Shown piece by piece: positions 1 through 64,000 of a stretch of DNA of 64,000 bases. A model generated the notes under the pieces. It was not told the origin of the DNA, made no database searches, and was given only the letters and a program-made list of their open reading frames with translations. A program made the position numbers and the translations under genes. This DNA comes from a virus. The stretch covers positions 62,001 to 126,000 of IMG/VR virus record IMGVR_UViG_3300027749_003047; one strand, given 5' to 3'. The stretch's first letter is position 1. Every line of letters starts with the position of its first letter.

Positions 1-163
1 GTACTCGAGTTACATCTCCGCCTAGGTAGTCAAATAGTATTGGATTAAATCTTGCTTCATTTCTAAGACCGTGTTTAGGCATATCAAACCCCGGTTTGGA
101 CATGACTTCCTCAATCCACTCGGGTTTGATCCAGTCTTTAAAATTTCCAATGTATTTTATCAT
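1..163 (-). CDS. Partial CDS, N-terminal 54 residues of an unknown protein
   Basis: An open frame starts at ATG 163 and runs off the left edge, so only the N-terminus is seen (begins MIKYIGNFKDWIKPEW). The start overlaps the TGA of the SGNH gene by four bases (ATGA), which supports translational coupling in a minus-strand operon. No function can be assigned. The neighbours suggest another accessory enzyme, but no motif is visible in this fragment. Confidence 0.7.
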   Translation of the reverse strand, partial: MIKYIGNFKDWIKPEWIEEVMSKPGFDMPKHGLRNEARFNPILFDYLGGDVTRV

Positions 164-924
164 GCTATCCAACGTTTACCAAAACTTTCATCTTCTATAT
201 CATTACGTATTTGATTTTCATTTCCTAATTCAGAATATGTCTTGTACAGTTTTGTTTTTAATTTTTTAAAATCTGGAACAGAGTTGTTTACCAGCGCATC
301 ATAATACATTTCTGCAAGTATGTAATGATTGACCTCGCTAAGGTGATTGTTCCTTGGATCACCTCCTACACGCAACATCCAGTCTATGCTTTCATCTCTT
401 GATTTATCAAATTCGTCAAGGCTAGCATCTAATAAGAATCCTTGGCTTAATGTCCAGTCTTCCGGCACTTCTAACGGGCCAATATCCCATCCTCTAGATA
501 ATACAGGCTTAGTAATTAAATGAGAGGTGTAGTGTGCCATCCCCCATATCCAGAGCTGTATTTGTTGTTGCAATATTTCTTCATCGTGAATATTTGTCAC
601 ATGAAAGGCATACCCGTCTTTTTCTCTTTTGCTCAAGGAGTTCCAATAAGGACAATCTTTCCAAAACTCTGTCATTCCTGGTTTATTTTTATTAAGGAAC
701 GCTCTAACTAGCGTCGACGTTTGAAAGATAACATAATCATCTTTTTTAAATTGATCTTTCATTAAAAATGATTGATACATTAACCATCCAATAGAGCTAC
801 CACCTTCGGCTATGATTTTAACTTGTGCGTTTAATTTGTTGGAAAGAAGATTAGACCAAGCAACATGTTCGTCAGGGTCTCTACTAGTGCTAAAAGAATC
901 TCCAAATATCCAAAGTGTTTTCAT
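160..924 (-). CDS. SGNH/GDSL-hydrolase-like protein
   Basis: 254 residues. The N-terminus carries a GDS block (LWIFGDSFSTSRD, Ser near residue 10), the usual nucleophile motif of SGNH hydrolases, and a C-terminal NNHLSEVNHYILAEMYY segment (about 192-208) can supply the block V His. Such proteins are common in large marine and freshwater phages, but their substrates are mostly unknown; acyl-ester hydrolysis or acyl transfer on a glycan or lipid would fit. It overlaps both neighbours by ATGA junctions. There is no signal peptide, so it is cytoplasmic or virion-associated. Two related proteins occur at 7553-8362 and 26965-27768. Confidence 0.7.
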   Translation of the reverse strand: MKTLWIFGDSFSTSRDPDEHVAWSNLLSNKLNAQVKIIAEGGSSIGWLMYQSFLMKDQFKKDDYVIFQTSTLVRAFLNKNKPGMTEFWKDCPYWNSLSKREKDGYAFHVTNIHDEEILQQQIQLWIWGMAHYTSHLITKPVLSRGWDIGPLEVPEDWTLSQGFLLDASLDEFDKSRDESIDWMLRVGGDPRNNHLSEVNHYILAEMYYDALVNNSVPDFKKLKTKLYKTYSELGNENQIRNDIEDESFGKRWIA

Positions 925-1505
925 TTTATTTCTACGTCGGGTGTAAACCTTACAGCAAGTACTACCCTTGTGCTATCGCTATAGTTGTGTACTACGTGTG
1001 GGATATTTATTTGGACAATCGTTGGTCCTTTAATGAGTCTGGAATCTTTAAGATTTTTGGCACCAATCCATTTTGGCCTAATAACCTGCATTTCATCTGC
1101 TTTTAACGGTGAAGTTAAATCAGGGGGGTCTGTTCTTTCTTGATGTTCATAGTCACCATCATACCAGAGCATTTCAAAATTGTCGTAATTTTTAATTGGT
1201 ATGTTTAATGACCATTTTGACGAACCTAGTCGAGGAGGGTAAAAACCATCTATATGCTCTTTGAGAGTATTGTTAGCACATAGGCCGCCAAGCGCGGCAA
1301 ATTTTATTTTATGTTCTTTACCTGTGTAGTTACAGATATCTTCTAGTATGTTGTCTTCTAACCAGTCAAGTTCCTCATTACCTTGTTGAAAAATAATGAG
1401 CTCTTGACCGGTTATGTCGTCTGCAATGTATGACGAGTATCTTTGTTTTATCTTATCCCAGTTTTTTAAATTTAGAGAGTGATAAGACTTATTTGTACTC
1501 AACAA
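921..1505 (-). CDS. HxD...H double-stranded beta-helix (2OG-Fe(II) oxygenase-like) protein
   Basis: 194 residues. His84-x-Asp86 (KEHIDGF) followed about 85 residues later by PHVVHNYSDSTRVVLAVRF gives the HxD...H...R pattern of 2-oxoglutarate/Fe(II) oxygenases. The first codon appears to be TTG at 1505, preceded at six bases by AGAGG; no ATG lies near it, and it overlaps the nitroreductase by 17 bases. The substrate is unknown. It is one of eight proteins of this type in the window, most of them beside radical SAM genes. A non-enzymatic cupin cannot be excluded. Confidence 0.6.
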   Translation of the reverse strand: MLSTNKSYHSLNLKNWDKIKQRYSSYIADDITGQELIIFQQGNEELDWLEDNILEDICNYTGKEHKIKFAALGGLCANNTLKEHIDGFYPPRLGSSKWSLNIPIKNYDNFEMLWYDGDYEHQERTDPPDLTSPLKADEMQVIRPKWIGAKNLKDSRLIKGPTIVQINIPHVVHNYSDSTRVVLAVRFTPDVEIK

Positions 1506-2181
1506 CCGGAACCTCTTGCCTTGGGTTTGTTGGGAACACTATATCGTGGTCAGTTTGATGTAAGCGACGATTTACTTCGGGATCTTTAAATCCTACACCC
1601 ATAATAAGTAATGGTTCACCTTCTAAGTTTAATGCTTCTTTTAATTCAGAATGTTTAAAGCTAATACAGCATCCTGTTTTATATCCCAATAAACTAGAAA
1701 CTAAATTAAGGTATCCAGATGCGATTCCTAGTGCTGTTACTGTATCAAAGTCTTCTCCGCCATGTTCTACTGTTCTGCCATACGATGTATTAAAGATTCT
1801 TTTTTCTTTAAAATATTCTTCTGGGTTGAAATATTTTTCAAACACTACTACTAAATTAGCAAGTGTCTGTGGTTGGGTAGTATCTCCCATTTCGTAAAGA
1901 TGATCATCTTCTCTAGGATGTGGATCAACCATTTTGCCCTTCTCGGTATTTTTGTAAGGAGCACCGTGTGTACAAGCGTGAACTTTCTCAATAGTTTCAC
2001 GATCCTGAATCCAGTGTACTCTATAAAATGCTACATTCTGCAAACTTGGGGCTTGTGTAACTGAGGTCTTTAGTAACTCTAAATGTTCTTCGGGAATTTC
2101 TTTAGTTAAATCCCAATTACGCTGGCAATGCTGGCTTTTTATAATAGCTTTTTTAATATCTGTTTCAGTAAATGTTGTCAT
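1489..2181 (-). CDS. Nitroreductase-family flavoprotein
   Basis: 230 residues from ATG 2181, chosen because AGGAG lies six bases upstream; a TTG two codons earlier is poorer. Family marks: N-terminal CQRNWD and a helix with AP-x-x-QN (about 44-50), then GIASGYLNLVSSLLGYKTGCC and PLLIMGVGFKDPEVNRR near the C-terminus, as in FMN-dependent nitroreductases and related dehydrogenases. It probably binds FMN and does a hydride-transfer step, possibly on a small molecule made or altered by the neighbouring enzymes. A T4-late-like GATAAATA lies just upstream at 2200-2207. Confidence 0.7.
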   Translation of the reverse strand: MTTFTETDIKKAIIKSQHCQRNWDLTKEIPEEHLELLKTSVTQAPSLQNVAFYRVHWIQDRETIEKVHACTHGAPYKNTEKGKMVDPHPREDDHLYEMGDTTQPQTLANLVVVFEKYFNPEEYFKEKRIFNTSYGRTVEHGGEDFDTVTALGIASGYLNLVSSLLGYKTGCCISFKHSELKEALNLEGEPLLIMGVGFKDPEVNRRLHQTDHDIVFPTNPRQEVPVVEYK

Positions 2182-2183
2182 GT

Positions 2184-2924
2184 TCAACTCCTATCATGGT
2201 ATTTATCAAAGTTTTTCTTGTAATTATTTGCTACTAGACTGCAAAAATCAGCTAGCCTACTACCGTATTTTCCATGCCCTATAACGTGTATACGTTGCTG
2301 ATTGCTAAAATTTATCACGCTATGACGATTTCTAATATTAACAATAAACGCTTTCCCTTCTGCCCAAGGAACAGTTCCAAATCCTTCCAAAACCATGTGA
2401 CAATTACTAGGGTGAATAACTGCTATGTTTAAGGGTGCGCCGTGCTCTAGTGCATCAACGTTGCCTGGGTTGTCACTGTGTGGCGCAATATATCCTCTAG
2501 GCTCTAACTCCATAAAGCGTATTCTACGATATTGCTCTACTGGAAAGTTGCGCCAGAAATTTGCAATAGTTGGCACTTTGTCTGCTAGTTCTGTCCAGTG
2601 ATAATTTACTTGCGATTCATCAGTATAACCGTATGTATCGTAGCTACCTGTTTTATCTACATCTATCCCGTGTATGCAACAGCTATTCCATCCGGGGTGA
2701 TCTAGACCTCGATGATCTACAAAATAGTCATTGGCTACTCGACAGTCTGCTTTCCAGGCCGGTAAGTCTAAATTTAAATCTAGTTCAATCCATCCTATTT
2801 TAGGATTGTGCATAGCCCAATAGGCTATTTCGTAATCAGTTGTAAGATTATATGGAATAGGCGGCAACTCCCAAATGAGATTTTTGTTGCGGTTATAAAA
2901 GTCTAATGTTTCTTGATCAATCAT
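2184..2924 (-). CDS. Aspartyl/asparaginyl hydroxylase-like DSBH protein
   Basis: 246 residues from ATG 2924 (MIDQETLDF), chosen because it overlaps the upstream stop by only eight bases; an in-frame upstream start would bury 70 bases in that gene. PHSDNPGN gives His149-x-Asp151, and NRHSVINFSNQQRIHVIGHG gives distal His201 and Arg211, the pattern of Asp/Asn beta-hydroxylase-like 2OG oxygenases. The region between (LNIAVIHPSNCHMVL) fits the beta-helix core. Substrate unknown. Part of the minus-strand run 4062-1. Confidence 0.65.
   Translation of the reverse strand: MIDQETLDFYNRNKNLIWELPPIPYNLTTDYEIAYWAMHNPKIGWIELDLNLDLPAWKADCRVANDYFVDHRGLDHPGWNSCCIHGIDVDKTGSYDTYGYTDESQVNYHWTELADKVPTIANFWRNFPVEQYRRIRFMELEPRGYIAPHSDNPGNVDALEHGAPLNIAVIHPSNCHMVLEGFGTVPWAEGKAFIVNIRNRHSVINFSNQQRIHVIGHGKYGSRLADFCSLVANNYKKNFDKYHDRS
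2200..2207 (-). promoter_or_regulatory. T4-late-like promoter motif GATAAATA
   Basis: GATAAATA on the minus strand, 18 bases before the nitroreductase ATG at 2181 and within the end of the upstream gene. It matches the T4 late consensus TATAAATA in 7 of 8 positions. A start about six bases downstream would leave a short leader containing AGGAG. Confidence 0.45.
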
Positions 2925-4062
2925 ATGTATGCCACGGTGGAGTGTTGTCAAATCCTGTACTAGCTGTAACTGACTGATAGATAACAGCATCAGGTAAAAC
3001 TTGTTTAATATTATCTATTAATTGTTTTTCTCGAATGGTCCTATAACCTAAACTATTAAAAAAAGCAGTGCCTTCGTATGCAAATACATTTGTCAAATTA
3101 ATAAATGTTTCTTTGATGCTAGTATCGAGATATCTAGACAGCACTAGCTCATCGTGTAACAGATTTATTTTAGCAAATGAATATGTAACGTTATCTAACT
3201 GCGGAGCATGCGATTTCCAGTATTCTAATGCTTTGTCGCTGTAGTCATAAAATACTACACTAACAGGTTCTGTCTTATGAATTATTTCTGTCCATGCTGT
3301 GCCACTTGCGGGAGTAAACACTTGCAAAATATTTGTCAACTTGGGCAAAGCAGTATCTGTGCTTTCAGTGTGTATAAATTCATTTTGACAAAAGTCTTGT
3401 CGCTTATATGCCCAGGGCAAATGTTTGTAAAACTCTTGTAAATTTTCTGGATAAAAATGTTTCTTAGAATTTCTAATAGGCGTATCAAATACTATTACAG
3501 GCAAGTTGTTTTCAAATGCTGTTCGTAATATGTTCCAGCCATGACAGCAATGCTGATACAATTTTTCTTTAGTACCAGGTTTGACCCAGAATGGAGTGTG
3601 TGCATCATGGAATGTTTCTTGACTACGCAACGGTTCGAATTCAGTATGTTGTCTACCGGGCTCAAATTTACCAATAGTAGGATATCCCAATGTTGCATAC
3701 ATTTTTAAATTGATTGCGTAGCACTGGTGATGCAGTTCGTAATAGGCATCGGCTCTGTCTAGTACATGGCCTGCAATGAAAAAGTCAGCCAGTGCTTTTA
3801 CTTGTATTTGATCAAAGAAATCATCACCATTGATAAATTCAGTTCCTGTGCTAAACACTATGGCAAGTTTATATCCCAAATCTGCCACTTGTTTTAACAC
3901 GCGGTCTTCATTTGTTTCCCAAAATACCTTGTAGCCTTTTGACACTATGTTAGTGACAGTATAGTCGGCCTGGTTGATCATTAATGACTTAACCCAATTT
4001 GACGAGTAAGTATTAGTGTTGTCTATAATGCAGTAGGCAATATCTTGTTTTTGTAAATACAT
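2917..4062 (-). CDS. Unknown phage protein, 381 residues
   Basis: The likely start is ATG 4062 (MYLQKQDIAYCIID); an in-frame upstream start would overlap the divergent gene at 4087. I do not recognise the family. The chain has alternating beta/alpha character (KLAIVFSTGTEF, LPVIVFDTPIRN, VSVVFYDYSD) suggesting two Rossmann-like halves, as in some glycosyltransferases or methyltransferases, but no nucleotide-binding motif is clear. It is divergent from the first radical SAM gene with about 24 bases between, so the two may share a control region. Confidence 0.6.
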   Translation of the reverse strand: MYLQKQDIAYCIIDNTNTYSSNWVKSLMINQADYTVTNIVSKGYKVFWETNEDRVLKQVADLGYKLAIVFSTGTEFINGDDFFDQIQVKALADFFIAGHVLDRADAYYELHHQCYAINLKMYATLGYPTIGKFEPGRQHTEFEPLRSQETFHDAHTPFWVKPGTKEKLYQHCCHGWNILRTAFENNLPVIVFDTPIRNSKKHFYPENLQEFYKHLPWAYKRQDFCQNEFIHTESTDTALPKLTNILQVFTPASGTAWTEIIHKTEPVSVVFYDYSDKALEYWKSHAPQLDNVTYSFAKINLLHDELVLSRYLDTSIKETFINLTNVFAYEGTAFFNSLGYRTIREKQLIDNIKQVLPDAVIYQSVTASTGFDNTPPWHTYD

Positions 4063-4086
4063 GGTATATTTAACCACCCTGCACAC

Positions 4087-5178
4087 ATGTACAAATATAA
4101 TGAGATTCGTCAAATACACCTAGAGATATCAACTCTATGCCAAGCATCATGCCCAATGTGTGCTAGGAATAACCACGGCGGATTGACTAATCCAAATTTG
4201 ATAGAACGAAATATGGATTTAGAGTTTTATAAGAATACTATGATTCCTAGTCTACTAGCACAATTAGGTAGTATCTCTATGTGTGGCAATTTTGGTGATC
4301 CAATTATGAACAATGATTTGATCCCCATGCTCAGATACACTGTGGCAGAGAATCCCAAAATTGACATTCACATACATACCAATGCCAGTGCTAGGACAGT
4401 CAAGTGGTGGCAAGAGCTTGCTCAGGTATTGCCAAAGAATCATTTGGTATTGTTTGGGATCGATGGACTAGCAGATACACACAGTTTATATCGTGTGGGT
4501 ACAGACTTTGATATGATCATACGCAATGCTCAAGCATTTATCGAGGCAGGCGGAAGAGCACGTTGGAACTTTATTACATTCCAACATAACGAGCATCAAT
4601 TAGAAACTTGCAGACAAATGGCTAACGATTTGGGATTTGAAAGTTTTCACGAAAAGCAAACTAGTAGATTTATTGGTAGCAAAGAATTTAAAGTATTTGG
4701 TAAGGATGGCACGGTAACGCATACTCTATTGCCGCCTGGAGAGCAAAAGATCGCCTTTATTGATCGCAAGACCGTAGAAAACTATAGAGAAGTTATCAAG
4801 ACTGCCACTATCAGTTGTCAAGTAGAAGATGAACGCAGTATATACATAGATGCACAAGGGCACCTATGGCCTTGTTGTTTCCTAGCCAGTGTGCCGTATC
4901 AATACGCCACTCCGGACAAGTTAGTGTATAATTTTATGAACGACAGTACAGCTTCACTGTTGACGGCAATTACAGAGTTTGGCGGGATAGATGGGCTGGA
5001 TCTACGAATCCATACTATGCAAGAAATTGTCGATAGTGAAACATGGCAAACTATGTGGAACAAAAGATTTGAAGACAAATCTATCCTAATGTGCGCTAGG
5101 GTATGTGGTAAATTTCCAGAAGTAGAAGTCAGCCAGTGCAGAGATCAATTTTTAGAACTTAGAGAGTTTAATGAATAA
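4087..5178 (+). CDS. Radical SAM protein with SPASM-like C-terminus
   Basis: 363 residues. C18-x3-C22-x2-C25 (CQASCPMC) binds the [4Fe-4S] cluster that cleaves S-adenosylmethionine. A C-terminal SPASM-like part (SIYIDAQGHLWPCCFLA and further Cys to about 350) should hold auxiliary Fe-S clusters, as in peptide-modifying enzymes and dehydrogenases. No precursor peptide is seen beside it. First of three plus-strand radical SAM genes overlapping by 4-8 bases (4087-7566). The substrate is unknown. Confidence 0.85.
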   Translation: MYKYNEIRQIHLEISTLCQASCPMCARNNHGGLTNPNLIERNMDLEFYKNTMIPSLLAQLGSISMCGNFGDPIMNNDLIPMLRYTVAENPKIDIHIHTNASARTVKWWQELAQVLPKNHLVLFGIDGLADTHSLYRVGTDFDMIIRNAQAFIEAGGRARWNFITFQHNEHQLETCRQMANDLGFESFHEKQTSRFIGSKEFKVFGKDGTVTHTLLPPGEQKIAFIDRKTVENYREVIKTATISCQVEDERSIYIDAQGHLWPCCFLASVPYQYATPDKLVYNFMNDSTASLLTAITEFGGIDGLDLRIHTMQEIVDSETWQTMWNKRFEDKSILMCARVCGKFPEVEVSQCRDQFLELREFNE

Positions 5179-6583
5179 CATATATTGGCTACAACCTGAA
5201 CATACACGTATCGGAGCAGGTCAACAACTTATAAAACAAAAAACAGGTAGCTATAGTTTTTGTGCATTGCCCTGGATACATGTAGCTACCCGACCGAATG
5301 GTGATGCTAGATTATGCTGTGTAACTAATGCCAGTGGAGCGTCAACAGGTGATCACGAAGTGGGACTAGTTAAGAAAGAAGATGGCAAACCTGCAAACTT
5401 TGGACGTGAAACACCATTAGAGGCATTCAATAATCAATACATGCGCAGTGTAAGGTTAACCATGTTAGAAGGCAAGATACCTGCCAGCTGTACAAAGTGC
5501 TTTGAAGAAGAGTCCAACGGTGTTGTAAGCAAACGCTTATGGGAAATGTACGAGTGGAATCATGACGGCCTTGATTTTAATAAACTTGTAGCTGACACCG
5601 ATGCTACTGGAGCTGTGCCTCCTATTATCCGATATCTAGACTTGAGACTTGGACACACTTGCAATTTAAAATGTGTCATGTGCAGTCCACATGACAGCAG
5701 TCGATGGTTACAAGATTATGATAAACTAGTTGCCAAAACAAAAAGTACTATTGTGTTGAAGCAGGTAGGTTTTGACAAAGAGGAATTCAATAACACGTGG
5801 TACGAAAAGCCAGAGTTTTGGGACGATGTTTTTGAACAGATTCCTAACATAACACAATTATACTTTGCCGGTGGCGAGCCTTTGATGATAAAAGAGCATC
5901 GTAGATTTTTAGATGAAATTATCAAGCGCGGCTATGCTAAGAACATTAGTTTACGATACAACAGCAATGGTATATTTGTCAACGAAGATATTATTGCAGT
6001 ATGGGCTCAGTTCAAGCAAGTACGTTATGCTTTTAGTATAGATGCAGTTATGGAACGCAACAATTACATTCGATATCCTACCGACTGGGCCGACATTGAA
6101 CGTAGTTTATGGTTAATGGACAATGCCCCTGATACCATACACTGTGCTATTGCATGTGCAGTACAGGTGTTTAATGTAAAACACATCATCGATTTTGCTA
6201 AATGGAAATTATCACAAGGCTTTAAGAAAATTAATAAGTTTAAACTAGACGACTATGAAACCGGCGGTGGCATTATCAACCTACACTTGTTGTATATTCC
6301 AACATTTCTAAGTGCTAGGATATTGCCACAGTCAGACAAAGATGAAATCGTGCAACAGTTTGCAGACTTTAAACAATGGCTTTGGGACAACTACCGACAG
6401 GACGACAACTTCTGGAAAGATAATCCTTACGGATGGAAACGCTGGGAAGCTATTTTAAAATTTATACAAGCAGAAGACCATACACACTTGCTGCCAGATT
6501 TCAAAGAATATGTTGTTAACTTGGATGCTATTCGCAAGTTAACGGCTAAGAAAGTATTTCCTGAGTTGGAACACCTACTATGA
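5171..6583 (+). CDS. Radical SAM protein with N-terminal SPASM-type Cys motif
   Basis: 470 residues. The chain opens with an FCALPWIHVATRPNGDARLC block (C31, C49, C50), continues with C107-x2-C110, and then has the radical SAM core C164-x3-C168-x2-C171 (CNLKCVMC) and the SAM-binding FAGGEPLM. This order, auxiliary motif first, is known from twitch-domain radical SAM proteins found in phages and bacteria. It is a paralogue of the protein at 9232-10536. It overlaps its upstream neighbour by eight bases. Target unknown. Confidence 0.85.
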   Translation: MNNIYWLQPEHTRIGAGQQLIKQKTGSYSFCALPWIHVATRPNGDARLCCVTNASGASTGDHEVGLVKKEDGKPANFGRETPLEAFNNQYMRSVRLTMLEGKIPASCTKCFEEESNGVVSKRLWEMYEWNHDGLDFNKLVADTDATGAVPPIIRYLDLRLGHTCNLKCVMCSPHDSSRWLQDYDKLVAKTKSTIVLKQVGFDKEEFNNTWYEKPEFWDDVFEQIPNITQLYFAGGEPLMIKEHRRFLDEIIKRGYAKNISLRYNSNGIFVNEDIIAVWAQFKQVRYAFSIDAVMERNNYIRYPTDWADIERSLWLMDNAPDTIHCAIACAVQVFNVKHIIDFAKWKLSQGFKKINKFKLDDYETGGGIINLHLLYIPTFLSARILPQSDKDEIVQQFADFKQWLWDNYRQDDNFWKDNPYGWKRWEAILKFIQAEDHTHLLPDFKEYVVNLDAIRKLTAKKVFPELEHLL

Positions 6584-7566
6584 TACCTATTAAAGTTATT
6601 TCTACACAAGAAACAAACTTAGTAAAGGTTGTATTCTTCCCTACAGATATCTGTAATTTTAATTGTAGCTATTGTTTTCCAGGATCGCATGATGAACGTT
6701 ATCGATACCCAAAAAATGTAGATTTAGTAATTAAAAATTTTAAAAAATTATTTGATGCATATACAAAGAAGCTCAATAAACAGAAATTTCATCTTACTAT
6801 AGCGGGCGGTGGCGAGCCCACTATGTGGCCACACATAGAACAATTTTGCAAAGAACTTAAAGAAAGTCACGATGTTTATATTACTATTGTTACAAACGCA
6901 TCGAGAACTTTAAGATGGTGGAATGATAATTCTGCGTATTTTGATGATGCAGTTCTTAGTTGTCATAGCGAGTATGTGGATATTGATCATCATATTGCTG
7001 TGGGTGATTTATTATTTGAAGCAGGTTTGAAAGTAACTGCGTTAATGCTGATGGATGCCAAACAATGGGACAAATGTATTAGTTATGTTGATCGAATGAT
7101 GACTAGTAAACATCCTTGGTACATACAAACTAAAGAAATTATCGATGCTCCAGGACACGGTATAGATGTATATACTCCAGAACAGTTTGATTATGTTAAT
7201 AACAGCCTTAAACGCATACCGGACAGTACTTGGATATTTAAAAGAATAAATGAAATTAAATTTCACGAAAGTGTTGTTTTATTTAATGATGATACTGCGG
7301 TAACTGCTCGTCCACATACACTAATAACTAATGGATGGAATAAATTTAAAGACTGGAAATGTAATGTTGGTTACGAATCTATTAGTATAAATGCGTCCGG
7401 AGATTTACTAGCAGGATCTTGCCAATTAAACGCATTTGGTGGCAAAACTTTAAATCTTTTTAGTGAAGGGTTTGATGCAGATGTTACCCCAGAGCAAATC
7501 ATTTGTCCATTAAATTATTGTAGTTGTCAATCGGATACTCATATTACTAAATCTAAAGTCTTGTAA
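6580..7566 (+). CDS. Radical SAM protein
   Basis: 328 residues. C25-x3-C29-x2-C32 (CNFNCSYC) and the GGGEPTMWP glycine-rich SAM site are clear. The C-terminus has spaced cysteines (WKCNVGYESISINASGDLL, then GSCQ and NYCSCQ) resembling a short SPASM/twitch domain. It is a paralogue of the protein at 8343-9239, which ends in the same pattern. The start overlaps the upstream stop by ATGA. The substrate is not evident. It converges with the next gene, overlapping by 14 bases. Confidence 0.85.
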   Translation: MIPIKVISTQETNLVKVVFFPTDICNFNCSYCFPGSHDERYRYPKNVDLVIKNFKKLFDAYTKKLNKQKFHLTIAGGGEPTMWPHIEQFCKELKESHDVYITIVTNASRTLRWWNDNSAYFDDAVLSCHSEYVDIDHHIAVGDLLFEAGLKVTALMLMDAKQWDKCISYVDRMMTSKHPWYIQTKEIIDAPGHGIDVYTPEQFDYVNNSLKRIPDSTWIFKRINEIKFHESVVLFNDDTAVTARPHTLITNGWNKFKDWKCNVGYESISINASGDLLAGSCQLNAFGGKTLNLFSEGFDADVTPEQIICPLNYCSCQSDTHITKSKVL

Positions 7567-8362
7567 TTAACGAATGATTAACGTTCCATTGTCTTGCATG
7601 GTTCTGTGCTTCAATACTTAACGAATTGCCAGGCCATACATTATTTAAAAATTCCAATGCTTCTAAAGGAGTGGGATGGTTATCATTGTTTGGTGCTACA
7701 CGATTTTTAACATACTCAAAAGTCCATCTACCTTCAAGCGATTTGTTAATATTTAAAAATAAATCCTTATAAGTTTCTATAACATCTGCATTATCAAGGT
7801 ATGGATCAATATCACTGCCGGTGCATAGTTTATCAAATGCCTTAATCCAATATTCTCTTCCAATCTCTTCAGTAATAGAATCTAAGTCAACTCCATCTAA
7901 TACTGCTTTAGTATCATCGATGTTTGTTAACGGGTTCAGACAAAACTGTTCCCAACTAGCTTTTTGTATTGTACTTTGTGCTCCTGCTATGTAACCGAGA
8001 TCTCTAATTAGAAAGCCGCGCAAATCTGTACCAAAGTTTTTAACCCATTTTTTACCGTAAGTTTTTTCTTGTGATAAATTTGTGTCACTCAGCCATTTGT
8101 TATTAGAGTATCGATCTTCTCGCTCTTTACAACTCCACATTACTATCACTAAGTCATTGTTATTAAATTTATATCGTGCATCGGCTTCCATAATGCTATT
8201 AAATATATAATGATTGCCAGCACCGGGTGTAGCCCAATTTTGATAAACAGGCACATCTTGGCCTATAATATCTGCCCAAGTTGGCCATGAATATTTCGTA
8301 AAACTACAACCAAAGGCAAAGAACCTTTTGTACTTAGAAGGATTAAGATTTGTTAGACGCAT
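7553..8362 (-). CDS. SGNH-hydrolase-like protein
   Basis: 269 residues from ATG 8362 (MRLTNLNPSKYKRFFAFG), chosen to limit overlap with the upstream radical SAM gene to 20 bases. The N-terminus FAFGCSFTKYSWPTWADIIG replaces the GDS of SGNH hydrolases with GCS, keeping the Ser, and DNHPTPLEALEFL near the C-terminus supplies the Asp and His. Similar GCSxT proteins recur in T4-like phages. The function is probably esterase or acyltransferase-like but unproven. Confidence 0.6.
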   Translation of the reverse strand: MRLTNLNPSKYKRFFAFGCSFTKYSWPTWADIIGQDVPVYQNWATPGAGNHYIFNSIMEADARYKFNNNDLVIVMWSCKEREDRYSNNKWLSDTNLSQEKTYGKKWVKNFGTDLRGFLIRDLGYIAGAQSTIQKASWEQFCLNPLTNIDDTKAVLDGVDLDSITEEIGREYWIKAFDKLCTGSDIDPYLDNADVIETYKDLFLNINKSLEGRWTFEYVKNRVAPNNDNHPTPLEALEFLNNVWPGNSLSIEAQNHARQWNVNHSLITRL

Positions 8363-9239
8363 ATTTTGTAAGTGGAATGTCTGCCGCACAGGTACAGAAG
8401 TTACGATCACAAACTACAGGTTGACTAGGCACAACAAAACTACCATCATAAATATTGCCCAAACTACCGCCAACTCTACAAGTGGCTCTGTGTACATCGC
8501 CATCCCAATTTATCATTAGACTTTCTATACCTGCGTTACAAGTCCAATCTTTGTACTTGTTTAGATGCAGTTTAATAACATCGTTGGCATGCATCTTTTT
8601 AGTATCATCAATGATACAATTACCTTCTACAGTGGTCTCGTATTCTTTGACCCATGCTAGGTCGTCCGCTCCATACCGCATATCGTCAAACAGATCATGA
8701 TCACCTTGTGTCCAACGTACTCTACGGACAGCGTGTGGAACAGCACTTGCGGCCAATGCACCTGCAATATATCTAGTGCGCTTCATATGATCCTGATGCG
8801 CCATGACATGTACCATTACTTTTCCTGCAAAGTATTCGTTAACATTTACGATTGTATTTAAAACTCGTCGGACATCGTACTCCATGTGTACACTAAACAC
8901 AATCTGATCTGCACGTAGATTAGCATACCAATCATCTTTGCGTGTGCCATTGGTAGTAACGCTCACCCAACTTACGCCTTGATTCTTACAGTAGTTCACC
9001 AACTCTTCGAACTTGGGATGCACAGTAGGCTCGCCTCCTGTAAAACTAATACGAATAGGTTTTCCTAGTTTCATTAATTGATCCACAGAACTCTTAAGTA
9101 TTTCTATGTCAGTATGCTGACTGGAGTTGTCGTGTATCTCACTCGGGCAATAACTGCAATCGTAGTTGCAACGTTTTCCAAGATTCCATTCAATCTTGAC
9201 AGAGTTCTGATGAGGCCAGCGACTAGTTACCTTAAGCAT
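8343..9239 (-). CDS. Radical SAM protein
   Basis: 298 residues. C24-x3-C28-x2-C31 (CNYDCSYC) is the cluster motif and FTGGEPTVHP the SAM-binding motif. The C-terminal WTCNAGIESLMINWDGDVHR with later CRVGG and FCTCAAD cysteines is a short auxiliary-cluster domain shared with the 6580-7566 protein. Size and fold are not far from QueE-like enzymes, and a QueC-like PP-loop gene lies two genes upstream, but QueE lacks these extra cysteines, so that assignment is not made. It overlaps the upstream gene by eight bases. Confidence 0.85.
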   Translation of the reverse strand: MLKVTSRWPHQNSVKIEWNLGKRCNYDCSYCPSEIHDNSSQHTDIEILKSSVDQLMKLGKPIRISFTGGEPTVHPKFEELVNYCKNQGVSWVSVTTNGTRKDDWYANLRADQIVFSVHMEYDVRRVLNTIVNVNEYFAGKVMVHVMAHQDHMKRTRYIAGALAASAVPHAVRRVRWTQGDHDLFDDMRYGADDLAWVKEYETTVEGNCIIDDTKKMHANDVIKLHLNKYKDWTCNAGIESLMINWDGDVHRATCRVGGSLGNIYDGSFVVPSQPVVCDRNFCTCAADIPLTKYASNKS

Positions 9240-10536
9240 AATCTATAAAATCCGGTATAACATCAAAGAAACTTTGATTGCGTGTTTTATCCAATGCTTG
9301 ATTAAATGCTATGCAATCTTGCCATCGGTCGCTATGATCATTTGCCCACATATAATTAATAACACCGTCTATCTGTTTTAGAGTAAGATCTAATAACATA
9401 GGATGTTGTTTTACCAATTTGTAATCTTGTACATAGAGTTTAGCAAAATTTAAATTAATAGTAGCTTGTTCTTTGAGATGAGCAGGTAGTACCTGTGTTG
9501 ACAGCACCGTGGGATGATTAACCATATTGGTATAAAATACAATTCCTAAATCATCTAAAAAGTATTTCAGCATTTTATCGAGATGCATAATATTACCAAC
9601 TTGTACAGCTACAGCGCCGACTACTCTACTCACATTTGGAATAGTTTGTATTTCTTTTATATTTGTAACAATCTGATTCCAATCACCGTTGCCGCGAATG
9701 TAATTGTAAACATTGTCAATGCCGTCAATGCTGACGTTAACGGCAACACTTCTAAAATGAGGCCAATAGTCATGTATATTCCTTCCACCTTTGATTCCCA
9801 ATGTTGTGCCATTGGTAGCATACTTGATTTCAATTTGATGCCCGTATGGCTTGAGCATGTCCAATATACGATAATGCTGTGGATCCATTAAAGGCTCGCC
9901 GCCGGCAAACTCAACACGTCTAAAATATGGCAAATTCTTTTCTAAACTTGTCCACCAGTCTTTATTATCTTTGAACTTGTCGAGTAATGGCTTGCGTTCT
10001 AAGTCGTGTTCTTCAACCATGTTAAAAATAACTTGACCTTCACCTTGATAGTACTTTTTTACTACATCCCAATCGTTCCAACTAGTGCTGTCTCCTGGGT
10101 GACACATGCGGCATTTGAGGTTACACAGATTGTTTAACTTTAGTTCCATCGTAGGAATTTCAAAAGGCATAGTGTAATCGTCTTTTAACGCATTTAACGC
10201 ATTGGGGTACAAGTTGACCCGTGCTTCGGGGATTACACCGCTTATATGACGTTCTCGCAAGGATTCGACGCCCTGATCTTCTAGTCTAAAACATGGCTCG
10301 CACTCTGGCGGACGTATGTTAGTAAGCACTGACTTACGTATACGTTTCATTGTGTCATTGTTCCAAATTTCTTCCAAACTGTTCTGCTGTATAAAACCAA
10401 CAGGGTGGCTACGACAGCAAGCCTGTATGGCGCCGTCTTCTCTAGTAGCCAATCCTGTAAAAGGGTGCATACAAAATGTTTTACTTGCTTTGTTCAATTG
10501 CCCAGGTCCTTTCTTTACACCAGAAACATTCGCCAC
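9232..10536 (-). CDS. Radical SAM protein with N-terminal SPASM-type Cys motif
   Basis: 434 residues if the GTG at 10536 is used; a TTG near 10497 behind AAAGGA is an alternative, so the start is uncertain. FCMHPFTGLATREDGAIQAC (C22, C40, C41), C79-x2-C82, core C138-x3-C142-x2-C145 (CNLKCRMC) and FAGGEPLMDP are visible. It is the paralogue of 5171-6583. Its N-terminus overlaps the PP-loop gene by 56 bases, which suggests coupled expression. The target is unknown. Confidence 0.85.
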   Translation of the reverse strand: MANVSGVKKGPGQLNKASKTFCMHPFTGLATREDGAIQACCRSHPVGFIQQNSLEEIWNNDTMKRIRKSVLTNIRPPECEPCFRLEDQGVESLRERHISGVIPEARVNLYPNALNALKDDYTMPFEIPTMELKLNNLCNLKCRMCHPGDSTSWNDWDVVKKYYQGEGQVIFNMVEEHDLERKPLLDKFKDNKDWWTSLEKNLPYFRRVEFAGGEPLMDPQHYRILDMLKPYGHQIEIKYATNGTTLGIKGGRNIHDYWPHFRSVAVNVSIDGIDNVYNYIRGNGDWNQIVTNIKEIQTIPNVSRVVGAVAVQVGNIMHLDKMLKYFLDDLGIVFYTNMVNHPTVLSTQVLPAHLKEQATINLNFAKLYVQDYKLVKQHPMLLDLTLKQIDGVINYMWANDHSDRWQDCIAFNQALDKTRNQSFFDVIPDFIDYA

Positions 10537-11209
10537 ATATGGGAACGTATTGCCCGGCTTTGTAATTTGTGTAATTTATATCTTCAAACTCACCCTCGCA
10601 ACTGCGTGTAATGTCAAACAAATCCATAATGCCTAACTCTTTGTATTTGTTTACAACCCATGATTTGTCTACAAATCGAAACGGATGGCATGCAACTCTT
10701 CCCATGTGAATCATGTATTCCAAATGTTCATTATCGTTGGTACGTTCAATGTCGCGTTCTAGCATGCCATTGAACTGTGCTAGACGAGGATTACGTGTAA
10801 CACCATTATAGTATGCATCTACGTCGTTAGTGTGACAAACAAATTCTGCGTAAGCACGTTGTTGTATATTATCACCGCTGACCTTTTTGCCATACTCGTC
10901 AGTTAGATTAGGGCCTATATTTCCGTACTCGATGTCTGGTGCTATAAAATTAATATGTCTTACAAATCTAATATTTGGAAATCTTGTTAACAGCCAAGTA
11001 TATACATTAAAACTATCATAGCTTTGCCATGGACGAGTCTTCCACATTCGGTTGTGAGAAATTATATGTACAGTTTGATCTGTTACTAACGAACATATTA
11101 GGTATGCTAATAGCGCAGAGTCTGCCCCCCCACTTACACTGATAGCAACATTTTTCCAGTCGTCGCGCAAATGAATACGCACACTGTCTATATCATGAAA
11201 TGTTTGCAT
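10481..11209 (-). CDS. PP-loop ATPase with QueC-like zinc site
   Basis: 242 residues. The PP-loop SGGADS (26-31) marks an N-type ATP pyrophosphatase that adenylates its substrate. C204, C225, C228 and C231 (CGECFWCKER) match the four-Cys zinc site of QueC, which makes 7-cyano-7-deazaguanine (preQ0). Phages use preQ0 to modify DNA, but QueD, QueE, FolE and DpdA-like genes are not seen here, and the middle part (FVCHTNDVDAYYNGVTRN) is not typical, so a related amidation or thiolation enzyme is equally possible. Operon with radical SAM and PLP-enzyme genes. Confidence 0.65.
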   Translation of the reverse strand: MQTFHDIDSVRIHLRDDWKNVAISVSGGADSALLAYLICSLVTDQTVHIISHNRMWKTRPWQSYDSFNVYTWLLTRFPNIRFVRHINFIAPDIEYGNIGPNLTDEYGKKVSGDNIQQRAYAEFVCHTNDVDAYYNGVTRNPRLAQFNGMLERDIERTNDNEHLEYMIHMGRVACHPFRFVDKSWVVNKYKELGIMDLFDITRSCEGEFEDINYTNYKAGQYVPICGECFWCKERTWAIEQSK

Positions 11210-12050
11210 TTTCTAAATACCTTATCAATGGGCTAACACCAACCGGTTGTCCGTTGCGTAGTGCTAGGTATATACTTCTAGTCGGTTTGAGTACAAAGTC
11301 ATGACATATTTTATAGTATCTATCGCTGTGGGTGTTCCATAAGTAATCCGGTTCTAGATTCCGTAAAAAATGTAGTCCGATCATAGCAGGAGCCCGAAGA
11401 TTCATATTGAAGTCATTTTGTATTGTAACAGCATCAGCATCCTTACTCTTAGTCCAACGTAAGCCAATTCTGTTCCATCCCAGTCCCAGTCCTTTGCTCA
11501 AACTTATAGCAACTGACTTAATAGATGGATGTGATAAATCAAAGTCAATTCCGCGGCAGCAAGTAAGCCAAGCACCGTCCACATGTACACCAATTCCCTT
11601 GTCTTGCGCTTCATCTAATATCTCCTTCATCTTTGGGTGAGTGTCACCTGTACTAGGAAATGGCCAAGCAATTACTAATTGCTTTTCTTCACTTAGGAAT
11701 CCAGGATGTATATAACAATTACCTAGTCTAGCATGATATCTATAGTCACCGGCTAAGACTTGTACAGGTCCGTTCATATATGCTGTGTCTATAAACTGTG
11801 TACAACCGTTTATAATATCTACACGATTAAAATCATCTAATCCTGTAACTGTATTAATTTTAGACTGTAATAACCACCTGGTCATTTCCTTTTTATAATC
11901 TATATATACTTGATCTGTAATATCCTTAAATACTCCACCCTTAACAACTTGTGCAGTTAATGCTTCGATATGATTATCTATCAACGGCTGTGGCCGCTCG
12001 GACTCTAGCCATTTTTCGTCATAGGATTCTGCGATGCGTATACGTTCCAT
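11193..12050 (-). CDS. Fold-type I PLP-dependent aminotransferase-like protein
   Basis: 285 residues. VHVDGAW (Asp158) and SLSKGLGLGWNR (Lys186) are the Asp that contacts the pyridine nitrogen and the Lys that forms the Schiff base in fold-type I PLP enzymes; the GLGLGWNRIGLRW segment resembles class I aminotransferases. It is shorter than the usual 380-420 residues, so it may be a reduced version. It overlaps the PP-loop gene by 17 bases. It may supply an amine to a modified sugar, nucleotide or peptide made by this cluster (inference). Confidence 0.65.
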   Translation of the reverse strand: MERIRIAESYDEKWLESERPQPLIDNHIEALTAQVVKGGVFKDITDQVYIDYKKEMTRWLLQSKINTVTGLDDFNRVDIINGCTQFIDTAYMNGPVQVLAGDYRYHARLGNCYIHPGFLSEEKQLVIAWPFPSTGDTHPKMKEILDEAQDKGIGVHVDGAWLTCCRGIDFDLSHPSIKSVAISLSKGLGLGWNRIGLRWTKSKDADAVTIQNDFNMNLRAPAMIGLHFLRNLEPDYLWNTHSDRYYKICHDFVLKPTRSIYLALRNGQPVGVSPLIRYLENANIS

Positions 12051-12076
12051 GTTTTATTTACACTATAATAGTAGCA

Positions 12077-12084
12077 CATAAATA
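12077..12084 (+). promoter_or_regulatory. T4-late-like promoter motif CATAAATA
   Basis: CATAAATA ends four bases before the ATG at 12089. If used as a late promoter, the mRNA would be leaderless or nearly so. It sits in the divergent gap between the PLP-enzyme gene and the next oxygenase-like gene. Confidence 0.4.
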
Positions 12085-12088
12085 TTTC

Positions 12089-12754
12089 ATGCTTACTCAA
12101 ACAGATTATACAGTAGATTCAAAGTTATTTCAAGAGGCTTGTAGTTCGTTGCCCACTGGTGGTATGAAAACTACGATTAACCAGTCAACAGGTGATTTCT
12201 TCTACGACTCGTGGGTATTAAAGGATGAGTACAAAGATACAGTTTGGCAAACTTTGTATGACTCGTTGCCAGTACCGAAGGGCGAAGCGAGGATTATTAT
12301 TTTGGATCCTAATCAATGCTATCAAACACATGCAGATATAGATGATAGATATCATCTTAATATATTGGGCGAGCAATGTTACTTGATCGACCTAGTGACA
12401 CCACAACTACACAAATTAGTACAAGACGGAATATGGTACGACATGGATGCAGGAGTTTTACATACTGCTACTAACTTTGGTCGTCGTGCTAGAGTACAGT
12501 TGGTAGTTAGACAGTTACTAAAAAGGAATAAATTGACAGATCCAGTCAGCGTGGCTTTAGCTTCAACTGTGGCAAATGCCGACGATGCTAGATTTATTTT
12601 TGATAACACTATAAGCACCTGGCTTAACAAAGCAAATAAACTAGGATTTATAAACAAATTTTCATACGGCAATGTGACAATAAATTTTAATATAGAAAAA
12701 GACAAGTTAAATTCGTTGAAATGCATCTTACCTAATGAGTTTAAAATAATATGA
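12089..12754 (+). CDS. HxD...H DSBH oxygenase-like protein
   Basis: 221 residues from ATG 12089; an in-frame upstream start would overlap the divergent gene by 100 bases. The core CYQTHADIDDRYHLNIL gives His81-x-Asp83, and VLHTATNFGRRARVQLVV gives distal His125 and Arg135, consistent with a 2OG-Fe(II) oxygenase fold. The C-terminal 80 residues are unassigned. It is followed with an ATGA overlap by a second protein of the same fold. Substrate unknown. Confidence 0.6.
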   Translation: MLTQTDYTVDSKLFQEACSSLPTGGMKTTINQSTGDFFYDSWVLKDEYKDTVWQTLYDSLPVPKGEARIIILDPNQCYQTHADIDDRYHLNILGEQCYLIDLVTPQLHKLVQDGIWYDMDAGVLHTATNFGRRARVQLVVRQLLKRNKLTDPVSVALASTVANADDARFIFDNTISTWLNKANKLGFINKFSYGNVTINFNIEKDKLNSLKCILPNEFKII

Positions 12755-13296
12755 AAAAATATGTAGCTACGCTCACTGGGGCTTTGTGTGAAAGTCTAAT
12801 CGCTGAAATAAAAACACGCAAAGTTGAACCCAGTCACGGTCACATGACACTGGAAGAATCTAATCCTTACTACAATGAGTATATTAGTCAAACCGCCGCA
12901 CTGACCTCTGCAGGATATAATGAACATACAGTGGAATATCGACATTACCAATCTGGTTTGCATTTCCATAAAAACTATGAACTTGCCATCAGTATGTCTG
13001 TTAATGCCAACCCTTTGATGTGTTGGGTCAGTGAGCTACGTCCTGGTAAATGTACACCATGGCATTGGGATATCAATCCATGGGAAGAAGAGCACAAGCA
13101 GTTAGGCGAACTAGTGAGATTTTTTTGTTTCTTAAGTAAACCTGCGCCGGGACATGTATTCGTTACCGAACAGGATGCTTATTATAATGAACCGCAGGGA
13201 ATCATCTATCAGTACAACCACATACACAGCTGGCATGCTGGAACTAATATAGGACTAGTTCCCAAATACTTGCTAACCTTTACTGGCTATCGTTAA
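12751..13296 (+). CDS. HxD...H DSBH oxygenase-like protein
   Basis: 181 residues. PWHWDINPW supplies His105-x-Asp107, and YNHIHSWHAG near 155-164 the distal His, as in 2OG-Fe(II) oxygenases; the middle part GKCTPWHWDINPWEEEHK is typical of phage prolyl or aspartyl hydroxylase-like proteins. It overlaps the previous gene by four bases and converges with the following minus-strand gene over 24 bases. No substrate is evident. Confidence 0.6.
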   Translation: MKKYVATLTGALCESLIAEIKTRKVEPSHGHMTLEESNPYYNEYISQTAALTSAGYNEHTVEYRHYQSGLHFHKNYELAISMSVNANPLMCWVSELRPGKCTPWHWDINPWEEEHKQLGELVRFFCFLSKPAPGHVFVTEQDAYYNEPQGIIYQYNHIHSWHAGTNIGLVPKYLLTFTGYR

Positions 13297-14067
13297 TTTA
13301 AATTCTTCTGTAAATTTTCCGTCAATACGTAAACCGTAACTTTGCTCCATAATAGGATTACCACCATGCCAGTCTTGGTCATTCCACCATGCGGCACGAC
13401 TATTAATATATGTGTGATTACGTGTTTCGGGATCCCACAGGTAAAAAGGTTTCTTTGTGTTAGGGCGTATGTGTATGAATTCATTTACATTATCGGTATA
13501 CCCTTGTTGTAATCCTTTTTCGCCATCTAGATCTCTATGTTCAAACGGAATACCACCGGCTTCGCAGTGAAAGAAAATAACTCTGCCAATGCTTTCAAAA
13601 ATACGATGTTCGATCATATCCTCAATCCATTTGACTACTCCCGGAAAATATTCAGCTTCGGGTGTGAGTTTGCGCGGTGAGTCACGATCGTCCCAACTAC
13701 CTTGTTCCCATAGGAAATAATAGATGTAAGGATCGTATGCGCCCATAGCCATCTTGATATATCGCGTAAATCTATTGCGTATTGTAAAATCTTGGAAATC
13801 TCTGTACAAGTCAATGCCGCCTTGTTTAATCGGATTGTCATCCGGCAATGCCAAAAATTCTTCAATTGCTTTATAGATAGGTTTCCAATTTGGAATGTAA
13901 CTCATATCCTCTATTTTAAAAGCAGGTTTCATCCAAGTGCCTTCTTTAGCATATTCACGTGCATCTGCAAAGCCTCTTAGTATTTCAGGTTGCAAACGAT
14001 CAAATGCACACATATCAATATATGGAGACATGTCTATATACGGCTGTCCATTAATTCCTTTAATCAT
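13273..14067 (-). CDS. HxD...H DSBH oxygenase-like protein
   Basis: 264 residues. PFEHRDLDG gives His177-x-Asp179, with distal His234 in QDWHGGNP and Arg247 in YGLRIDG, the metal- and 2OG-binding pattern. The N-terminal 150 residues are an extra region of unknown role. It overlaps the kinase-like gene upstream by eight bases, so 16006-13273 is one minus-strand operon of four genes. Probably an Fe(II)-dependent hydroxylase of unknown target. Confidence 0.6.
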   Translation of the reverse strand: MIKGINGQPYIDMSPYIDMCAFDRLQPEILRGFADAREYAKEGTWMKPAFKIEDMSYIPNWKPIYKAIEEFLALPDDNPIKQGGIDLYRDFQDFTIRNRFTRYIKMAMGAYDPYIYYFLWEQGSWDDRDSPRKLTPEAEYFPGVVKWIEDMIEHRIFESIGRVIFFHCEAGGIPFEHRDLDGEKGLQQGYTDNVNEFIHIRPNTKKPFYLWDPETRNHTYINSRAAWWNDQDWHGGNPIMEQSYGLRIDGKFTEEFKLTIASKG

Positions 14068-14749
14068 ATATTGCTTTGGCCTTTGCTATAAAGTCATCTG
14101 GATAATTTGTTCTAAAACTTTCAAAACATAACTGCTGTAATTTATCTAGCGGTTGTGGAGCATCCCAGTCTAACCCCATCGCGTCAACTTGTTTTCGCAT
14201 AATATCTTGTCTTGCACTGTATATATGACTTGCATGATCTGCGATGCTAATAGGGCCTTCATTGCTACTGTATGTAAAAAAATAATTTATACTTTTTAAT
14301 TTACCGTCTACAATAAAGTAACTGCTAGGATGTAAACTAAATTTATACCAACCTCTGTCTTTGTGTGCTTGAAGTATTGCTAACATTTGCTCTTGCCAGT
14401 CAGGCAATACGTTGTCATAATTTTCAACGCTACATTTTGCTTGATTCCAAAAATCCTCGCCATTGATAGCCAAATATATTTTACGCTCTGGAACATTAAC
14501 TTCTATAATCTTTGGAACCATATGTGGATTGCGCCAAGCCATGTTGCTCAAAAAATGTAATTCTCTATGAAACTTTTCTTCCATCAGTTTAGGATCAACA
14601 ACTTCATTTTGTCCTTGATGATAATCCGTATCATTATAGTACCATTGTACAAACACCTTTTTCTTTTTATCTATAAGACTAGTATAAATTAAATTATTCC
14701 TGCTAGGCTCTTCACCGGGTACATGATTATAATAATATTCAAACTCCAT
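14060..14749 (-). CDS. Unknown protein, weakly protein-kinase-like
   Basis: 229 residues. I see no firm family. The segment RGWYKFSLHPSSYFIVDGKLKSINYFF (about 128-155) is laid out like a kinase catalytic loop and its following beta-hairpin (HPSSYFIVDG in the place of HxDLxxxNxxV), and IYLAINGEDFW resembles a hinge region, so a degenerate kinase or aminoglycoside-phosphotransferase fold is possible. Catalytic Asp residues are not in the expected places, so activity is doubtful. It sits between oxygenase-like genes with short overlaps. Confidence 0.5.
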   Translation of the reverse strand: MEFEYYYNHVPGEEPSRNNLIYTSLIDKKKKVFVQWYYNDTDYHQGQNEVVDPKLMEEKFHRELHFLSNMAWRNPHMVPKIIEVNVPERKIYLAINGEDFWNQAKCSVENYDNVLPDWQEQMLAILQAHKDRGWYKFSLHPSSYFIVDGKLKSINYFFTYSSNEGPISIADHASHIYSARQDIMRKQVDAMGLDWDAPQPLDKLQQLCFESFRTNYPDDFIAKAKAIYD

Positions 14750-15380
14750 ATATCACCTTGTCTTTAAATTTTTCTATACTGCGTTTTAATAAAGCTTCGT
14801 GCTTTTCTTTATTCATTATACCAACAGTACTTAACAATATTTTAGTTCTACTGGTAGGGTCTGCGGCATGTTCAACGTCTGTATTGTTGAACGCAAAGCA
14901 TCGATATTTAGGATCTATTTGCGGCCAAATCTTTTTACCTTTGTGTAGAAGATGAAATGTGTTATATGCAGGATCAGTTATATAGATAATATAGCGGCGA
15001 GGCTCGGTCATATCATAGGTAGCATCTTGGTGTGGAGGGATAGTGCCTATTTGCATAATAAATCCGCTAGTGCCTATTTGATCGAACGGCAATTCTCGAA
15101 CGCACTTTGCCAGCCCTGGAAACTTTTCTTCAAATCCAGGATAAAAGAATATGCCAGGATTGTCAATTGGCTTGCGTTCTTCAGCCCAATCTAACCATGC
15201 ACGATATGATCGCCAATCCTTGGGTTCTTCGCGCAATGCTACATAACACCATTCGTGTCGGCCTTCTTTATATTCCCAATAGTCGTTGTCGGTTATTTTA
15301 TTAGCATGAAACCAGTCAATTACATCTTGTTCATTAGGTACATCAAATTCTATATCTATAGGAGTATATATTACAGTCAT
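14739..15380 (-). CDS. HxD...H DSBH oxygenase-like protein
   Basis: 213 residues. PPHQDATYD gives His117-x-Asp119, DVEHAADPTSRTK gives His171 and Arg178, all in the order expected of a 2OG-Fe(II) oxygenase core (GTIPPHQD ... FHLLHKGKKIW ... FNNTDVEHAAD). The N-terminus is Trp-rich and unassigned. It overlaps the next gene downstream by 11 bases and the gene upstream by four. Substrate unknown; one of a tandem series. Confidence 0.65.
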   Translation of the reverse strand: MTVIYTPIDIEFDVPNEQDVIDWFHANKITDNDYWEYKEGRHEWCYVALREEPKDWRSYRAWLDWAEERKPIDNPGIFFYPGFEEKFPGLAKCVRELPFDQIGTSGFIMQIGTIPPHQDATYDMTEPRRYIIYITDPAYNTFHLLHKGKKIWPQIDPKYRCFAFNNTDVEHAADPTSRTKILLSTVGIMNKEKHEALLKRSIEKFKDKVIYGV

Positions 15381-16006
15381 GATATTTCGCCAGTAATGTT
15401 TAGTAACTTGGGCAAGTCATCTCTTTTAAATCTAAACACTAGTCCTATTCTATCTGTAGTATCATAGTTTTCTGTTTCGTGAGGAATAATAGTATCTACT
15501 AGATAAACAGTGCCGTCGGCATCCATATTAAATAATCGTTGAGATTCGTCTGTATCCCAAAATTTAAAAACTGCGGCAGGTGCCTCGTATATTGGAATGT
15601 GTGCAGTGTATTCATCACCCTGATCAGTATGCCTAGTCACCTTACCGCCAGGTGGCTGTACTACTAAACTCCAACGGTATGTATACGGCATTAGTTCCTG
15701 TAGTTTAGTCACAAGTCCAAATGCTAATTCAGTATTTCTATAGTCGCATCGATCATGGGTACTAATGTTATATGGTGGACATGGGATAGTTATATCAACT
15801 AAATTACTCTGTATAGCCCATCCATACGGAAGTAATGTGCCCTTGTCTGACATCATACGGTTGCGCCATTCTTCAGTTATATCATTACCGTGACGTTCCC
15901 AATTCCATTTTAAATGGTCATACTCAGCCGCTAGAATATGATAGTATTCTCTTAAACTATCTAATTTAATTGTGAAGTTTAACTTGGTTACTGCGTTATC
16001 TAACAT
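15377..16006 (-). CDS. Asp/Asn-hydroxylase-like DSBH protein
   Basis: 209 residues. VTRHTDQG gives His126-x-Asp128, and IIPHETENYDTTDRIGLVFRF gives His176 and Arg186, as in aspartyl/asparaginyl beta-hydroxylase-like 2OG oxygenases. It is the first gene of a four-gene minus-strand operon whose members overlap by 4-11 bases. A 39-base gap separates it from the divergent gene at 16046. Target unknown. Confidence 0.65.
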   Translation of the reverse strand: MLDNAVTKLNFTIKLDSLREYYHILAAEYDHLKWNWERHGNDITEEWRNRMMSDKGTLLPYGWAIQSNLVDITIPCPPYNISTHDRCDYRNTELAFGLVTKLQELMPYTYRWSLVVQPPGGKVTRHTDQGDEYTAHIPIYEAPAAVFKFWDTDESQRLFNMDADGTVYLVDTIIPHETENYDTTDRIGLVFRFKRDDLPKLLNITGEIS

Positions 16007-16045
16007 TTTTTTCCCACCTACGCATATTTAAGTAAATATTACTTC

Positions 16046-16660
16046 ATGCAAAACAGATATGATGTACAAGATACCCACATAGTTATATACTACAAGTCTC
16101 TTCCAAAATTTGAAGAAGCTAGACAGCTTTGCCTAAAGGAAGACAACTGGTTACGACATAACTATACTGAGGAAAATTTAGTGGTAGAGCATCACACAGG
16201 GTATGGGGTAGTCTATCAAACCAGCACAGGCAAACCTATGGTAATGGGCGGAGTATTCAGAGACGATCGTTACCCAAAAAACGTAGCAAAGATGATTAAC
16301 AGGCTTTATACATTTCCTGAGTTTCGCATGAAGCCTACGGATATGACTGATGGGTTTAGAGTAACCTGTAAGTTAATCGATGCATTAGAAAAAGTAAACA
16401 ACTACGATTTATATTTGATTACTATGCAAAATCGCAACCGAGGCGGAAAGCGTTGGTGGGATACTTGGGTCAATCAAATGGCCATTGCAAGCGATAATAA
16501 ATGGACGTTGGGTGCCGGTTATATACAAACATGCCCATGGCCTGTACAAAAATGTTGGCAGAATTTTGTATACTATGAAACAACGCCCGGCGCTTTTGTA
16601 AATTGGAATACTAAAATTATCGACGACAACGAGTGGCAACAACTGGAACAAGGTAAATGA
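16046..16660 (+). CDS. Unknown protein, 204 residues
   Basis: Not recognised. The segment VVYQTSTGKPMVMGGVFRDDRYP (about 56-78) could be the beta4 part of a GNAT N-acetyltransferase, and DLYLITMQNRNRGGKRWWDTW a following strand-helix, but there is no clear acetyl-CoA loop, so this is only a suggestion. An AGTAAATA motif lies at 16031-16038. It overlaps the downstream desaturase gene by ATGA, so the two are co-expressed. Confidence 0.55.
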   Translation: MQNRYDVQDTHIVIYYKSLPKFEEARQLCLKEDNWLRHNYTEENLVVEHHTGYGVVYQTSTGKPMVMGGVFRDDRYPKNVAKMINRLYTFPEFRMKPTDMTDGFRVTCKLIDALEKVNNYDLYLITMQNRNRGGKRWWDTWVNQMAIASDNKWTLGAGYIQTCPWPVQKCWQNFVYYETTPGAFVNWNTKIIDDNEWQQLEQGK

Positions 16661-17424
16661 ATTTAAATACAAAAATTAGACTACTACAAGCGTTTAATCA
16701 TATAGCGGCTGTCCCTGCAATAGTGTATGCATTAGTGACGGCACAGTACTATCTCCTAGGTATTGCATTTGTATCATGGCTTATTATTGGTCCTATCAGT
16801 AGTGTAGTAACATTGCATAGACTATTAACACACAAGAGTTTTACTACACATCCATGGCTTGAAAATGCACTAAGTCTGATTAGTGTAATATCGACAATAG
16901 GCCCTACTATAAGTTGGGTAGGATTGCATCGACAGCATCATGCTAGATCAGACAAGGAAGGTGATCCGCACAGTCCATATATTAATGATAAACTTGATAT
17001 TACACAGGCTTTAAAAGTGTGGTGGGGCTATGATTGGGCTATCCCTAATATCCCAGTGGCCTATGTTAAAGATCTAATGAAAAAACCTGTACACAAATTT
17101 ATCTTTAATAATTATTTTAAAATTATTTTTGTATTTTCGTTGGTGCTGGTGGTGATCGATCCTATACTTTGGTTATTTGTCTACGTCGTACCTGCCAGCA
17201 TGACTGTGCACCTTATCGGAGTAGTCAATGTATTTGGGCACGGGCATGGTTATAGAAACTTTGAAACCAAGGATCGAAGTACTAACAGCTGGATTGCTAA
17301 TCTTGTGAGTCTGGGAGACGGTTGGCACAATAACCATCATGCTAATCCCGGAGATTGGAACACTAGAAAATTATGGTGGGAATGGGATCTAATGGCTCAA
17401 GTAATTAGGATTATTAAAAAATAA
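16657..17424 (+). CDS. Fatty-acid (acyl-CoA/ACP) desaturase
   Basis: 255 residues, integral membrane. Three histidine boxes bind the di-iron centre: HRLLTH (54-59), HRQHH (91-95) and HNNHH near 225, the pattern of delta-9-type desaturases. Hydrophobic segments flank the boxes. It would introduce a double bond into membrane acyl chains and so raise fluidity. A second homologue sits at 33049-33762. It is linked by ATGA to the upstream gene and by TAATG to the sulfotransferase downstream. Confidence 0.88.
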   Translation: MNLNTKIRLLQAFNHIAAVPAIVYALVTAQYYLLGIAFVSWLIIGPISSVVTLHRLLTHKSFTTHPWLENALSLISVISTIGPTISWVGLHRQHHARSDKEGDPHSPYINDKLDITQALKVWWGYDWAIPNIPVAYVKDLMKKPVHKFIFNNYFKIIFVFSLVLVVIDPILWLFVYVVPASMTVHLIGVVNVFGHGHGYRNFETKDRSTNSWIANLVSLGDGWHNNHHANPGDWNTRKLWWEWDLMAQVIRIIKK

Positions 17425-18023
17425 TGGGGACTTTTTATATTTCATCTCCTGAACTAGCCTATGTACATGTACCTCGTACAGGTATGGCCATGAAGAAAAT
17501 TATTAGTGATTGGCTCAAAACTAATTTTGATGTTAAGGATGCTGAGCCGTGGATGATTGATCATCCACACTTGGGCATGGTAAAGGACCGATACCCGTAT
17601 GCTAAGACTATGACTGTTGTTCGTAACCCATGGCAACGTGTGTATAGTCTATTCCGTAAGATAAGCACAGAAGGATATTGGTTAGATTGGAATAATCAAA
17701 CATTGTTAGATTTAAAACCAATTAATGAATGGGTAGCAGACTACTGCGATCCGGATATAGAATTTAATTTCCCCAGATGGTTTACTCGTTTTACAAATCA
17801 AGTTGACTTTATACATGTAAATGATGAGAACGTTGATTTTGTTTGTAAGGCGGAAACACTAGAACGAGATTTCAAAAAAATAAAGGAATATCTAAATTGC
17901 GATATTCCTTTACCTGATATAAGTGGGTATGACCACTATGAATATAAACAGTATTTTAACGATGCTAGCATAAAATCTATTGCCAAATTACATGCTCGAG
18001 ATATCGATTATTTTAATTATTAA
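17424..18023 (+). CDS. Sulfotransferase-like protein
   Basis: 199 residues. VHVPRTGMAMKK (about 14-25) matches the 5'-phosphosulfate loop and VVRNPWQRVYSLF (65-77) the 3'-phosphate motif (RxPxxRxxS) of PAPS-dependent sulfotransferases of the carbohydrate sulfotransferase type. It would transfer sulfate from PAPS to a glycan or lipid. Its start overlaps the desaturase stop (TAATG); lipid or surface-glycan modification would fit both. It converges with the tail-fibre gene. Confidence 0.7.
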   Translation: MGTFYISSPELAYVHVPRTGMAMKKIISDWLKTNFDVKDAEPWMIDHPHLGMVKDRYPYAKTMTVVRNPWQRVYSLFRKISTEGYWLDWNNQTLLDLKPINEWVADYCDPDIEFNFPRWFTRFTNQVDFIHVNDENVDFVCKAETLERDFKKIKEYLNCDIPLPDISGYDHYEYKQYFNDASIKSIAKLHARDIDYFNY

Positions 18024-20092
18024 ACTCGATACCAACTAGTATTACTGGCCCTATATATGTAGGAATAAGTTGTAGCTGTCGATGCAGAGGTTGCAACTGC
18101 ACCTGCAAATGTTCCTATCAAAGTGGGACCGGCAGTTAATGCCAAAGTCAATGTAAATGCTGATGCAGTTGCCGCAACAGTAAATTTGACAAGTTGTCCA
18201 TCACGTAGTCCGGAACTAGGAAACGTTAGTGTTGCTGTATAACTACCGCTAGTTATTAAGATATTATTAGTTGCTGTGGTACTCAATGCATAAGTGGTAC
18301 TACTACCAACAGCAATAAAATTGGTAACTTCGTTTACTAAGTTTCTAGTAAGGACCGGTACTGTTACAACTCCACCTGGTGCAAATGTAGTATATGTACC
18401 AGTTCCAATATCAGCATCATTACCGATAGCGATGGTGGTATTTACTAGCGCGGCATTTGCCACGAAGGTTGAATCGCTTACATATGCCGTAATAAATGCA
18501 CCATTGCTATAGCCGCCCATGCTAGCAATACCAGTGTAGGGATCAAACTTGATTAGACCGATTGAGTCACCGTTTTGGCATATCAGTGGCGCTGCCACGG
18601 TTCCTCTCGAACTTCCAAACTTAAGATTAGGCTGGTTTCCAAAATTCCCAGTAGTAGCACCTCTAATAGTGAATGGTTGGTCAGCTGAGTTGGTATTGAA
18701 CACAAAGTTCTGAGGTGCGCTTGCTTGTCCAAATACAAAATAGCCGCTAATACCTGAAATTTGATATTCAGTAGTGTTTGCGGGATATGTCATGTCTCTG
18801 AATGTTAACATTGAATTAACATTAACTGAACTAGCAGTTACAACGCCGGTATCCAGCCCGTTGGCTGTAACAAACATCGTACCACTAGCAGTGCCGGCAT
18901 TGAACGCAGTTCCGCCGATTGTGGTTGATATAGTAATATAGTTACCGGCTAATACGCTCGCAACATAATATGTCAAATACGGAATAATATTACCTGTAGT
19001 CACTGCTGTTTGGCTTGTAAGGCCAAACACTATAGGCATTCCTACTCGCATATTTGTATTAGAAACCAACAACACTTGTGTTCCGCTAACACTAGTTAAA
19101 GTTGTTGATATAACATTAGCAAGAATTTGTCCTGTAATATTGATGTTGCCATTGCCACTAATTGTGTTACCGTTGAGCGTTAAATTTCCACCCAATGTTG
19201 GACTACTATCTTGCAATATAGCTGTGAGTCCCGAACCAGCTGAATTGACACTCATAGTGCCAGTTACAGAATTATAAGAAAACGTAACATTAGCATCAGG
19301 GCCGCCAGCACTAAAATTAGTAGCAGATAATGTAGCAGTCGTTAGTGTAGTTATTGCAACACTGTTCTGTGCATTAGCTTGAGTTGTTGCCAGGGTAATT
19401 TGATTGGTACCGGCTGAAGGATTAATGATATAGTAGGTGCTAGGTGATAGACCACCACCTCCTGATCCTGTTACTAAGAAAGGTTCTAATGCTACCAGTC
19501 CAGCAGCCGAGCTGACTGTGACCAGTGATATCACACCCTGTATTGCTACGCCTGTACCTGCGGCTGTAGGTACTTGATTTAAAATAAATGTGGGACTAGT
19601 ACCTGAAACAATGTATGTGGCAGGGCTTGCATTGATACCGGTACCTGTTATAACCATGCCAATCTGCGGTACTGTGCCGCTGGTGTACGTTAGTATACCT
19701 ACACCGTTGATGCTAGACACTGCGCCTACAAATGAAATTGTAGTGGCTGTGGTAGCTGTAACTGTTCCTGTCACTGTACTAGATCCTGTAGCAGTAAACA
19801 TGGTAGCTATATCAGCTTTCGCCCGTGTGGGTGAATAGTATAAGTTGACTGTACCTTGTGCTAGGTTATCTGTGGTATAACCACTTAATGTTCCTGAAAA
19901 GTTTAGTGTTTGTGTAGTTGAATTCCAACTTAGTCCAGTACCAGCTGAGCTAGCAAGAACATTTACACCGCCCAACGTGGCACCGTCACCAATGAAGAGT
20001 TTCTTAGTATCTGTTGTGTATAAAATTTCGCCTAAGTCAAAAGTTACTGCTTGTCTTTGGGCATCAGTTCCGCGTCTAATTTGTAGCGACAT
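18020..20092 (-). CDS. Tail-fibre-like structural protein
   Basis: 690 residues. The N-terminus SLQIRRGTDAQRQAVTFDLG followed by YTTDTKKLFIGDG is a short domain common at the base of phage tail fibres; a related version opens the tailspike at 60705-62714. The rest is low-complexity and rich in Thr, Ser, Gly and Ala (VTGTVTATTATTISF, SGSYTATLTFPSSG), typical of beta-rich fibre shafts. It probably serves host attachment. Start ATG 20092 has ACGGAGA upstream; an AATAAATA late-like motif lies at 20139-20146. Confidence 0.8.
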   Translation of the reverse strand: MSLQIRRGTDAQRQAVTFDLGEILYTTDTKKLFIGDGATLGGVNVLASSAGTGLSWNSTTQTLNFSGTLSGYTTDNLAQGTVNLYYSPTRAKADIATMFTATGSSTVTGTVTATTATTISFVGAVSSINGVGILTYTSGTVPQIGMVITGTGINASPATYIVSGTSPTFILNQVPTAAGTGVAIQGVISLVTVSSAAGLVALEPFLVTGSGGGGLSPSTYYIINPSAGTNQITLATTQANAQNSVAITTLTTATLSATNFSAGGPDANVTFSYNSVTGTMSVNSAGSGLTAILQDSSPTLGGNLTLNGNTISGNGNINITGQILANVISTTLTSVSGTQVLLVSNTNMRVGMPIVFGLTSQTAVTTGNIIPYLTYYVASVLAGNYITISTTIGGTAFNAGTASGTMFVTANGLDTGVVTASSVNVNSMLTFRDMTYPANTTEYQISGISGYFVFGQASAPQNFVFNTNSADQPFTIRGATTGNFGNQPNLKFGSSRGTVAAPLICQNGDSIGLIKFDPYTGIASMGGYSNGAFITAYVSDSTFVANAALVNTTIAIGNDADIGTGTYTTFAPGGVVTVPVLTRNLVNEVTNFIAVGSSTTYALSTTATNNILITSGSYTATLTFPSSGLRDGQLVKFTVAATASAFTLTLALTAGPTLIGTFAGAVATSASTATTYSYIYRASNTSWYRV

Positions 20093-20138
20093 GTGCTATC
20101 TCCGTTATGCTGTCATCTGGTTGATGATTATTATACTG

Positions 20139-20146
20139 TATTTATT
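20139..20146 (-). promoter_or_regulatory. T4-late-like promoter motif AATAAATA
   Basis: AATAAATA on the minus strand 46 bases upstream of the tail-fibre ATG. Late expression would suit a structural gene. Confidence 0.45.
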
Positions 20147-20173
20147 AAAATGAGCATAACGTAGAGCCAAAAA

Positions 20174-20195
20174 AATAGGGCCCGAAGGCCCTATT
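20174..20195 (-). terminator. Rho-independent terminator
   Basis: On the minus strand, a TAGGGCC/GGCCCTA stem with a short loop is followed by a run of T. It lies 15 bases after the stop of the phosphoesterase gene and ends that transcript before the tail-fibre gene. Confidence 0.8.
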
Positions 20196-20209
20196 AAAGT
20201 GCTACTATA

Positions 20210-20815
20210 TTACATAGTAGGACCGTTTCCGTTGCGGAATCCTACACTCCCGCCTTCTGCTTCGATGTTCTTTATGACATCTTCAAACAGAATTGGAGCG
20301 AAGTCTGGGGTTTGTTCCACGCATACACAATGGTAGCGCACATCGTTCTCTTCGCTGTACAGAACTTCCCCAGTTCTAGCATCAACCCCACGAGCTTTTT
20401 TCACACGATTTGCGTGAGTGTGACCGTGAATGTTAACACCAAAACGACCCATTGAATCTGAGTGTAACGGAATATGGCTAAGGATCATACCATCCATAAC
20501 GTGATAAGCTCTAAGTTCTCTAAAGTGTTCACGATAGTCTGTGTCTTTAAAGATATCGTGATTACCACGAATCAGCACTTTGTCGCCGTTAAGTCTATGC
20601 ATGATATCCAACGCTCTACGATTGATAACAACGTCGCCCAAATGGTAGACTTTGTCTGTGGGCTTTACCCGTTCGTTCCACGCCTTGACCATTGCTTCGT
20701 CCATTTCCTCGGGCGAGTCCCATGGGCGAAGTTTTGTAACACCATCGTTACGTGTAAAGTGGCATACGCCTTTGTGTCCAAAGTGCGTATCACTTACTAG
20801 AAAAACACTAGGCAT
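20210..20815 (-). CDS. Calcineurin-like metallophosphoesterase
   Basis: 201 residues. All metal motifs are present in order: SDTHFGH (8-14), GDVV (about 61-64), GNHD (about 81-84), SHIPLHSD and GHTHA. Phage enzymes of this size are predicted phosphoesterases of unknown substrate, possibly nucleotide or RNA ends, given the P-loop kinase and phosphatase genes upstream. Start ATG 20815 has a strong AAAGGAGGG and its own consensus sigma-70 promoter at 20845-20873; a terminator follows. Confidence 0.85.
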   Translation of the reverse strand: MPSVFLVSDTHFGHKGVCHFTRNDGVTKLRPWDSPEEMDEAMVKAWNERVKPTDKVYHLGDVVINRRALDIMHRLNGDKVLIRGNHDIFKDTDYREHFRELRAYHVMDGMILSHIPLHSDSMGRFGVNIHGHTHANRVKKARGVDARTGEVLYSEENDVRYHCVCVEQTPDFAPILFEDVIKNIEAEGGSVGFRNGNGPTM

Positions 20816-20844
20816 CTTGCCCTCCTTTCATTGTTTAATATATT

Positions 20845-20873
20845 ATTATACACTCAATTTGCCAATTAGTCAA
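20845..20873 (-). promoter_or_regulatory. Sigma-70 promoter for the phosphoesterase gene
   Basis: Minus strand TTGACT, 17-base spacer, TATAAT; the -10 ends 30 bases before the ATG at 20815, with AAAGGAGGG between. Confidence 0.75.
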
Positions 20874-21333
20874 CCGATCTAAAAGTACGCCAGTCGTCGA
20901 TATTGGGCTTTTCGTTTTCATCGTAGGTCCAACCCAACTGCTTCATCATACGATGCTTAACCAAAAGATTTGGACTACGAAAGCGTTCTGTGTCGTCAAA
21001 TCCCATCATAATCCCTACTTCGCAAACTGCGCCCGAACGGCAAATGCCTGCAAAGCAATGGACCACTACATTCATACGGTTGTCCAATGCGTGTTGTAGC
21101 AAACGAACAAGCTCTGCGGCCTGCTCATGACTGCACTTCATTGATTCTTCCAGTACCGAATCCTTTTCTTCCACATCCAAAAACTCAAAGTTGTGGCGCT
21201 CTTTGAATTGGTGTTTGGCTTCAGGTCGCCAGCTTGCAGGATCAACTATACTGATCAGCATACTATTAGGGCCAGCATCGTGATGGAATCCAATTGGGAT
21301 ATCACTTGCGGCTACGTTTTCAATCCAAGGCAT
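20866..21333 (-). CDS. Dual-specificity/tyrosine-phosphatase-like protein
   Basis: 155 residues from ATG 21333. This start gives a TAATG junction with the upstream gene and a GGAGGG ribosome site; an ATG four codons earlier is itself part of that site. HCFAGICRSGAV (about 97-108) is the Cys-x5-Arg phosphatase loop. An Asp-rich stretch before it may provide the general acid. Its substrate could be a phosphoprotein or the 5' or 3' end of RNA. Grouped with a P-loop kinase and a metallophosphoesterase. Confidence 0.75.
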   Translation of the reverse strand: MPWIENVAASDIPIGFHHDAGPNSMLISIVDPASWRPEAKHQFKERHNFEFLDVEEKDSVLEESMKCSHEQAAELVRLLQHALDNRMNVVVHCFAGICRSGAVCEVGIMMGFDDTERFRSPNLLVKHRMMKQLGWTYDENEKPNIDDWRTFRSVD

Positions 21334-21794
21334 TATACCCTCCAAATTTCTTTGAAACCCTCTTCGTTAGTAGGGTATTCAAAATTATCGATCATTCCTT
21401 GTACAACTTCCCAAGGAACTTCTTTGCCTGGACGGCTAGCCAAACGTTCTTTCAATACTGCGATTTCAGGAGTCGGAAACACCACAGCGATGTGCCAATA
21501 GTCAGGAAGCATATTAAACTTCCTAGCACGGCTAGCAACTGTAGTACTAGTTTGATCCCAAATCACATCACGTCCTGCTGTTCTAGCATCTACGACTTCT
21601 TGTGCCATTAGTTCAACTGCTCTAGGCATGTAATCCTTAAACACTTCTGAATAAGTCTTACCTTGCTGTTCAGCATAGACTTCTACATGATGGTCAGTAC
21701 TTACATACTCCATACCTAAGATCCATTGCTGGCTCTTAGTCCAAGTACTTTTTCCTGCGCAGGGAACTCCGATTAATTGATAACACTTGGGCAT
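21333..21794 (-). CDS. P-loop kinase, polynucleotide-kinase-like
   Basis: 153 residues from ATG 21794 (MPKCYQLIGVPCAGKST), which makes a TAATG overlap with the small gene upstream. GVPCAGKST is a Walker A motif at the very N-terminus; the chain continues STDHHVEVYAEQQGKTYSEVF and DVIWDQTSTTVASRARK, the layout of T4 Pnkp-type and zeta-toxin-like kinases. It probably phosphorylates a nucleic acid or nucleotide. With the two phosphatase genes downstream it may form an RNA end-repair set (inference). Confidence 0.7.
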   Translation of the reverse strand: MPKCYQLIGVPCAGKSTWTKSQQWILGMEYVSTDHHVEVYAEQQGKTYSEVFKDYMPRAVELMAQEVVDARTAGRDVIWDQTSTTVASRARKFNMLPDYWHIAVVFPTPEIAVLKERLASRPGKEVPWEVVQGMIDNFEYPTNEEGFKEIWRV

Positions 21795-21961
21795 TAATGC
21801 ACCGATTCTTTTGCATCCACGGTACATTCAATTACCCAATTATCAAACTGGGTAAACTTGTTTACTTCTACCCCTAGTCCAACTGCTTCGTTTACAAAGT
21901 GCTGTAGGAGCGTATTGTACAGTTCGTCGGGCATAGTTTCTTTTGTAAATTGGATTTTCAT
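21794..21961 (-). CDS. Small unknown protein, 55 residues
   Basis: ATG 21961 to TAA 21794. Both ends show TAATG overlaps with neighbours, a strong sign of a real, coupled gene. It begins MKIQFTKETMPDELYNTLLQ and has a simple alpha/beta composition ending in WVIECTVDAKESVH. No family is recognised. It lies between the DksA-like and P-loop kinase genes. Confidence 0.75.
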   Translation of the reverse strand: MKIQFTKETMPDELYNTLLQHFVNEAVGLGVEVNKFTQFDNWVIECTVDAKESVH

Positions 21962-22203
21962 TATCCTAACTTCTTTCTTTCGCTAAGTGTTTGACAATCG
22001 ATACAGGTCATGCATCCACGCAATGCTCGTTGCCTAGCAAGCGGAATTTCTTCTCCGCATTCGTTGCAATGACTCAAACTGGGCCCAGTAGGGATACTGG
22101 CTCTGATCTTGGCCACAGCGTCTGCACTTAGAGCAGTAGACAATAGCTGTGCTTGATCCGCTTCCTCTAAATTGTCGCCTTGGATGCTTTCGTATTCGCG
22201 CAT
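21961..22203 (-). CDS. DksA/TraR-type C4 zinc-finger protein
   Basis: 80 residues. C-x2-C ... C-x2-C (HCNECGEEIPLARQRALRGC, then TCIDCQ, about 45-70) is the DksA/TraR zinc finger, preceded by an acidic helical part. TraR-like proteins bind the RNA polymerase secondary channel and mimic DksA-ppGpp; here the coiled-coil arm is short, as in TraR. It may redirect host transcription. It has its own consensus promoter (22231-22259) and AAGGAG before the ATG. An omega-like subunit gene is encoded just upstream. Confidence 0.8.
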   Translation of the reverse strand: MREYESIQGDNLEEADQAQLLSTALSADAVAKIRASIPTGPSLSHCNECGEEIPLARQRALRGCMTCIDCQTLSERKKLG

Positions 22204-22230
22204 TTCTGCTCCTTGATTTCTTAAAATAAA

Positions 22231-22259
22231 ATTATAACACCTATTACCATAGATGTCAA
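22231..22259 (-). promoter_or_regulatory. Perfect sigma-70 promoter for the DksA/TraR-like operon
   Basis: Minus strand TTGACA, 17 bases, TATAAT, ending 28 bases before the ATG at 22203. The -35 lies between this gene and tRNA-Cys. Confidence 0.85.
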
Positions 22260-22269
22260 GTGTTATTTA

Positions 22270-22347
22270 TGGAGCAACGGGAGGGATTTGAACCCCCGGT
22301 TTTACGGATTTGCAATCCGGTGCATTGGGCCGCTCTGCCACCGTTGC
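22270..22347 (-). tRNA. tRNA-Cys(GCA)
   Basis: Acceptor GCAACGG/CCGTTGC, encoded CCA, T-loop TTCAAAT, anticodon loop TTGCAAA giving GCA. It is the promoter-distal member of the tRNA array, separated from it by the omega-like, oxygenase-like and parvulin genes. Confidence 0.93.
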
Positions 22348-22352
22348 ACGAA

Positions 22353-22586
22353 TTAACGTACTCGTTTGAGATACTCTTTTGGATCAATCTTGCCTTGTTG
22401 GATTTCCAGTATAGCAGTTACTATTGGATAGATATGCTCATATGACTCACTGCTTCTATGCTGACGACGGATCTCTCTTGCTCGAGCTGTGGCTGCCAGA
22501 ACAAGATCATACATACCAGTCCCCATTTTGCTACAGCACAGTTCTCTGTCAATTTCTGGACCACGGCTAAGTGTTGTATTTCGCAT
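22353..22586 (-). CDS. RNA polymerase omega-subunit-like protein
   Basis: 77 residues. The middle MGTGMYDLVLAATARAREIR followed by IYPIVTAILEIQQGKI parallels bacterial RpoZ (RFDLVLVAARRARQ ... TVIALREIEEGLI), the part of omega that wraps the beta' C-terminus. Length is near the 80-90 of bacterial omega. It could replace host omega and change sigma or ppGpp response (inference). It has its own promoter at 22608-22636. The match is by eye; a structural comparison would settle it. Confidence 0.65.
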   Translation of the reverse strand: MRNTTLSRGPEIDRELCCSKMGTGMYDLVLAATARAREIRRQHRSSESYEHIYPIVTAILEIQQGKIDPKEYLKRVR

Positions 22587-22607
22587 TGATATCTCCGTTA
22601 AAACGTT

Positions 22608-22636
22608 ATTATAACATCTATTTTACTCGTAGTCAA
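22608..22636 (-). promoter_or_regulatory. Sigma-70 promoter for the omega-like gene
   Basis: Minus strand TTGACT, 17 bases, TATAAT; the -35 lies within the last codons of the upstream oxygenase-like gene. Transcription would cover the omega-like gene and tRNA-Cys. Confidence 0.75.
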
Positions 22637-23183
22637 CGTCTGCGGCTAAAATAAATCGATATTTGTCACTTTGCACAATACCTGGTCTATGCCAAATGTT
22701 GCTGGGATAGATAATCCACGAGCAGTAACTGGGTCGTACAAAAAATTTGCCAGGAGACTCTGGCCCATTGGGTGCCAGTTCGGTGCCACATGTGTCAAAA
22801 TCCTTCACATCGTCGGGGATGTGCAAGTACATGATTCCGCTTAGGCTTTTGCCCGAATGTTTGTCATGATGATGCCAATATTTGTCACGATCTTCTACTG
22901 TGCTCAAATTGGTCATAAAACTCCAAGCCATCATGTTGCTGACTCTGGCTTCGTGTCCCAAATATAAAAACACACTGGTCAAAAATGTCATACGATATTT
23001 CAACCAAACTGCCTCGGATCTGCCAAACAAATTTTCCTGTGTTTGAAACGGAGGCGAGTTTTTAAAGTAGTTGCCGCTTTCGATTATACTTTTGATAATG
23101 CCTATGGCTGTGTCGTTTTCGGTAGCTGAGATCAAACTACTGTAATCATACTTGCGGCAAAGATCGTTTGAATCTATTATCAT
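22623..23183 (-). CDS. HxD...H DSBH oxygenase-like protein
   Basis: 186 residues. WHHHDKHSGKSLSGIMYL supplies His105-x-Asp107, and NIWHRPGIVQSDKYRFIL supplies His165 and Arg176, the 2OG-Fe(II) oxygenase pattern. Phage proteins of this shape are annotated as prolyl-4-hydroxylase-like. Its start overlaps the parvulin stop by ATGA. Eighth member of this fold in the window and the only one outside the first 16 kb. Confidence 0.65.
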   Translation of the reverse strand: MIIDSNDLCRKYDYSSLISATENDTAIGIIKSIIESGNYFKNSPPFQTQENLFGRSEAVWLKYRMTFLTSVFLYLGHEARVSNMMAWSFMTNLSTVEDRDKYWHHHDKHSGKSLSGIMYLHIPDDVKDFDTCGTELAPNGPESPGKFFVRPSYCSWIIYPSNIWHRPGIVQSDKYRFILAADVDYE

Positions 23184-23440
23184 CCAGTGCGATGGATCAA
23201 GTGAAAACCAAATTGTGTTTGCACTGGCTGGCTAATAGCACCAACTGCTGTTGCCACAGTAGCATCTTCAAACGGCTTGACCATTTGACCTGGGCCGAAA
23301 TCGCCCAAGTCGCCACCACGTGCTTTACTGGGGCATGAGCTGTACTGCTGTGCAAGTGATCCAAAATTCAATGCAGTTGCTTCAGCCAAGATTGCATCAG
23401 CTTGTTCACGTGTGGCTACCAAAATATGACTTGCTTTCAT
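23180..23440 (-). CDS. Parvulin-type peptidyl-prolyl isomerase (PpiC-like)
   Basis: 86 residues, a single parvulin domain. ASHILVATREQADAILAEA, then CPSKARGGDLGDFGPGQMVKPFEDA and QTQFGFHLIHRTG are the hallmark segments, with both conserved His. No signal peptide, so it acts in the cytoplasm, like PpiC (93 residues). It speeds prolyl cis-trans isomerisation and may assist folding of virion proteins, alongside DnaK and Hsp20. It lies just downstream of tRNA-Gly, within the same transcript. Confidence 0.88.
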   Translation of the reverse strand: MKASHILVATREQADAILAEATALNFGSLAQQYSSCPSKARGGDLGDFGPGQMVKPFEDATVATAVGAISQPVQTQFGFHLIHRTG

Positions 23441-23460
23441 TTGTTTTCCTTTTTAAAAAT

Positions 23461-23534
23461 TGGAGCGGGATAAGAGAATCGAACTCTTGACCGAAGATTG
23501 GAAATCTGCTGTTTTACCATTAAACTAATCCCGC
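23461..23534 (-). tRNA. tRNA-Gly(TCC)
   Basis: Acceptor GCGGGAT with encoded CCA, T-loop TTCGATT, anticodon TCC. It resembles phage T4 tRNA-Gly. A 21-base inverted repeat begins at its 5' end. Confidence 0.92.
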
Positions 23535-23628
23535 ACTTTAATCAAACACACTTAACACTTTTTTCTAAGATGGTGTGTGGTCCTTGCAACCTAGCTTATA
23601 GCTAGGCTAAGTGTGTTTGATTAAAGTG
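23534..23628. repeat. Perfect 21-bp inverted repeat, 53-base spacer
   Basis: The arms at 23534-23554 and 23608-23628 are exact reverse complements (left arm begins cactttaatcaaacacac). The left arm touches the 5' end of tRNA-Gly, and a small CTAGC/GCTAG hairpin lies at 23591-23605 inside the loop. In RNA this would form a long stem, perhaps a tRNA-processing signal or part of a small structured RNA. Confidence 0.8.
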
Positions 23629-23924
23629 TCTAGTTACACTCTCCCGAATGCCCTAGACTAGGCTTGGTGTCCGTACCGCATGTTTCCATATAGACAGTTA
23701 GTGCTCTGCCTTTGTGATTTCTCAAGTCGCCCATATAGCGGGCCTTGCGGTAGATCCAATGCACCGTACAGTTATCGTTACTGTAATTACGCTACTTGGG
23801 TTACGGCCAGTAGTCCCGGGAAACGAATAAACATATTGTGGTGTATTGAGTATATGGGCTATGCCTATCATAGTGACTGGGATACCAAACCTGATCTTTT
23901 TACAGATTTCAATATGTTTAAACT
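23629..23924. other. Gap of about 300 bases between tRNAs, no gene recognised
   Basis: Neither strand shows a credible reading frame with a ribosome site, and no tRNA T-arm is visible. One small hairpin (ACAGT...ACTGT near 23768) is present. The stretch is probably transcribed as spacer of the tRNA array or holds an unrecognised RNA. Confidence 0.5.
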
Positions 23925-24000
23925 TGGTGCCGGTTGTCGGAATCGAACTGACCACATCCGCCTTACAAGAGCGGCGCTCTACCAAATGAGCTAAACCGGC
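23925..24000 (-). tRNA. tRNA-Thr(TGT)
   Basis: Acceptor GCCGGTT, encoded CCA, T-loop TTCGATT, anticodon loop CTTGTAA giving TGT. Confidence 0.93.
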
Positions 24001-24052
24001 AAATTTGTTACACACTACTTATCCTATTGTACACCGTGTGTAATGGTGATCT

Positions 24053-24128
24053 TGGTGGAGGATGTCGGGATCGAACCGACCACCCCCTGCTTGCAAAGCA
24101 GGTGCTCTCCCAAATGAGCTAATCCCCC
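24053..24128 (-). tRNA. tRNA-Ala(TGC)
   Basis: Acceptor GGGGGAT/ATCCTCC, encoded CCA, anticodon loop TTTGCAA giving TGC, T-loop TTCGATC. Confidence 0.94.
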
Positions 24129-24133
24129 AATCC

Positions 24134-24209
24134 TGGCTCCACAGGGTGGGCTCGAACCACCGACCAAATGATTAACAGTCATCTACTCTACCGACTGAGC
24201 TACTGCGGA
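24134..24209 (-). tRNA. tRNA-Asn(GTT)
   Basis: Acceptor TCCGCAG/CTGTGGA, encoded CCA, anticodon loop CTGTTAA giving GTT, T-loop TTCGAGC. Five bases from tRNA-Ala. Confidence 0.94.
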
Positions 24210-24218
24210 ATAATGCTT

Positions 24219-24440
24219 TTATACTGCGGTACTTGCTGTACCTGTATCGTTAGTTTGATAGTTGGCAGTACCACGCGGTGCATTCTTGTCACGCGGTGCA
24301 CTCTTGATAACAACTTCACTGCACAGTTGTGCATCGATCATCATGCGTTTGAAATGATTACGATCTTCTGCGTTCACAAACGTGGCCATAAAGCGTTTGG
24401 TTTGTTTGTTCAAATTGAACGTCTTGCCTGGTTTCATCAT
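24219..24440 (-). CDS. Small unknown protein within the tRNA array, 73 residues
   Basis: Begins MMKPGKTFNLNKQTKRFMAT; the second ATG at 24437 could also be the start. A weak AGAG precedes it. The chain is basic with a helical middle (FVNAEDRNHFKRMMIDAQLC) and a Thr/Asn-rich tail, and has the look of a real phage protein. The family is not recognised. It lies nine bases from tRNA-Asn on the same strand. Confidence 0.65.
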   Translation of the reverse strand: MMKPGKTFNLNKQTKRFMATFVNAEDRNHFKRMMIDAQLCSEVVIKSAPRDKNAPRGTANYQTNDTGTASTAV

Positions 24441-24487
24441 AGTTTTTCTCTTTTTAAAAAATGGCGGAGAGTATATCTCCTATGTAC

Positions 24488-24575
24488 TGGCGGATAGTAT
24501 AGGATTCGAACCTATGCGCCCCTTTCGGAACGACGGTTTAGCAAACCGTTGCCTTAACCACTCGGCCAACTATCC
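24488..24575 (-). tRNA. tRNA-Ser(GCT)
   Basis: Class II tRNA with a long variable arm, encoded CCA, anticodon loop TTGCTAA giving GCT, T-loop TTCGAAT. Confidence 0.93.
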
Positions 24576-24581
24576 TTTTGC

Positions 24582-24725
24582 TTATCTTGTTATCTTACGT
24601 ATTAATTTATGCCAGTAGTATCGCACACCGCGCCAAGTTGGCAGGAAATCCCATACTATGCTAAATCCAATTTCACGAGGCACGTTGCCGTATGCCTTGT
24701 TTAGAACATCTTCTCTTTTTGACAT
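24582..24725 (-). CDS. Small unknown protein, 47 residues
   Basis: ATG 24725 behind AAAGGAGATGTAGT, stop TAA at 24582. It begins MSKREDVLNKAYGNVPREIG and ends in a basic helix (WHKLIRKITR), with a short hydrophobic Trp-rich middle (FSIVWDFLPTWRGVRYYW), possibly membrane-associated. The strong ribosome site and placement between two same-strand tRNAs support it. Family unknown. Confidence 0.75.
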   Translation of the reverse strand: MSKREDVLNKAYGNVPREIGFSIVWDFLPTWRGVRYYWHKLIRKITR

Positions 24726-24744
24726 ACTACATCTCCTTTATGAA

Positions 24745-24828
24745 TGGTGCGAGAAGCGGGACTCGAACCCGCATGCCTTTCGACGAGAGATTTTAAGTCT
24801 CTTGAGTATACCATTTCTCCACTCTCGC
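24745..24828 (-). tRNA. tRNA-Leu(TAA)
   Basis: Class II, acceptor GCGAGAG/TTCTCGC, encoded CCA, anticodon loop CTTAAAA giving TAA, T-loop TTCGAGT. Confidence 0.93.
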
Positions 24829-24838
24829 AATTGACATT

Positions 24839-24912
24839 TGGCGTCCCACCAGGGACTCGAACCCCGACCAACGGTTTTGGAGACCGCTATACTGCCATTA
24901 TACTAATGAGAC
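24839..24912 (-). tRNA. tRNA-Trp(CCA)
   Basis: Acceptor GTCTCAT/GTGGGAC, encoded CCA, anticodon loop CTCCAAA giving CCA, T-loop TTCGAGT. Confidence 0.92.
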
Positions 24913-24918
24913 TCAACT

Positions 24919-25008
24919 TGGCGGAAACGGTGAGATTCGAACTCACGGAGCCTTTCGACTCGACAGTTTTCAAGACTGTTGCAATAAACCGGACTCTGCC
25001 ACATTTCC
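24919..25008 (-). tRNA. tRNA-Ser(TGA)
   Basis: Class II, acceptor GGAAATG/CGTTTCC, encoded CCA, anticodon loop CTTGAAA giving TGA, T-loop TTCGAAT. Confidence 0.93.
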
Positions 25009-25014
25009 TCTATT

Positions 25015-25088
25015 TGGTAGCGGGACCTGGAATCGAACCAAGATCTGAAGCTTATGAGACTTCTGAATTACCGTTACTCTATCCCGCG
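25015..25088 (-). tRNA. tRNA-Met(CAT), first copy
   Basis: Anticodon loop CTCATAA giving CAT, encoded CCA, T-loop TTCGATT. Aligning the D-arm places C at position 1 opposite U at 72, an unpaired 1-72 end as in bacterial initiator tRNA, though the anticodon stem lacks the three G-C pairs of an initiator. Elongator, initiator-like or Ile2 identity cannot be settled by eye. Confidence 0.85.
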
Positions 25089-25278
25089 ATATTAGGTGTA
25101 GGGCTTCCACCTACTTCCACCTCGTTTTAAAGTCTGCGTGTCCAAGACTCGATCATATAGGTGCTCTCTGTGGCGCTTGAATCCACGGTAGCCCCACTCT
25201 TCATGGCCGGTCCCGGTACATGGTCGACATTGACCGGTATTTCGGTGTTCCACTGTAGCTACTCAGAAAGCATTTATA

Positions 25279-25361
25279 TGGTGCCCCAACCGAGACTCGA
25301 ACTCGGACGCTTGCGCACTGGCTTCTAAGACCAGCGTGTCTACCAATTCCACCATCGGGGC
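25279..25361 (-). tRNA. tRNA-Leu(TAG)
   Basis: Class II, acceptor GCCCCGA, encoded CCA, anticodon loop CTTAGAA giving TAG, T-loop TTCGAGT. First tRNA after the promoter at 25415-25443. The 190 bases between it and tRNA-Met hold no recognised gene. Confidence 0.93.
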
Positions 25362-25414
25362 ATTTGCTTTTAATTTTTTAAAGAACTATTGTACCAGTTG
25401 CCTAGTATACAACT

Positions 25415-25443
25415 ATTATACAACATCTGATGCTGTGTGTCAA
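25415..25443 (-). promoter_or_regulatory. Perfect sigma-70 promoter inside the tRNA array
   Basis: Minus strand TTGACA, 17 bases, TATAAT, about 50 bases before tRNA-Leu(TAG). It divides the array into at least two transcription units. Confidence 0.88.
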
Positions 25444-25472
25444 CATCTTTGTGAAATATATTTGACTTATCG

Positions 25473-25547
25473 TGGCCGGCCATGCAGGAATCGAACCCAC
25501 ACCCTCTGTTTCGAAGACAGAGATGATATCCATTTCACCAATGGCCG
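25473..25547 (-). tRNA. tRNA-Arg(TCG)
   Basis: Acceptor CGGCCAT/ATGGCCG, encoded CCA, anticodon loop CTTCGAA giving TCG, T-loop TTCGATT. Confidence 0.92.
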
Positions 25548-25555
25548 ATATTGAT

Positions 25556-25630
25556 TGGTCCGGCTAGCAGGAATCGAACCCACATTCATGAGGTAGAAGC
25601 TCATTGTACTATCCATTGTACTATAGCCAG
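25556..25630 (-). tRNA. tRNA-Arg(TCT)
   Basis: Acceptor CTGGCTA/TAGCCGG, encoded CCA, anticodon stem ATGAG/CTCAT, loop CTTCTAC giving TCT, T-loop TTCGATT. Confidence 0.92.
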
Positions 25631-25635
25631 GTGTT

Positions 25636-25709
25636 TGGTGCTCTTAGAGGGAATCGAACCATCATTGCCTCCATACCAAGGAGGCATTCTACCATTAAAT
25701 TATAAGAGC
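25636..25709 (-). tRNA. tRNA-Thr(GGT)
   Basis: Acceptor GCTCTTA/TAAGAGC, encoded CCA, anticodon stem CCTCC/GGAGG, loop TTGGTAT giving GGT, T-loop TTCGATT. Confidence 0.88.
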
Positions 25710-25710
25710 G

Positions 25711-25802
25711 TGGTACCAGCGGAGGGAATCAAACCCTCTCAAGAACGCTAATCTGGCGCTAAAAGGTTTATAAAACCTCTCTGACTGTCAAGTCTCGCTG
25801 GC
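25711..25802 (-). tRNA. Degenerate class II tRNA-like element
   Basis: The acceptor GCCAGCG/CGCTGGT and an encoded CCA are intact and it has a long variable arm, but the T-loop reads TTTGATT (C56 changed to U) and the D-loop lacks the GG pair. The best anticodon loop is TTTATAA, giving TAT, an Ile anticodon that would be odd with a class II variable arm. Either a decaying tRNA or a tRNA mimic. Confidence 0.55.
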
Positions 25803-25804
25803 AT

Positions 25805-25894
25805 TGGTGCCCGGGATGAGATTCGAACTCACAACTAGGTGTTTTTCCTTCTTCCTTTTGAGAGAAGTGCGTCTACCAATTTCGCCACCCGGGC
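25805..25894 (-). tRNA. tRNA-Leu(CAA)
   Basis: Class II, acceptor GCCCGGG, encoded CCA, anticodon loop CTCAAAA giving CAA, T-loop TTCGAAT. Confidence 0.92.
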
Positions 25895-25948
25895 ATAAAA
25901 GAAAAACTCCCAGGGGACACTATGTGAACAAGTCTAGGAGCCATAATT

Positions 25949-26024
25949 TGGAGCGGGCGAAGAGGTTCGAACTCTCGACATTTACCTTGGCAAGGTAATG
26001 CTCTACCAACTGAGCTACGCCCGC
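25949..26024 (-). tRNA. tRNA-Gly(GCC)
   Basis: Acceptor GCGGGCG/CGCCCGC with encoded CCA, anticodon loop TTGCCAA giving GCC, T-loop TTCGAAC. Confidence 0.94.
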
Positions 26025-26441
26025 ATAAAGATATTAGTAAAAGATTCACAGAGTTTTGGTTTTGCGTTAGCAGTGGCGACCCAGACTTTTCAGATCTGCT
26101 CTTTTGGTCTCGCCTAACATGGAATGCGTGATCGACTGTTGGGTCAATGCTGAAAACAATACCCAACTCTATCTGCCAATCAGTGTTATAGTCTATAACT
26201 ATCCTCTTTGAACGCTTCCGGCATCCTCAAAGTTCTTGCGAAACACTATCACACCTTAAATCTTTTACTAATACAATTACTTAGTAAGTGTCAGATTGTT
26301 TACCGCACAACCTGACAAAGCGGGGGTCTGTTGAATTTGTAAGTTGTTGCGTCCCTCTCATCGCAACCATTTTCCCTTGTAATTGAGCCGGCAGGGTCAG
26401 GATAAGTTACTTGGAATACTTGTCCAGTTTAGTCGCCTCAA
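26025..26441. other. Gap of about 420 bases in the tRNA array, no gene recognised
   Basis: No convincing reading frame or tRNA lies here; an apparent 97-codon minus-strand frame runs straight through tRNA-Gly and is a shadow. The stretch holds a 15-bp inverted repeat (listed separately). It may encode an unrecognised structured RNA. Confidence 0.5.
26032..26273. repeat. Perfect 15-bp inverted repeat, 212-base spacer
   Basis: Arms at 26032-26046 (tattagtaaaagatt) and 26259-26273 are exact reverse complements. The left arm lies eight bases from the 5' end of tRNA-Gly(GCC), the same position as the repeat beside tRNA-Gly(TCC). Confidence 0.7.
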
Positions 26442-26520
26442 TGGACCTAGTGGGTGTCGAACCCATCACCTTCTACTGTTTCGGTCCTTCGAAGAAACCT
26501 AGACAGCGTGACTTTCTCTT
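26442..26520 (-). pseudogene. tRNA-like remnant: T-arm and acceptor end
   Basis: On the minus strand a clear T-arm (TGGG TTCGACA CCCA) is followed by CTAGGTCCA. No normal D-arm or matching seven-base 5' acceptor strand is found within 80 bases; GGACC at 26487 pairs with the 3' GGTCC, giving only a minihelix. An alternative 5-bp stem with loop CTTCGAA is also present. Best read as a broken tRNA. Confidence 0.4.
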
Positions 26521-26538
26521 GCTAACACTTACAAAACT

Positions 26539-26614
26539 TGGTGCTACCTCCAGGAATCGAACCTGGTTCAACGGTTCTTCAGACCGCCGCTATGACCACA
26601 TCAGCTAAAGTAGC
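26539..26614 (-). tRNA. tRNA-Phe(GAA)
   Basis: Acceptor GCTACTT/AGGTAGC, encoded CCA, anticodon loop CTGAAGA giving GAA, T-loop TTCGATT. Confidence 0.93.
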
Positions 26615-26619
26615 ATGTT

Positions 26620-26695
26620 TGGGGTGCCTTACCGGTATCGATCCGGTACTACCGCTTTCACAGAGCAGGGTGCAGGCCACTACACTAAAGACACC
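26620..26695 (-). tRNA. tRNA-His(GTG)
   Basis: Anticodon loop CTGTGAA giving GTG. An extra 5' G(-1) opposite C73 is encoded, the identity feature of tRNA-His. The T-loop is ATCGATA, slightly unusual at the first position. CCA encoded. Confidence 0.9.
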
Positions 26696-26701
26696 ATTGA
26701 T

Positions 26702-26775
26702 TGGCAGAGGGTAAAGGAATCGAACCTTTAATAGCGGAATCAAAATCCGCGGTTATACCATTTAACTAACCCCCA
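26702..26775 (-). tRNA. tRNA-Gln(TTG)
   Basis: Anticodon stem GCGGA/TCCGC, loop TTTTGAT giving TTG, T-loop TTCGATT, encoded CCA. Position 1 is U, opposite U72, a weak end as in other Gln tRNAs. Confidence 0.9.
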
Positions 26776-26781
26776 ACAGTT

Positions 26782-26857
26782 TGGTGGAAGTTGACGGGAT
26801 CGAACCGCCGACATTCTGCGTGTAAGGCAGACGCTCTACCAGCTGAGCTAAACTTCC
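26782..26857 (-). tRNA. tRNA-Val(TAC)
   Basis: Acceptor GGAAGTT/AACTTCC, encoded CCA, anticodon loop CTTACAC giving TAC, T-loop TTCGATC. Confidence 0.94.
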
Positions 26858-26861
26858 AATT

Positions 26862-26937
26862 TGGTAGTAGAGGTGGGACTCGAACCCACGATAAACACCG
26901 TATGAAGGTGGTGCATTAGCCGCTATGCTACTCTACT
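26862..26937 (-). tRNA. tRNA-Met or tRNA-Ile2(CAT), second copy
   Basis: Acceptor AGTAGAG/CTCTACT, encoded CCA, anticodon loop TTCATAC giving CAT, T-loop TTCGAGT. Phages often carry a CAT tRNA that lysidine converts to read AUA as Ile; identity cannot be decided by eye. Confidence 0.87.
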
Positions 26938-26949
26938 GTAAAAAATTAT

Positions 26950-26957
26950 AATAAATA
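26950..26957 (+). promoter_or_regulatory. T4-late-like promoter motif AATAAATA
   Basis: Plus strand, seven bases before the ATG at 26965, in the divergent gap after the CAT tRNA. Any transcript from it would have a very short leader. Confidence 0.4.
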
Positions 26958-26964
26958 TTTTACT

Positions 26965-27768
26965 ATGATTAAAAAAATCGTTTTCGCAGGATGCAGTATT
27001 ACCGCTGGTACAGAGCTATGGGAAGAAAAATTCGTCCCCCAATACACCGCTATGAATGTGTTTCAAGCTGGTAAAGCTACTAGGTCTGCATCCGATGAAC
27101 AAATAAACGAATATAATAAACAATATTGTTACCCATCATTGGTAGGCAATCTACTCAATGCAGAGATTGAAAATATTGCCCTACGAGGTATTTCCAATAA
27201 AGAAATAGCTATGCGAGCTATTTTAAAATTTCCTGAAAACCACTACGATGATACTGTAGCAGTGATTCAAATGACTACTCATAATCGACTACTAGTGAAT
27301 TATTCAAATAACCTAGTAAACAGTGCAGTTCTACAACCAAACTGGCCGACTCATTTTTTAAATAGTAGACAAAACAATATCATGCAAGAATTCTTTCTTG
27401 AATTTTTTAACGAATCGCTTACGATGGTTGAAGACTATGTGTCTGTGCTATATGCTGTAAGACTACTTCGTTCTAAAAATATACCCTGTTATCTGTTACG
27501 TATCTCGCCTACTAAGTTAAATCAACCTTTGGAAGAACCGCACCTAAAAGGGCAAGAGGTCGATCTAATAGTGAATGAAAAAGATCCAATCTTGTTAAAT
27601 GATATCCAACAGCAGTTGTTAAAAGAGTTTTATGACTTTAAACTAACTGCTAAATCTTTGGAAGAAATAACAAATGCTGACTACTTGCCCCAATGGCATT
27701 TTACGCAATCCGGACACGATCTAATAGCCAAAGATCTAGCTGAGAAGATTAAATGTTTGCATTTTTAA
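26965..27768 (+). CDS. SGNH-hydrolase-like protein on the opposite strand of the tRNA array
   Basis: 267 residues. N-terminal KKIVFAGCSITAGTELWEEK has Ser in a GCS block and the C-terminal QWHFTQSGHDLIAKDLAEKI contributes the catalytic His, as in SGNH hydrolases. It lies in the tRNA array but on the other strand, with its own late-like motif, so it is an insertion relative to the array's transcription. Related to 160-924 and 7553-8362. Confidence 0.65.
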   Translation: MIKKIVFAGCSITAGTELWEEKFVPQYTAMNVFQAGKATRSASDEQINEYNKQYCYPSLVGNLLNAEIENIALRGISNKEIAMRAILKFPENHYDDTVAVIQMTTHNRLLVNYSNNLVNSAVLQPNWPTHFLNSRQNNIMQEFFLEFFNESLTMVEDYVSVLYAVRLLRSKNIPCYLLRISPTKLNQPLEEPHLKGQEVDLIVNEKDPILLNDIQQQLLKEFYDFKLTAKSLEEITNADYLPQWHFTQSGHDLIAKDLAEKIKCLHF

Positions 27769-27845
27769 AATCTTTATACATCCGTTTCAAGTATAGGAAA
27801 AAGATTAAAGAGATTAAAAAACAATCTCGATTTATCTACAAGTAA
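27753..27845 (+). CDS. Small basic protein, 30 residues
   Basis: ATG 27753 overlaps the end of the SGNH gene; stop TAA at 27843-27845. It begins MFAFLKSLYIRFKYRKKIKE and ends RFIYK, very like small proteins of T4-like phages that end in DPFIY. No ribosome site is evident, so translation would be coupled to the upstream gene. Function unknown. Confidence 0.5.
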   Translation: MFAFLKSLYIRFKYRKKIKEIKKQSRFIYK

Positions 27846-27861
27846 TACCATATAGAAACAC

Positions 27862-27932
27862 ACTAGAGTGGGATTTGAACACCACGTTCACCGACCTATT
27901 TGCCAGCGTCTTAGTCCACTAGAAGATCCAGT
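27862..27932 (-). pseudogene. Degenerate tRNA-like sequence
   Basis: Acceptor strands ACTGGAT and CTCTAGT mostly pair and a T-arm (GTGG...TTCAAAT...CCAC) is visible but has extra bases; the anticodon arm around CTGGCAAAT does not form a proper five-pair stem, and CCA is not encoded, unlike all neighbours. Probably a decayed tRNA. Confidence 0.45.
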
Positions 27933-27943
27933 ATGTTTTTATA

Positions 27944-28018
27944 TGGTAGGGGCACAGAGAATCGAACTCTGATTTACGGGTTAAAAGCCCGCTACTTTAG
28001 CCGTTAAGTTATACCCCC
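27944..28018 (-). tRNA. tRNA-Lys(TTT)
   Basis: Acceptor GGGGGTA/TGCCCCT, encoded CCA, anticodon loop CTTTTAA giving TTT, T-loop TTCGATT. Confidence 0.93.
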
Positions 28019-28068
28019 ATCATCTTATCACTCTTGTCACTGGTCATGACAGATCTCCTTTTATAAAA

Positions 28069-28446
28069 TTAAACTGTTTCGTATCCTAGGTTTACGCTTT
28101 CGCTGTAGTACCCGTTGCTTTCTCCTAGCCATCTCACGTCCACATAGCCCTTGCGAGTAGCGAACTTGTAAAATGTCCAAGTGTAACTTTCGTATGCTTC
28201 AAAGTCAGCTGGGCTTTCACCTTCAACTTCGTCTGCTATTACTAAAGGTTCACCTTCTAGGTCGCTCAAGTCGCCCGCGATGTCTTCAATGCGCACATGT
28301 TCGCAACAATCTTGTGCATGAAAGAACACATAACGATCCACGCTGTTTTCAAACACCAACTCGTTGCCATCTGCTTTTACACTTGTAAAAGTTTTACCTA
28401 CCATGTCTGCTATTTTAGCAGAGTTATTCCAGTCACTATATGACAT
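28069..28446 (-). CDS. DUF7448-like conserved phage protein
   Basis: 125 residues. The run DRYVFFHAQDCCEHVRIEDI followed by AGDLSDLEGEPLVIADE and SYTWTFYKFATRKGYVDVRW, SNGYYSESV matches a small, widely distributed phage and bacterial family that I recall as DUF7448. Its function is unknown; the His/Asp/Cys-rich middle could bind a metal. It is on the same strand as and between tRNA genes. Confidence 0.7.
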   Translation of the reverse strand: MSYSDWNNSAKIADMVGKTFTSVKADGNELVFENSVDRYVFFHAQDCCEHVRIEDIAGDLSDLEGEPLVIADEVEGESPADFEAYESYTWTFYKFATRKGYVDVRWLGESNGYYSESVNLGYETV

Positions 28447-28474
28447 AACATTTCCTTTGTTCTTTGTTAAAAAT

Positions 28475-28548
28475 TGGTCCTCTCGACAAGAATCGAACTT
28501 GTAATGGCCGGTTATCAGCCGACTGTTATACCATTTAACTACAAGAGG
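28475..28548 (-). tRNA. tRNA-Ile(GAT)
   Basis: Acceptor CCTCTTG/CGAGAGG, encoded CCA, anticodon stem GTCGG/CCGGC, loop CTGATAA giving GAT, T-loop TTCGATT. The 195 bases upstream, to tRNA-Glu, show only small hairpins and a TATAAT at 28575-28580 without a good -35. Confidence 0.92.
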
Positions 28549-28743
28549 AAAAGCTCTGACATCCCTCGGCGGTAATTATAGCACATCAGGACTAGGTCCA
28601 TCACGCATGCCCTCCACCCGCTTCCCGACAGGGACCGCTATCGTGTTGCTAACGCTAGTTCGGTAAGACTAGAACCACCCTTGAGAGTCACCTCACTTCC
28701 CATCCTGCGGGTCACAGTATCCGCTAACAAAGCGGAACGTTCT

Positions 28744-28818
28744 TGGTACACGGTACGGGAATCGAACCCGTCTTACTGACGTGAAAGGCCAGTGTCCTAA
28801 CCGATAGACGAACCGTGC
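28744..28818 (-). tRNA. tRNA-Glu(TTC)
   Basis: Acceptor GCACGGT/ACCGTGT, encoded CCA, anticodon loop CTTTCAC giving TTC, T-loop TTCGATT. Confidence 0.93.
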
Positions 28819-28825
28819 ATAAAAT

Positions 28826-28902
28826 TGGTCGGAGTACAAGGATTCGAACCTTGGACCCCCTGGTCCCAAACCAGGTGCGCTACCAGACTGCGCTACACTC
28901 CG
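28826..28902 (-). tRNA. tRNA-Pro(TGG)
   Basis: Acceptor CGGAGTG/TACTCCG, encoded CCA, anticodon stem CCTGG/CCAGG, loop TTTGGGA giving TGG, T-loop TTCGAAT. Confidence 0.94.
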
Positions 28903-28910
28903 AATATACT

Positions 28911-28985
28911 TGGCGATCCTGCGGGGAATCGAACCCCGATATCCGACTAGACAGGCCGGTATAATAACCACTATATGACAGGACC
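28911..28985 (-). tRNA. tRNA-Asp(GTC)
   Basis: Acceptor GGTCCTG/CAGGATC, encoded CCA, anticodon loop CTGTCTA giving GTC, T-loop TTCGATT. Confidence 0.94.
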
Positions 28986-28990
28986 AAATT

Positions 28991-29079
28991 TGGTGGAAGT
29001 GGTTGGATTCGAACCAACAATGTTTCTTATGTGGCGGATTTACAGTCCGTTGCCTTCAACCAATTCAGCGCACACTTCC
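28991..29079 (-). tRNA. tRNA-Tyr(GTA)
   Basis: Class II with long variable arm, acceptor GGAAGTG/CACTTCC, encoded CCA, anticodon loop CTGTAAA giving GTA. First tRNA after the promoter at 29088-29116. Confidence 0.94.
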
Positions 29080-29087
29080 AGATTTTA

Positions 29088-29116
29088 ATTTTAACACTCT
29101 CCGTTGACTATGTCAA
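29088..29116 (-). promoter_or_regulatory. Sigma-70 promoter at the head of the tRNA array
   Basis: Minus strand TTGACA, 17 bases, TAAAAT, directly before tRNA-Tyr; transcription would start at or just before the tRNA. Confidence 0.8.
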
Positions 29117-29145
29117 GCACTATTTCAGGTAGTGTTGGAAAGTGT

Positions 29146-29208
29146 GTATCGAAGCATTCTACATGGATGAACCCACTTGCCTCTATCGGCCCGAGAATGC
29201 TTCGATAC
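29146..29208. repeat. Perfect 15-bp inverted repeat, 33-base spacer
   Basis: Arms at 29146-29160 (gtatcgaagcattct) and 29194-29208 are exact reverse complements, just upstream of the array promoter. Smaller hairpins (CTCC/GGAG) lie at 29220-29240. The 29117-29317 gap holds no gene; it may be a structured leader, small RNA or regulator site. Confidence 0.7.
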
Positions 29209-29317
29209 GCTACCATTTTTAGCTCCAGAAGAGGAGTTCCATCCGATAGGCCGCCCGTTCGCCCCATGTTTTACGTGCAGGGCCCAGTCCTCGTTACTGG
29301 TATCTTCACACGTTGTA

Positions 29318-29494
29318 CTAGTTTACACTGAACGTCGGTGCTTTCGCTAACGCTTCGTGATATTTTCTAGCACGTTCAAACTTATCTTGAATAAGTTTTT
29401 GAAGCTGTTCTTTATCCAATGTAGGACCAAAAGCAGTTTCATAAGCCTGTTCAACAATGCGTTGATTTAATTTTTCGTAATCTATCTGTTCCAT
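29318..29494 (-). CDS. Small unknown protein, 58 residues
   Basis: ATG 29494 behind AGGAAAGGAAAA, stop TAG at 29318. It begins MEQIDYEKLNQRIVEQAYET and is a charged, wholly helical chain (DKEQLQKLIQDKFERARKYH). No family recognised. It lies just after a terminator hairpin, so some read-through or its own weak promoter is needed. Confidence 0.7.
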   Translation of the reverse strand: MEQIDYEKLNQRIVEQAYETAFGPTLDKEQLQKLIQDKFERARKYHEALAKAPTFSVN

Positions 29495-29510
29495 TTTTCC
29501 TTTCCTAAAA

Positions 29511-29545
29511 ACAAAAAACCCCAGGGTTTTAATCCTAGGGTCCTT
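29511..29545 (-). terminator. Rho-independent terminator
   Basis: On the minus strand, ACCCTAGG pairs (one mismatch) with CCTGGGGT across a short loop, followed by TTTTTTGTTTTT. It ends the transcript of the 49-residue gene at 29575-29724. Confidence 0.7.
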
Positions 29546-29574
29546 GAAGTTTTGAAATGTTTCTAAGTTGTTAC

Positions 29575-29724
29575 CTAGTCATCCCAGCCCTCCCGGACCC
29601 TTGTAATCTCTGGTGTACGATCTAATGACAGACTTCCGCCGTTAATCGCTGACCAATAAGAGGCTATAACGCCTACCTGTTTGGGCATCGTATTAAACTG
29701 ATGATGTCTATTGCAAGATTGCAT
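29575..29724 (-). CDS. Small unknown protein, 49 residues
   Basis: ATG 29724 to TAG 29575. It begins MQSCNRHHQFNTMPKQVGVI and ends in an acidic tail (REGWDD). Supported by context: a perfect sigma-70 promoter at 29784-29812, a leader with an ACTAGC/GCTAGT hairpin (29756-29773), and a terminator just after the stop. The ribosome site is weak (AGAG). Function unknown. Confidence 0.6.
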   Translation of the reverse strand: MQSCNRHHQFNTMPKQVGVIASYWSAINGGSLSLDRTPEITRVREGWDD

Positions 29725-29783
29725 TTTGTTTTCTCTTTTAAACCTTTTTGTTTTTACTAGCGGAATTGCTAGTTCATGTGTTA

Positions 29784-29812
29784 ATTATAACGCCTCTCGA
29801 CGTTGTTGTCAA
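29784..29812 (-). promoter_or_regulatory. Perfect sigma-70 promoter
   Basis: Minus strand TTGACA, 17 bases, TATAAT, 60 bases before the 49-residue gene; a leader hairpin lies between. Confidence 0.85.
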
Positions 29813-29883
29813 CTACTTTGTAAATCTTTTTGTTGTTTTTGGACAACAAACTTTTTTAACGAAGCATCTCTAACACAGCTTCT

Positions 29884-29912
29884 ATTATATATGTATTTAT
29901 ATCACTTGTCAA
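29884..29912 (-). promoter_or_regulatory. Perfect sigma-70 promoter overlapping a TATAAATA late motif
   Basis: Minus strand TTGACA, 17 bases, TATAAT; the spacer contains an exact T4-late consensus TATAAATA at 29894-29901. It is in tandem with the promoter 100 bases downstream, so early and late transcription of the same small gene is possible. Confidence 0.75.
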
Positions 29913-29960
29913 GAACCTAGTGATAATGTGGCAAAATCGCCACAATATTTTCCATTAACA

Positions 29961-29983
29961 AAAAAGGACCCTAAGGTCCCTTG
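29961..29983 (-). terminator. Rho-independent terminator after the outer-membrane protein gene
   Basis: Minus strand GGGACC-TTAG-GGTCC followed by TTTTTT, about 20 bases after the stop at 30003. Confidence 0.85.
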
Positions 29984-30002
29984 ATGTTTTTCTAATTAAA
30001 AA

Positions 30003-30455
30003 TTAGAATGAGACCTTGATGCCTGTAGAAATTGTGTTGCCATCAAATTGGTTAACACGTGACTGGCCGAACTGATAGCGATAGTCTGCTGTCAATGCAA
30101 CATTCTTAGCAACTGCATAGCTGACACCTGTGCCAACTAGACCAGCATAACCATCAGCAACATTACCATAGTTGTCCAAATATGCGGCACCAGCTTTGAC
30201 TGCGAACGTTGCGGCACCGACTGAATACACATCATATGAACCAACCAGTGTCCACTTGTTTTGATCTGTACCTTTTGAGTAACGATCAAATCCAGCAGTG
30301 ACACCAAACTTGTCATATTTCTGACCGATTGTGATACCTGCACCTGGACGTTGGGTTGGTGAACCGTAATCGTACGATCCGTTGACGCCAACTTCTACAG
30401 CACTGGCTGTTGCGGCCGCTAGGGCCAATAGGGTTGCGATTGCAATTTTCTTCAT
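30003..30455 (-). CDS. Small outer-membrane beta-barrel protein
   Basis: 150 residues. A Sec signal peptide (MKKIAIATLLALAAATASA) is cut after ASA; the mature 131 residues alternate hydrophobic and polar residues in about eight strands (YAGLVGTGVSYAVAKN, VALTADYRYQFGQS) and end in Phe (GIKVSF), the signal for BAM insertion. The size fits eight-stranded barrels such as OmpX or the phage lambda Lom protein. It may alter host surface properties or block re-infection (inference). Own promoter and terminator. Confidence 0.8.
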   Translation of the reverse strand: MKKIAIATLLALAAATASAVEVGVNGSYDYGSPTQRPGAGITIGQKYDKFGVTAGFDRYSKGTDQNKWTLVGSYDVYSVGAATFAVKAGAAYLDNYGNVADGYAGLVGTGVSYAVAKNVALTADYRYQFGQSRVNQFDGNTISTGIKVSF

Positions 30456-30501
30456 GTTTTACTTCCTTTTAATTAAAATGACTGTTTTTACACAGTACCC
30501 T

Positions 30502-30530
30502 ATTATATATGCAAATTGTTTACTGGTCAA
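30502..30530 (-). promoter_or_regulatory. Sigma-70 promoter for the outer-membrane protein gene
   Basis: Minus strand TTGACC, 17 bases, TATAAT, 47 bases before the ATG, immediately after the tmRNA terminator. AAGGAAG precedes the ATG. Confidence 0.82.
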
Positions 30531-30556
30531 TAAAAAAGGCACTCGAAAGTGCCTTT
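30531..30556 (-). terminator. Rho-independent terminator after the tmRNA
   Basis: A hairpin AAAGGCACT-CGAA-AGTGCCTTT (palindromic on both strands) followed on the minus strand by a T run. It ends the coding piece of the permuted tmRNA. Confidence 0.85.
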
Positions 30557-30559
30557 TTG

Positions 30560-30767
30560 GTTGTTTTGATGACAAGGTAAGTCCTACCTCGCGAGTGCAG
30601 TTTCTTAGGCTGCGATTGCAAATTCTGCATCATTAGCAGTAGCTAATGTTACAGGAACTTGGAAATACTCGAATGTATTTGCTTTTGCATTTACTTTATT
30701 TGTATTTTACGTGACCCCACGTGTTGACCTTTATCCTATCTCACCCTGTCGAAACCATGGCAGGCCC
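30560..30767 (-). ncRNA. ssrA: Permuted tmRNA, coding (5') piece with tag reading frame
   Basis: On the minus strand this piece starts GGGCCTGCCATGGTTTCGAC AGGGTGAG, the typical tmRNA 5' end; GGGCCTG (30767-30761) pairs with CAGGTCC of the acceptor piece (30842-30848). An open frame from GCA at 30682 to TAA at 30605 encodes a 25-residue tag ending ANDAEFAIAA, the usual small-hydrophobic proteolysis end (-AA). A GCA two codons earlier could also be the resume codon. The exact 3' end, before the terminator, is approximate. Confidence 0.85.
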
Positions 30768-30837
30768 ATCAAAAGCATACTATTTTAGTCTGAGCGCATC
30801 ACATGCGACTTTTTAACTCAACGACCTAATATGCTTA

Positions 30838-30905
30838 TGGTGGACCTGGCGGGAGTCGAACCCGCGTCCAGAATGCCTTACTTTAAGGCTTGTACAACAA
30901 TTCTT
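30838..30905 (-). ncRNA. ssrA: Permuted tmRNA, acceptor (3') piece
   Basis: Minus strand: GGACGCGGGTTCGACTCCCG CCAGGTCC then ACCA, the canonical tmRNA T-arm and acceptor with encoded CCA. It lies upstream of the coding piece in transcription order, with a 70-base intervening segment (30768-30837) that would be removed, so the molecule is a two-piece, circularly permuted tmRNA. The 5' boundary near 30905 is a guess. It is charged with Ala if, as usual, the acceptor G-U pair is read: G3-U70 is present here. Confidence 0.85.
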
Positions 30906-30911
30906 TTGCTA

Positions 30912-30983
30912 TTACTTGTTACGTGCTTTACGAGTTGCACGTTTGGCTCTAGCTTTGACTGATTTTACGCGACCTTGTGTCAT
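30912..30983 (-). CDS. Very basic 23-residue protein upstream of the tmRNA
   Basis: ATG 30983 overlaps the TGA of the preceding 35-codon gene (ATGA); AGGAG lies eight to twelve bases upstream. It begins MTQGRVKSVKARAKRATRKA and ends RNK. The stop is six bases before the tmRNA acceptor piece region. Such a charge suggests RNA or DNA binding, perhaps to the ribosome, but this is a guess from composition. Confidence 0.65.
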   Translation of the reverse strand: MTQGRVKSVKARAKRATRKARNK

Positions 30984-31087
30984 TTTGATTTTCTCCTGAC
31001 TACCCGTTTAGCCATAGCTTTTACAGTCTTTGGCCTAGGTGGTTTTTTACCTTTTAAAATTTGCGAAACTCTACGAGGACTCGGCAT
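30980..31087 (-). CDS. Very basic 35-residue protein
   Basis: ATG 31087 behind AAAGGAGAGCACT, stop TGA 30980 overlapping the next start. It begins MPSPRRVSQILKGKKPPRPK, then TVKAMAKRVVRRKSK. Together with the following gene it forms a two-gene unit in front of the tmRNA under the promoter at 31112-31140. Function unknown; nucleic-acid binding is likely from composition. Confidence 0.7.
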   Translation of the reverse strand: MPSPRRVSQILKGKKPPRPKTVKAMAKRVVRRKSK

Positions 31088-31111
31088 AGTGCTCTCCTTT
31101 GTACAGTTAGT

Positions 31112-31140
31112 ATTATATATCCTTTCTAGCAAGATAGCAA
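31112..31140 (-). promoter_or_regulatory. Sigma-70 promoter for the basic peptides and permuted tmRNA
   Basis: Minus strand TTGCTA, 17 bases, TATAAT, 25 bases before ATG 31087. No terminator lies between it and the tmRNA, so one transcript probably carries both small genes and the tmRNA. Confidence 0.75.
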
Positions 31141-31160
31141 TGCATTTTGGCTAGAAATAG

Positions 31161-31168
31161 CATAAATA
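31161..31168 (+). promoter_or_regulatory. T4-late-like promoter motif CATAAATA
   Basis: Plus strand, 25 bases upstream of the ATG at 31194, with GGGAG in between; a typical late-promoter arrangement for the plus-strand block 31194-33762. Confidence 0.5.
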
Positions 31169-31193
31169 CTTTTATACCGGGAGCGAATCGGAA

Positions 31194-31475
31194 ATGGGCG
31201 AAATTTTCAAAATCATCGGGGACCTTGGGTTTCCTGTCGCGGCAGCACTAGCAGGCGGCTATTTTGTGTATCTAACGATCAAGTTGTTACTGGCAGGTGT
31301 CCTTAGTAGCGTAAAGGGCATGGCTGGTATTATCACAGCACTTGATAATCGTGTAAAAACCATGAACCATGATGTAATCCGCATTGACACTATTGTATCA
31401 AATGCTCTCGGCTTACGGCCAGATGTAGACCGTATCAGCCGTGCAGACGGCAAGAACGATGCAAGGAGAGATTAA
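31194..31475 (+). CDS. Single-span membrane protein with coiled-coil tail
   Basis: 93 residues. A hydrophobic helix (GFPVAAALAGGYFVYLTIKL, about 12-37) is followed by a heptad-like segment (ITALDNRVKTMNHDVIRIDT). The protein at 31802-32137 has the same plan and matching motifs (GFPIVMAVGMGFIIKYVW, ALIDRVRMLDNDLIRLNQKV), so they are paralogues. Small membrane proteins of this type are often holin-like or tail-associated; no direct evidence here. GGGAG precedes the ATG. Confidence 0.65.
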   Translation: MGEIFKIIGDLGFPVAAALAGGYFVYLTIKLLLAGVLSSVKGMAGIITALDNRVKTMNHDVIRIDTIVSNALGLRPDVDRISRADGKNDARRD

Positions 31476-31669
31476 TGAGGCATTACGATTACGACTGGGA
31501 CCTAGAGCCCGAGTACATCAAGTTTGACCCCGAATTAAACATAGATGCACTGGGCTGGAAACATGGCGACTGTTTCAAAGTTGTCAATCGTGACGGCCGT
31601 AGTATGCTAGTCAAGTTGGACCCAGTAGAGCAATTTGCTCGAGGACACAAGGTGAACTGCAATGAATAA
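31475..31669 (+). CDS. Small unknown protein, 64 residues
   Basis: Begins MRHYDYDWDLEPEYIKFDPE; acidic N-terminus, beta-rich C-terminal half (GDCFKVVNRDGRSMLVKLDP) like a small barrel. The start overlaps the upstream stop (TAATG), a sign of coupling. Family not recognised. Confidence 0.65.
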   Translation: MRHYDYDWDLEPEYIKFDPELNIDALGWKHGDCFKVVNRDGRSMLVKLDPVEQFARGHKVNCNE

Positions 31670-31802
31670 ACAAAAAATAAACAGAATGCCGCAAAGCATA
31701 GCAGAATTTGGTATCGATCATCAGATTTGGACTGATAGAGATTTATTAAAATTCTGTGCTATTGTGTTTGTAGTGGGATATGTATTAGGTAAGGTGCTGT
31801 AA
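31662..31802 (+). CDS. Small membrane protein, 46 residues
   Basis: ATG 31662 overlaps the preceding gene by eight bases, and its TAA overlaps the next ATG (TAATG at 31802). It begins MNKQKINRMPQSIAEFGIDH and ends with one membrane helix (LLKFCAIVFVVGYVLGKVL). Tight packing with both neighbours supports it. Function unknown; a member of the small membrane-protein block. Confidence 0.7.
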   Translation: MNKQKINRMPQSIAEFGIDHQIWTDRDLLKFCAIVFVVGYVLGKVL

Positions 31803-32137
31803 TGGATGTAGTAGATCTAGTCAACAAGTACGGATTTCCCATAGTAATGGCTGTGGGAATGGGTTTCATTATCAAGTATGTGTGGGAATGGGCAACCAAA
31901 GAAATCAAGCCTGTTATCAACGATGCCAACACTGTGCTTATCGCACTGATAGATCGTGTACGCATGTTGGACAATGACCTAATTCGTTTGAATCAAAAAG
32001 TCAACACAGTGCTGACCATTCGTGGCAAGATGATCGAATCAGATCGTGTTATGGAAACTGCCATAGTGGAAGCACAAGCCAACGTCAAGTTCCATGATGC
32101 CATGGACGAAGCTGACAATATCAAAAATAAAAAATAA
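31802..32137 (+). CDS. Single-span membrane protein, paralogue of 31194-31475
   Basis: 111 residues. N-terminal helix GFPIVMAVGMGFIIKYVWEW, then a coiled-coil segment (NTVLIALIDRVRMLDNDLIR) and a charged tail. It shares order and motifs with the 93-residue protein 330 bases upstream, so a local duplication is likely. Possible holin, antiholin or tail-anchor role is inference. Confidence 0.65.
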   Translation: MDVVDLVNKYGFPIVMAVGMGFIIKYVWEWATKEIKPVINDANTVLIALIDRVRMLDNDLIRLNQKVNTVLTIRGKMIESDRVMETAIVEAQANVKFHDAMDEADNIKNKK

Positions 32138-32181
32138 AAAGAATTCACCTTAGGACCGGTACTAGTTACCGAATGTGAATA

Positions 32182-32244
32182 GGCGGCCACTGCCTTGGGA
32201 AAACTGATTCGCTACCGGCAATCCCTAAAGTGTGGCCTTTTCTT
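32182..32244 (+). terminator. Probable terminator with branched hairpin
   Basis: GGCCAC near 32182 pairs with GTGGCC near 32236, enclosing a 45-base region with its own small stem (GGGA/TCCC), followed by TTTTCTT. It separates the membrane-protein block from the next gene. The long loop is unusual, so a structured RNA is also possible. Confidence 0.45.
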
Positions 32245-32245
32245 G

Positions 32246-32253
32246 AATAAATA
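32246..32253 (+). promoter_or_regulatory. T4-late-like motif AATAAATA
   Basis: Ends five bases before the ATG at 32259; no ribosome site lies between, so the mRNA would be leaderless if this promoter is used. Confidence 0.35.
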
Positions 32254-32258
32254 GCTGT

Positions 32259-32891
32259 ATGAAAGTTAAAGAAATCCTAGAAGGTCTAACTCCCAAAAAT
32301 ATACACACCCTGGCCGATGCCAAAGGTGTAAAATGGGATGACAAGCCCAGCTTTCTTGCTCTCACCAAAAGGTTGACGGGTAAAGAACATTTAGACGACT
32401 TGAATCAAGCACAACTACTCAAAGTCAAACGGTATCTAGAAAAACAAGATGTAGATGAAGGACTCATGAGTTTCTTGTCAAAGCCTGTGGTCAAAACTGC
32501 AACAAAACCTACTAGTAGTTTATCAACAATGCGAGCGGCTGTGGCTGCAGATAAAGCTGCCTTGGACACAGTTCCCCCGCCACACATAAGAATGTACTTA
32601 CAGCGTATTAAAGATGCCAACGCTAAAGGACAACAACCCCAATTTAGTGCAAGCGAATATGCTGCCTTGGAACAATGGATTAAACAACAACAAGCATACG
32701 GATCGTTGCCGGAAAACTTTGCTGACGGACGCAATCCCCAAGACAAAGGTGATGCCAAACGCCATGGTATCAATACCAAAGCCAGTGTCAGTAGTCTGCG
32801 CAAAACTGCCAAGCAAGGCGGACGCAAAGGACAGTTAGCACATTGGTTAGCCAATATGAAAGCTGGTAGGAAGAAACATGCGGGCAAGTGA
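32259..32891 (+). CDS. Conserved phage protein, 210 residues
   Basis: Begins MKVKEILEGLTPKNIHTLAD, with a C-terminal part (SVSSLRKTAKQGGRKGQLAH, then WLANMKAGRKK) that resembles a short C-terminal motif repeated in several T4-like cyanophage proteins. A Gln/Ala-rich middle (about 110-150) may be helical. No function can be named; the Lys-rich end suggests nucleic-acid or virion association. It overlaps the next small gene by 14 bases. Confidence 0.65.
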   Translation: MKVKEILEGLTPKNIHTLADAKGVKWDDKPSFLALTKRLTGKEHLDDLNQAQLLKVKRYLEKQDVDEGLMSFLSKPVVKTATKPTSSLSTMRAAVAADKAALDTVPPPHIRMYLQRIKDANAKGQQPQFSASEYAALEQWIKQQQAYGSLPENFADGRNPQDKGDAKRHGINTKASVSSLRKTAKQGGRKGQLAHWLANMKAGRKKHAGK

Positions 32892-33036
32892 ATTTACTAA
32901 CGAAGCAAAAAAATATTATTTTGCCGGAGCAAAAGTTGGGCAAAAAGCAGGTATTGCCGGGCAACTGCGTGGCACTGCTAAACCGCGTAAAGATGGCAAA
33001 CAACCTGCATTTAATAAACTGGTTGGCGGCTCCTAA
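32878..33036 (+). CDS. Small basic protein, 52 residues
   Basis: ATG 32878 lies within the end of the previous gene; stop TAA 33036. It begins MRASEFTNEAKKYYFAGAKV and is Gly/Lys-rich afterwards (GQLRGTAKPRKDGKQP). The overlap and reasonable composition support it. No family recognised. Confidence 0.6.
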   Translation: MRASEFTNEAKKYYFAGAKVGQKAGIAGQLRGTAKPRKDGKQPAFNKLVGGS

Positions 33037-33048
33037 GATAAGTATATA

Positions 33049-33762
33049 ATGAACATAATTATATACACACTTGTAGTCACACACATCACTATCGTTTCCG
33101 TTACTTTGTTTTTACACAGAGGCCAAGCGCACAAGGGAATCGCATTCAACCCGATACTAAGCCATTTCATGCGAGCATGGCTATGGCTTACAACTGGTAT
33201 GGTAACCAAACAATGGGTGGCTATACATCGTAAGCATCATGCATTTAGTGATAATGCGGGTGATCCGCATAGCCCGCACGTATACGGCATCGCTCGTGTA
33301 TTTTTCAAAGGTGCAGGCCTTTATCATCTAGCAAGTAAAGACACAGACATGGTCAACAAGTTTGGAGTAGGTACTCCTGACGATTGGATTGAGCGTAACA
33401 TTTATACACCCCATAGCCGCCTCGGTATTCTTCTAATGCTGATCATAGATCTATTGTTCTTTGGACCGTGGGGATTTGTAGTGTGGGGTGTGCAAATGAT
33501 ATGGATTCCATTTTGGGCCGCTGGAGTTATCAACGGTATAGGACATTGGTATGGTTACAAGAACGGAACTACTCGTGATAGTAGTCGCAACATTGTTCCT
33601 TGGGGCATTGTGGTGGGCGGTGAAGAACTTCATAATAACCATCATCTTAATCCAGCAAGCGTTAAACTGAGTCGCCGCTGGTTTGAATTTGATATTGGTT
33701 ATATGTGGCTGAGACTTTTTAGTTTATTAGGACTTGCAAAACTTATTTCTCGTGAGCAATAA
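33049..33762 (+). CDS. Fatty-acid desaturase, second copy
   Basis: 237 residues, membrane protein. Histidine boxes HRGQAH (about 24-29), HRKHH (about 61-65) and HNNHH near 197 coordinate the di-iron site. The spacing resembles delta-9 acyl-CoA desaturases. It is clearly diverged from the copy at 16657-17424, so it may act on another position or acyl carrier. Its 3' end overlaps the convergent cyclase gene by 20 bases. Confidence 0.87.
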   Translation: MNIIIYTLVVTHITIVSVTLFLHRGQAHKGIAFNPILSHFMRAWLWLTTGMVTKQWVAIHRKHHAFSDNAGDPHSPHVYGIARVFFKGAGLYHLASKDTDMVNKFGVGTPDDWIERNIYTPHSRLGILLMLIIDLLFFGPWGFVVWGVQMIWIPFWAAGVINGIGHWYGYKNGTTRDSSRNIVPWGIVVGGEELHNNHHLNPASVKLSRRWFEFDIGYMWLRLFSLLGLAKLISREQ

Positions 33763-35785
33763 ACTCACCGTTCCAATCATCGCCTAGATCTTGCTGTTTC
33801 ATAAACGCACAGCGTTCAATCCACATTTTGTAGTACTTGTCCATTTGTCCGCTAAACTTGCCTTTCAATTCTCCACACAATATAGCAGCCGCATCAAATT
33901 GTTTTTCTTTGTACAGGATATGCATCTTATTGTGTGTGGCAAGTTCTTTACTGTAGTCGTTGCCTTTGGTTCGTAATGCTGTATAGATAGCATCTGCTAC
34001 AGTTTTACCTTTTGGTTGTAAGTTATCCAAATACAAGTAGAAGAAATCATCCTTAGTACGGTTGTATGTTTCAGCACCAATAATACACAATACACCATAT
34101 GCTTTACAACGTGCTTCTAGTCGTGCCGCAGTTGAAACCATGTCACCCAAGATGTCATAGCTGTGTCGTTCTGTTGAACCCATCTCACCGATAAAGCCAA
34201 TACCTGAGTTACAACCCCAACCCATTGCGGCTGGTGGCAATCCTTGTGCTTCCATAATGTTAGTATACTCGTCTACTTTGTCTAGCATTTCAAGTCCAAC
34301 AGCAACTATTGTTCTAGCGTGATTAGGATCTTCAATAGGGGCACCGTGTATGTGCATACTTGCATCGCCTACGTACTTGATAATCATTCCATTATTATCT
34401 AGCATGGGACGACTAATGCTGTCCATGTATCCGTTCATATACTTGCCCAAGCCAGCAACATCATCTCCGTAATGTTCACCAATAGGAGTAAAGCCACGTA
34501 GATCACTGAACATGACACTTACGTCTTTACGTACACCACGCTTGATCAAGTCTGGATCTTTTTGTAGTAGTTCGACTACTTCCTTACTGCAATAGCCAGC
34601 AAACTGTTTCTTGATTGCTTGTTTCTGTAAGTATTCACTTACAAACTTAACACCATAAGCGTGAAGCATAACCAAAACAAGGCCCCCGACCGGAACAGTC
34701 GCATCCACGAGTTGTAAGCCACTGCTATATGCGAGTCCACATAGAGGAATAATAGAGCCAATAATAACAACACCTGCGCCAATACCAACATAAGTCCACC
34801 TTGTTAAAAATAATAATAAAATACCTGCGGTCAATAAGCCCAATATTTCTGCACCGTCTGCCCAATCAGGCCGTTGTATAACAACTCCATTCATCATTGT
34901 GCCAATAACAGCGGCTTGTACATCATGAGGCCATATTGCGCCTTTGCTAGTTGGTAACGGATTACCGATACCTGCGGCTGTAGGTCCTACTATAACAACA
35001 GCACCTTCTAAATCTTTGGGTAAGTTAATCAAACTAAAACTACGATTTTGTTGACTCCAATCAATCCAAACACGCCCCAGATTATCTGTAGTCACAGGCC
35101 CAAACTTGGGGATACGCATTTTCTCAACGCCACCTTCAAACAACTTAACTTGGAATGTTGTGTCACCTGCGGCCACACGCAGAGTTTCTAAACTCATTGA
35201 TGGATAAAGTTTGCCGTCAACTGACACAATCAAAGGCATACGACGATTGACACCATCTATCTCTGGTAGCGTGTTTACAATACCAACACCGGCCGCACTA
35301 TTTTCTAAACTTGAGATGTTGGCAACAAGTCCAGGATACTGAACAATTTGATCTAACCATTCTGGTGCTAGTACAGCACTGCCTGGAACACGTGGTGTAT
35401 TCTTTGTTTGATTACTGGGAACGCTAGGAAGTATTACCGGATAATGTTTAAGAGTGGAGGCCAGATCCCTATCTCCACCAGTACGATCACGCTCAGCCAT
35501 GAGCACGTTAAGCACAACAAGGCCAGCATTACGATGATAAAGGTCTTCAATAATTTCAGCATAGTTAACCCTTGGTAGTGGCCATTGGCCGTATTTGTCT
35601 AGACTAGCTTCGTCTATGTTGACCGTGATAATATTATTAAATGTTGGTTCTTTGTTTACAATTAATGTATCAAAATAGCGTAGTCGTACGCTTTCAACAA
35701 ATGAGGGATCTGCAATGCGTATGCCCACTACCAACACTAGAGTCAGCAGTGCAGTCCACGGGCTTAGGATGAGTTTCTTTAACAT
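33743..35785 (-). CDS. CHASE2-domain adenylate cyclase
   Basis: 680 residues. N-terminal membrane helix (11-25), a periplasmic CHASE2 sensor (about 30-300), three membrane helices (about 310-378) and a class III cyclase domain (about 420-600). Metal-binding Asp428 (VMFSDLRGFT) and Asp474 (KYVGDASMH), Lys470 for adenine choice and Arg555 are present. The transition-state Asn of the usual VNxAAR motif is Ser551 (DMVSTAARLE), so activity may be reduced. CHASE2 cyclases are bacterial; finding one in a phage beside curli and FecR genes is unusual. The signal sensed is unknown. Confidence 0.88.
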   Translation of the reverse strand: MLKKLILSPWTALLTLVLVVGIRIADPSFVESVRLRYFDTLIVNKEPTFNNIITVNIDEASLDKYGQWPLPRVNYAEIIEDLYHRNAGLVVLNVLMAERDRTGGDRDLASTLKHYPVILPSVPSNQTKNTPRVPGSAVLAPEWLDQIVQYPGLVANISSLENSAAGVGIVNTLPEIDGVNRRMPLIVSVDGKLYPSMSLETLRVAAGDTTFQVKLFEGGVEKMRIPKFGPVTTDNLGRVWIDWSQQNRSFSLINLPKDLEGAVVIVGPTAAGIGNPLPTSKGAIWPHDVQAAVIGTMMNGVVIQRPDWADGAEILGLLTAGILLLFLTRWTYVGIGAGVVIIGSIIPLCGLAYSSGLQLVDATVPVGGLVLVMLHAYGVKFVSEYLQKQAIKKQFAGYCSKEVVELLQKDPDLIKRGVRKDVSVMFSDLRGFTPIGEHYGDDVAGLGKYMNGYMDSISRPMLDNNGMIIKYVGDASMHIHGAPIEDPNHARTIVAVGLEMLDKVDEYTNIMEAQGLPPAAMGWGCNSGIGFIGEMGSTERHSYDILGDMVSTAARLEARCKAYGVLCIIGAETYNRTKDDFFYLYLDNLQPKGKTVADAIYTALRTKGNDYSKELATHNKMHILYKEKQFDAAAILCGELKGKFSGQMDKYYKMWIERCAFMKQQDLGDDWNGEFIAHEK

Positions 35786-35789
35786 CCAG

Positions 35790-35797
35790 TATTTATC
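35790..35797 (-). promoter_or_regulatory. T4-late-like promoter motif GATAAATA
   Basis: Minus strand, four bases before the cyclase ATG at 35785 and overlapping the stop of the glycosyltransferase gene. A transcript from it would be leaderless. Confidence 0.35.
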
Positions 35798-36794
35798 TGG
35801 ATTTTTCCACTAGGTTGTCACGGAATATTTGCCAAGCCTTTTCCCAAGTCCAACGTTGACTACCCATTTCAACATAACCTCTGTTTAATTGTAAACAACC
35901 TGTAACAGCATCCTCTAGACTTTCATTCATAAATCCAGTTACGCCTTGATCAATAACATCTTCCGGACCTTGACATGGAAACGCGGCTACGGGAGTTCCG
36001 CAGGCCATTGCTTCTATCATTACAATACCAAATGTTTCCCATTGACTAGGAAATACAAACACTTCAGCGTTGGCATAGTATCGAGCTAAATCTACACCTG
36101 TTTTAAATCCTGTAAAATGTACATCGGGATATTTTTTCTTGTAAGTTTCTAGCATAGGTCCATCGCCTACCATTATTTTTAAATAGCCAGGATAGTCTAG
36201 CTCAAAAAACTTTTCTAAATTCTTTTCCTTACTCACACGGCTAACACACAGCAAATATTTTGCTAGAACTTCTTCTCTAAGTGCTGGAGTAAAGATTGTA
36301 CGATCAACCCCACGAGTCCATGGAATAACTTCGCCATCAAATCCATGTGCCTTTAATTCCTTAACCATTGAGTCTGTAGTTGTTAAAACTTTGCCACTAT
36401 GCTTATGAAACCAGCGTACAAATCTCCAGGTAAGTGACTCAGGTACGCCAAATAGCTTTCGGAGCCCTTCAGGAAACTTAGTGTGATAAGCGGTATTGTG
36501 GCGAATATTACCCAATGAAAGATATGCTCGAGCCCACAAACCCAAAGGACCCTCTGTGGCGATATGGATATAATCCGGAGATATCTCCTCAATCTTCTTG
36601 CCGAGGTTCCGGGGATAGGCAATCTTGACTTCGTTGTAGCCAGGACAATCAATGTAGCGGAACCACCCGGGATCCAACACCACAACGTTATAACCGTCAC
36701 GAACAGCACACGTCTCAATATTTTTGTAAGTCGTAACAACACCATTGATCTGGTCCTTTAGATTATCTGTGATAATTAAAATAGTTTTTGTCAT
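35793..36794 (-). CDS. Glycosyltransferase, GT4 family
   Basis: 333 residues. Two Rossmann-like halves: N-terminal acceptor part with GVVTTYKNIE and YHTKFPEG, C-terminal donor part with VFPSQWETFGIVMIEAMACG, then TPVAAFPCQGPEDVI, the E-x7-E retaining motif of GT4. It is similar in layout to diacylglycerol or phosphatidyl-inositol mannosyl- and glucosyltransferases. Overlaps the ATP-grasp gene by ATGA. Probably glycosylates a lipid or surface sugar, as part of the envelope module 35793-38417. Confidence 0.85.
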   Translation of the reverse strand: MTKTILIITDNLKDQINGVVTTYKNIETCAVRDGYNVVVLDPGWFRYIDCPGYNEVKIAYPRNLGKKIEEISPDYIHIATEGPLGLWARAYLSLGNIRHNTAYHTKFPEGLRKLFGVPESLTWRFVRWFHKHSGKVLTTTDSMVKELKAHGFDGEVIPWTRGVDRTIFTPALREEVLAKYLLCVSRVSKEKNLEKFFELDYPGYLKIMVGDGPMLETYKKKYPDVHFTGFKTGVDLARYYANAEVFVFPSQWETFGIVMIEAMACGTPVAAFPCQGPEDVIDQGVTGFMNESLEDAVTGCLQLNRGYVEMGSQRWTWEKAWQIFRDNLVEKSR

Positions 36795-37669
36795 TGAATC
36801 CTAAACTTTACGTATTCTGTTATAGCATCTGCTACATCTACATTGCAATAAGTTTCAAATCCTTTGAATCCGGGATTGCTATTAACTTCGCATATACTAA
36901 AACTTCCTTTGTTGAATAGCAAGTCAACTCCTGCAATATCTAACCCCAATATCTTAGCACTTTCTCTGCTGAGAAAATCTATCTCTTCAGTAACTTTAAA
37001 TGGTTCACCATATCCGCCTTGGCTAATGTTGGCACGAAAATCGTTGTTACTGATGCGACGCATGGCGCCTATTACCTTGCCGCCTACTACAAGTACACGT
37101 AAATCTTCCCCAACTCTCTCGTTTAGATATTCCTGTACAATCAAAGTTTTTTTGTTGCCGAGGCCAATTGCAATGCCCATTAATTTTTTAAATTCTTTTC
37201 TAGTATCGCACAGGTAAACTCCATTACCTTGACTCCCTGTAACTACTTTGACAACACAAGGAAATCCAATTTCCTTTTCAACTAGATCGTAGTCTACAGG
37301 AAATCTAAACATCATTGTTCTGGGAACATGTAGGCCGTTGTTTGCCAATATTTGATTGGTGCGCAGTTTGTCGCGGGCTATTTCAATACTGCCAGCTGTA
37401 TTGATCACAGGAACAAGAGCTTGTTCAAATTCTCTGAGCAGTGCAAGATTAAAACTATTTTCACCAGCGCCTGAACGAGTCAAGACCAATTCGGGCCAGG
37501 GGAAATCTTTGCCCAAATGTTTGACACTTTGACTTACTACGCTAGTGAGTACAATGTCAAATTTGCTAGGATGGCTGATCAACACATCCATTTTCTTCTC
37601 AGCAAAGCTATGCTCTAGCCTCTTGCGCTCATATCCGGACTTTTGTTTAGTCAGTAGTAGTACGGTCAT
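36791..37669 (-). CDS. RimK-like ATP-grasp ligase
   Basis: 292 residues from ATG 37669; an in-frame TTG seven codons upstream is less likely. The ATP-grasp core is visible: FPCVVKVVTGSQGNGVYLCD (ATP-binding), LIVQEYLNERVGEDLRVLVV, and GVDLLFNKGSFSICEVNSNP with Glu and Asn metal ligands. RimK-type enzymes add Glu to ribosomal protein S6 or link amino acids to small molecules or peptides. Between a glycosyltransferase and an LpxH-like gene, a role in decorating an envelope or peptide substrate is possible. Confidence 0.8.
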   Translation of the reverse strand: MTVLLLTKQKSGYERKRLEHSFAEKKMDVLISHPSKFDIVLTSVVSQSVKHLGKDFPWPELVLTRSGAGENSFNLALLREFEQALVPVINTAGSIEIARDKLRTNQILANNGLHVPRTMMFRFPVDYDLVEKEIGFPCVVKVVTGSQGNGVYLCDTRKEFKKLMGIAIGLGNKKTLIVQEYLNERVGEDLRVLVVGGKVIGAMRRISNNDFRANISQGGYGEPFKVTEEIDFLSRESAKILGLDIAGVDLLFNKGSFSICEVNSNPGFKGFETYCNVDVADAITEYVKFRIQ

Positions 37670-38417
37670 TTTCTTGTGTCCATGTAACAATTTCCCAGGT
37701 GCCGTCGTGATGTTCTACTAATGCTGTACAACTTTCTACCCAGTCACCGTCATTCATGTAAGTAACACCGTCTATTTGTTTGATTTCTGCGTGATGTATA
37801 TGTCCGCATATCACGCCATCATAGCCACGTTTCTTACAGTAGCCCGCTAAATTACGTTCAAATTGAAACATAAAGTCCGATGCCTTCTTGACTTTATGCT
37901 TTAGATATTTACTCAAACTCCAGTAACCGAAGCCTAATTTGTGGCGAACCCAGTTGAATCTACTGTTCCAATCTAGCACAAGATCGTATAATTTATCACC
38001 TAAAAACGCCAGCCATGGCGCGAGTCGGGTAATTCCGTCGAACAAATCTCCGTGTGTAACAAGATAATGCTTGCCGTCTGCGCCTATGTGTTCGGTTTGA
38101 TTGTGTATTTCTACAAGTCCAAAGCTAAATCCATATGGTATCATCGGGCGCAGGAATTCGTCATGATTTCCAGCCACGTATACAACCCTAGTGCCACGTT
38201 TAGCGTGACCAAGAACCCTACGAACGACATTGGTATGCGCCTGTTTCCATCGCCATTTGTTTTGTTGGATTTTCCACGCATCAATGATATCTCCTACAAG
38301 ATACAATGTTTCGCAGGTGTTGTGTTTGAGAAAGTTGTTGAGTTTGCCAGCTTGGCAGTCGCGTGTGCCTAAGTGTACATCGGAAATAAAAATACTGCGA
38401 TAAGTTTTCGGTGTCAT
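37647..38417 (-). CDS. LpxH-like metallophosphoesterase (UDP-2,3-diacylglucosamine diphosphatase type)
   Basis: 256 residues. ISDVHLGTRDC (about 10-20), VGDIIDAW, AGNHDE, THGDLFDG and CGHIHHAE are the metal motifs in the order of the LpxH/UDP-diacylglucosamine diphosphatase family, which hydrolyses UDP-2,3-diacylglucosamine in lipid A synthesis. A change of the lipid A route or cleavage of a related nucleotide-sugar would fit the glycosyltransferase next to it. Late-like GATAAATA at 38422-38429 precedes the ATG. Confidence 0.82.
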   Translation of the reverse strand: MTPKTYRSIFISDVHLGTRDCQAGKLNNFLKHNTCETLYLVGDIIDAWKIQQNKWRWKQAHTNVVRRVLGHAKRGTRVVYVAGNHDEFLRPMIPYGFSFGLVEIHNQTEHIGADGKHYLVTHGDLFDGITRLAPWLAFLGDKLYDLVLDWNSRFNWVRHKLGFGYWSLSKYLKHKVKKASDFMFQFERNLAGYCKKRGYDGVICGHIHHAEIKQIDGVTYMNDGDWVESCTALVEHHDGTWEIVTWTQENDRTTTD

Positions 38418-38421
38418 ACCA

Positions 38422-38429
38422 TATTTATC
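38422..38429 (-). promoter_or_regulatory. T4-late-like promoter motif GATAAATA
   Basis: Minus strand, four bases before the LpxH-like ATG at 38417, at the head of the envelope module. Confidence 0.35.
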
Positions 38430-38466
38430 GCAGTATTGAGTTACTGTTGTTACAAGAATGTTACAA

Positions 38467-38598
38467 TTATCTTACTGATTCTGTGTGCTTGTGTTTTAAA
38501 CTTTTCTTTAACAACTTAAACCAAAACTCTTTAACTTTCTTTAAATTATGCTCAACTTCGGCTTTGTTAAGTTTCATTACTAATTTTTTAACTTTCAT
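38467..38598 (-). CDS. Small Lys-rich protein, 43 residues
   Basis: ATG 38598 behind GAAGGAG, stop TAA at 38467. It begins MKVKKLVMKLNKAEVEHNLK, is helical and basic, and ends KHTESVR. The good ribosome site supports it. It lies just after the terminator of the curli module. Function unknown. Confidence 0.7.
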   Translation of the reverse strand: MKVKKLVMKLNKAEVEHNLKKVKEFWFKLLKKSLKHKHTESVR

Positions 38599-38617
38599 AC
38601 CAGACTCCTTCAGGGGT

Positions 38618-38638
38618 AAAAAAGGACCAAAATGGTCC
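38618..38638 (-). terminator. Rho-independent terminator of the curli-like operon
   Basis: Minus strand GGACCATTTTGGTCC followed by TTTTTT, 58 bases after the stop of the last curlin-repeat gene. Confidence 0.88.
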
Positions 38639-38685
38639 AGTGCTGATTACGGGTTCCAGCGACACCCTATTTTGTGCCCGTACTT

Positions 38686-38693
38686 TATTTATC
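38686..38693 (-). promoter_or_regulatory. Late-like motif GATAAATA
   Basis: Minus strand, just after the last curlin-repeat gene and 88 bases before the 43-residue gene; the terminator between makes its use uncertain. Confidence 0.3.
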
Positions 38694-38695
38694 TC

Positions 38696-39283
38696 TTAAA
38701 ACTTAGTATAGCTCCATCCTGACCCACACGGATTGCATTGTATGTTCATACCTGCTTGATCCGGTTGTGTAGGATTAGTTTGATTGATAGTAACACCGGC
38801 ACCTGTAGCACCATTAAAATATAAATTGAATGTTTTGTCGGCGCCTGTTCCGCCCGTTTGTGTTGCTGTTACAGTATTGCCATTGTTAGTAGCATTGTTT
38901 GGATTGGTAACTGTAAGAGTATGATTGCCTGCGCCTTGCTGTGTTACTGTAACATTATTACCCGATCCGATCATGTTTTGTATACTAGCATTATGATTAC
39001 CTGTGCCATCTTGTTGTATATTAAATGTGTTATTAATTCCTGATTTTAGTTCTATACTTGCAGTCTTATTATTACCCTGTTGTGTTATGGCAAACACATT
39101 ATAATCAACAGCACTAGTAGATCCAGCTGTTACACTGGCAGTATTGCCACTGCCATCTTGAACTATTGTAGTCGTGTTGCCGCTACCTATTTGATCGATG
39201 ATAATAGTATTATCGGCAGCCTTAGTGTTTGAACATTGCAAACCGGCCATAGATATGACTATCGCAACTATTAAGAATTTCAT
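38696..39283 (-). CDS. Curlin-repeat (CsgA/CsgB-like) protein
   Basis: 195 residues. After a signal peptide (to about residue 22) come degenerate repeats of about 22 residues with N-x-x-x-Q-x-G-x-x-N patterns (IIIDQIGSGNTTTIVQDGSG; FNIQQDGTGNHNASI; VTVTQQGAGNHTLTV), the amyloid-forming curlin repeat. The C-terminus has Cys-rich CNPCGSGWSY, not seen in CsgA. It would be exported by CsgG and polymerise outside the cell. Overlaps the small membrane-protein gene by ATGA; last gene of the operon. Confidence 0.8.
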   Translation of the reverse strand: MKFLIVAIVISMAGLQCSNTKAADNTIIIDQIGSGNTTTIVQDGSGNTASVTAGSTSAVDYNVFAITQQGNNKTASIELKSGINNTFNIQQDGTGNHNASIQNMIGSGNNVTVTQQGAGNHTLTVTNPNNATNNGNTVTATQTGGTGADKTFNLYFNGATGAGVTINQTNPTQPDQAGMNIQCNPCGSGWSYTKF

Positions 39284-39447
39284 TTGCCAAATACCTTAGA
39301 TATTATCCACACTATAGGAAACCAAGCTAACAAATATATAGGAGCTATTATCATACCTTTGATTAAGTTATCACGAGCTATCGCTTCTTTTTCTTTTTGT
39401 CTGCGTCTTTGCGATTCAACGTAACTGGAATTTGATTGTCTTATCAT
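39280..39447 (-). CDS. Small membrane protein, 55 residues, in the curli-like operon
   Basis: ATG 39447 overlaps the FecR-protein stop (ATGA) and its TGA overlaps the curlin ATG, so it is coupled on both sides. It begins MIRQSNSSYVESQRRRQKEK with a charged helix, then one or two hydrophobic stretches (GMIIAPIYLLAWFPIVWIIS). Possible inner-membrane partner of the secretion apparatus; no homologue recognised. Confidence 0.75.
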   Translation of the reverse strand: MIRQSNSSYVESQRRRQKEKEAIARDNLIKGMIIAPIYLLAWFPIVWIISKVFGK

Positions 39448-40568
39448 CTCTGTATCAGCGTTATAACTGTGCTGCCTCCGCTATTAACTCTATTCTTAAT
39501 AGTATCCATGGCACCTTGTGTCATGTAGATCGTGGTATTTTGACTTGTAGGAGTAGTTACACTCATCACATTACTGCCATCATCCCTGCTCAGTGTGATC
39601 TTGGGTTCTTGTATGTCTACCACAATCCCGGTTAGAGCATTGTAATCTGGAAGTAATCTATTACTTGTAGTATTTAATAAATTCATCTGTGCCTTCATCA
39701 TACTATCGATAATGTCTAGTATATTTGCAAGAAAGTTCTGATCAAGGAAATTACGTGCTAGTTTGTCTTGGTATACTTCTTGCTGTTGCTGATCCAACAC
39801 ATTAGCAAGCCCTTGTTCTTTGAGAAAATTCATGTCTAATGCATTTTTCATTTCAAATTTTGTGTTAGTTTTTTGCTGATCTTGATTTAATTCTTTAGGA
39901 GGAGCAACAATCATCATGTTGTTGATGGCACCTTCGCTAAGTTTTAATATGACAGGCGGGCTAGGAGGTGTGCCTCTATTATCTACTCTAGTAGCTTGAA
40001 ACGCCTGATTTAATACGACTTGGCCAGCATCACTTTCAACAATAATCTCTCCAACTTTGCAGTTTGTTTCAATATCGCTAACAGTACGAGTTAGTCTATC
40101 ACTGGGACAGCTGGGTAATAGAATAAATGTACTACGACCCAGTTCATCTACTGTAGCAGTAAAGTCTGTACCACGCACACTGACAGTGGCACTTGGTGTA
40201 GTGATACCCACATTCTGCGGATTATTTTTGGCTATCTGTCCTGATGCATAGCGCACAGTGCCCAACGCCATATTAAGAGATAGTTTACCTGCGCCTTTCT
40301 TGGCATCGTATACAAAGTCATCAATGACTAGTTTGCTGTTTTCATTTACTTGTACTTTGGTCTGATCTTCGAATGTTATCCCAACCTTGCCCTGAGTTGT
40401 GCGAACAGTATCGTTCATCTCCATACCAGTGCCTTTGGTTCCAACTATATTTTGAGTTTTGCGTGTTACTGTTGGTGCCGCGTTCACTTGTTCAGTTATG
40501 GTGCCAATAGCCGCGTAGCTCTGTGAGATTGCTAACAGAGCTACAACGCCTATTAAAAATTTAACCAT
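39444..40568 (-). CDS. FecR-domain periplasmic protein
   Basis: 374 residues. Signal peptide (MVKFLIGVVALLAISQSYA) and a FecR domain (about 30-200) with the typical DTVRTTQGKVGITFEDQTKV and TPSATVSVRGTDFTATVDEL segments. The remainder is Gln/Asn-rich and helical. FecR domains occur in periplasmic and surface proteins, often encoded with CHASE2 cyclases in bacteria; here a CHASE2 cyclase is encoded 4 kb downstream. It may sense or tether extracellular fibre components. One base from the curlin gene upstream. Confidence 0.8.
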   Translation of the reverse strand: MVKFLIGVVALLAISQSYAAIGTITEQVNAAPTVTRKTQNIVGTKGTGMEMNDTVRTTQGKVGITFEDQTKVQVNENSKLVIDDFVYDAKKGAGKLSLNMALGTVRYASGQIAKNNPQNVGITTPSATVSVRGTDFTATVDELGRSTFILLPSCPSDRLTRTVSDIETNCKVGEIIVESDAGQVVLNQAFQATRVDNRGTPPSPPVILKLSEGAINNMMIVAPPKELNQDQQKTNTKFEMKNALDMNFLKEQGLANVLDQQQQEVYQDKLARNFLDQNFLANILDIIDSMMKAQMNLLNTTSNRLLPDYNALTGIVVDIQEPKITLSRDDGSNVMSVTTPTSQNTTIYMTQGAMDTIKNRVNSGGSTVITLIQR

Positions 40569-40569
40569 G

Positions 40570-41493
40570 TTAACGAGATAGCGGAGTTAACAAATTACTG
40601 CCAGCGCCTTGACTAATGTTAACAGTGTTACTTGCGCCGCTAATTTTTACATTAGCATCTTGGCCGGTGCCGCCTTGGTTAATATTAACACTATTACTAG
40701 CACCTGTAATTCCTAAATTAGCCAAGTTACTTGTACCATTTTGTTGAATTAACACAGTGTTGTCATCGCCTGCTAACGCACCGGATGTGTATCCGCCAAC
40801 TGTAACAGTATTCAAACTACCAACTTGTGTTACACCAAAATAGTTACCTGTACTACTTGCATTGATTCCAATGGCATTACTGCCGCTACCTGATTGATCA
40901 AGTACTGCTTGGTTTGAGCCGCCGGTACCGCTAAAACTGACATTGGCTGTGTTACTGCTTCCACGCATTTTAGAATACACATCGTCACTTGGTCCTGCTG
41001 TGGTAGCACTTATACTATTGCCCGTACCTGTGACATCGGCTTCAAATTTAGAGCTGTTGCCAGTTTGTAACACATTAATACTGGTCTTGCTTGCATTTGA
41101 TTGAGTACCACCTGCATTAACATTGAATATGGCTGTTGATCCGGTTACTCCACTGGTACCTGTAGAATATGTAATATCGGTAGATATACCACTTGTTACT
41201 GATGCCGATACTCCTAACGATACTGTGTTGCCCGATCCAACTTGTGTTATTGCAATATTAGCACCATCGGCATTAATTATAGCCGCATCTGTTCTGTTGC
41301 TTGTCAATGCTTTAACTGTATTACCTGCACCATCCTGAGTAATATTAATCACAGCATTACTCCCCGTCTGATCGATGTAGATACTGTTGTCAACAGCATA
41401 GCCCAATGGTGGCATTGCAGACACCATAAGAATTGTAAGTAATTTTCGCGACAACTTACCAGCGCCTTTTAAACTTGATGTTTTCATCATCAT
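40570..41493 (-). CDS. Curlin-repeat (CsgA/CsgB-like) protein
   Basis: 307 residues. Long signal region ending GYAVDNS, then many degenerate curlin-type repeats (IYIDQTGSNAVINITQDGAG; ITQVGSGNTVSLGV; FGVTQVGSLNTVTVGG; VLIQQNGTSNLANLGI; VNINQGGTGQDANVKI). Length and repeat number exceed CsgA (151 residues). ATG is preceded by a 200-base leader with a near-palindrome. It would be the main fibre subunit or its nucleator; which of the two curlins plays which role is unknown. Confidence 0.82.
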   Translation of the reverse strand: MMMKTSSLKGAGKLSRKLLTILMVSAMPPLGYAVDNSIYIDQTGSNAVINITQDGAGNTVKALTSNRTDAAIINADGANIAITQVGSGNTVSLGVSASVTSGISTDITYSTGTSGVTGSTAIFNVNAGGTQSNASKTSINVLQTGNSSKFEADVTGTGNSISATTAGPSDDVYSKMRGSSNTANVSFSGTGGSNQAVLDQSGSGSNAIGINASSTGNYFGVTQVGSLNTVTVGGYTSGALAGDDNTVLIQQNGTSNLANLGITGASNSVNINQGGTGQDANVKISGASNTVNISQGAGSNLLTPLSR

Positions 41494-41715
41494 TACTTGA
41501 TTTGGGTTGGAACACCTTGTTTGTAACTGTTTACAAACGCTTAGTTTATCCCCTCATCGCTCCTTGGAACTCTGTTCCTTTAGTACTACTGTTCTCGCTA
41601 CATCTTTTTCCTTTGTAAAATATTTACTACATTGTTGACTTTAATTTAGTACTGCTGTTATTTTTTCGTTACATCTAAGGTGTAAAAAAATCAACACTGT
41701 TAAAAAAACAACACC
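41494..41715. promoter_or_regulatory. Leader region of the curlin operon with an operator-like palindrome
   Basis: 222 bases without a gene. Minus-strand leader of the curlin gene with a near-perfect inverted repeat GTTTGTAA-CTG-TTTACAAAC at 41522-41541 about 30 bases before the ATG, and a weak GGTGT...ACACC hairpin near 41675-41712 after the csgG stop. No consensus sigma-70 promoter is visible; the palindrome may be a repressor site or a leader hairpin. Confidence 0.4.
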
Positions 41716-42951
41716 TTATTTTACTTCCTCTAACTGCTCTGTACGAATCCATCCGCCCCTTGATTCACTGTCTGTTACTCTAAACCAGCCTTCACTTCCA
41801 GGCTGTCTTACATCTACCACTGTGCCTTTCTTGAACTGCCACTTCTTAACGCTTGTATAATCCTGCTCCGAATACAAATAAGAATCTTCTTTCAATTTAC
41901 GTTTGCCAAATAACGATCTAGCAGTATCTTGTGCTATTTTTGTTTCGTTGGGTTTGACATTGTCTTTCTTTACTTCAGCTTTCTTTTCTTCAACCTTTAC
42001 TTCTGCGGGGGCACTGGGTATGGTTTCTGTTTTTGTTTCGGGCACGGCCTGCGGTTGAACCACGACATCTTTCTTCTCCTCTACTTCTTTCTTAATCTCG
42101 CTACTGATTACTGGAGCTTTCTTTTCAACTACAGGTGCTGGTAAAACTACCGGAGTGTCCGGCTTGTATTCCCATATGCCTTTTCTTGCTCCTTCTTTGA
42201 TCAACTCAACTACAGCCATCTCTGTTGCGGCCTTGACTGCATAGGTTCCTGGCTCGTTGATTGTTAGACCCATCTCTGCTTCAAATGCCTGTGTGCCCTG
42301 ATCAAAGAACTTCAATGCTGTTGCACTATCTGCTGTTGATAAAATAGTTTTTTGTACAGTAACCACAGCTAACACCTTACCTGTATTGACACTGACAGCA
42401 CGTAAACTAATGGTCACTGTGTCTGTTGACCACTGTGTTTGTTTGCCAATACCAAATATACGCATGCCAGCGCCGCCGCTGGTAGATGTAGCATCATATC
42501 CTACAATACCGCCCTCCATGATTATACCTGCAAATTGCATAGGCATCAAAGGTTTGGCATTGGCACCTTCGTATGCTTCGCGCATCTGTCTAATGATGGT
42601 ACGTTCTTTAGTGAGGTTATCAATACCCACACGTTCCACTACTTCAAACCAGCGACCTTGTCCAACACCTTGCAAGGCCTGTATCAAGAATGTTTCAGCG
42701 CCTTGTGTAACTGCTGTACTCAAACTGGCCACATTTGGTTGTGGTCTACGTTGTCCTGTTTTATCTGTAAATCCATAAACTGCAACACTGACAGGTTTGC
42801 CGTTAGCTGGCGCAGGCATATTATCAAATTCTTTTTTGATATTAACACGTTGAGTTGTCAATGTGGGATCTACTTCAGTCAACCCTGTGCTTTGGATCAC
42901 TGCACATCCACTCAGCATCACAACAATAAGTGCAAGTAGAATCTTTTTCAT
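41716..42951 (-). CDS. csgG: CsgG-like curli secretion channel with C-terminal SH3-like domain
   Basis: 411 residues. Lipoprotein signal with lipobox LSGC (Cys16), then the CsgG domain (about 20-265: VSVAVYGFTDKTGQRRPQPN, FIIRQ-type helices, GGIVGYDATSTSGGAG, VSVNTGKVLAVVTV). E. coli CsgG is 277 residues; here a 75-residue Pro/Glu/Lys/Val linker (about 268-345) leads to an SH3-like end (SVKKWQFKKGTVVDVRQPGS, GWFRVTDSESRGGWIR). It would form a nonameric outer-membrane pore for curlin export. The SH3-like part could bind peptidoglycan. One base from csgF. Confidence 0.88.
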   Translation of the reverse strand: MKKILLALIVVMLSGCAVIQSTGLTEVDPTLTTQRVNIKKEFDNMPAPANGKPVSVAVYGFTDKTGQRRPQPNVASLSTAVTQGAETFLIQALQGVGQGRWFEVVERVGIDNLTKERTIIRQMREAYEGANAKPLMPMQFAGIIMEGGIVGYDATSTSGGAGMRIFGIGKQTQWSTDTVTISLRAVSVNTGKVLAVVTVQKTILSTADSATALKFFDQGTQAFEAEMGLTINEPGTYAVKAATEMAVVELIKEGARKGIWEYKPDTPVVLPAPVVEKKAPVISSEIKKEVEEKKDVVVQPQAVPETKTETIPSAPAEVKVEEKKAEVKKDNVKPNETKIAQDTARSLFGKRKLKEDSYLYSEQDYTSVKKWQFKKGTVVDVRQPGSEGWFRVTDSESRGGWIRTEQLEEVK

Positions 42952-42952
42952 A

Positions 42953-43399
42953 TTATTGGAATTGGAATTGACTTAGAGGAATTACTACAGTGGTCTGATT
43001 TCCAGTGACATCGGTGACTGTCATTGTTACGGCCGTGCCATCCTTTGACCAGAATATAGTATTACCCTCAAAGTTTAATGTGCCGCTGTTAGTGCCGCCA
43101 TTGGCAAACATGGCAGTGGCTAAATTTTGACTGATCTGTGCATAGATACGACTTTCCAAGTTGTTTAGAAACTTAGATATGTTGGTGTTAGCCGCGTCAG
43201 CTTTGGCTTTGTCTAATGCGGCTTGTATATCTTTCTTAACTTGTACCTGTCGAGTGAATTCTTGATTTTCGATAGTAAGCACGTGAGAACTGTAACCTAC
43301 ACCGTTAAAGCTAGGGCTTTTGAATTGATAGTCGCCTATGGGTGCAGAAACACACACAATAGGCATTAAGGATAGCAATAGTATCGCCAATTTAGACAT
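42953..43399 (-). CDS. csgF: CsgF-like curli assembly factor
   Basis: 148 residues from ATG 43399; a start five codons earlier lies in the GGGAG ribosome site. After a signal peptide (MSKLAILLLSLMPIVCVSA) comes the CsgF signature (PIGDYQFKSPSFNG, FLNNLESRIYAQISQNLATA, VTMTVTDVTGNQTTVVIPLS), matching E. coli CsgF in plan. CsgF caps the CsgG pore and helps nucleate the fibre. It is the first gene of the curli-like module. CsgE is not found. Confidence 0.85.
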   Translation of the reverse strand: MSKLAILLLSLMPIVCVSAPIGDYQFKSPSFNGVGYSSHVLTIENQEFTRQVQVKKDIQAALDKAKADAANTNISKFLNNLESRIYAQISQNLATAMFANGGTNSGTLNFEGNTIFWSKDGTAVTMTVTDVTGNQTTVVIPLSQFQFQ

Positions 43400-43488
43400 G
43401 GTCTTCGCTCCCACTAGGTCTTATTATTATTTAAGCCGTGAGAACAGAGAATTATACTAGTGTATTATATACGCAGATTACTAATATA

Positions 43489-45048
43489 TTAAAATAGTTT
43501 GCGGAGAAGACTGTCAACTTCTGCAAGAGCTTGTCTGTGTTCAGAAATTGATTCAGTTTTTTTCTTTTTTGGAACTTTGGCTATTATTTTTTTAAATGTT
43601 GCCAATGCGCTAGGGTTTGGTCTAAAATCAATTATAGACGAAATAGTTATATTTTCTTCTAAGCTAGCTATTAGATCCTGCATAGTAGCTGGATCGTTGA
43701 CAACAGAGTAACTTAGTGTTGGAATATTTAACAGTAATAATGATTGGTGTTTGTTAATTAATTGATAATGCGCAGCCGCCAGTACTGCCACATGTGCGCT
43801 GGTTGTTTTGTAATCAATTTTGCCATTTTTAGGAATAGATTCTACAATGTTATTGATATACTGAAGCATACTGGGCTCTGGTGCAACAGCTAGATACATT
43901 TCTTTGAACATTTTTTGTACACTACCAGCCCTTTTCGCATTCATTGGCATAAAGACTGTTTCATTAAGAGCTGAAATATTCTTATCGCCCAGTGCAGGAA
44001 CTACATGACTCTGTCCTAATACCTCATTGGTCCAGAACTCCATTATCTCTTTTGCTTTGCGTACATCAAGTTTCCCACAACTGAGTACAAAATCACTAAC
44101 TCCTGTACCGCCTTTTTGTGCATAATCTTCTTTAGGACTATCAGATGCTTTTACTTCGATTTTGAGAGATGGTCCATCTGGTCTTACTATCCCAATGTCT
44201 CCCGGATGGATCTTTTCAGTATTTTTACCCGCTAGCACCAGCATCCATTCACCTTGACCAGATGCGGAGTTTCCTGATCCGGGATTTATTTTACCAAGAT
44301 CGATTAATAAATTAAAATATGGACTGCTTGAAGGAACCAACGTACCATCGCCGCCATTGGCAACTATAGTAGGTAAATCAATTGGCTTGGTACTGTCATC
44401 TGCACAATCATCTAGAAATTGATAAATTAGTTGATGGCCTATTCCACGTTCCTTACCGTTAAACCATGCAGTTGCCAATGCCGAACCTACAGCTTTTTTT
44501 ACCTTTAGATCGGTCAGTTGCGAAAGTTTTTTTACTCTAGCAGTAATATTTTTTTCTACTTCGTCTCGAGTAACATCCGGATTTGTTCTGCTGTCTATTT
44601 CATTTTTTAAATTAGCTATGGCCGATGCAAATTCATTAGCGTCATCAATCAACCCTTGAGCAATCAGCAGGTCATGGTATTTTTTGAATTTGTTTAATTC
44701 CTGTTCAAGTGTTAAGATAGCAGTATCGTCATTTTCATACAAAGGTTGCTCTGGGTGTTGTTCTGGGCCGTTTGGTTGTCCTGGATACGAGTCTGTTGCA
44801 TCATCATATTCTTGATCTAGTTCAGGTTCTAGTTCTTGTTCAGGTTGTTGTTGGGGCTGGGGTTGCAGTTGGGGATTAACTGCAGGCGTTGGTTCAGTCT
44901 GTAAGACTTGCTCAATTTGATCTGTCATATCAGTAATCGTCTGAAGAACTTCACGAGCTATTTCGGGATTATCTTCAACAGAATGAATAATAGATTGCAA
45001 ATCAGAATTAATATCAGTAGATTCGTTTAAAATGTCAATTACACGCAT
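43489..45048 (-). CDS. Unknown 519-residue protein with a PD-(D/E)xK-like motif
   Basis: The N-terminus MRVIDILNESTDINSDL is like those of virion or prohead proteins of T4-like phages. A Pro/Gln/Glu-rich spacer (about 52-105) follows, then a helical part. In the middle, GEWMLVLAG (Glu267), GDIGIV (Asp284) and KIEVKAS (Glu298, Lys300) follow the order of a restriction-endonuclease fold active site. Nuclease activity is possible but unproven. An exact TATAAATA lies at 45056-45063. It begins a separate unit from the bilin operon. Confidence 0.55.
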   Translation of the reverse strand: MRVIDILNESTDINSDLQSIIHSVEDNPEIAREVLQTITDMTDQIEQVLQTEPTPAVNPQLQPQPQQQPEQELEPELDQEYDDATDSYPGQPNGPEQHPEQPLYENDDTAILTLEQELNKFKKYHDLLIAQGLIDDANEFASAIANLKNEIDSRTNPDVTRDEVEKNITARVKKLSQLTDLKVKKAVGSALATAWFNGKERGIGHQLIYQFLDDCADDSTKPIDLPTIVANGGDGTLVPSSSPYFNLLIDLGKINPGSGNSASGQGEWMLVLAGKNTEKIHPGDIGIVRPDGPSLKIEVKASDSPKEDYAQKGGTGVSDFVLSCGKLDVRKAKEIMEFWTNEVLGQSHVVPALGDKNISALNETVFMPMNAKRAGSVQKMFKEMYLAVAPEPSMLQYINNIVESIPKNGKIDYKTTSAHVAVLAAAHYQLINKHQSLLLLNIPTLSYSVVNDPATMQDLIASLEENITISSIIDFRPNPSALATFKKIIAKVPKKKKTESISEHRQALAEVDSLLRKLF

Positions 45049-45055
45049 AGTGTAA

Positions 45056-45063
45056 TATTTATA
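45056..45063 (-). promoter_or_regulatory. Exact T4-late consensus TATAAATA
   Basis: Minus strand, seven bases before the ATG at 45048 and overlapping the last codons of the bilin reductase gene. Full match to the T4 late consensus; the transcript would have a leader of only a few bases. Confidence 0.5.
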
Positions 45064-45739
45064 CTATTTCAGGGAACAGGCATTCCTGTATGAAATGTTC
45101 AACATCTTCTTCGCTTAGACCTAAACTGACCATTACACGGGGTGTATGCGGGTTACACTTTTGATTCTGTGCATAGTAATTTTGTGCTTCTGTAGTGTTT
45201 TCAGCAGTATTGTTAGTTTCTGCTACTGTGCTCAGATAGTGTGCTACTGTAGTTCTAGCTAGGTCGGTAATCTGTTCTAGCTCTGTTTCGTCTTGTACAT
45301 TGCCCGCGGCTACCATACTTTTACTGAATATATTAGTAGCCCATTCAGGTAAAGCACGTTCTTTGCGCCATTCCAGTTTGGCTACTTCTCCTGCAAACCA
45401 TTGCATCATTGGATGGTCAGCATCGCCTGCTTTAGAGTAATCATGAAAACAGCCAGTTATCTTGTTCTTGCCAGCTATGACATCAAAGCCGTAAATTGGA
45501 GCAGGATTATGTGTATGTGGAAAGATGCAACAGTGCATCATCCAAAGGCCTTTAGTATCTCTCGCGTCAACCACATCAACGTGAGCACGGCGATAGAGAT
45601 CACTAGTCCATACCCTATTAACCCAGCCAGGTTGGTTAAAACGATCCATTCCAGGCTCGAAAACTTCAGTGCCAGTGCGCTCAAAATTATCCTCTAAAAG
45701 TTGTTGGATATCTATTAGTGTATCCCAAACTTTACTCAT
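45059..45739 (-). CDS. Ferredoxin-dependent bilin reductase (PcyA/PebS/PcyX family)
   Basis: 226 residues. Family core LYRRAHVDVVDARD, LWMMHCCIFPHTHNPAPIYG then FDVIAGKNKITGCFHDYS; His69 and Asp86 appear to match catalytic His88 and Asp105 of PcyA. These enzymes reduce biliverdin with electrons from ferredoxin to a phycobilin. Cyanophages carry PebS and other marine phages a PcyX type; the exact product here cannot be told by eye. It overlaps the heme-oxygenase gene by eight bases, giving biliverdin supply. Confidence 0.85.
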   Translation of the reverse strand: MSKVWDTLIDIQQLLEDNFERTGTEVFEPGMDRFNQPGWVNRVWTSDLYRRAHVDVVDARDTKGLWMMHCCIFPHTHNPAPIYGFDVIAGKNKITGCFHDYSKAGDADHPMMQWFAGEVAKLEWRKERALPEWATNIFSKSMVAAGNVQDETELEQITDLARTTVAHYLSTVAETNNTAENTTEAQNYYAQNQKCNPHTPRVMVSLGLSEEDVEHFIQECLFPEIV

Positions 45740-46289
45740 CTTTGTATTCGACTAATTCCAACATTTCTTTAAATGTCTCTGTAGCAAAGTCAAAACACAG
45801 TTTAGCTTCGTCAGCCATATCGTCACTGATTTTTTCACGTATCATTGTTTTGAGTTTTTCAGGATCTTCAAATTGATACATTCGACCAGCACCTGGAACT
45901 TTCTTAGCTATCATCTGCCCGCCTGCTAGATCTCCCATATGGCGCACATATATATGTGCCATCAGTTTTTTAGGATCATCCTTGATACTCAAGATATGTT
46001 TACAATAGTTATCTGTGGTTTTTAAAATGTGCGGTTTACCGTCTGTTTCATCATCCCACAGTTCCTCATAGTCTGCTAGAATATGGGGGGCACGACGAAC
46101 ATCGGGCATGCCGGACAGCAGTCCAGGATGCATCATGGCACACACTTCTACTATTTCATACTGCGGATGTTGATTTTTTAAAAATACTGCATACAGTTTG
46201 GGATTGATATTGCCACTGAACAGTATTTTAACAAATTCTTGACGCTCTGCATTAGTATGTGCGTCTTTGGTCAATTCTCTAAGGCTCAT
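45732..46289 (-). CDS. Heme oxygenase
   Basis: 185 residues. Proximal His in LTKDAHTNAERQEF (His11) and the distal-helix signature HIYVRHMGDLAGGQMIAKKV (about 112-131) identify a bacterial heme oxygenase (HO-1/HemO type, usually about 200 residues). It opens heme to biliverdin, CO and iron, using ferredoxin. Downstream bilin reductase and upstream ClpS genes overlap it by eight and four bases, so all three are one operon. Released iron might also serve the Fe-S and RNR enzymes (inference). Confidence 0.88.
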   Translation of the reverse strand: MSLRELTKDAHTNAERQEFVKILFSGNINPKLYAVFLKNQHPQYEIVEVCAMMHPGLLSGMPDVRRAPHILADYEELWDDETDGKPHILKTTDNYCKHILSIKDDPKKLMAHIYVRHMGDLAGGQMIAKKVPGAGRMYQFEDPEKLKTMIREKISDDMADEAKLCFDFATETFKEMLELVEYKDE

Positions 46290-46588
46290 TCTTCCTCCAG
46301 CTTTATCTGCAGAGGATGGCCGTCTTGTCTACTTTGATTGGTAGCTTCAACTGCTTTGGCTTCTGCTATTTCAAAACTATAGATTCCAGCTACGCCGGAG
46401 CCAGTTTCGTGTACTTGGAGCATGACATCTTTGGCACTGTCAACTGTATGCTTGAATATATCTACTAGTAGAACAATAACAAACTCCATAGGAGTAGAAT
46501 CGTCATTTAACAAGATGACTTTCCAACGTCGGGGTTCGGTAGCACGTATCTTGATCTTCTCATCGATCATTACATCTGTATTTGACAT
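46286..46588 (-). CDS. clpS: ClpS, ClpAP adaptor
   Basis: 100 residues. A disordered N-terminus then the ClpS core: PRRWKVILLNDDSTPMEFVI (N-degron pocket DD and the ND motif), VDIFKHTVDSAKDVMLQVHE and GVAGIYSFEIAEAKAVEA. It delivers N-end-rule substrates to host ClpAP. First gene of the operon with heme oxygenase and bilin reductase. Its role in the phage may be to direct degradation or to protect proteins from it. Confidence 0.92.
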   Translation of the reverse strand: MSNTDVMIDEKIKIRATEPRRWKVILLNDDSTPMEFVIVLLVDIFKHTVDSAKDVMLQVHETGSGVAGIYSFEIAEAKAVEATNQSRQDGHPLQIKLEEE

Positions 46589-46608
46589 TCTAGCTCTTTC
46601 TATTAAGA

Positions 46609-46626
46609 GGGGGAGTTTCCTCCCCC
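46609..46626 (-). terminator. Hairpin between hsp20 and clpS, weak terminator
   Basis: GGGGGAG/CTCCCCC stem with four-base loop just after the Hsp20 stop. The minus-strand tail is TCTTAATAG, not a T run, so it may attenuate or stabilise rather than stop transcription. Confidence 0.45.
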
Positions 46627-46631
46627 GTTGA

Positions 46632-47063
46632 TTATTTAATTACAATTTGTCGAGGCTTCAGTGCTTCTGGCATGATGCGGTCAATTTGAATGACCAACAT
46701 ACCGTCTTTGACTTCGGCATCTTTAACTTCCATGTATTCAGCCAGTGTCCATGTCTGTTCGAAGTTTCGGCTAGCTAGTCCGCGATGTAAGTATTCCTTA
46801 CCTTCGGTTACTACTTCACCCTGAACACCACGAACAATCAATTGATCCTGGTCAACTTCTACTGTGATTTCTTCTTTGCTGAAACCTGCCACTGCTACTT
46901 CAATAGCATATTCACTGTCACTATACTTCACAATGTTGTGTGGAGGATAGTTACTGTTTGCTTGTTGCAATCTTTGGTTAAAGATTTGATCAAAGCCAAT
47001 TAAGGCTCTACTTAGATTGGCGAAGTCTGCTGGACTCACCGCTTTTAATTGCATTGTTGCCAT
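46632..47063 (-). CDS. Small heat-shock protein, Hsp20/IbpA type
   Basis: 143 residues from ATG 47063 behind AAGGAG. An alpha-crystallin domain spans about 40-125 (YPPHNIVKYSDSEYAIEVAV, AGFSKEEITVEVDQDQLIVR, YLHRGLASRNFEQTWTL, AEVKDGMLVIQI) as in IbpA/IbpB. It holds unfolding proteins for DnaK, which is encoded just upstream. Hsp20 genes are frequent in T4-like cyanophages. C-terminal PRQIVIK fits the IxI-type tail. Confidence 0.92.
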   Translation of the reverse strand: MATMQLKAVSPADFANLSRALIGFDQIFNQRLQQANSNYPPHNIVKYSDSEYAIEVAVAGFSKEEITVEVDQDQLIVRGVQGEVVTEGKEYLHRGLASRNFEQTWTLAEYMEVKDAEVKDGMLVIQIDRIMPEALKPRQIVIK

Positions 47064-47091
47064 TTTTAATCTCCTTATATTAAGCAAGAAT

Positions 47092-47117
47092 GTGTAGGAC
47101 CCCGAAGGCGTCCTACA
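47092..47117 (-). other. UUCG-loop hairpin between dnaK and hsp20
   Basis: GTAGGACGCC-TTCG-GGGTCCTAC on the minus strand, between the dnaK stop and the hsp20 ribosome site. No T run follows, so it is probably an mRNA stability or processing element rather than a terminator. Confidence 0.5.
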
Positions 47118-47128
47118 ATTACATTATA

Positions 47129-49042
47129 TTACTTCTTTTCTTCTTTGTCAACTTCTGTGAAGCTAGCATCAACCGTTTGCTCTTGAGCTGATTGGCTTTG
47201 AGCTGGGGTTTCGTCTGTCGTTGATTCAGCGGCTTGTTTTTTAGTCATAACCGGACCAGCGGCTTCAAAGAAAGTCTGTACTGATTTGTCAATCGCCTCT
47301 TTGTCTTCACCAGCACAAGCAGTTTCCACTGCTTTTACTGCTTCGTCAAATTTGGTTCTTTCTTCCTCAGTCAATTGATCTTTATACGTTTCATAGTCTT
47401 TCTTGATACTGTGTGTAGTACCTTCAGCTTGATTACGTGCTCCGATCAATTCTGCTGCCTTCTTGTCTGATTCGGCATTTTCTTCAGCTTCACGAACCAT
47501 ACGTTGGATTTCAGCTTCAGTTAGTCCGGAATCAGACTTGATAGTTATCTTGTTTTCTTTGCCAGTGGTTTTATTTTTGGCACTTACATTCAAGATACCG
47601 TTTGCATCTAAATCTAGTGTGACTTCAATCTGTGGCATACCGCGTGGTGCAGGGTCAATACCCTCTAGATTGAACTCACCTAGCATCTTATTATACTTAA
47701 ACAACTCACGCTCGCCCTGTGCAACTTTGATTGTCACAGCTGGTTGATTGTCTTCTGCTGTTGAGAATGTTTGTGAGTGTTTGGTTGGTATAGTTGTATT
47801 TTTGCTGATCAGCTTGGTAAACACTCCGCCCATTGTTTCAATACCCAATGTCAATGGAGTCACGTCCAACAACAGCACGTCTGTCTTGTCGCCTGCTAGA
47901 ACAGCGCCTTGTACTGCGGCACCTGCGGCCACTGCTTCGTCTGGGTTGACATCTTTGCGTGGTGCCTTGCCAAACAGTTTCTCAACTGCTTCTTGCACTT
48001 TGGGCATACGTGTTTGGCCGCCAACTAGGATAACTTCGTCGATATCTACGGCTGTAACTTTGGCATCATTCATAGCAATCTTACATGGCTCAATTGAACG
48101 CTCGATCAGTTTCTCAACCATTTGCTCAAACTTGGCACGGCTGATAGTCACATTCATGTGCTTTGGACCACTGGCATCTGCTGTGATGTATGGCAAGTTA
48201 ACAGTTGTACTTGCGGCACTAGACAATTCAATCTTGGCCTTTTCAGCAGACTCTTTCAAACGCTGTAAAGCCAGCACGTCTTGCTTTAGGTCAATACCAT
48301 TGTCTTTCTTAAACTCTGCTACCAAATGATCCATAAGAACTTGGTCAAAGTCTTCACCACCTAGGAATGTGTCACCGTTTGTACTCAACACTTCAATTTG
48401 CTTGTCGCCGTCAATGTTGGCAATTTCAATAATGGAGATGTCAAATGTACCACCACCCAAGTCATACACAGCGATCTTACGATCTTTCTTGTCTTGCTTG
48501 TCTACACCATATGCCAATGCGGCCGCTGTTGGCTCATTGATGATACGTAGAACTTCTAGTCCAGCGATACGTCCTGCGTCTTTGGTTGCTTGACGTTGGC
48601 TGTCGTTGAAGTAAGCAGGCACAGTGATAACTGCCTGTGTAACTTCTTTACCCAGATAGTCTTCTGCTGTCTTTTTCATTTTACGTAGCACTTCAGCTGA
48701 CACCTGCTGTGGAGCAAGTTTCTCGCCGTTGGCTTCAATCCAAGCGTCACCGTTGTCAGCTTTGATAATTGAATAAGGCATCAAGTCGATGTCTTTTTGT
48801 ACTTCTTTCTCGTCAAACTTGCGACCAATAAGGCGCTTGCTGGCGTAGATTGTATTCTTTGGGTTTGTGACTGCTTGTCGTTTTGCTGTTGCACCTACTA
48901 GGATCTCGTCCTTGGTATATGCAATGATTGATGGTGTTGTTCTCGCACCTTCGCTGTTTTCAATTACTTTGGCAACTCCGTTTTCCAGGATTGCCACACA
49001 GCTATTTGTTGTACCTAAATCGATACCGATGATTTTGCTCAT
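47129..49042 (-). CDS. dnaK: DnaK (Hsp70 chaperone), full length
   Basis: 637 residues, against 638 in E. coli. All ATPase motifs ([63 protein letters not shown]) and the substrate-binding domain ([20 protein letters not shown]) are intact, ending in an acidic tail EVDKEEKK. No DnaJ or GrpE gene is in the window, so host partners are needed. Complete phage DnaK genes are rare. AAAGGAG precedes the ATG; a GATAAATA motif lies at 49123-49130. Confidence 0.96.
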
Positions 49043-49122
49043 AATTTTCTCCTTTAATTAAGCAAGTAAATTTGGACTCTATGTCCGTGTACTTAAACCC
49101 TTACGGCATTTTAGCACGTAAA

Positions 49123-49130
49123 TATTTATC
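49123..49130 (-). promoter_or_regulatory. T4-late-like promoter motif GATAAATA
   Basis: Minus strand, between the MazG-like gene and dnaK, giving dnaK a leader of about 75 bases. Confidence 0.45.
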
Positions 49131-49134
49131 TCAG

Positions 49135-49416
49135 TCAGACTTTTTCCTTGAAAATATTTGACCAAATTTTAAGTTTTTCTCGTTTAGCCTCTGCGGCTTT
49201 TTCAATGTTGGCAAAGCTAACAATGTCAAGCTCTTGTAGAATATCTACCATTGCTTGTAAATCGCCTAGTTCTTCTTCCAAGTGTTCCCTGTTGGTTTTA
49301 GGTTTTCCTGGCTTGAGATTATCGAGCCCAAAACGGCTGATTTTACTAACCGCTTGTATTACCTCGGCACATTCTTCTTGTAGAATGTCCATTACTTCTT
49401 TAGTTTGACTGTCCAT
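49135..49416 (-). CDS. MazG-like nucleotide pyrophosphohydrolase
   Basis: 93 residues. EECAEVIQAVSKISRFG and EELGDLQAMVDIL form the E-x3-E ... E-x2-D magnesium site of all-alpha NTP pyrophosphatases (MazG family). Phage versions are thought to affect nucleotide pools or ppGpp. Located two bases from the exonuclease gene, in a small nucleotide-metabolism group. Confidence 0.85.
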   Translation of the reverse strand: MDSQTKEVMDILQEECAEVIQAVSKISRFGLDNLKPGKPKTNREHLEEELGDLQAMVDILQELDIVSFANIEKAAEAKREKLKIWSNIFKEKV

Positions 49417-49418
49417 TT

Positions 49419-50000
49419 TTACCTCTGATTAATAAACGGTTGTAGCATCTTACCTTCATATGTAGTCGAAGTGCGTAGAGTATTGTAGACATTCTGAATA
49501 CCCACTGCTTGATTCCATGCATCTTCTAGCGCATGGTGAGCTGTAATAGGAGGACGCTGAGGATTGATGCCTAGATCAAAAGCAGTGCGTACATCACGTA
49601 CTTCCCAAAACTTCCATGGGCAAGCTCGATTGATTTTACGGAACACATGTTCGCAGATCACAATATCAAAACATGAACCGTTTGACCATACACGTTTTGC
49701 GCCCCAACAGAATTTATACAGTTGCGCAAACGCTTCTTCAATATCAATTCTTCCTTCGGGATCAAAAGCCGCTTCTTGGGCTTCCTTGCTTTGACTTGCC
49801 CACCATTCTATTGTGTCATCGCTAGTGGTAAGACCGATCCTATCACACGAATCAACATCTACTTTACAGTAGAAGCTTTTCATTGCAGGTTCTTTTAATT
49901 CTAATCCAAACGGATCAAATTTAACAGCACCTATAGTTAGGATGGTTGCGTCTGGAGTTGTATTTAGAGTCTCCAAATCTATCATAATGTCAGTAAGCAT
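49419..50000 (-). CDS. DEDDh 3'-5' exonuclease-like protein
   Basis: 193 residues. IMIDLETLNTTPDATILTIG supplies the first Asp-x-Glu, WSNGSCFDIVICEHVF the second Asp, and HHALEDAWNQAVG the His and last Asp, as in Rv2179c/RNase T-like exonucleases. It probably degrades RNA or DNA ends. The promoter at 50006-50034 places the start site almost at the ATG, which suggests a leaderless transcript. Confidence 0.85.
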   Translation of the reverse strand: MLTDIMIDLETLNTTPDATILTIGAVKFDPFGLELKEPAMKSFYCKVDVDSCDRIGLTTSDDTIEWWASQSKEAQEAAFDPEGRIDIEEAFAQLYKFCWGAKRVWSNGSCFDIVICEHVFRKINRACPWKFWEVRDVRTAFDLGINPQRPPITAHHALEDAWNQAVGIQNVYNTLRTSTTYEGKMLQPFINQR

Positions 50001-50005
50001 ACCTT

Positions 50006-50034
50006 ATTATAACAGATTTAGATCAGTGTGTCAA
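50006..50034 (-). promoter_or_regulatory. Perfect sigma-70 promoter
   Basis: Minus strand TTGACA, 17 bases, TATAAT; the -10 ends five bases before ATG 50000, so the mRNA would be leaderless or nearly so. It overlaps the end of the bS21 gene. Confidence 0.8.
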
Positions 50035-50261
50035 TACATTTTTTTGGGTAATTGCTGATCTTTCAGCTTCTTTTTCCAACGTGCTTGGGCCGCACCTTTT
50101 TTACGTTTGCGTTCAGTGGTAGGTTTTTCGTAGAATTCTTTAGCCCGTAAATCTTCCAAAAGCCCTGAATCCTCAATCTTACGTTTGAATCTACGCAAGG
50201 CCTGATTGATGTTCTCTCCGTCCTTGACAGTGACACCTGTACCTTTATTCTTCTGGTTCAT
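50031..50261 (-). CDS. rpsU: Ribosomal protein bS21 homologue
   Basis: 76 residues; bacterial S21 has about 70. The pattern [20 protein letters not shown], then [20 protein letters not shown] and a basic end is that of bS21, which helps mRNA initiation near the anti-Shine-Dalgarno. Phage S21 genes are known from Pelagibacter and other large phages and may bias ribosomes toward phage mRNA. Overlaps the upstream gene by 17 bases. Confidence 0.92.
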
Positions 50262-50661
50262 CTTCTGGGCCTTCTTCCTCTTCTGCTTTGATTTTTTCTA
50301 TTATCCAATTTAGATCGTAAATTCTATTACGGCTGATAAGATGATACGGAGTTGTTTCATCCTTGGTCATATAGTATGCATTGGGATGCATCAGCAATAG
50401 AGTAACAAACTTGTGTGTTTGGGGATCACAGTTGTCTACATCAATAATAATACAATCAGCTTGATAGCTGGAACTTAACAGCCAACTGATGTCTGTATCA
50501 TCGTTGTCAAATATAAACACATTCAAATCTTCTAGACCATGACTCAGTATGGTTTGGAATTGTGATTTGACAAAGTTGCTGGGCTTGACCAAAAGGTAGC
50601 TCAAATTGTTATTGAACAATTTGTCAGGGGGTGTTATTAAAGTTATTTTTCCTAAGTTCAT
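50245..50661 (-). CDS. Conserved T4-like phage protein of unknown function
   Basis: 138 residues from ATG 50661 ([20 protein letters not shown]); an in-frame upstream start is less likely. This N-terminus is common in T4-like cyanophages. The rest has alternating strands and helices ([20 protein letters not shown]) like a receiver or Rossmann fold. Acidic C-terminus. Followed directly by bS21. Its start overlaps the tail of the frameshift extension at 50624-50953. Confidence 0.65.
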
Positions 50662-50953
50662 ATATTCGTTTTTCAAAATATGCTGTTTTTTCTGCCGCAT
50701 AGTCATAGAATCTAGGCCCTGTGTCTATTGTTTGTTTGACAAAATTACACAGTTCAATCTCCGACTCGTCTACTGTAAAATCTTTGAATGCTCCTTCATG
50801 GTATGCTTTATATAGCTCATCTACTGGCCTGTGTACAATTCTTTCGCTAAGTCTAGACCAAATGGTATCAGTGGATTGTTCTTCATTTTGAACATACTCT
50901 ATTCTCTGTTCTTGACTTGGATCTGCCCCGTAGGGTCCTTGATCATATAGGTC
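50624..50953 (-). CDS. -1 frame extension of the 383-residue membrane protein (probable frameshift product)
   Basis: 109 codons without a usable start codon (no ATG, GTG or TTG in the upstream part), reaching back exactly to a run of nine A at 50954-50962. The sequence looks coding (WSRLSERIVHRPVDELYKAY; NFVKQTIDTGPRFYDYAAEK). A -1 slip at A-AAA-AAG would fuse it to the upstream protein. A sequencing error in the homopolymer would give the same picture. Confidence 0.6.
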   Translation of the reverse strand, partial: DLYDQGPYGADPSQEQRIEYVQNEEQSTDTIWSRLSERIVHRPVDELYKAYHEGAFKDFTVDESEIELCNFVKQTIDTGPRFYDYAAEKTAYFEKRIYELRKNNFNNTP

Positions 50954-52050
50954 TTTTTTTTTGAGCCGTCTTCTTCCGAGTACACTGGATTCTCGTTGCC
51001 CTCACTGTCCACATAGGACTCGCCGGATGCCAAACGTTCTTCTAAACTAGGACCAGGTTCTACAATAGCTCGTTCAGCTTCTTCCACCATTTTGTTCCAT
51101 TTGTCCAATTCTGTTTCTTCAATAATTTCTGCAGGCTTGTCGTCTAAAACTTCGGGAGTTCCTGCCGCTATAACGCCTTCGTATTCTGTGATCAACGGTA
51201 TATTATCGGCAGGGCTACTGTTGGTAACACCCTGTTTCAATATTTCATCAGCTGGTGTCGATACAACTGGTATTTCTTCCGGTACGTGTTCTTGTTCTTT
51301 CTTCCAACCAAATGTCATCTGTGCGGCTAACAACATGATAACTGCCAATGGGTCAAATACAACTACAATAAGGATAATGATCCAAGTTACTGCTCGTTCC
51401 AGCATTGTTTCGTCTGGCGCTGTGCCGTAGATGAACGCCGCGATATACTTAATTGGCCCAACTTCTGCTTCGACTTTACGTACCTCGGCGGCAATAGGCG
51501 CACGGGCATCATTAAGTTCCGCGATAGACTTCTGCGACTGTGATATTTCAGCTTGAAGTCTAACACGTTCTTTCTGCTGGGAGCGACGCATAGCCACAGC
51601 TTTGTCGGCACCTTTTTCATCTGTTGAGCGACCCAGTACTTGGTCCACTCCCTCATCCATCTGTTTAAGTGCCTTACGGTTTGCTTCAATATTCTCTTTT
51701 TCGGTTTTGATTTTTTCATCATAGATTGCGATCTTACTGCCAACGTCTCCACTGACTAGGGTTTGATCGTTGTGGGCTTTTGAAAGGAATCCGAATATGC
51801 CCATTGACGTAATCAGCATCAGTACTACAACTGCTATGACCATGTAGTACTTCATGAAACGTGGAGCACGTTCCCAATTGGCTTTGAGCCAACTTGCACA
51901 CACCAGTTTACCTACCTCAAGAGCTGACCCCATGATAATAATGGGTATGGCCGCGGCAGAAAAGATAGCGGTCAAACCTACCACTGAGTAGTAGATTGCG
52001 ACCGCCGATATTGTTAAACCTGTTAGTAGTAGTAGATACGCTAATATCAT
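50899..52050 (-). CDS. Large phage membrane protein with coiled coil; ends at a slippery site
   Basis: 383 residues in the zero frame. Two N-terminal membrane helices and a third near 70-90 (MILAYLLLLTGLTISAVAIY; IIIMGSALEVGKLVCASWLK; VVVLMLITSMGIFGFLSKA), a coiled coil (about 110-215), one more helix (about 225-247), then an acidic, Pro/Glu-rich tail. Relatives are conserved in T4-like marine phages; function unknown. The zero frame ends 16 codons after an AAAAAAAAAG run (50962-50953), where the -1 frame continues for 109 codons (separate entry). Confidence 0.75.
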   Translation of the reverse strand: MILAYLLLLTGLTISAVAIYYSVVGLTAIFSAAAIPIIIMGSALEVGKLVCASWLKANWERAPRFMKYYMVIAVVVLMLITSMGIFGFLSKAHNDQTLVSGDVGSKIAIYDEKIKTEKENIEANRKALKQMDEGVDQVLGRSTDEKGADKAVAMRRSQQKERVRLQAEISQSQKSIAELNDARAPIAAEVRKVEAEVGPIKYIAAFIYGTAPDETMLERAVTWIIILIVVVFDPLAVIMLLAAQMTFGWKKEQEHVPEEIPVVSTPADEILKQGVTNSSPADNIPLITEYEGVIAAGTPEVLDDKPAEIIEETELDKWNKMVEEAERAIVEPGPSLEERLASGESYVDSEGNENPVYSEEDGSKKKTYMIKDPTGQIQVKNRE

Positions 52051-52063
52051 TCCTGTCTTTCGA

Positions 52064-52768
52064 TTATAATGGTACGCCTACCAGCCCAATAGTGTCAATT
52101 AAGGTTGCGGTACCTACGCCGGTATACGCTTGTGCTGGGGTGCATGGTTGAAGAACAGTGACTTTGACTTGTGAGTCACCGAGTGATGAAGGACTGTATA
52201 CGCGGAAGTTTCTAGTGTATCCTGCGCTTGCTCCGCCTGCTACCAGCGCAGTGGCAATCATATCTTGAACTGCCAGTGCTGTAGTGTTGATAGCAACTGT
52301 ACCTGACGCATTCAAACTGTTGTAGGCTGTACCAGTTGAACCATCTGCATTGGTGAATGTACCGTTGGCTGTTGCGCCTTGGCTTTTTAACCAAGCATTC
52401 CAATTGCCAACAATAACAGAAGCACGATCAAACACCACAGTAAATGCCACTGCGGTATTTGCTGAAGTAGCATCTGTACCAGCTGGGCTTCCGCCACCAG
52501 TGATGACCACATCCAAAATGCGGCAATCAGAAACTGTGCTCAATTGTTGAACAATGTTGTTCCAACGCACATTGCCCTGGGCCAGCAACAGTGCCTGCGC
52601 CGCTGACATTGCTGTAGCATTTGTGTAATTTGAACTGTCCCAATCGTAAGGGTTCACGCCGCCGCCTGCTGTTCCAGTGGTAGCAAAGTTGGTATTTGTA
52701 TTGATGCTGATACGATAAGCAGTTGGTGTTAACTGATTACTATCTAATTGAAATCCTGATCCAGCCAT
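52064..52768 (-). CDS. Structural-type phage protein
   Basis: 234 residues, rich in Ala, Thr, Gly, Asn and Ser (TNTNFATTGTAGGGVNPYDW; STVSDCRILDVVITGGGSPA), with a uniform beta character like neck, tail or head-decoration proteins. No exact family recognised. AAGGAG precedes the ATG; a TAAATATA motif lies upstream near 52792. It lies between membrane-protein genes. Confidence 0.6.
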   Translation of the reverse strand: MAGSGFQLDSNQLTPTAYRISINTNTNFATTGTAGGGVNPYDWDSSNYTNATAMSAAQALLLAQGNVRWNNIVQQLSTVSDCRILDVVITGGGSPAGTDATSANTAVAFTVVFDRASVIVGNWNAWLKSQGATANGTFTNADGSTGTAYNSLNASGTVAINTTALAVQDMIATALVAGGASAGYTRNFRVYSPSSLGDSQVKVTVLQPCTPAQAYTGVGTATLIDTIGLVGVPL

Positions 52769-52807
52769 TTGGATACTCCTTGTTATATAGTATATTTAGC
52801 ATGTCGA

Positions 52808-53149
52808 TTACTTAAACACTATTAGTGCTAGTACAGCGGCTTGGCAAAAGAAGCCGAATCCAATGGTTACAATGTTCAAAAAGTCCTTTTGGATCGCGGC
52901 TTTGATAAAAAAGCAAAATAGCCCAGCCCAGCTGAACAAAACCATGTCAACCGGTGGCATTTTCTCTGTTAATCCTGTTAGGACTGCCAGCATCGTGGGA
53001 ATAGTGGCCAAATGTAGCAGAATAACTGCTACCCACCCCATTGTTTCTGCACTCACATGCGGTGCGTGTTCTTTGAGATTTTTAACTAACAAATCCAAAT
53101 CAAATAGATCGTGGATTCCTGTTTTGATTTTTTCAACTATTGCGTTCAT
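52808..53149 (-). CDS. Small membrane protein, 113 residues
   Basis: An amphipathic N-terminal part (about 1-35) and three hydrophobic helices (WVAVILLHLATIPTMLAVLT; MVLFSWAGLFCFFIKAAI; IVTIGFGFFCQAAVLALIVF). Adjacent to the cell-wall hydrolase, so a lysis or membrane role is possible, but no holin family can be named. Confidence 0.65.
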   Translation of the reverse strand: MNAIVEKIKTGIHDLFDLDLLVKNLKEHAPHVSAETMGWVAVILLHLATIPTMLAVLTGLTEKMPPVDMVLFSWAGLFCFFIKAAIQKDFLNIVTIGFGFFCQAAVLALIVFK

Positions 53150-53161
53150 AATTATCCTTGA

Positions 53162-53692
53162 TTAATCATAAAAAATGTGACGGCCAATTTTGGCCACTGG
53201 TTTCTTGCCCCAACCGGGTTGTACATAATCCCCATGAAAGTATAGAGCTTTCTTTAAATCCGGCAAGCGGAATCCTTCTAGTAGCACCTTTTTGGCTACT
53301 TCCATACTTTCAGTATATATAGGCCCGTTCATTGGTTTCATGGCACTGGGACCTTGACAATACCAGCTGAACTGGCAAAGTACACGTTCGTAGACTACAT
53401 TTTTTTGATAGACTACACCACAGATGTCAGAAGGGAATTGACCACTTTCGGTTCTGTTGATTGTTACCTGAGCCACGGCCACTTTGCCTTCAAAAGGTTC
53501 ACCGCCTGCTTCATGGTATATGTTACGAGCCAGACAATCTAATTGAGTTTGTCTCATTTTGGCTGTAATTGGGCTTGCTGTTTCGCGAGCCTGTTCAAGA
53601 CGTTCAAACTTTCTTGAAACTGCTTGTTGTGCTACAGATGCAATGGCTAGTACGACTAGCACATTTATTACTATTTTGATAATGCGTATCAT
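53162..53692 (-). CDS. Membrane-anchored cell-wall hydrolase (SleB/Hydrolase_2 type)
   Basis: 176 residues from ATG 53692 behind AAAGGAG; a longer frame upstream lacks a site and looks non-coding. A signal-anchor helix (IIKIVINVLVVLAIASVAQQ) is followed by the Hydrolase_2 domain: CLARNIYHEAGGEPFEGKVA, VAQVTINRTESGQFPSDICG, CQFSWYC and LYFHGDYVQPGW. It cleaves peptidoglycan, either at lysis (SAR-endolysin-like) or at entry. Confidence 0.85.
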   Translation of the reverse strand: MIRIIKIVINVLVVLAIASVAQQAVSRKFERLEQARETASPITAKMRQTQLDCLARNIYHEAGGEPFEGKVAVAQVTINRTESGQFPSDICGVVYQKNVVYERVLCQFSWYCQGPSAMKPMNGPIYTESMEVAKKVLLEGFRLPDLKKALYFHGDYVQPGWGKKPVAKIGRHIFYD

Positions 53693-53866
53693 TGTTTTCT
53701 CCTTTACGCTGGATGAGGTATCGCTAGTACCATCATTAAAAATTGGCTGTATATTTCTCCTGTAAAAATTAGCCTTACTGCTGTTTGTCCCAAAATCCTT
53801 CGGGGACAATATATAGTTATCCTCTGTTACCAGGGGAATAACACTATGTTTATACTTAGTCACAGT

Positions 53867-54259
53867 TTAACGCCTCATGCGACTAATGTCAACTGCTTGT
53901 TCATCACTAAAAACTGGTACTGCGTTGCTCTTATGCATGGTCGCAATGCCTTTTACCATGTTTCCTGTATAAACTTTGGCCGGAGGCAACGTGGCTACAC
54001 CGCCACCAGTGTCTCTGCTGGGGATATGTGCTGTGGTATTGCGGCCTTCTGGAATCTTCAAACTGTAAGTGCTACCTAAACTTTCACTGGCCATAGCACG
54101 TCGACGTTTCTTTTCTTCAAGTTCGATTCCCTGCCGTTTGAGCAATTCCTTCCAACTGGCTTCTTGCTCGCGTGCCTTGCGAGCATGCTCTGCTGAAGCA
54201 AATTTCTTGCGGCCTTTTTGCTTGCCTGTGGTTGATAGCCACGGACCTTCTAAGTGCAT
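53867..54259 (-). CDS. Conserved phage protein, 130 residues
   Basis: ATG 54259 (MHLEGPWLSTTGKQKGRKKF) with GGAG 13 bases upstream; a TTG six codons earlier is possible. The N-terminal motif LEGPWLSTTGKxKGxxKF recurs in many phage proteins; the rest is charged and helical (EASWKELLKRQGIELEEKKR). Function unknown. It has its own perfect promoter (54297-54325). Confidence 0.7.
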   Translation of the reverse strand: MHLEGPWLSTTGKQKGRKKFASAEHARKAREQEASWKELLKRQGIELEEKKRRRAMASESLGSTYSLKIPEGRNTTAHIPSRDTGGGVATLPPAKVYTGNMVKGIATMHKSNAVPVFSDEQAVDISRMRR

Positions 54260-54296
54260 ACTCAATTTTGACTCCAAAAGTTATAACAATACAAGT

Positions 54297-54325
54297 ATTA
54301 TAACATCACTTTTGGAACTTGTCAA
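54297..54325 (-). promoter_or_regulatory. Perfect sigma-70 promoter
   Basis: Minus strand TTGACA, 17 bases, TATAAT, 38 bases before ATG 54259, overlapping the iscA stop. Confidence 0.85.
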
Positions 54326-54648
54326 ACTCTAAATGACTCACCGCATCCGCAACGATCTTTTTCATTTGGATTGGCAAAATCAAATCCTTCATTGAGCCCA
54401 TTGCGAACCCAATCCATGGTCAGCCCATCTAAGTAAACTAGACTTTTGGCATCTACCAATAATACAAAATCTTTATGTCCAAAATTAGTAACACCCACTT
54501 CAGCTTCGTACTTGTCCACATATTCCATGGTATAGGCCAAACCACTGCATCCTGTGGTTCTAACACCTATACGTATGCCGACGCCACGCCCACGCTTAGC
54601 CAAATTCAGTTTGATCTTAGCTTGAGCTATTTCGGTTACGGTAATCAT
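54322..54648 (-). CDS. iscA: IscA-type Fe-S cluster carrier
   Basis: 108 residues, as in bacteria (107). Cys34 (TTGCSGLAY), Cys100 and Cys102 (CGCGESF) are the cluster ligands; LNEGFDFANPNEKDRC is the family C-terminus. It carries Fe-S clusters from IscU to target proteins. It overlaps iscU by 32 bases. It may support the five radical SAM proteins of this phage (inference). No IscS is in the window, so host desulfurase is needed. Confidence 0.93.
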   Translation of the reverse strand: MITVTEIAQAKIKLNLAKRGRGVGIRIGVRTTGCSGLAYTMEYVDKYEAEVGVTNFGHKDFVLLVDAKSLVYLDGLTMDWVRNGLNEGFDFANPNEKDRCGCGESFRV

Positions 54649-55003
54649 TTACGGCTGCCTTGATAGCATCTTCTGCTAGAATACTACAATGTATCTTGAC
54701 CGGAGGAAGAGCCAGCTCTTGTGCAATATCACTGTTCTTGATTGAACTTGCCTGATCCAAACTCATACCCTTGACCAATTCCGTGATAAGTGAACTGCTG
54801 GCAATGGCACTGCCACAACCATATGTTTTAAATCTAGCATCGGTAATGATGCCATCTGTGTCTACTTTGATTTGCAGTTTCATTACATCGCCACAGGCAG
54901 GTGCTCCCACCATGCCAGTGCCCACTGTGGGATCATTTTTATCAAACGATCCTACATTGCGAGGATTTTCATAGTGATCGATTACTTTGTCTGAATAGGC
55001 CAT
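54617..55003 (-). CDS. iscU: IscU Fe-S cluster scaffold
   Basis: 128 residues, the same length as E. coli IscU, and very similar along its length. Cys37 (PACGD), Asp39, Cys63 (YGCGSA) and Cys106 (KIHCSIL) are the cluster site; LPPVK (99-103) is the HscA-binding motif. Such close similarity suggests recent capture from a proteobacterial host. The nearest chaperone in the window is DnaK, not HscA. One base from the structural gene upstream. Confidence 0.95.
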   Translation of the reverse strand: MAYSDKVIDHYENPRNVGSFDKNDPTVGTGMVGAPACGDVMKLQIKVDTDGIITDARFKTYGCGSAIASSSLITELVKGMSLDQASSIKNSDIAQELALPPVKIHCSILAEDAIKAAVNDYRNRNSSS

Positions 55004-56335
55004 TTAGGTTCCTGGGTTGTTCACAACTGCACATGCGGTATAATTAATACTTAGCACCGGAAAAGACACACTGAGTGAAAATACACTTAAGATAGAACTG
55101 ATAGCCTTGACAAATGCTGCCAGTATTAGAGCTATGTAGTTTGTACAATAATTTTTGATATCGCCCAGCAGTTGATTGAGATCTTTCAGCGGAGATCGAA
55201 CACCGCCCTGGAATGGCAAATCCCAATCAAATGGCTTGCCAAACACTGGCAGTGTGAATCCTGTGAGATAGTCCAAGATCTCTTGAGCTGTTACTGTGGT
55301 TTTCTTCAGTGCAGACTTTACAAAGTCCTCCAAGGCATTTAATATTTCTTGCACACTAGGACCGCCTGTTAAAAAGAATAATGAAATTTTTCCTAAAATT
55401 GCATCAGTTACATCAACCCAAATAGTAGTTAATGGACGATAAAATGATCCAGGATTTGTTAAAATATCATACGCAGTCAATCCGGTTTTTATTGCTTGCA
55501 GTATGTCAGCCAGTTTTTTAATCAATTGTCCCCACAGGCTGACCATGGCATTTTTTACAATACTGGCAATATCTGTTTGTGGTGAATCAACACCCGAAAA
55601 CGGTTGAAACGGAATACCTAAAAACCTAAGCAAAGAAAGCAAATCTTCTCTTGCGTTGTTGTACAAGTTTGTGATACTGATAGTCAACTTATTGTACAAG
55701 TTATCGCTGAACAAATCGCTAATAGTGAGATTCAACACCGGTATTGTGAGATCCACGGAAAACAAACTGCCCACTACCGCTTCTAATGCCTTCAGCAGTT
55801 CATTGAGTACTTTCCATATGGGTTCCAAATAACTTTTCATACAGTAATTGTACAATCGCGCCACTGCATCCTTGATGTCCATATAGCTGTCAATTACACC
55901 TTCAGTTTTGCAAGGCAAGCCTATCATAGCCAAACTGATACCTGTTACTGTGTATTGATATTTGGTAATATTTGTTATGGTACCAGATGTTGGTGTTGTG
56001 CCTCCAACTACAGTATACTCAATAGTATTATTAGATCCTATCTTGTCTACAGTACAGCTTACCGGAGTGGCACCATACAATGTGCCAGTGCCCGAAGTGG
56101 CAGTAATTCTATCACCTATAGACAATCCAGCTGTGGATGACATTCCGGAGATGCTGGCCGACCAAGGGCCTTCTGTTGGATTTATACTAGTGATGCCGCC
56201 TACTATGCCAGTTGAGCTGACCACAGTAGGCGGAGGAAGACTGCTGTATATTGAATTAAAAATACCCTGCATGGTAAACGCATTGTTTACATCAACGGTT
56301 AATGTTGCAGGGATTGATACAACAGTGATAGTCAT
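55004..56335 (-). CDS. Structural-type phage protein, 443 residues
   Basis: N-terminal third is Thr/Ser/Gly-rich and beta-like (SISGMSSTAGLSIGDRITAT); the rest is amphipathic and hydrophobic-helical (LNELLKALEAVVGSLFSVDL; GLTAYDILTNPGSFYRPLTT). No family recognised. The length and surroundings fit a virion, baseplate or membrane-interacting protein. Ends one base before the iscU start. Confidence 0.55.
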   Translation of the reverse strand: MTITVVSIPATLTVDVNNAFTMQGIFNSIYSSLPPPTVVSSTGIVGGITSINPTEGPWSASISGMSSTAGLSIGDRITATSGTGTLYGATPVSCTVDKIGSNNTIEYTVVGGTTPTSGTITNITKYQYTVTGISLAMIGLPCKTEGVIDSYMDIKDAVARLYNYCMKSYLEPIWKVLNELLKALEAVVGSLFSVDLTIPVLNLTISDLFSDNLYNKLTISITNLYNNAREDLLSLLRFLGIPFQPFSGVDSPQTDIASIVKNAMVSLWGQLIKKLADILQAIKTGLTAYDILTNPGSFYRPLTTIWVDVTDAILGKISLFFLTGGPSVQEILNALEDFVKSALKKTTVTAQEILDYLTGFTLPVFGKPFDWDLPFQGGVRSPLKDLNQLLGDIKNYCTNYIALILAAFVKAISSILSVFSLSVSFPVLSINYTACAVVNNPGT

Positions 56336-56343
56336 GTTGGCAT

Positions 56344-56535
56344 TTACTTGACTTCTTTCTTGGCGTTCTTAACTGCTGTTACGTCATTGCGCCCTTCTTT
56401 GCAAAGTTTGGCCAATTCTTGCAAGTGTTTGCGAACTCGTGTGCCCGCGGCGCTTACGCCCTTGTCATAAAACTTTTCAAAGTCTGATTCCATTGATTCT
56501 ACTAATGATGTGAATTTTTGATATTGTGTGCTCAT
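56344..56535 (-). CDS. Histone-H1-like (Hc1-type) protein
   Basis: 63 residues. FEKFYDKGVSAAGTRVRKHL QELAKLCKE matches the short bacterial Hc1/histone-H1-like proteins (ADFEKFYEKGNKAAGTRVRK). The remainder is Lys-rich (AVKNAKKEVK). It probably binds and compacts DNA. AAGGAAACAC precedes the ATG. Confidence 0.8.
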   Translation of the reverse strand: MSTQYQKFTSLVESMESDFEKFYDKGVSAAGTRVRKHLQELAKLCKEGRNDVTAVKNAKKEVK

Positions 56536-56549
56536 TGTGTTTCCTTTAA

Positions 56550-56840
56550 TTATACCAGTTTAATACCAGTTGTTTGTTCTGTATAACGATCTGCGGCATC
56601 TTTGATAGTTGGCGCAAGAACCATTATACTGTTTTTGTTAATGCTAATTTCTGTGTCAGGATCTGTGGTAAACAAGAACGGCACTAGGCCAATCCCGTCT
56701 TTGGTAGCAGTGAGACAAAGAGGTTTTTTAACAGTAACACTGAGTGGACCATCTGTAACTAATTTAGCCACAATTTCTTCACCGGCTGTAGTTTTGATTG
56801 TGACCACTTCGCCTTCTGCTATTCCTTTATTAATTAACAT
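56550..56840 (-). CDS. Conserved phage protein, Sm-like fold
   Basis: 96 residues from ATG 56840 behind AAGG; a start five codons earlier overlaps glutaredoxin. GEVVTIKTTAGEEIVAKLVT and SVTVKKPLCLTATKDGIGLV are strands typical of an Sm/Lsm-like barrel, and the family is conserved in T4-like cyanophages. Its role is unknown; RNA or protein binding is possible. Confidence 0.65.
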   Translation of the reverse strand: MLINKGIAEGEVVTIKTTAGEEIVAKLVTDGPLSVTVKKPLCLTATKDGIGLVPFLFTTDPDTEISINKNSIMVLAPTIKDAADRYTEQTTGIKLV

Positions 56841-56841
56841 A

Positions 56842-57069
56842 TTATACCTTTTCAAAATGTTTCTTTAGTTCTTGAAACCCGCCTATTAATTTATCATCTA
56901 TAAATATCTGCGGCACAGTTCTGGCATTGGGCACAGCGGCCATCAACTGCTCCTTGGTCCAATCTTTGCTCATATTGCGTTCTTCAAACTCTATTCCCTT
57001 CATTTTGAGCAAGCCCTTGGCTTGATCACAAAACGGACAGGCATTTTTACTCCATACTATTGCTTTCAT
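56842..57069 (-). CDS. Glutaredoxin
   Basis: 75 residues. CPFC (12-15), TVPQIF (about 51-56) and GGFQEL are the active site and glutathione-binding motifs. It reduces ribonucleotide reductase, whose genes lie directly upstream. The same nrdA-nrdB-glutaredoxin order occurs in T4-like phages. Confidence 0.93.
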   Translation of the reverse strand: MKAIVWSKNACPFCDQAKGLLKMKGIEFEERNMSKDWTKEQLMAAVPNARTVPQIFIDDKLIGGFQELKKHFEKV

Positions 57070-57087
57070 ATTAGTTCCTTTTTGTTA

Positions 57088-58188
57088 TTATAGCACGGGC
57101 AACTCATCGTAGTCAATGCCTTCACCCATGATACCTATCACATAGTTAGTTGATTCGTTTTCTTGTAATGCTGTTTGTTTTTTGCTGGTGTCGCTATGTT
57201 TATTGAACCAAGGAATAGGAGTAGACCTAGGTGCATTGGATTGGTACTTGATGCCAATATCTTTTAATGCGCCAACTGCTGTATAGTCAACAAAGTCTTT
57301 GAGAATAGCCGCATTAAGTCCGATCACCGGACCCATCTTGAACAGGTAATCTGCCCACGCCTTTTCTTCACGTATCACATCCGCATACAGTGCATAAACT
57401 TCTGCTTCACATTCTGCTTTGGCTTCAGCGAATCTCGGATCTTCTTTGATCACTTGATTGATCAAATAGGCAGTCCAACCCTTGTGTAGCAGTTCGTCTT
57501 GTAGAATCAAACTGATGATGTTGCCATTGCCAATAAAGATCTTGTTCTCTACCATTGCAAGACTTGTAGCAAAACTAACCATGAAGCGGAATGCTTCCAA
57601 CGCATAGCTGGCATGCAATGCTAACCAAATTGCTTTGATATGAGTTTTTTCATTGATCTTTTCGCCTGCTTCTTTGCGGCAGTTTATAACATGCAATGCA
57701 TCATAATAATTTCCCACGCTTGAGGCCATGCCCACAATCTCTTCTGTGTCGTGTATTGTGCTAAACACATCTTTGGGCACATTGTAGATATTACGAATGA
57801 TATGGCTATAGCTCTTGCTGTGGATGTTGGTTTCAAAGAAGCCCCAGTTGTACATGAGTGCTTCTACTTCGGGCAAACTGCACACTGGTGTAAAAACTTG
57901 TGTAGGGCCGCGACCTTGCAAACTGTCAAGAGCTGTTTGGCGTAGTAGGTTACTGGTAAAAATATGCTTGACTGCATCGCTGGCATCTTTAAAATCGTTA
58001 GAGTCCTTGCTTAGACTAATCTCTTCTGGTTGCCAAAAGAAGCCACGTGCAGTAGCTTCAAAGTCTGCAATCTTTTTGTACTTAACTTCTTCAAATCGTT
58101 GGATAGTAACTGGGCCCGCTGGGTCTAAGAACATCTTACGATTAAGGTAGTCTGTCTTTGTTTTTAAATTATATTGTTCTTTACTCAT
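57088..58188 (-). CDS. nrdB: Ribonucleotide reductase class Ia small subunit
   Basis: 366 residues. The di-iron ligands (EALMYNWGFFETNIHSKSYS region for Glu, His and the radical Tyr; later LQDELLHKGWT) and the tail NYVIGIMGEGIDYDELPVL are present. It houses the tyrosyl radical needed for deoxynucleotide synthesis. Overlaps nrdA by ATGA. Confidence 0.95.
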   Translation of the reverse strand: MSKEQYNLKTKTDYLNRKMFLDPAGPVTIQRFEEVKYKKIADFEATARGFFWQPEEISLSKDSNDFKDASDAVKHIFTSNLLRQTALDSLQGRGPTQVFTPVCSLPEVEALMYNWGFFETNIHSKSYSHIIRNIYNVPKDVFSTIHDTEEIVGMASSVGNYYDALHVINCRKEAGEKINEKTHIKAIWLALHASYALEAFRFMVSFATSLAMVENKIFIGNGNIISLILQDELLHKGWTAYLINQVIKEDPRFAEAKAECEAEVYALYADVIREEKAWADYLFKMGPVIGLNAAILKDFVDYTAVGALKDIGIKYQSNAPRSTPIPWFNKHSDTSKKQTALQENESTNYVIGIMGEGIDYDELPVL

Positions 58189-60506
58189 AGCTTACATGCC
58201 TCGCAATCTTCTTCGTTGTCAAAATCAATAGCTTCTAACATTGTGGGAGCTTCTTCTGCTATTTGTTTACTGCCTGCTTTGTTGATCAAACTGTAGTAGA
58301 ATGTCTTTAAACCCCATAGCTGTGCTTGCATCAAGTTCTTGGCAATCAATGTGGTTGGAACTTTACGATCAGCAAAGTGTGCTGGATTATAAAAAGTGTT
58401 AGTACTGATACTCTGATCCACATAGGCCGCTAGCACTGCCGCAGTTTTTAAATAACCTGTACAATCCTTTTGATCCCACATCATTTGATACTTGTTCTTG
58501 AGTTTATGATACTCGGGAACAACCTGTGTAAACGATCCTGCTTTGCTTTCCTTAGTGCTAATCAAGCTCATTGGCATTTCTATGCCATTAGTTGAATTGA
58601 TAACAACACTGCTAGACTCCACTGGAGCAATAGCCATAAGCGTAGCATTGCGCACACCGTATTCTTTCATATTGGTACGCAGTGTTTCCCAGTCAAGTTC
58701 GGGAGCAAAGTTTGCCAACTGGTCAGCACCTTTGGCTCTAAGTTCCCAGGGAAAGATGCCTTTGCCGTATCGTGTATGTGAGCTATGCTGACAAGCACCA
58801 CGTTCTTTGGCTAGTTCGACTGTGGCTTCTGTCAAGTAAAAGGCCTGATGTTCCATCCAACTCTTAACGTCCTGCAATGCATCTTTTTCGCCATAGCGTA
58901 GGCCACGCTTGGCGTGCCAGTAGGCTAGGTTAGTAACACCAATGCCTAGTGGCTGTATCTCATCATTGCTGAGTTTGCTCTGTATACTTAGAAAATCTTG
59001 GTAGTCAAGTATGTTGCATAGACTACGCTGTAAAATACGGCAAGCACGGCGCATGTCTTCTGGATTGCGGAATGCTCCCCAGTTGATCGAGCCGAGTGTG
59101 CAAAGAGCAATACGGCCATCCACATCATCAAGACGCTTGAAAGATTTAGTAGGTAATAGTATTTCACAACAGAGATTACTTTGATAGATAGTGTGGTATT
59201 CAGGATCGAATGGTCCTTGATTCTGTACATTGTCAATGAACACAAGATAGATACGTCCAGTATCTGTACGCTCTTTTAGTATTCCGCTCTTGAATACTTC
59301 TTCGGCACTCATAGTCTTGGTACGTAGATCTTTGCGCTTTTCATATTTGACATATAACTCTTCAAACAGGGGCGTGTTCTTGTAGAACGCTTCATACAAG
59401 TCAGGTACTTGATTGGGATCAAAGAAAGTTATAGCTTCCTTATTTCGAAATCGTCTCCAGAAGAAGGCAGACAATACCACTCCATAGTCCATATGTCGAA
59501 CCCTAGTTTCTTCTGTTCCTTGGTTATTCTTAAGAACAATAAGATCATCAAACTGTAGATGCCAAATGGGATAAAACACAGTAGCACTTGCATTACGGAT
59601 ACCTCCTTGACTGCAACTGCGTAGATCACCAAACCATTTCTTTAAGAATGGGATCATGCCAGTGTGCATAATTTCGCCACCACGGATAGGACTACCTAGT
59701 GGACGTAATCGACCAATTTCTAAACCAATGCCTGCACGTTTGCTGGCATACTTGGCCATCATTTCACCAGAGGCAAAAATGGAATCCAAATCATCATCGC
59801 TACGAATAAGAACGCAACTACTAAATTGCTTAGTAGGAGTTCCAAGACCAGCCAGCACAGGAGTAGCCAAAGTAAACAAACCATCTGAAGCGGCTTGATA
59901 ATACTCTTTAATATAACGCATCCTAGCACTGTTAGGTTCTTCTTTATGGAACACAGTAGCCGCTGCCACAATATATCTAATTTGTGGAGTTTCATAAATT
60001 TCCTTTGTCGCACGATTGCGTACCAAATATTTTTCAATCAACTGCTCAATAGCCGCATATCCATACTGTTCATCTTTTTCATGATCCAGCATGTCATTCA
60101 TTCGGTTCCAATCATCTTCAGTGTACCACTCCAGCAGTTCCGGAGTGTACAGTCCTACATCAACATTCTTCTTGACGATTGTGTAGAGGTGGGGAACCTC
60201 ATATTGTCCATATACATCTTTACGTAGCATTGACAAACGCTGTTTGCCTGCCACATACTGATAATTGGTGTGACCTACATCCGGATTCGATTCTACATCG
60301 ATTAGGTCTACTATGGCACGTAGTGTAATGCCGTCGATCTCTGCTGTAGTGATACCATCATAAAAGTGTGGCTGACTTTTGATCTCAATCATTGATTGAC
60401 TAACATCGGCAATACCTTGGCAAACTTTTGCAACTTGGGCTTGCCATTTTTCTACTGCTAGATCTTCCTTGTTGCCACTTCTCTTTATTACGGTAATCTT
60501 TATCAT
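58185..60506 (-). CDS. nrdA: Ribonucleotide reductase class Ia large subunit
   Basis: 773 residues. An N-terminal ATP-cone (about 1-95) regulates activity; the barrel carries QFSSCVLIRSDDDL, SNLCCEILLPTK (Asn, Cys, Glu of the active site), TLGSINWG and the C-terminal redox pair CEACKL. It makes deoxynucleoside diphosphates for phage replication. Promoter 60668-60696, late-like motif 60557-60564 and a long leader precede it. Confidence 0.96.
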   Translation of the reverse strand: MIKITVIKRSGNKEDLAVEKWQAQVAKVCQGIADVSQSMIEIKSQPHFYDGITTAEIDGITLRAIVDLIDVESNPDVGHTNYQYVAGKQRLSMLRKDVYGQYEVPHLYTIVKKNVDVGLYTPELLEWYTEDDWNRMNDMLDHEKDEQYGYAAIEQLIEKYLVRNRATKEIYETPQIRYIVAAATVFHKEEPNSARMRYIKEYYQAASDGLFTLATPVLAGLGTPTKQFSSCVLIRSDDDLDSIFASGEMMAKYASKRAGIGLEIGRLRPLGSPIRGGEIMHTGMIPFLKKWFGDLRSCSQGGIRNASATVFYPIWHLQFDDLIVLKNNQGTEETRVRHMDYGVVLSAFFWRRFRNKEAITFFDPNQVPDLYEAFYKNTPLFEELYVKYEKRKDLRTKTMSAEEVFKSGILKERTDTGRIYLVFIDNVQNQGPFDPEYHTIYQSNLCCEILLPTKSFKRLDDVDGRIALCTLGSINWGAFRNPEDMRRACRILQRSLCNILDYQDFLSIQSKLSNDEIQPLGIGVTNLAYWHAKRGLRYGEKDALQDVKSWMEHQAFYLTEATVELAKERGACQHSSHTRYGKGIFPWELRAKGADQLANFAPELDWETLRTNMKEYGVRNATLMAIAPVESSSVVINSTNGIEMPMSLISTKESKAGSFTQVVPEYHKLKNKYQMMWDQKDCTGYLKTAAVLAAYVDQSISTNTFYNPAHFADRKVPTTLIAKNLMQAQLWGLKTFYYSLINKAGSKQIAEEAPTMLEAIDFDNEEDCEACKL

Positions 60507-60556
60507 TGTCTGTTTCTTTGAATAGGTTGTGTATTGTACTTAATGTGTCTAGGTAG

Positions 60557-60564
60557 TATTTATT
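60557..60564 (-). promoter_or_regulatory. T4-late-like promoter motif AATAAATA
   Basis: Minus strand in the nrdA leader, 50 bases before the ATG, downstream of the sigma-70-type promoter. It could give nrdA a second, late promoter. Confidence 0.35.
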
Positions 60565-60567
60565 AGA

Positions 60568-60594
60568 GAATAGAATGGCGCTAAAATTCTATTC
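60568..60594 (-). other. Leader hairpin of nrdA
   Basis: Perfect 9-bp stem GAATAGAAT/ATTCTATTC with nine-base loop in the nrdA leader. There is no T run after it, so it is not a terminator; it may affect mRNA stability or control. Confidence 0.5.
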
Positions 60595-60667
60595 AAAGAC
60601 AACAATTTAGAACAATTTTGCCCTATTTCGTAGTTCTAACTTTTCTTATCACGCTGATAAACTAAAT

Positions 60668-60696
60668 TATATACGCATTTTATAGCGTTGTCTAGT
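60668..60696 (-). promoter_or_regulatory. Sigma-70 promoter for the nrdA-nrdB-glutaredoxin operon
   Basis: Minus strand TAGACA, 17 bases, TATAAT; leader of about 155 bases. Confidence 0.7.
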
Positions 60697-60704
60697 TGTT
60701 TGGC

Positions 60705-62714
60705 TTAGAATACTGAGTTGTATGTATAGCTGAAAGTGCCGCTATCACTGGATAGGGTATTGATATAGGTGACTACTATAGAGAAAGGAGCCAAACTACT
60801 GATAGAAGTAAGGACTCCGTTCTTGTCTAGGAACTGAGCTTGAAAATCTAAATTGGTCGCAATAGACGATGTAGTATTTGGACTTGCATCGGCTCCGGCA
60901 AAGTTATATTCATCGCTTAACTGTAGCTGTTGATTTGCCGCATCAGCTGTGATGGTTAGGATGCCTTGTCTGGTAAAATTTTTGTTGCTGGCATAGACGT
61001 AGGGTACTGAATATATTATCTGCCCTGTTGGACCTGCAGGAGAAACTGTACTGAACAAAGTGGCTTTGGGAACAGTTTGGCTGGACAACCAAGTCAATGG
61101 CAATTTAAAAATCTGTGTAGCCGACACTGTATAGTTCAGCGACAATGAGGAATTGCCAGTGTATGAATAAGTACCATGTCCGCTCACTACAGGTACATAA
61201 GGTATCAATGCAAATGTTGGGTTGCTACTGGTATTTGGGTTGGCAAGATTAGTATCTCTATCACTGATATCACCTACTGATGAATTGCCATAGGTCGCAA
61301 AATACACTTGAGGATAAGTGCTTACCAAGTTGGTTCCGCCATTGTTACCAACATAGGTATATTTGCAGTTTTGTACAGTGGTTCCGGTTCCGGCTGCAAT
61401 ATAAATTGCCTCTTGTTGTATATAATAAAATTTATTATTGACTATCTGTGTTTGAATTGGACCTGTAGGGCTAGTACCAATATTATAAACGTAACCATTA
61501 CCTAAAAAGAATCCCATCAGGCTGTTGGCAAAATAACAGTTCTCAAATAAGTTATTTGCCAATTCGCAGTAGTGTGTAATATCCTGATAAGAATACACAC
61601 CATAGGTCAATCCTGTTGCTCTGATGTTCCTAAAGATGTTATCTTGTGTTTGAGCTGATATAGGGCTGTTGAGTGCTATACCTATACTGTTGTTATTGAT
61701 AATTCCAGAAAATGGCGTTTGACTATTATAGCCATTCAATCCAATATTTTCAAATCTGCTTTCACGCACTGAATTGCATTGCATCAAAGTATTGAGTCCG
61801 GTTGCGGTTGAGATTGTCAAATCAGTGATGCGTATCTTGCGGGCCTGTGTTGTGGTACTGGCAGCTACTGGATCAGGTGAGCCTGCTGTGGAGTTGTCGT
61901 TAACAAACTGCACCGCGGGTTTAGGACTGGTCAACACAAATGTAGCGCCAGATAAACCGGCTGCCGCATTGTTGCTCAGTGTCAAACTTACTCCTGCGGT
62001 AAATCCTGTAACTGTAGTGTTGTTTGGAATCGCGGTAGGACTGGCTGGGCATGTAACGATATAGCCTACATATGTTGAAGAGGCGACTGTTGCAGCCAAA
62101 ATAGCATTGTTATACGTTGATGTGCCCGATATGCTGTATTGTTTGGGATGATAATTGATTATGGTCTTGTCTATGCCTGCTCCTACCAGATTGGTATAGC
62201 TGGGTATGTACAAGGTATCAGAGGTATAATAATTGCCAGGCGGCATTGTCAGCACTGCCCTGGTTTTGACTGCACTGTTGGTATTCTGCCAGCTGACCTG
62301 GCTAGGGTTTAGGAACAATTGATTGATAGCACGTTGTAGTGCGGCGGTATCATCTGTGGCACCGTCTGCTATTGTGCCAAAATTTGCTGTGGTTATTTGA
62401 TCATCCAGTCTCGTATTAACAGTGCGTCCTACAGGACTGTTGGCGTTGGGTCCTGTAATAATAGAGCTGTTACTGGATCCATACACATACTGTGCTAGTC
62501 CCAACAAGTTACCTTGTAGACCCAGATCCTGCGCTGTAAGAACACGGATATTGCTGACTGCCGGAGCGCCTTCGCTTACAGCACCACTACCGATGTATAA
62601 TTGCTGTGTATCGATAGCCCAAGCCATTTCGCCAGATGCTAGCTGTGGCAATCCTGTACCACTATTCGCTTGTCCGCGACGTACTTGTATTCTTGATATC
62701 TGATATACGGCCAT
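60705..62714 (-). CDS. Tailspike/tail-fibre with right-handed beta-helix
   Basis: 669 residues. The N-terminus (ISRIQVRRGQANSGTGLPQL, ASGEMAWAIDTQQLYIGSG) is the same short domain as in the 18020-20092 protein. FGTIADGATDDTAALQRAIN followed by VLTMPPGNYYTSDTLYIPSY is the start of a pectate-lyase-like parallel beta-helix, as in depolymerase tailspikes; later parts are beta-rich. It probably binds or cuts a surface glycan. Late-like GATAAATA lies 21 bases upstream, with AGAGGAT in the leader. Confidence 0.85.
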   Translation of the reverse strand: MAVYQISRIQVRRGQANSGTGLPQLASGEMAWAIDTQQLYIGSGAVSEGAPAVSNIRVLTAQDLGLQGNLLGLAQYVYGSSNSSIITGPNANSPVGRTVNTRLDDQITTANFGTIADGATDDTAALQRAINQLFLNPSQVSWQNTNSAVKTRAVLTMPPGNYYTSDTLYIPSYTNLVGAGIDKTIINYHPKQYSISGTSTYNNAILAATVASSTYVGYIVTCPASPTAIPNNTTVTGFTAGVSLTLSNNAAAGLSGATFVLTSPKPAVQFVNDNSTAGSPDPVAASTTTQARKIRITDLTISTATGLNTLMQCNSVRESRFENIGLNGYNSQTPFSGIINNNSIGIALNSPISAQTQDNIFRNIRATGLTYGVYSYQDITHYCELANNLFENCYFANSLMGFFLGNGYVYNIGTSPTGPIQTQIVNNKFYYIQQEAIYIAAGTGTTVQNCKYTYVGNNGGTNLVSTYPQVYFATYGNSSVGDISDRDTNLANPNTSSNPTFALIPYVPVVSGHGTYSYTGNSSLSLNYTVSATQIFKLPLTWLSSQTVPKATLFSTVSPAGPTGQIIYSVPYVYASNKNFTRQGILTITADAANQQLQLSDEYNFAGADASPNTTSSIATNLDFQAQFLDKNGVLTSISSLAPFSIVVTYINTLSSDSGTFSYTYNSVF

Positions 62715-62735
62715 GAAAAATATCCTCTTATGAGA

Positions 62736-62743
62736 TATTTATC
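62736..62743 (-). promoter_or_regulatory. T4-late-like promoter motif GATAAATA
   Basis: Minus strand, 21 bases before the tailspike ATG, with a good ribosome site between; a clear late-promoter arrangement. Confidence 0.55.
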
Positions 62744-63461
62744 AGTTCTTACCGTAGTACTGTTCCACCCTATCCCACCACTTGCTTTCCCAGTAGCTGA
62801 AATCTTGGGGTTTTAAGATAAATTCCTGATAAACGGGTTGTTCTATAACTTCAAGTTTGTCGTTCATTTTAGGACTAACACACATTAAAACTACACCTTT
62901 GCATATGTTAGTGCCATGTACTTGGTTGTGTGCTAGAGCATAAGCAGTCAACTGAAGATAGTAATCTTCAATCCACTCTTCTTTTTTGGGTTTGTTGGTT
63001 TGTTTGTAATCTAATATGCTTTGATCATTGAGATGCAATCCGCATCCGTCAGTAGTGCCTGCGTATAGTCCCGGATAATATAAGGGAACTTCTACACCCC
63101 ATATTTCATTAACATTGCATAGACCCTTTTCAATCACATGCTTGGCCATAATATGACTTTGCTTGCTGTAAGGATTAGTTCCGGGTTCGTTAACAATGCC
63201 CGACTTGACATAGTCTTCAAGGAACTTGTGCATCCTAGTTCCACGTCCGCTGGCTTCAGTTACAATTTCCTGTGCCTTGGCTTCACCCACACGTTTTTTC
63301 CAATTGTTGAGTGCATCAATCTTTTCTTGACTTTTGGTCTTGTCAAGGATTGTGGTAACACTGGGAACTTTGGTTCCGTCTGGAAGTGCGTACAAACGCT
63401 TACCTTCTACACTTTGTCTGTTGATAGGTGTGTAGTTGAACCTTTCTATTAGTAGTGACAT
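62742..63461 (-). CDS. PD-(D/E)xK exonuclease, MGME1/cyanophage type
   Basis: 239 residues. GVEVPLYYPGLYAGTTDGCG and SILDYKQTNKPKKEEWIEDY supply the Glu, Asp and DxK of the RecB-like nuclease fold, with YYLQLTAYALAHN as the usual QxxxY motif after it. Similar proteins in T4-like cyanophages are annotated as exonucleases. The N-terminal DGTKVPSVTTILDKT is family-typical. Confidence 0.85.
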   Translation of the reverse strand: MSLLIERFNYTPINRQSVEGKRLYALPDGTKVPSVTTILDKTKSQEKIDALNNWKKRVGEAKAQEIVTEASGRGTRMHKFLEDYVKSGIVNEPGTNPYSKQSHIMAKHVIEKGLCNVNEIWGVEVPLYYPGLYAGTTDGCGLHLNDQSILDYKQTNKPKKEEWIEDYYLQLTAYALAHNQVHGTNICKGVVLMCVSPKMNDKLEVIEQPVYQEFILKPQDFSYWESKWWDRVEQYYGKN

Positions 63462-63496
63462 TAGGTTAGTTTACACTAACTTGTGTAACTTGTCAA

Positions 63497-63853
63497 CTAG
63501 GCAAACGCTCGATCTGTTGCTTGATCTGCCGCGGCAGCTACACTGGATTTTCCAGGATTGGGCTCACCCATGTCAGGTTGTGAACCGGAACCTTTGGTCT
63601 TGATCACAAGACCCTGACCATCAAATCTAGCTACCAATTGTTTGAGTATTTGATCATCTGGCTCTTGACTGTCCCAACGTTGTGCAAACTCATCGTAAGA
63701 CACTTCTGGGTTGCCTGATGCACTGATCAGTTGGTTAATCGCTTTCCACGACAGTGGAGCAGAAGTTTCATTGCCAGTTGCGGCAAATTCGCGATTGGCT
63801 TTGGCCTGTTCATCCCTCAGTAACATTACCAAGGGATCCAGGTTTTCATTTAG
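63497..63853 (-). CDS. -1 frame extension of the gene at 63850-64000 (probable frameshift product)
   Basis: An open frame of 118 codons runs back to a nine-A run (63854-63862). A TTG at 63832 or ATG at 63826 could start it, but neither has a ribosome site. Reading from A-AAA-AAC with a -1 slip gives LNENLDPLVMLLRDEQAKAN, a smooth continuation of the upstream protein. The chain is Ala/Ser/Gln-rich with a helix (WKAINQLISASGNPEVSYDE). Function unknown. Confidence 0.55.
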   Translation of the reverse strand, partial: LNENLDPLVMLLRDEQAKANREFAATGNETSAPLSWKAINQLISASGNPEVSYDEFAQRWDSQEPDDQILKQLVARFDGQGLVIKTKGSGSQPDMGEPNPGKSSVAAAADQATDRAFA

Positions 63854-64000
63854 TTTTTTTTTGATTGAGCCAACATCATGCCTAAGCGGCGGCTGTAGTC
63901 AATGCTTTCACGCTTCTCACGGCCTGCTTCTGCACCTGGTAGTGCTGGAGTTTCTGCACCCATGTCTGGTGCTTCACCGGGCATCGGAGGTGTTTCACCA
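63850..64000 (-). CDS. Partial CDS ending at a slippery nine-A run
   Basis: Fifty codons seen, entering from the right edge. The Pro/Gly/Ala/Glu-rich part (PPMPGEAPDMGAETPALPGA) precedes REKRESIDYSRRLGMMLAQS KKN and TAA at 63850. The stop comes directly after AAAAAAAAAC, a -1 slippery heptamer (A-AAA-AAC); the -1 frame remains open for 118 codons. Probably an unknown virion or scaffold protein. Confidence 0.6.
   Translation of the reverse strand, partial: GETPPMPGEAPDMGAETPALPGAEAGREKRESIDYSRRLGMMLAQSKKN

What the first reader, a model, noticed from the sequence alone, without database searches (positions are those of the whole stretch)
30560..30910. Phage-encoded circularly permuted (two-piece) tmRNA
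On the minus strand a tmRNA 3' end (T-arm, acceptor, encoded CCA at 30838) comes before a tmRNA 5' end (GGGCCTG at 30767). The two acceptor strands pair over seven bases including G3-U70, 70 bases apart in permuted order. The coding piece holds a tag frame ending ANDAEFAIAA-stop, followed by a terminator. Permuted tmRNAs are known from alphaproteobacteria, a betaproteobacterial lineage and some cyanobacteria; a phage copy is rare. The tag frame is long (25 or 27 codons).
Basis: partly seen in the sequence, partly recalled or inferred. Interest (0 to 1): 0.9.

Follow-up and report, generated by a model that had tools for sequence, protein, structure and literature searches.

The report
Phage split tmRNA with extended tag
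A large bacterial virus carries its own two-piece ribosome-rescue RNA, and this copy belongs to a group, seen so far only in viruses, whose protein-destruction tag is more than twice the usual length because a conserved extra stretch precedes the normal ending.

Summary
ARAGORN and two Rfam models (tmRNA_permuted 118.9 bits, beta_tmRNA 118.5 bits) call a circularly permuted tmRNA on the minus strand at about 30950-30514. In 72 distinct copies of its tag group the two gene pieces covary as pairing partners, so the gene is selected as a two-piece tmRNA. That a phage carries one is not new: Buchholz 2022 counted 53 two-piece among 133 unique phage tmRNAs; a tag-blind pattern finds 103 stretches in IMG/VR. 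(1) The 27-codon tag is no one-off: 25 of those 103 stretches, and at least 119 by a tag pattern, open A-[NKT]-A-[NDS]-T-F-[EDK]-[YF] and end in a usual degron; the pattern hit 0 of 84,980 prokaryote genomes, and the 2 hits of a looser one are not tmRNAs. (2) The PK1 site is a plain hairpin here, in 14 of 72 copies; five other tags occur with and without it. The record also encodes ClpP, ClpS, Hsp20 and DnaK; some relatives add ClpA-like proteins. That the extension redirects tagged proteins is inference. New variant of a known kind.

The parts
30838..30899 (-). acceptor (tRNA-like 3') piece: inter-piece helix strands, hairpin, T-arm, acceptor 3' strand, encoded CCA
30768..30837 (-). 70-nt intervening sequence, removed in maturation (inferred); its ends (AAGCATA / TATGCTT) pair and extend the acceptor stem in the precursor fold
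   Evidence: minimum-energy fold
30761..30767 (-). mature 5' end (inferred) and acceptor 5' strand GGGCCTG with G3-U70
30742..30748 (-). coding-piece strand CAGGGTG of the second inter-piece helix; pairs with CATTCTG at 30875-30869
   Evidence: covariation
30709..30722 (-). hairpin ACGTG-GGGT-CACGT at the PK1 site
30638..30688 (-). first 17 codons of the tag: resume codon GCA and the extension, AKANTFEYFQVPVTLAT
30605..30637 (-). canonical 10-codon tag ending ANDAEFAIAA and stop TAA
30573..30591 (-). hairpin CGAGGTA-GGACT-TACCTTG downstream of the tag
30533..30558 (-). terminator-like stem-loop (listed by the scan for the + strand only)
31112..31140 (-). promoter-like site TTGCTA-17-TATAAT upstream of two tiny ORFs and the tmRNA; the scan found 3 sites in the region, 1.7 expected, so it is not evidence alone
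22270..29079 (-). 28 tRNA genes covering all 20 amino acids
46286..46588 (-). ClpS, adaptor of ClpA
46632..47087 (-). Hsp20 family small heat-shock protein
47129..49042 (-). DnaK (Hsp70)

Best explanation
The gene is a working, phage-encoded, two-piece tmRNA. One precursor is made and cut so that the acceptor piece and the coding piece stay joined by base pairs. Host alanyl-tRNA synthetase charges it (G3-U70) and host SmpB brings it to stalled ribosomes. The ribosome resumes at GCA 30688 and adds a 27-residue tag in two parts: a conserved viral extension and a canonical degron ending AIAA, which feeds the tagged protein to Clp protease, of the host or of the phage, since this phage encodes ClpP and ClpS. 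Shown by sequence: gene form, inter-piece pairing under selection, the shared frame and motif of the extension, the conserved endings, phage ClpP, ClpS and DnaK genes, no SmpB match in the record. Inferred: expression, processing, charging, tagging, and any effect of the extension on which unfoldase or adaptor handles tagged proteins.
For: Rfam and ARAGORN. Covariation between the pieces in 72 extended-group and 66 other distinct permuted tmRNAs of viral records. The extension follows a resume context of the ordinary kind: GTAAA[TA] in 99 of 102 extended-group copies and GTAAA[TCA] in 39 of 80 others, with 70 nt from TCGA as the commonest distance in both (60 of 102, 28 of 80); the hairpin-module copies, this one too, have 64-65. 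The tag pattern imposed GTAAA[AT] on part of the 102. 50 distinct extended tags (51 as called) of 22-31 codons all end LAA, IAA, MAA, VAA, LVA, MVA or IVA; in the set found without regard to the tag, 24 of 24 called extended tags have the full opening motif. pN/pS in the middle of the extension is 0.29, 0.44, 0.55 and 0.55 in four length classes; a fifth has no change there. ClpP in the own record, 254 bits; ClpS in the window; ClpA-like ATPases in 7 of 17 virus records.
Against: No expression data. No SmpB in the own record or in 10 large relatives, so it must borrow the host's. The PK1-site pseudoknot is missing in this copy. No Clp ATPase (AAA_2) match in the own record or in G008, which carries the same tag. 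pN/pS values are uncorrected pairwise averages on non-independent sequences; six classes with fewer than 4 sequences were not tested; in the first 8 codons, partly fixed by the search pattern, one class gives 1.06. Codon 5 (ACA) never varies and codon 4 always ends in T in the five classes printed, which could mean an RNA-level constraint.
Confidence: 0.85

Rival explanations
1. The extension is not translated, or not selected as peptide: it is an RNA spacer or hairpin within the coding piece, and the true resume codon is the GCT of ANDAEFAIAA.
For: The extension of this copy can form two hairpins (fold); codons 4 and 5 hardly vary at third positions.
Against: The ordinary resume context precedes the extension, not the inner degron, and the bases before the inner degron are unlike it in the six copies printed. 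The hairpin AAATAC/GTATTT of this copy is broken in L008 and L026 (read by eye). Synonymous change exceeds amino-acid change in the four classes that vary.
Confidence: 0.08
2. A captured or decaying host gene without function, kept by chance.
For: Hairpin in place of PK1 and no SmpB; ssrA fragments in prophages are known (passage in PMC9004378).
Against: Compensatory changes between the pieces, intact degron, many viral copies.
Confidence: 0.04
3. An ordinary tmRNA whose job is only ribosome rescue for heavy phage translation; the extension has no effect on the fate of the tagged protein.
For: 28 tRNAs for all 20 amino acids fit a translation-support package; the middle of the extension differs between classes; 10-codon tags serve other phages that also have ClpP and ClpA-like genes (G007, G010).
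Against: The opening motif is shared by 50 distinct tags with different middles and was not found in prokaryote genomes by the two patterns tried.
Confidence: 0.4

Closest known systems
Betaproteobacterial permuted (two-piece) tmRNA, Rfam RF01850 / RF04321
   Same: piece order, acceptor and inter-piece helices, tag frame and degron
   Different: 27-codon tag with a viral extension; hairpin at the PK1 site
Two-piece tmRNA of Methylophilales phage Melnitz and other aquatic phages (PMC9004378; abstract and passages seen)
   Same: phage-borne permuted tmRNA; a cyclase-like protein of the window (33743-35785) is 45% identical to Melnitz's
   Different: Melnitz's is alphaproteobacterial in type per the paper, with a 14-codon tag ANDNYVPVDYALAA
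Xanthomonas jumbo phage XacN1 tmRNA (not annotated in the record)
   Same: tag opens ANANTFDY
   Different: tag is only 12 codons, ANANTFDYALAA: the motif without the insert
Long Lon-directed tag of Mesoplasma florum (passages of PMC9382460)
   Same: longer tag; precedent for a tag read by another protease
   Different: ends NYAFA per that review and is bacterial; this one keeps a Clp-type ending
ClpP, ClpA, ClpX or ClpS genes of jumbo phages (passages of PMC7824862)
   Same: same protease parts on large phages
   Different: the word tmRNA has 0 occurrences in that paper's main text; here tmRNA and Clp genes sit in one record

Membership tests
permuted tmRNA (RF04321) | score above the curated cut-off, acceptor piece before coding piece | tested here: met
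   118.9 bits, cut-off 47
permuted tmRNA (RF04321) | acceptor stem and inter-piece helix pairs, with compensatory change | tested here: met
permuted tmRNA (RF04321) | G3-U70 alanine identity pair | tested here: met
   window sequence; G-U in 181 of 182 parsed copies
beta_tmRNA (RF01850) | score above cut-off 84 over the whole model | tested here: met
   118.5 bits, positions 1-331
beta_tmRNA (RF01850) | PK1 pseudoknot upstream of the tag (feature recalled; not encoded in the model) | tested here: not met
   Hairpin only in this copy. Of 72 distinct copies 14 carry this hairpin, 5 a longer form, and 53 fall in a pseudoknot-type class by elimination, 44 of which have a paired 4-bp first stem. 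So I file the gene under the general permuted family RF04321, not as a typical beta member
tmRNA | tag frame from a resume codon to a stop with hydrophobic-Ala-Ala type ending | tested here: met
tmRNA | works with SmpB, is charged with alanine, tags proteins | not testable with these tools
   SmpB not found in the record; host unknown
extended-tag group (defined here) | opening motif, 22-31 codons, degron ending | tested here: met

The most novel reading that the evidence does not exclude
Some large T4-like phages have evolved their own protein-disposal route: a viral two-piece tmRNA writes a virus-specific two-part tag whose front half is read by viral Clp parts (ClpA-like, ClpP, ClpS), so that proteins from stalled ribosomes in the infected cell are handled by the phage rather than by the host's ClpXP and SspB. 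Phage ClpS, which in E. coli turns ClpA away from ordinary ssrA tags (passage of PMC9382460), would make an altered tag useful.
Probability: 0.25. Interest if true: 0.85.

Novelty: new variant of a known kind. Interest (0 to 1): 0.6.

Why it matters
The most frequent tmRNA tag length is 10 residues (PMC11915505, passage). A tag family seen so far only in viruses, with a conserved front half, would be a natural experiment in what tags can do besides ClpXP delivery, and it makes a phage-run route of ribosome rescue and proteolysis directly testable. The exchange of PK1-site modules around identical tags also shows which tmRNA parts are interchangeable in nature, in line with laboratory hairpin replacements of PK1.

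Tried and rejected
(a) Close relatives among isolated phages: blastn of the tmRNA against 50,697 phage records (E up to 10) gave 507 records, none covering 80%; the rows listed (20 of 507) cover at most 20%, mostly the T-arm to 5'-end stretch, and three Vibrio phages match the 3' end. 4.9 kb around it gave 8 records with tRNA or T-arm pieces. L032's tmRNA gave 14 records, none covering 80%. (b) A hairpin inside the tag as the reason for its conservation: broken in relatives. (c) A downstream pseudoknot in this copy: the GTTAT/ATAGC and ACTAT/ATAGT modules of relatives suggest one, the GGACT loop of this copy does not. (d) SspB as partner: 0 of 17 virus records. (e) A link of extended tags with Clp genes. 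Counting G000 with G008 and G002 with G009 once each (same tags): full-strength ClpP in 4 of 6 extended-tag lineages against 2 of 9 others, ClpA-like 4 of 6 against 2 of 9, ClpS 6 of 6 against 2 of 9. But six of the nine ordinary-tag records are under 180 kb, so genome size explains it as well. (f) Bacterial tags. In 369 genomes of one class 4 passed the RF04321 cut-off; of their four loci one (L247) is permuted, tag ANDDNFEVALAA, three are standard. In the 30 loci read ARAGORN also gave two second, permuted calls with 18-19-codon tags (L261, L265) beside a standard tmRNA; I take them as spurious, untested. In the order of L247's genome 5 of 85 passed and ARAGORN gave tags for 2 of those 5. 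This control is small and the Burkholderiales were not sampled on purpose. (g) The two loose-pattern hits in genomes (L209, L210) are not tmRNAs. Both patterns demand GTAAA before the tag, so XacN1-like contexts would be missed.

Rows dropped: 8 of 190 permuted calls (two at locus edges, the duplicate L001, five without a parsable 5' end). each used 72 distinct extended-group copies after their own filters. One search left out tags lacking the two leading residues, tags over 33 codons and copies with N. In the set 17 of 99 new loci had no ARAGORN call; their printed contexts show the same coding piece, some cut by the contig end. ARAGORN called L104 with a 9-codon tag; I read its frame from the upstream resume codon.

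Full report
What is there. The window is bases 62001-126000 of a 133,387-base IMG/VR virus record. On its minus strand ARAGORN finds 28 tRNAs for all 20 amino acids and one permuted tmRNA at 30514-30930. Rfam agrees with two models well over their cut-offs. The layout is: acceptor piece (to CCA 30838), 70-nt intervening sequence, coding piece from GGGCCTG 30767, resume codon 30688, stop 30605, terminator-like stem 30558-30533.

Is it a functional two-piece tmRNA? The best sequence test is whether the two pieces, separate molecules after processing, change together. I parsed permuted tmRNAs of viral contigs and phage records and asked whether each acceptor piece pairs better with its own coding piece than with those of other loci. 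For the helix next to the T-arm, 71 of 72 distinct extended-group copies form all 7 pairs, against a mean of 25.8 (most 36) in 1000 shuffles; there are 17 different versions of the helix. For the acceptor stem it is 72 of 72 against 33.7 (most 44), with the 5' strand picked by best match. In 66 ordinary-tag copies the figures are 61 against 24.1 and 65 against 25.6. The sequences are related, so this is not a probability, but versions such as CAGGGTG/CATTCTG, CAGCGTG/CATGTTG and CGTGGCG/CGTTGCG are compensatory.

How common is it? A pattern for T-arm, CCA, 41-71 nt and the 5' end, blind to the tag, finds 103 stretches in IMG/VR. ARAGORN of 103 as permuted. 25 of 103 have the extended tag (24 as called, plus L104 by its upstream frame), 75 another tag, 58 of these of 10 codons. 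Buchholz et al. 2022 (PMC9004378, abstract and passages) had already reported 53 two-piece among 133 unique tmRNA structures in 402 of 18,146 phage genomes. So a phage copy is neither rare nor new.

The extended tag. This copy's tag is AKANTFEYFQVPVTLAT followed by ANDAEFAIAA. Of the 99 newly fetched viral loci 82 have an ARAGORN permuted call, and the other 17 show the same coding piece as far as the contig reaches. The two scans give 51 distinct extended tags as called, 50 after three early starts are trimmed, of 22-31 codons; all 50 have the full opening and end LAA (39), IAA (4), MAA (2), VAA (2), LVA, MVA or IVA (1 each). In the tag-blind set the opening was not imposed, and 24 of 24 called tags have it. 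The resume context is of the ordinary kind: GTAAA[TA] in 99 of 102 extended-group copies, GTAAA[TCA] in 39 of 80 others. Synonymous change exceeds amino-acid change in the middle of the tag: pN/pS 0.29 (20 sequences), 0.44 (20), 0.55 (6), 0.55 (4); a fifth class of 4 sequences has no change there, and six classes with fewer than 4 were not tested. The opening 8 codons were partly fixed by the pattern, so I draw no rate from them. XacN1 has the opening joined directly to ALAA (12 codons), which suggests that the motif is older than the insert; this is inference.

Structure modules. Of 72 distinct copies, 53 fall by elimination in a class with a pseudoknot-type stretch before the tag; 44 of these have a paired 4-bp first stem in four versions (CGGT/ACCG 26, CAGT/ACTG 14, GGGT/ACCC 3, GAGT/ACTC 1), the other 9 differ there. 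The second stem (for example TGA/TCA, TGGA/TCCA) I read by eye only. This copy and 13 others have the hairpin ACGTG-GGGT-CACGT, and 5 a longer form. The window's own tag was seen only with the hairpin, but five other tags occur, letter for letter, with both modules, so parts of these genes have been exchanged between phages. In E. coli a hairpin can stand in for PK1 (passages of PMC3968760 and PMC3989591).

Company. The record encodes a ClpP outside the window (PF00574 254 bits; it passes NCBIfam subfamily NF001368, 294 against 249, but not the equivalog TIGR00493, 277 against 309). In the window ClpS 46286-46588, Hsp20 46632-47087 and DnaK 47129-49042 stand side by side. Among 17 virus records a ClpP of E 1e-61 or better is in 8, weaker ClpP-like matches alone in 4 more, a ClpA-like ATPase (AAA_2 match in a frame of about 750 residues) in 7, a ClpX-like frame in 2, ClpS in 9, SspB in 0. 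NCBIfam was run on two ClpA-like proteins (best family ClpA, 878 and 885 bits, below its cut-off 993) and on one ClpX-like (507, above 359). All six ClpA-like sequences printed carry IGF, the tripeptide I recall from ClpP-binding loops; three are shown in context. SmpB was not found in 11 virus records. T4-type major capsid (Gp23) is found in 8 of 11 records and Terminase_6C in 9 of 11, neither in this 133-kb record; its phage nature rests on IMG/VR's class, on phage-type ribonucleotide reductase, endolysin and fibre-like genes, and on near relatives. The host is unknown; the tmRNA type hints at a betaproteobacterium, but phage and host types can differ, as for Melnitz.

How it works, most likely: as tmRNA does elsewhere, with host synthetase and SmpB, during infection. 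The extension is translated and kept. What it is for is open: handling by phage or host Clp parts, or nothing (see rivals).

Novelty in print. In the held PMC library I searched: permuted tmRNA with phage (2 papers), tmRNA with phage-encoded or tag peptide (198 papers, 30 listed), the tag openings (2 unrelated papers), two-piece tmRNA with phage, tmRNA with ClpP, phage and jumbo, trans-translation with phage-encoded, tmRNA and ClpXP, tmRNA with phage genomes, tag peptide and metagenom-. None of the listings or of the passages I opened (PMC9004378, PMC11915505, PMC4131195, PMC7162821, PMC11242549, PMC7824862, PMC5852040, PMC9382460, PMC3989591, PMC3968760, PMC5587285) reports this tag group. 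Most listed papers were not opened; subscription papers, the tmRNA database itself and supplements were not searched.

Noticed in passing
window 45059-46289: Heme oxygenase next to a ferredoxin-dependent bilin reductase: a phycobilin-making pair on a phage record whose tmRNA is not of cyanobacterial type.
   Followed up: no
window 46286-49042: ClpS, Hsp20 and DnaK in a row; DnaK passes two NCBIfam equivalog cut-offs. In locus L117 ClpS, DnaK and the tmRNA lie within 13.5 kb.
   Followed up: partly
window 30912-31087: Two tiny, very basic ORFs (35 and 23 residues; 30980-31087 and 30912-30983) between a promoter-like site and the tmRNA; the parts compared (28 and 23 residues) are identical in L049.
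   Followed up: no
window 4087-10536: Four radical SAM genes in a cluster.
   Followed up: no
window 36791-37690 and 33049-33762: RimK-like ATP-grasp protein and a fatty-acid desaturase.
   Followed up: no
window 18020-20092 and 60705-62714: Large proteins with an Mtd N-terminal (tropism determinant) domain, perhaps tail fibres; the second match is below Pfam's cut-off.
   Followed up: no
L002, L003, L004, L005: Permuted tmRNAs called by ARAGORN but not annotated in the public records of phages X1, vB_Af_QDWS595, BUCT628 and XacN1.
   Followed up: partly
L015, L044, L076, L082: A second type of long viral tag, ATASTGEVTV... or AKASTGEVTV... ending FAV, 29-31 codons.
   Followed up: no
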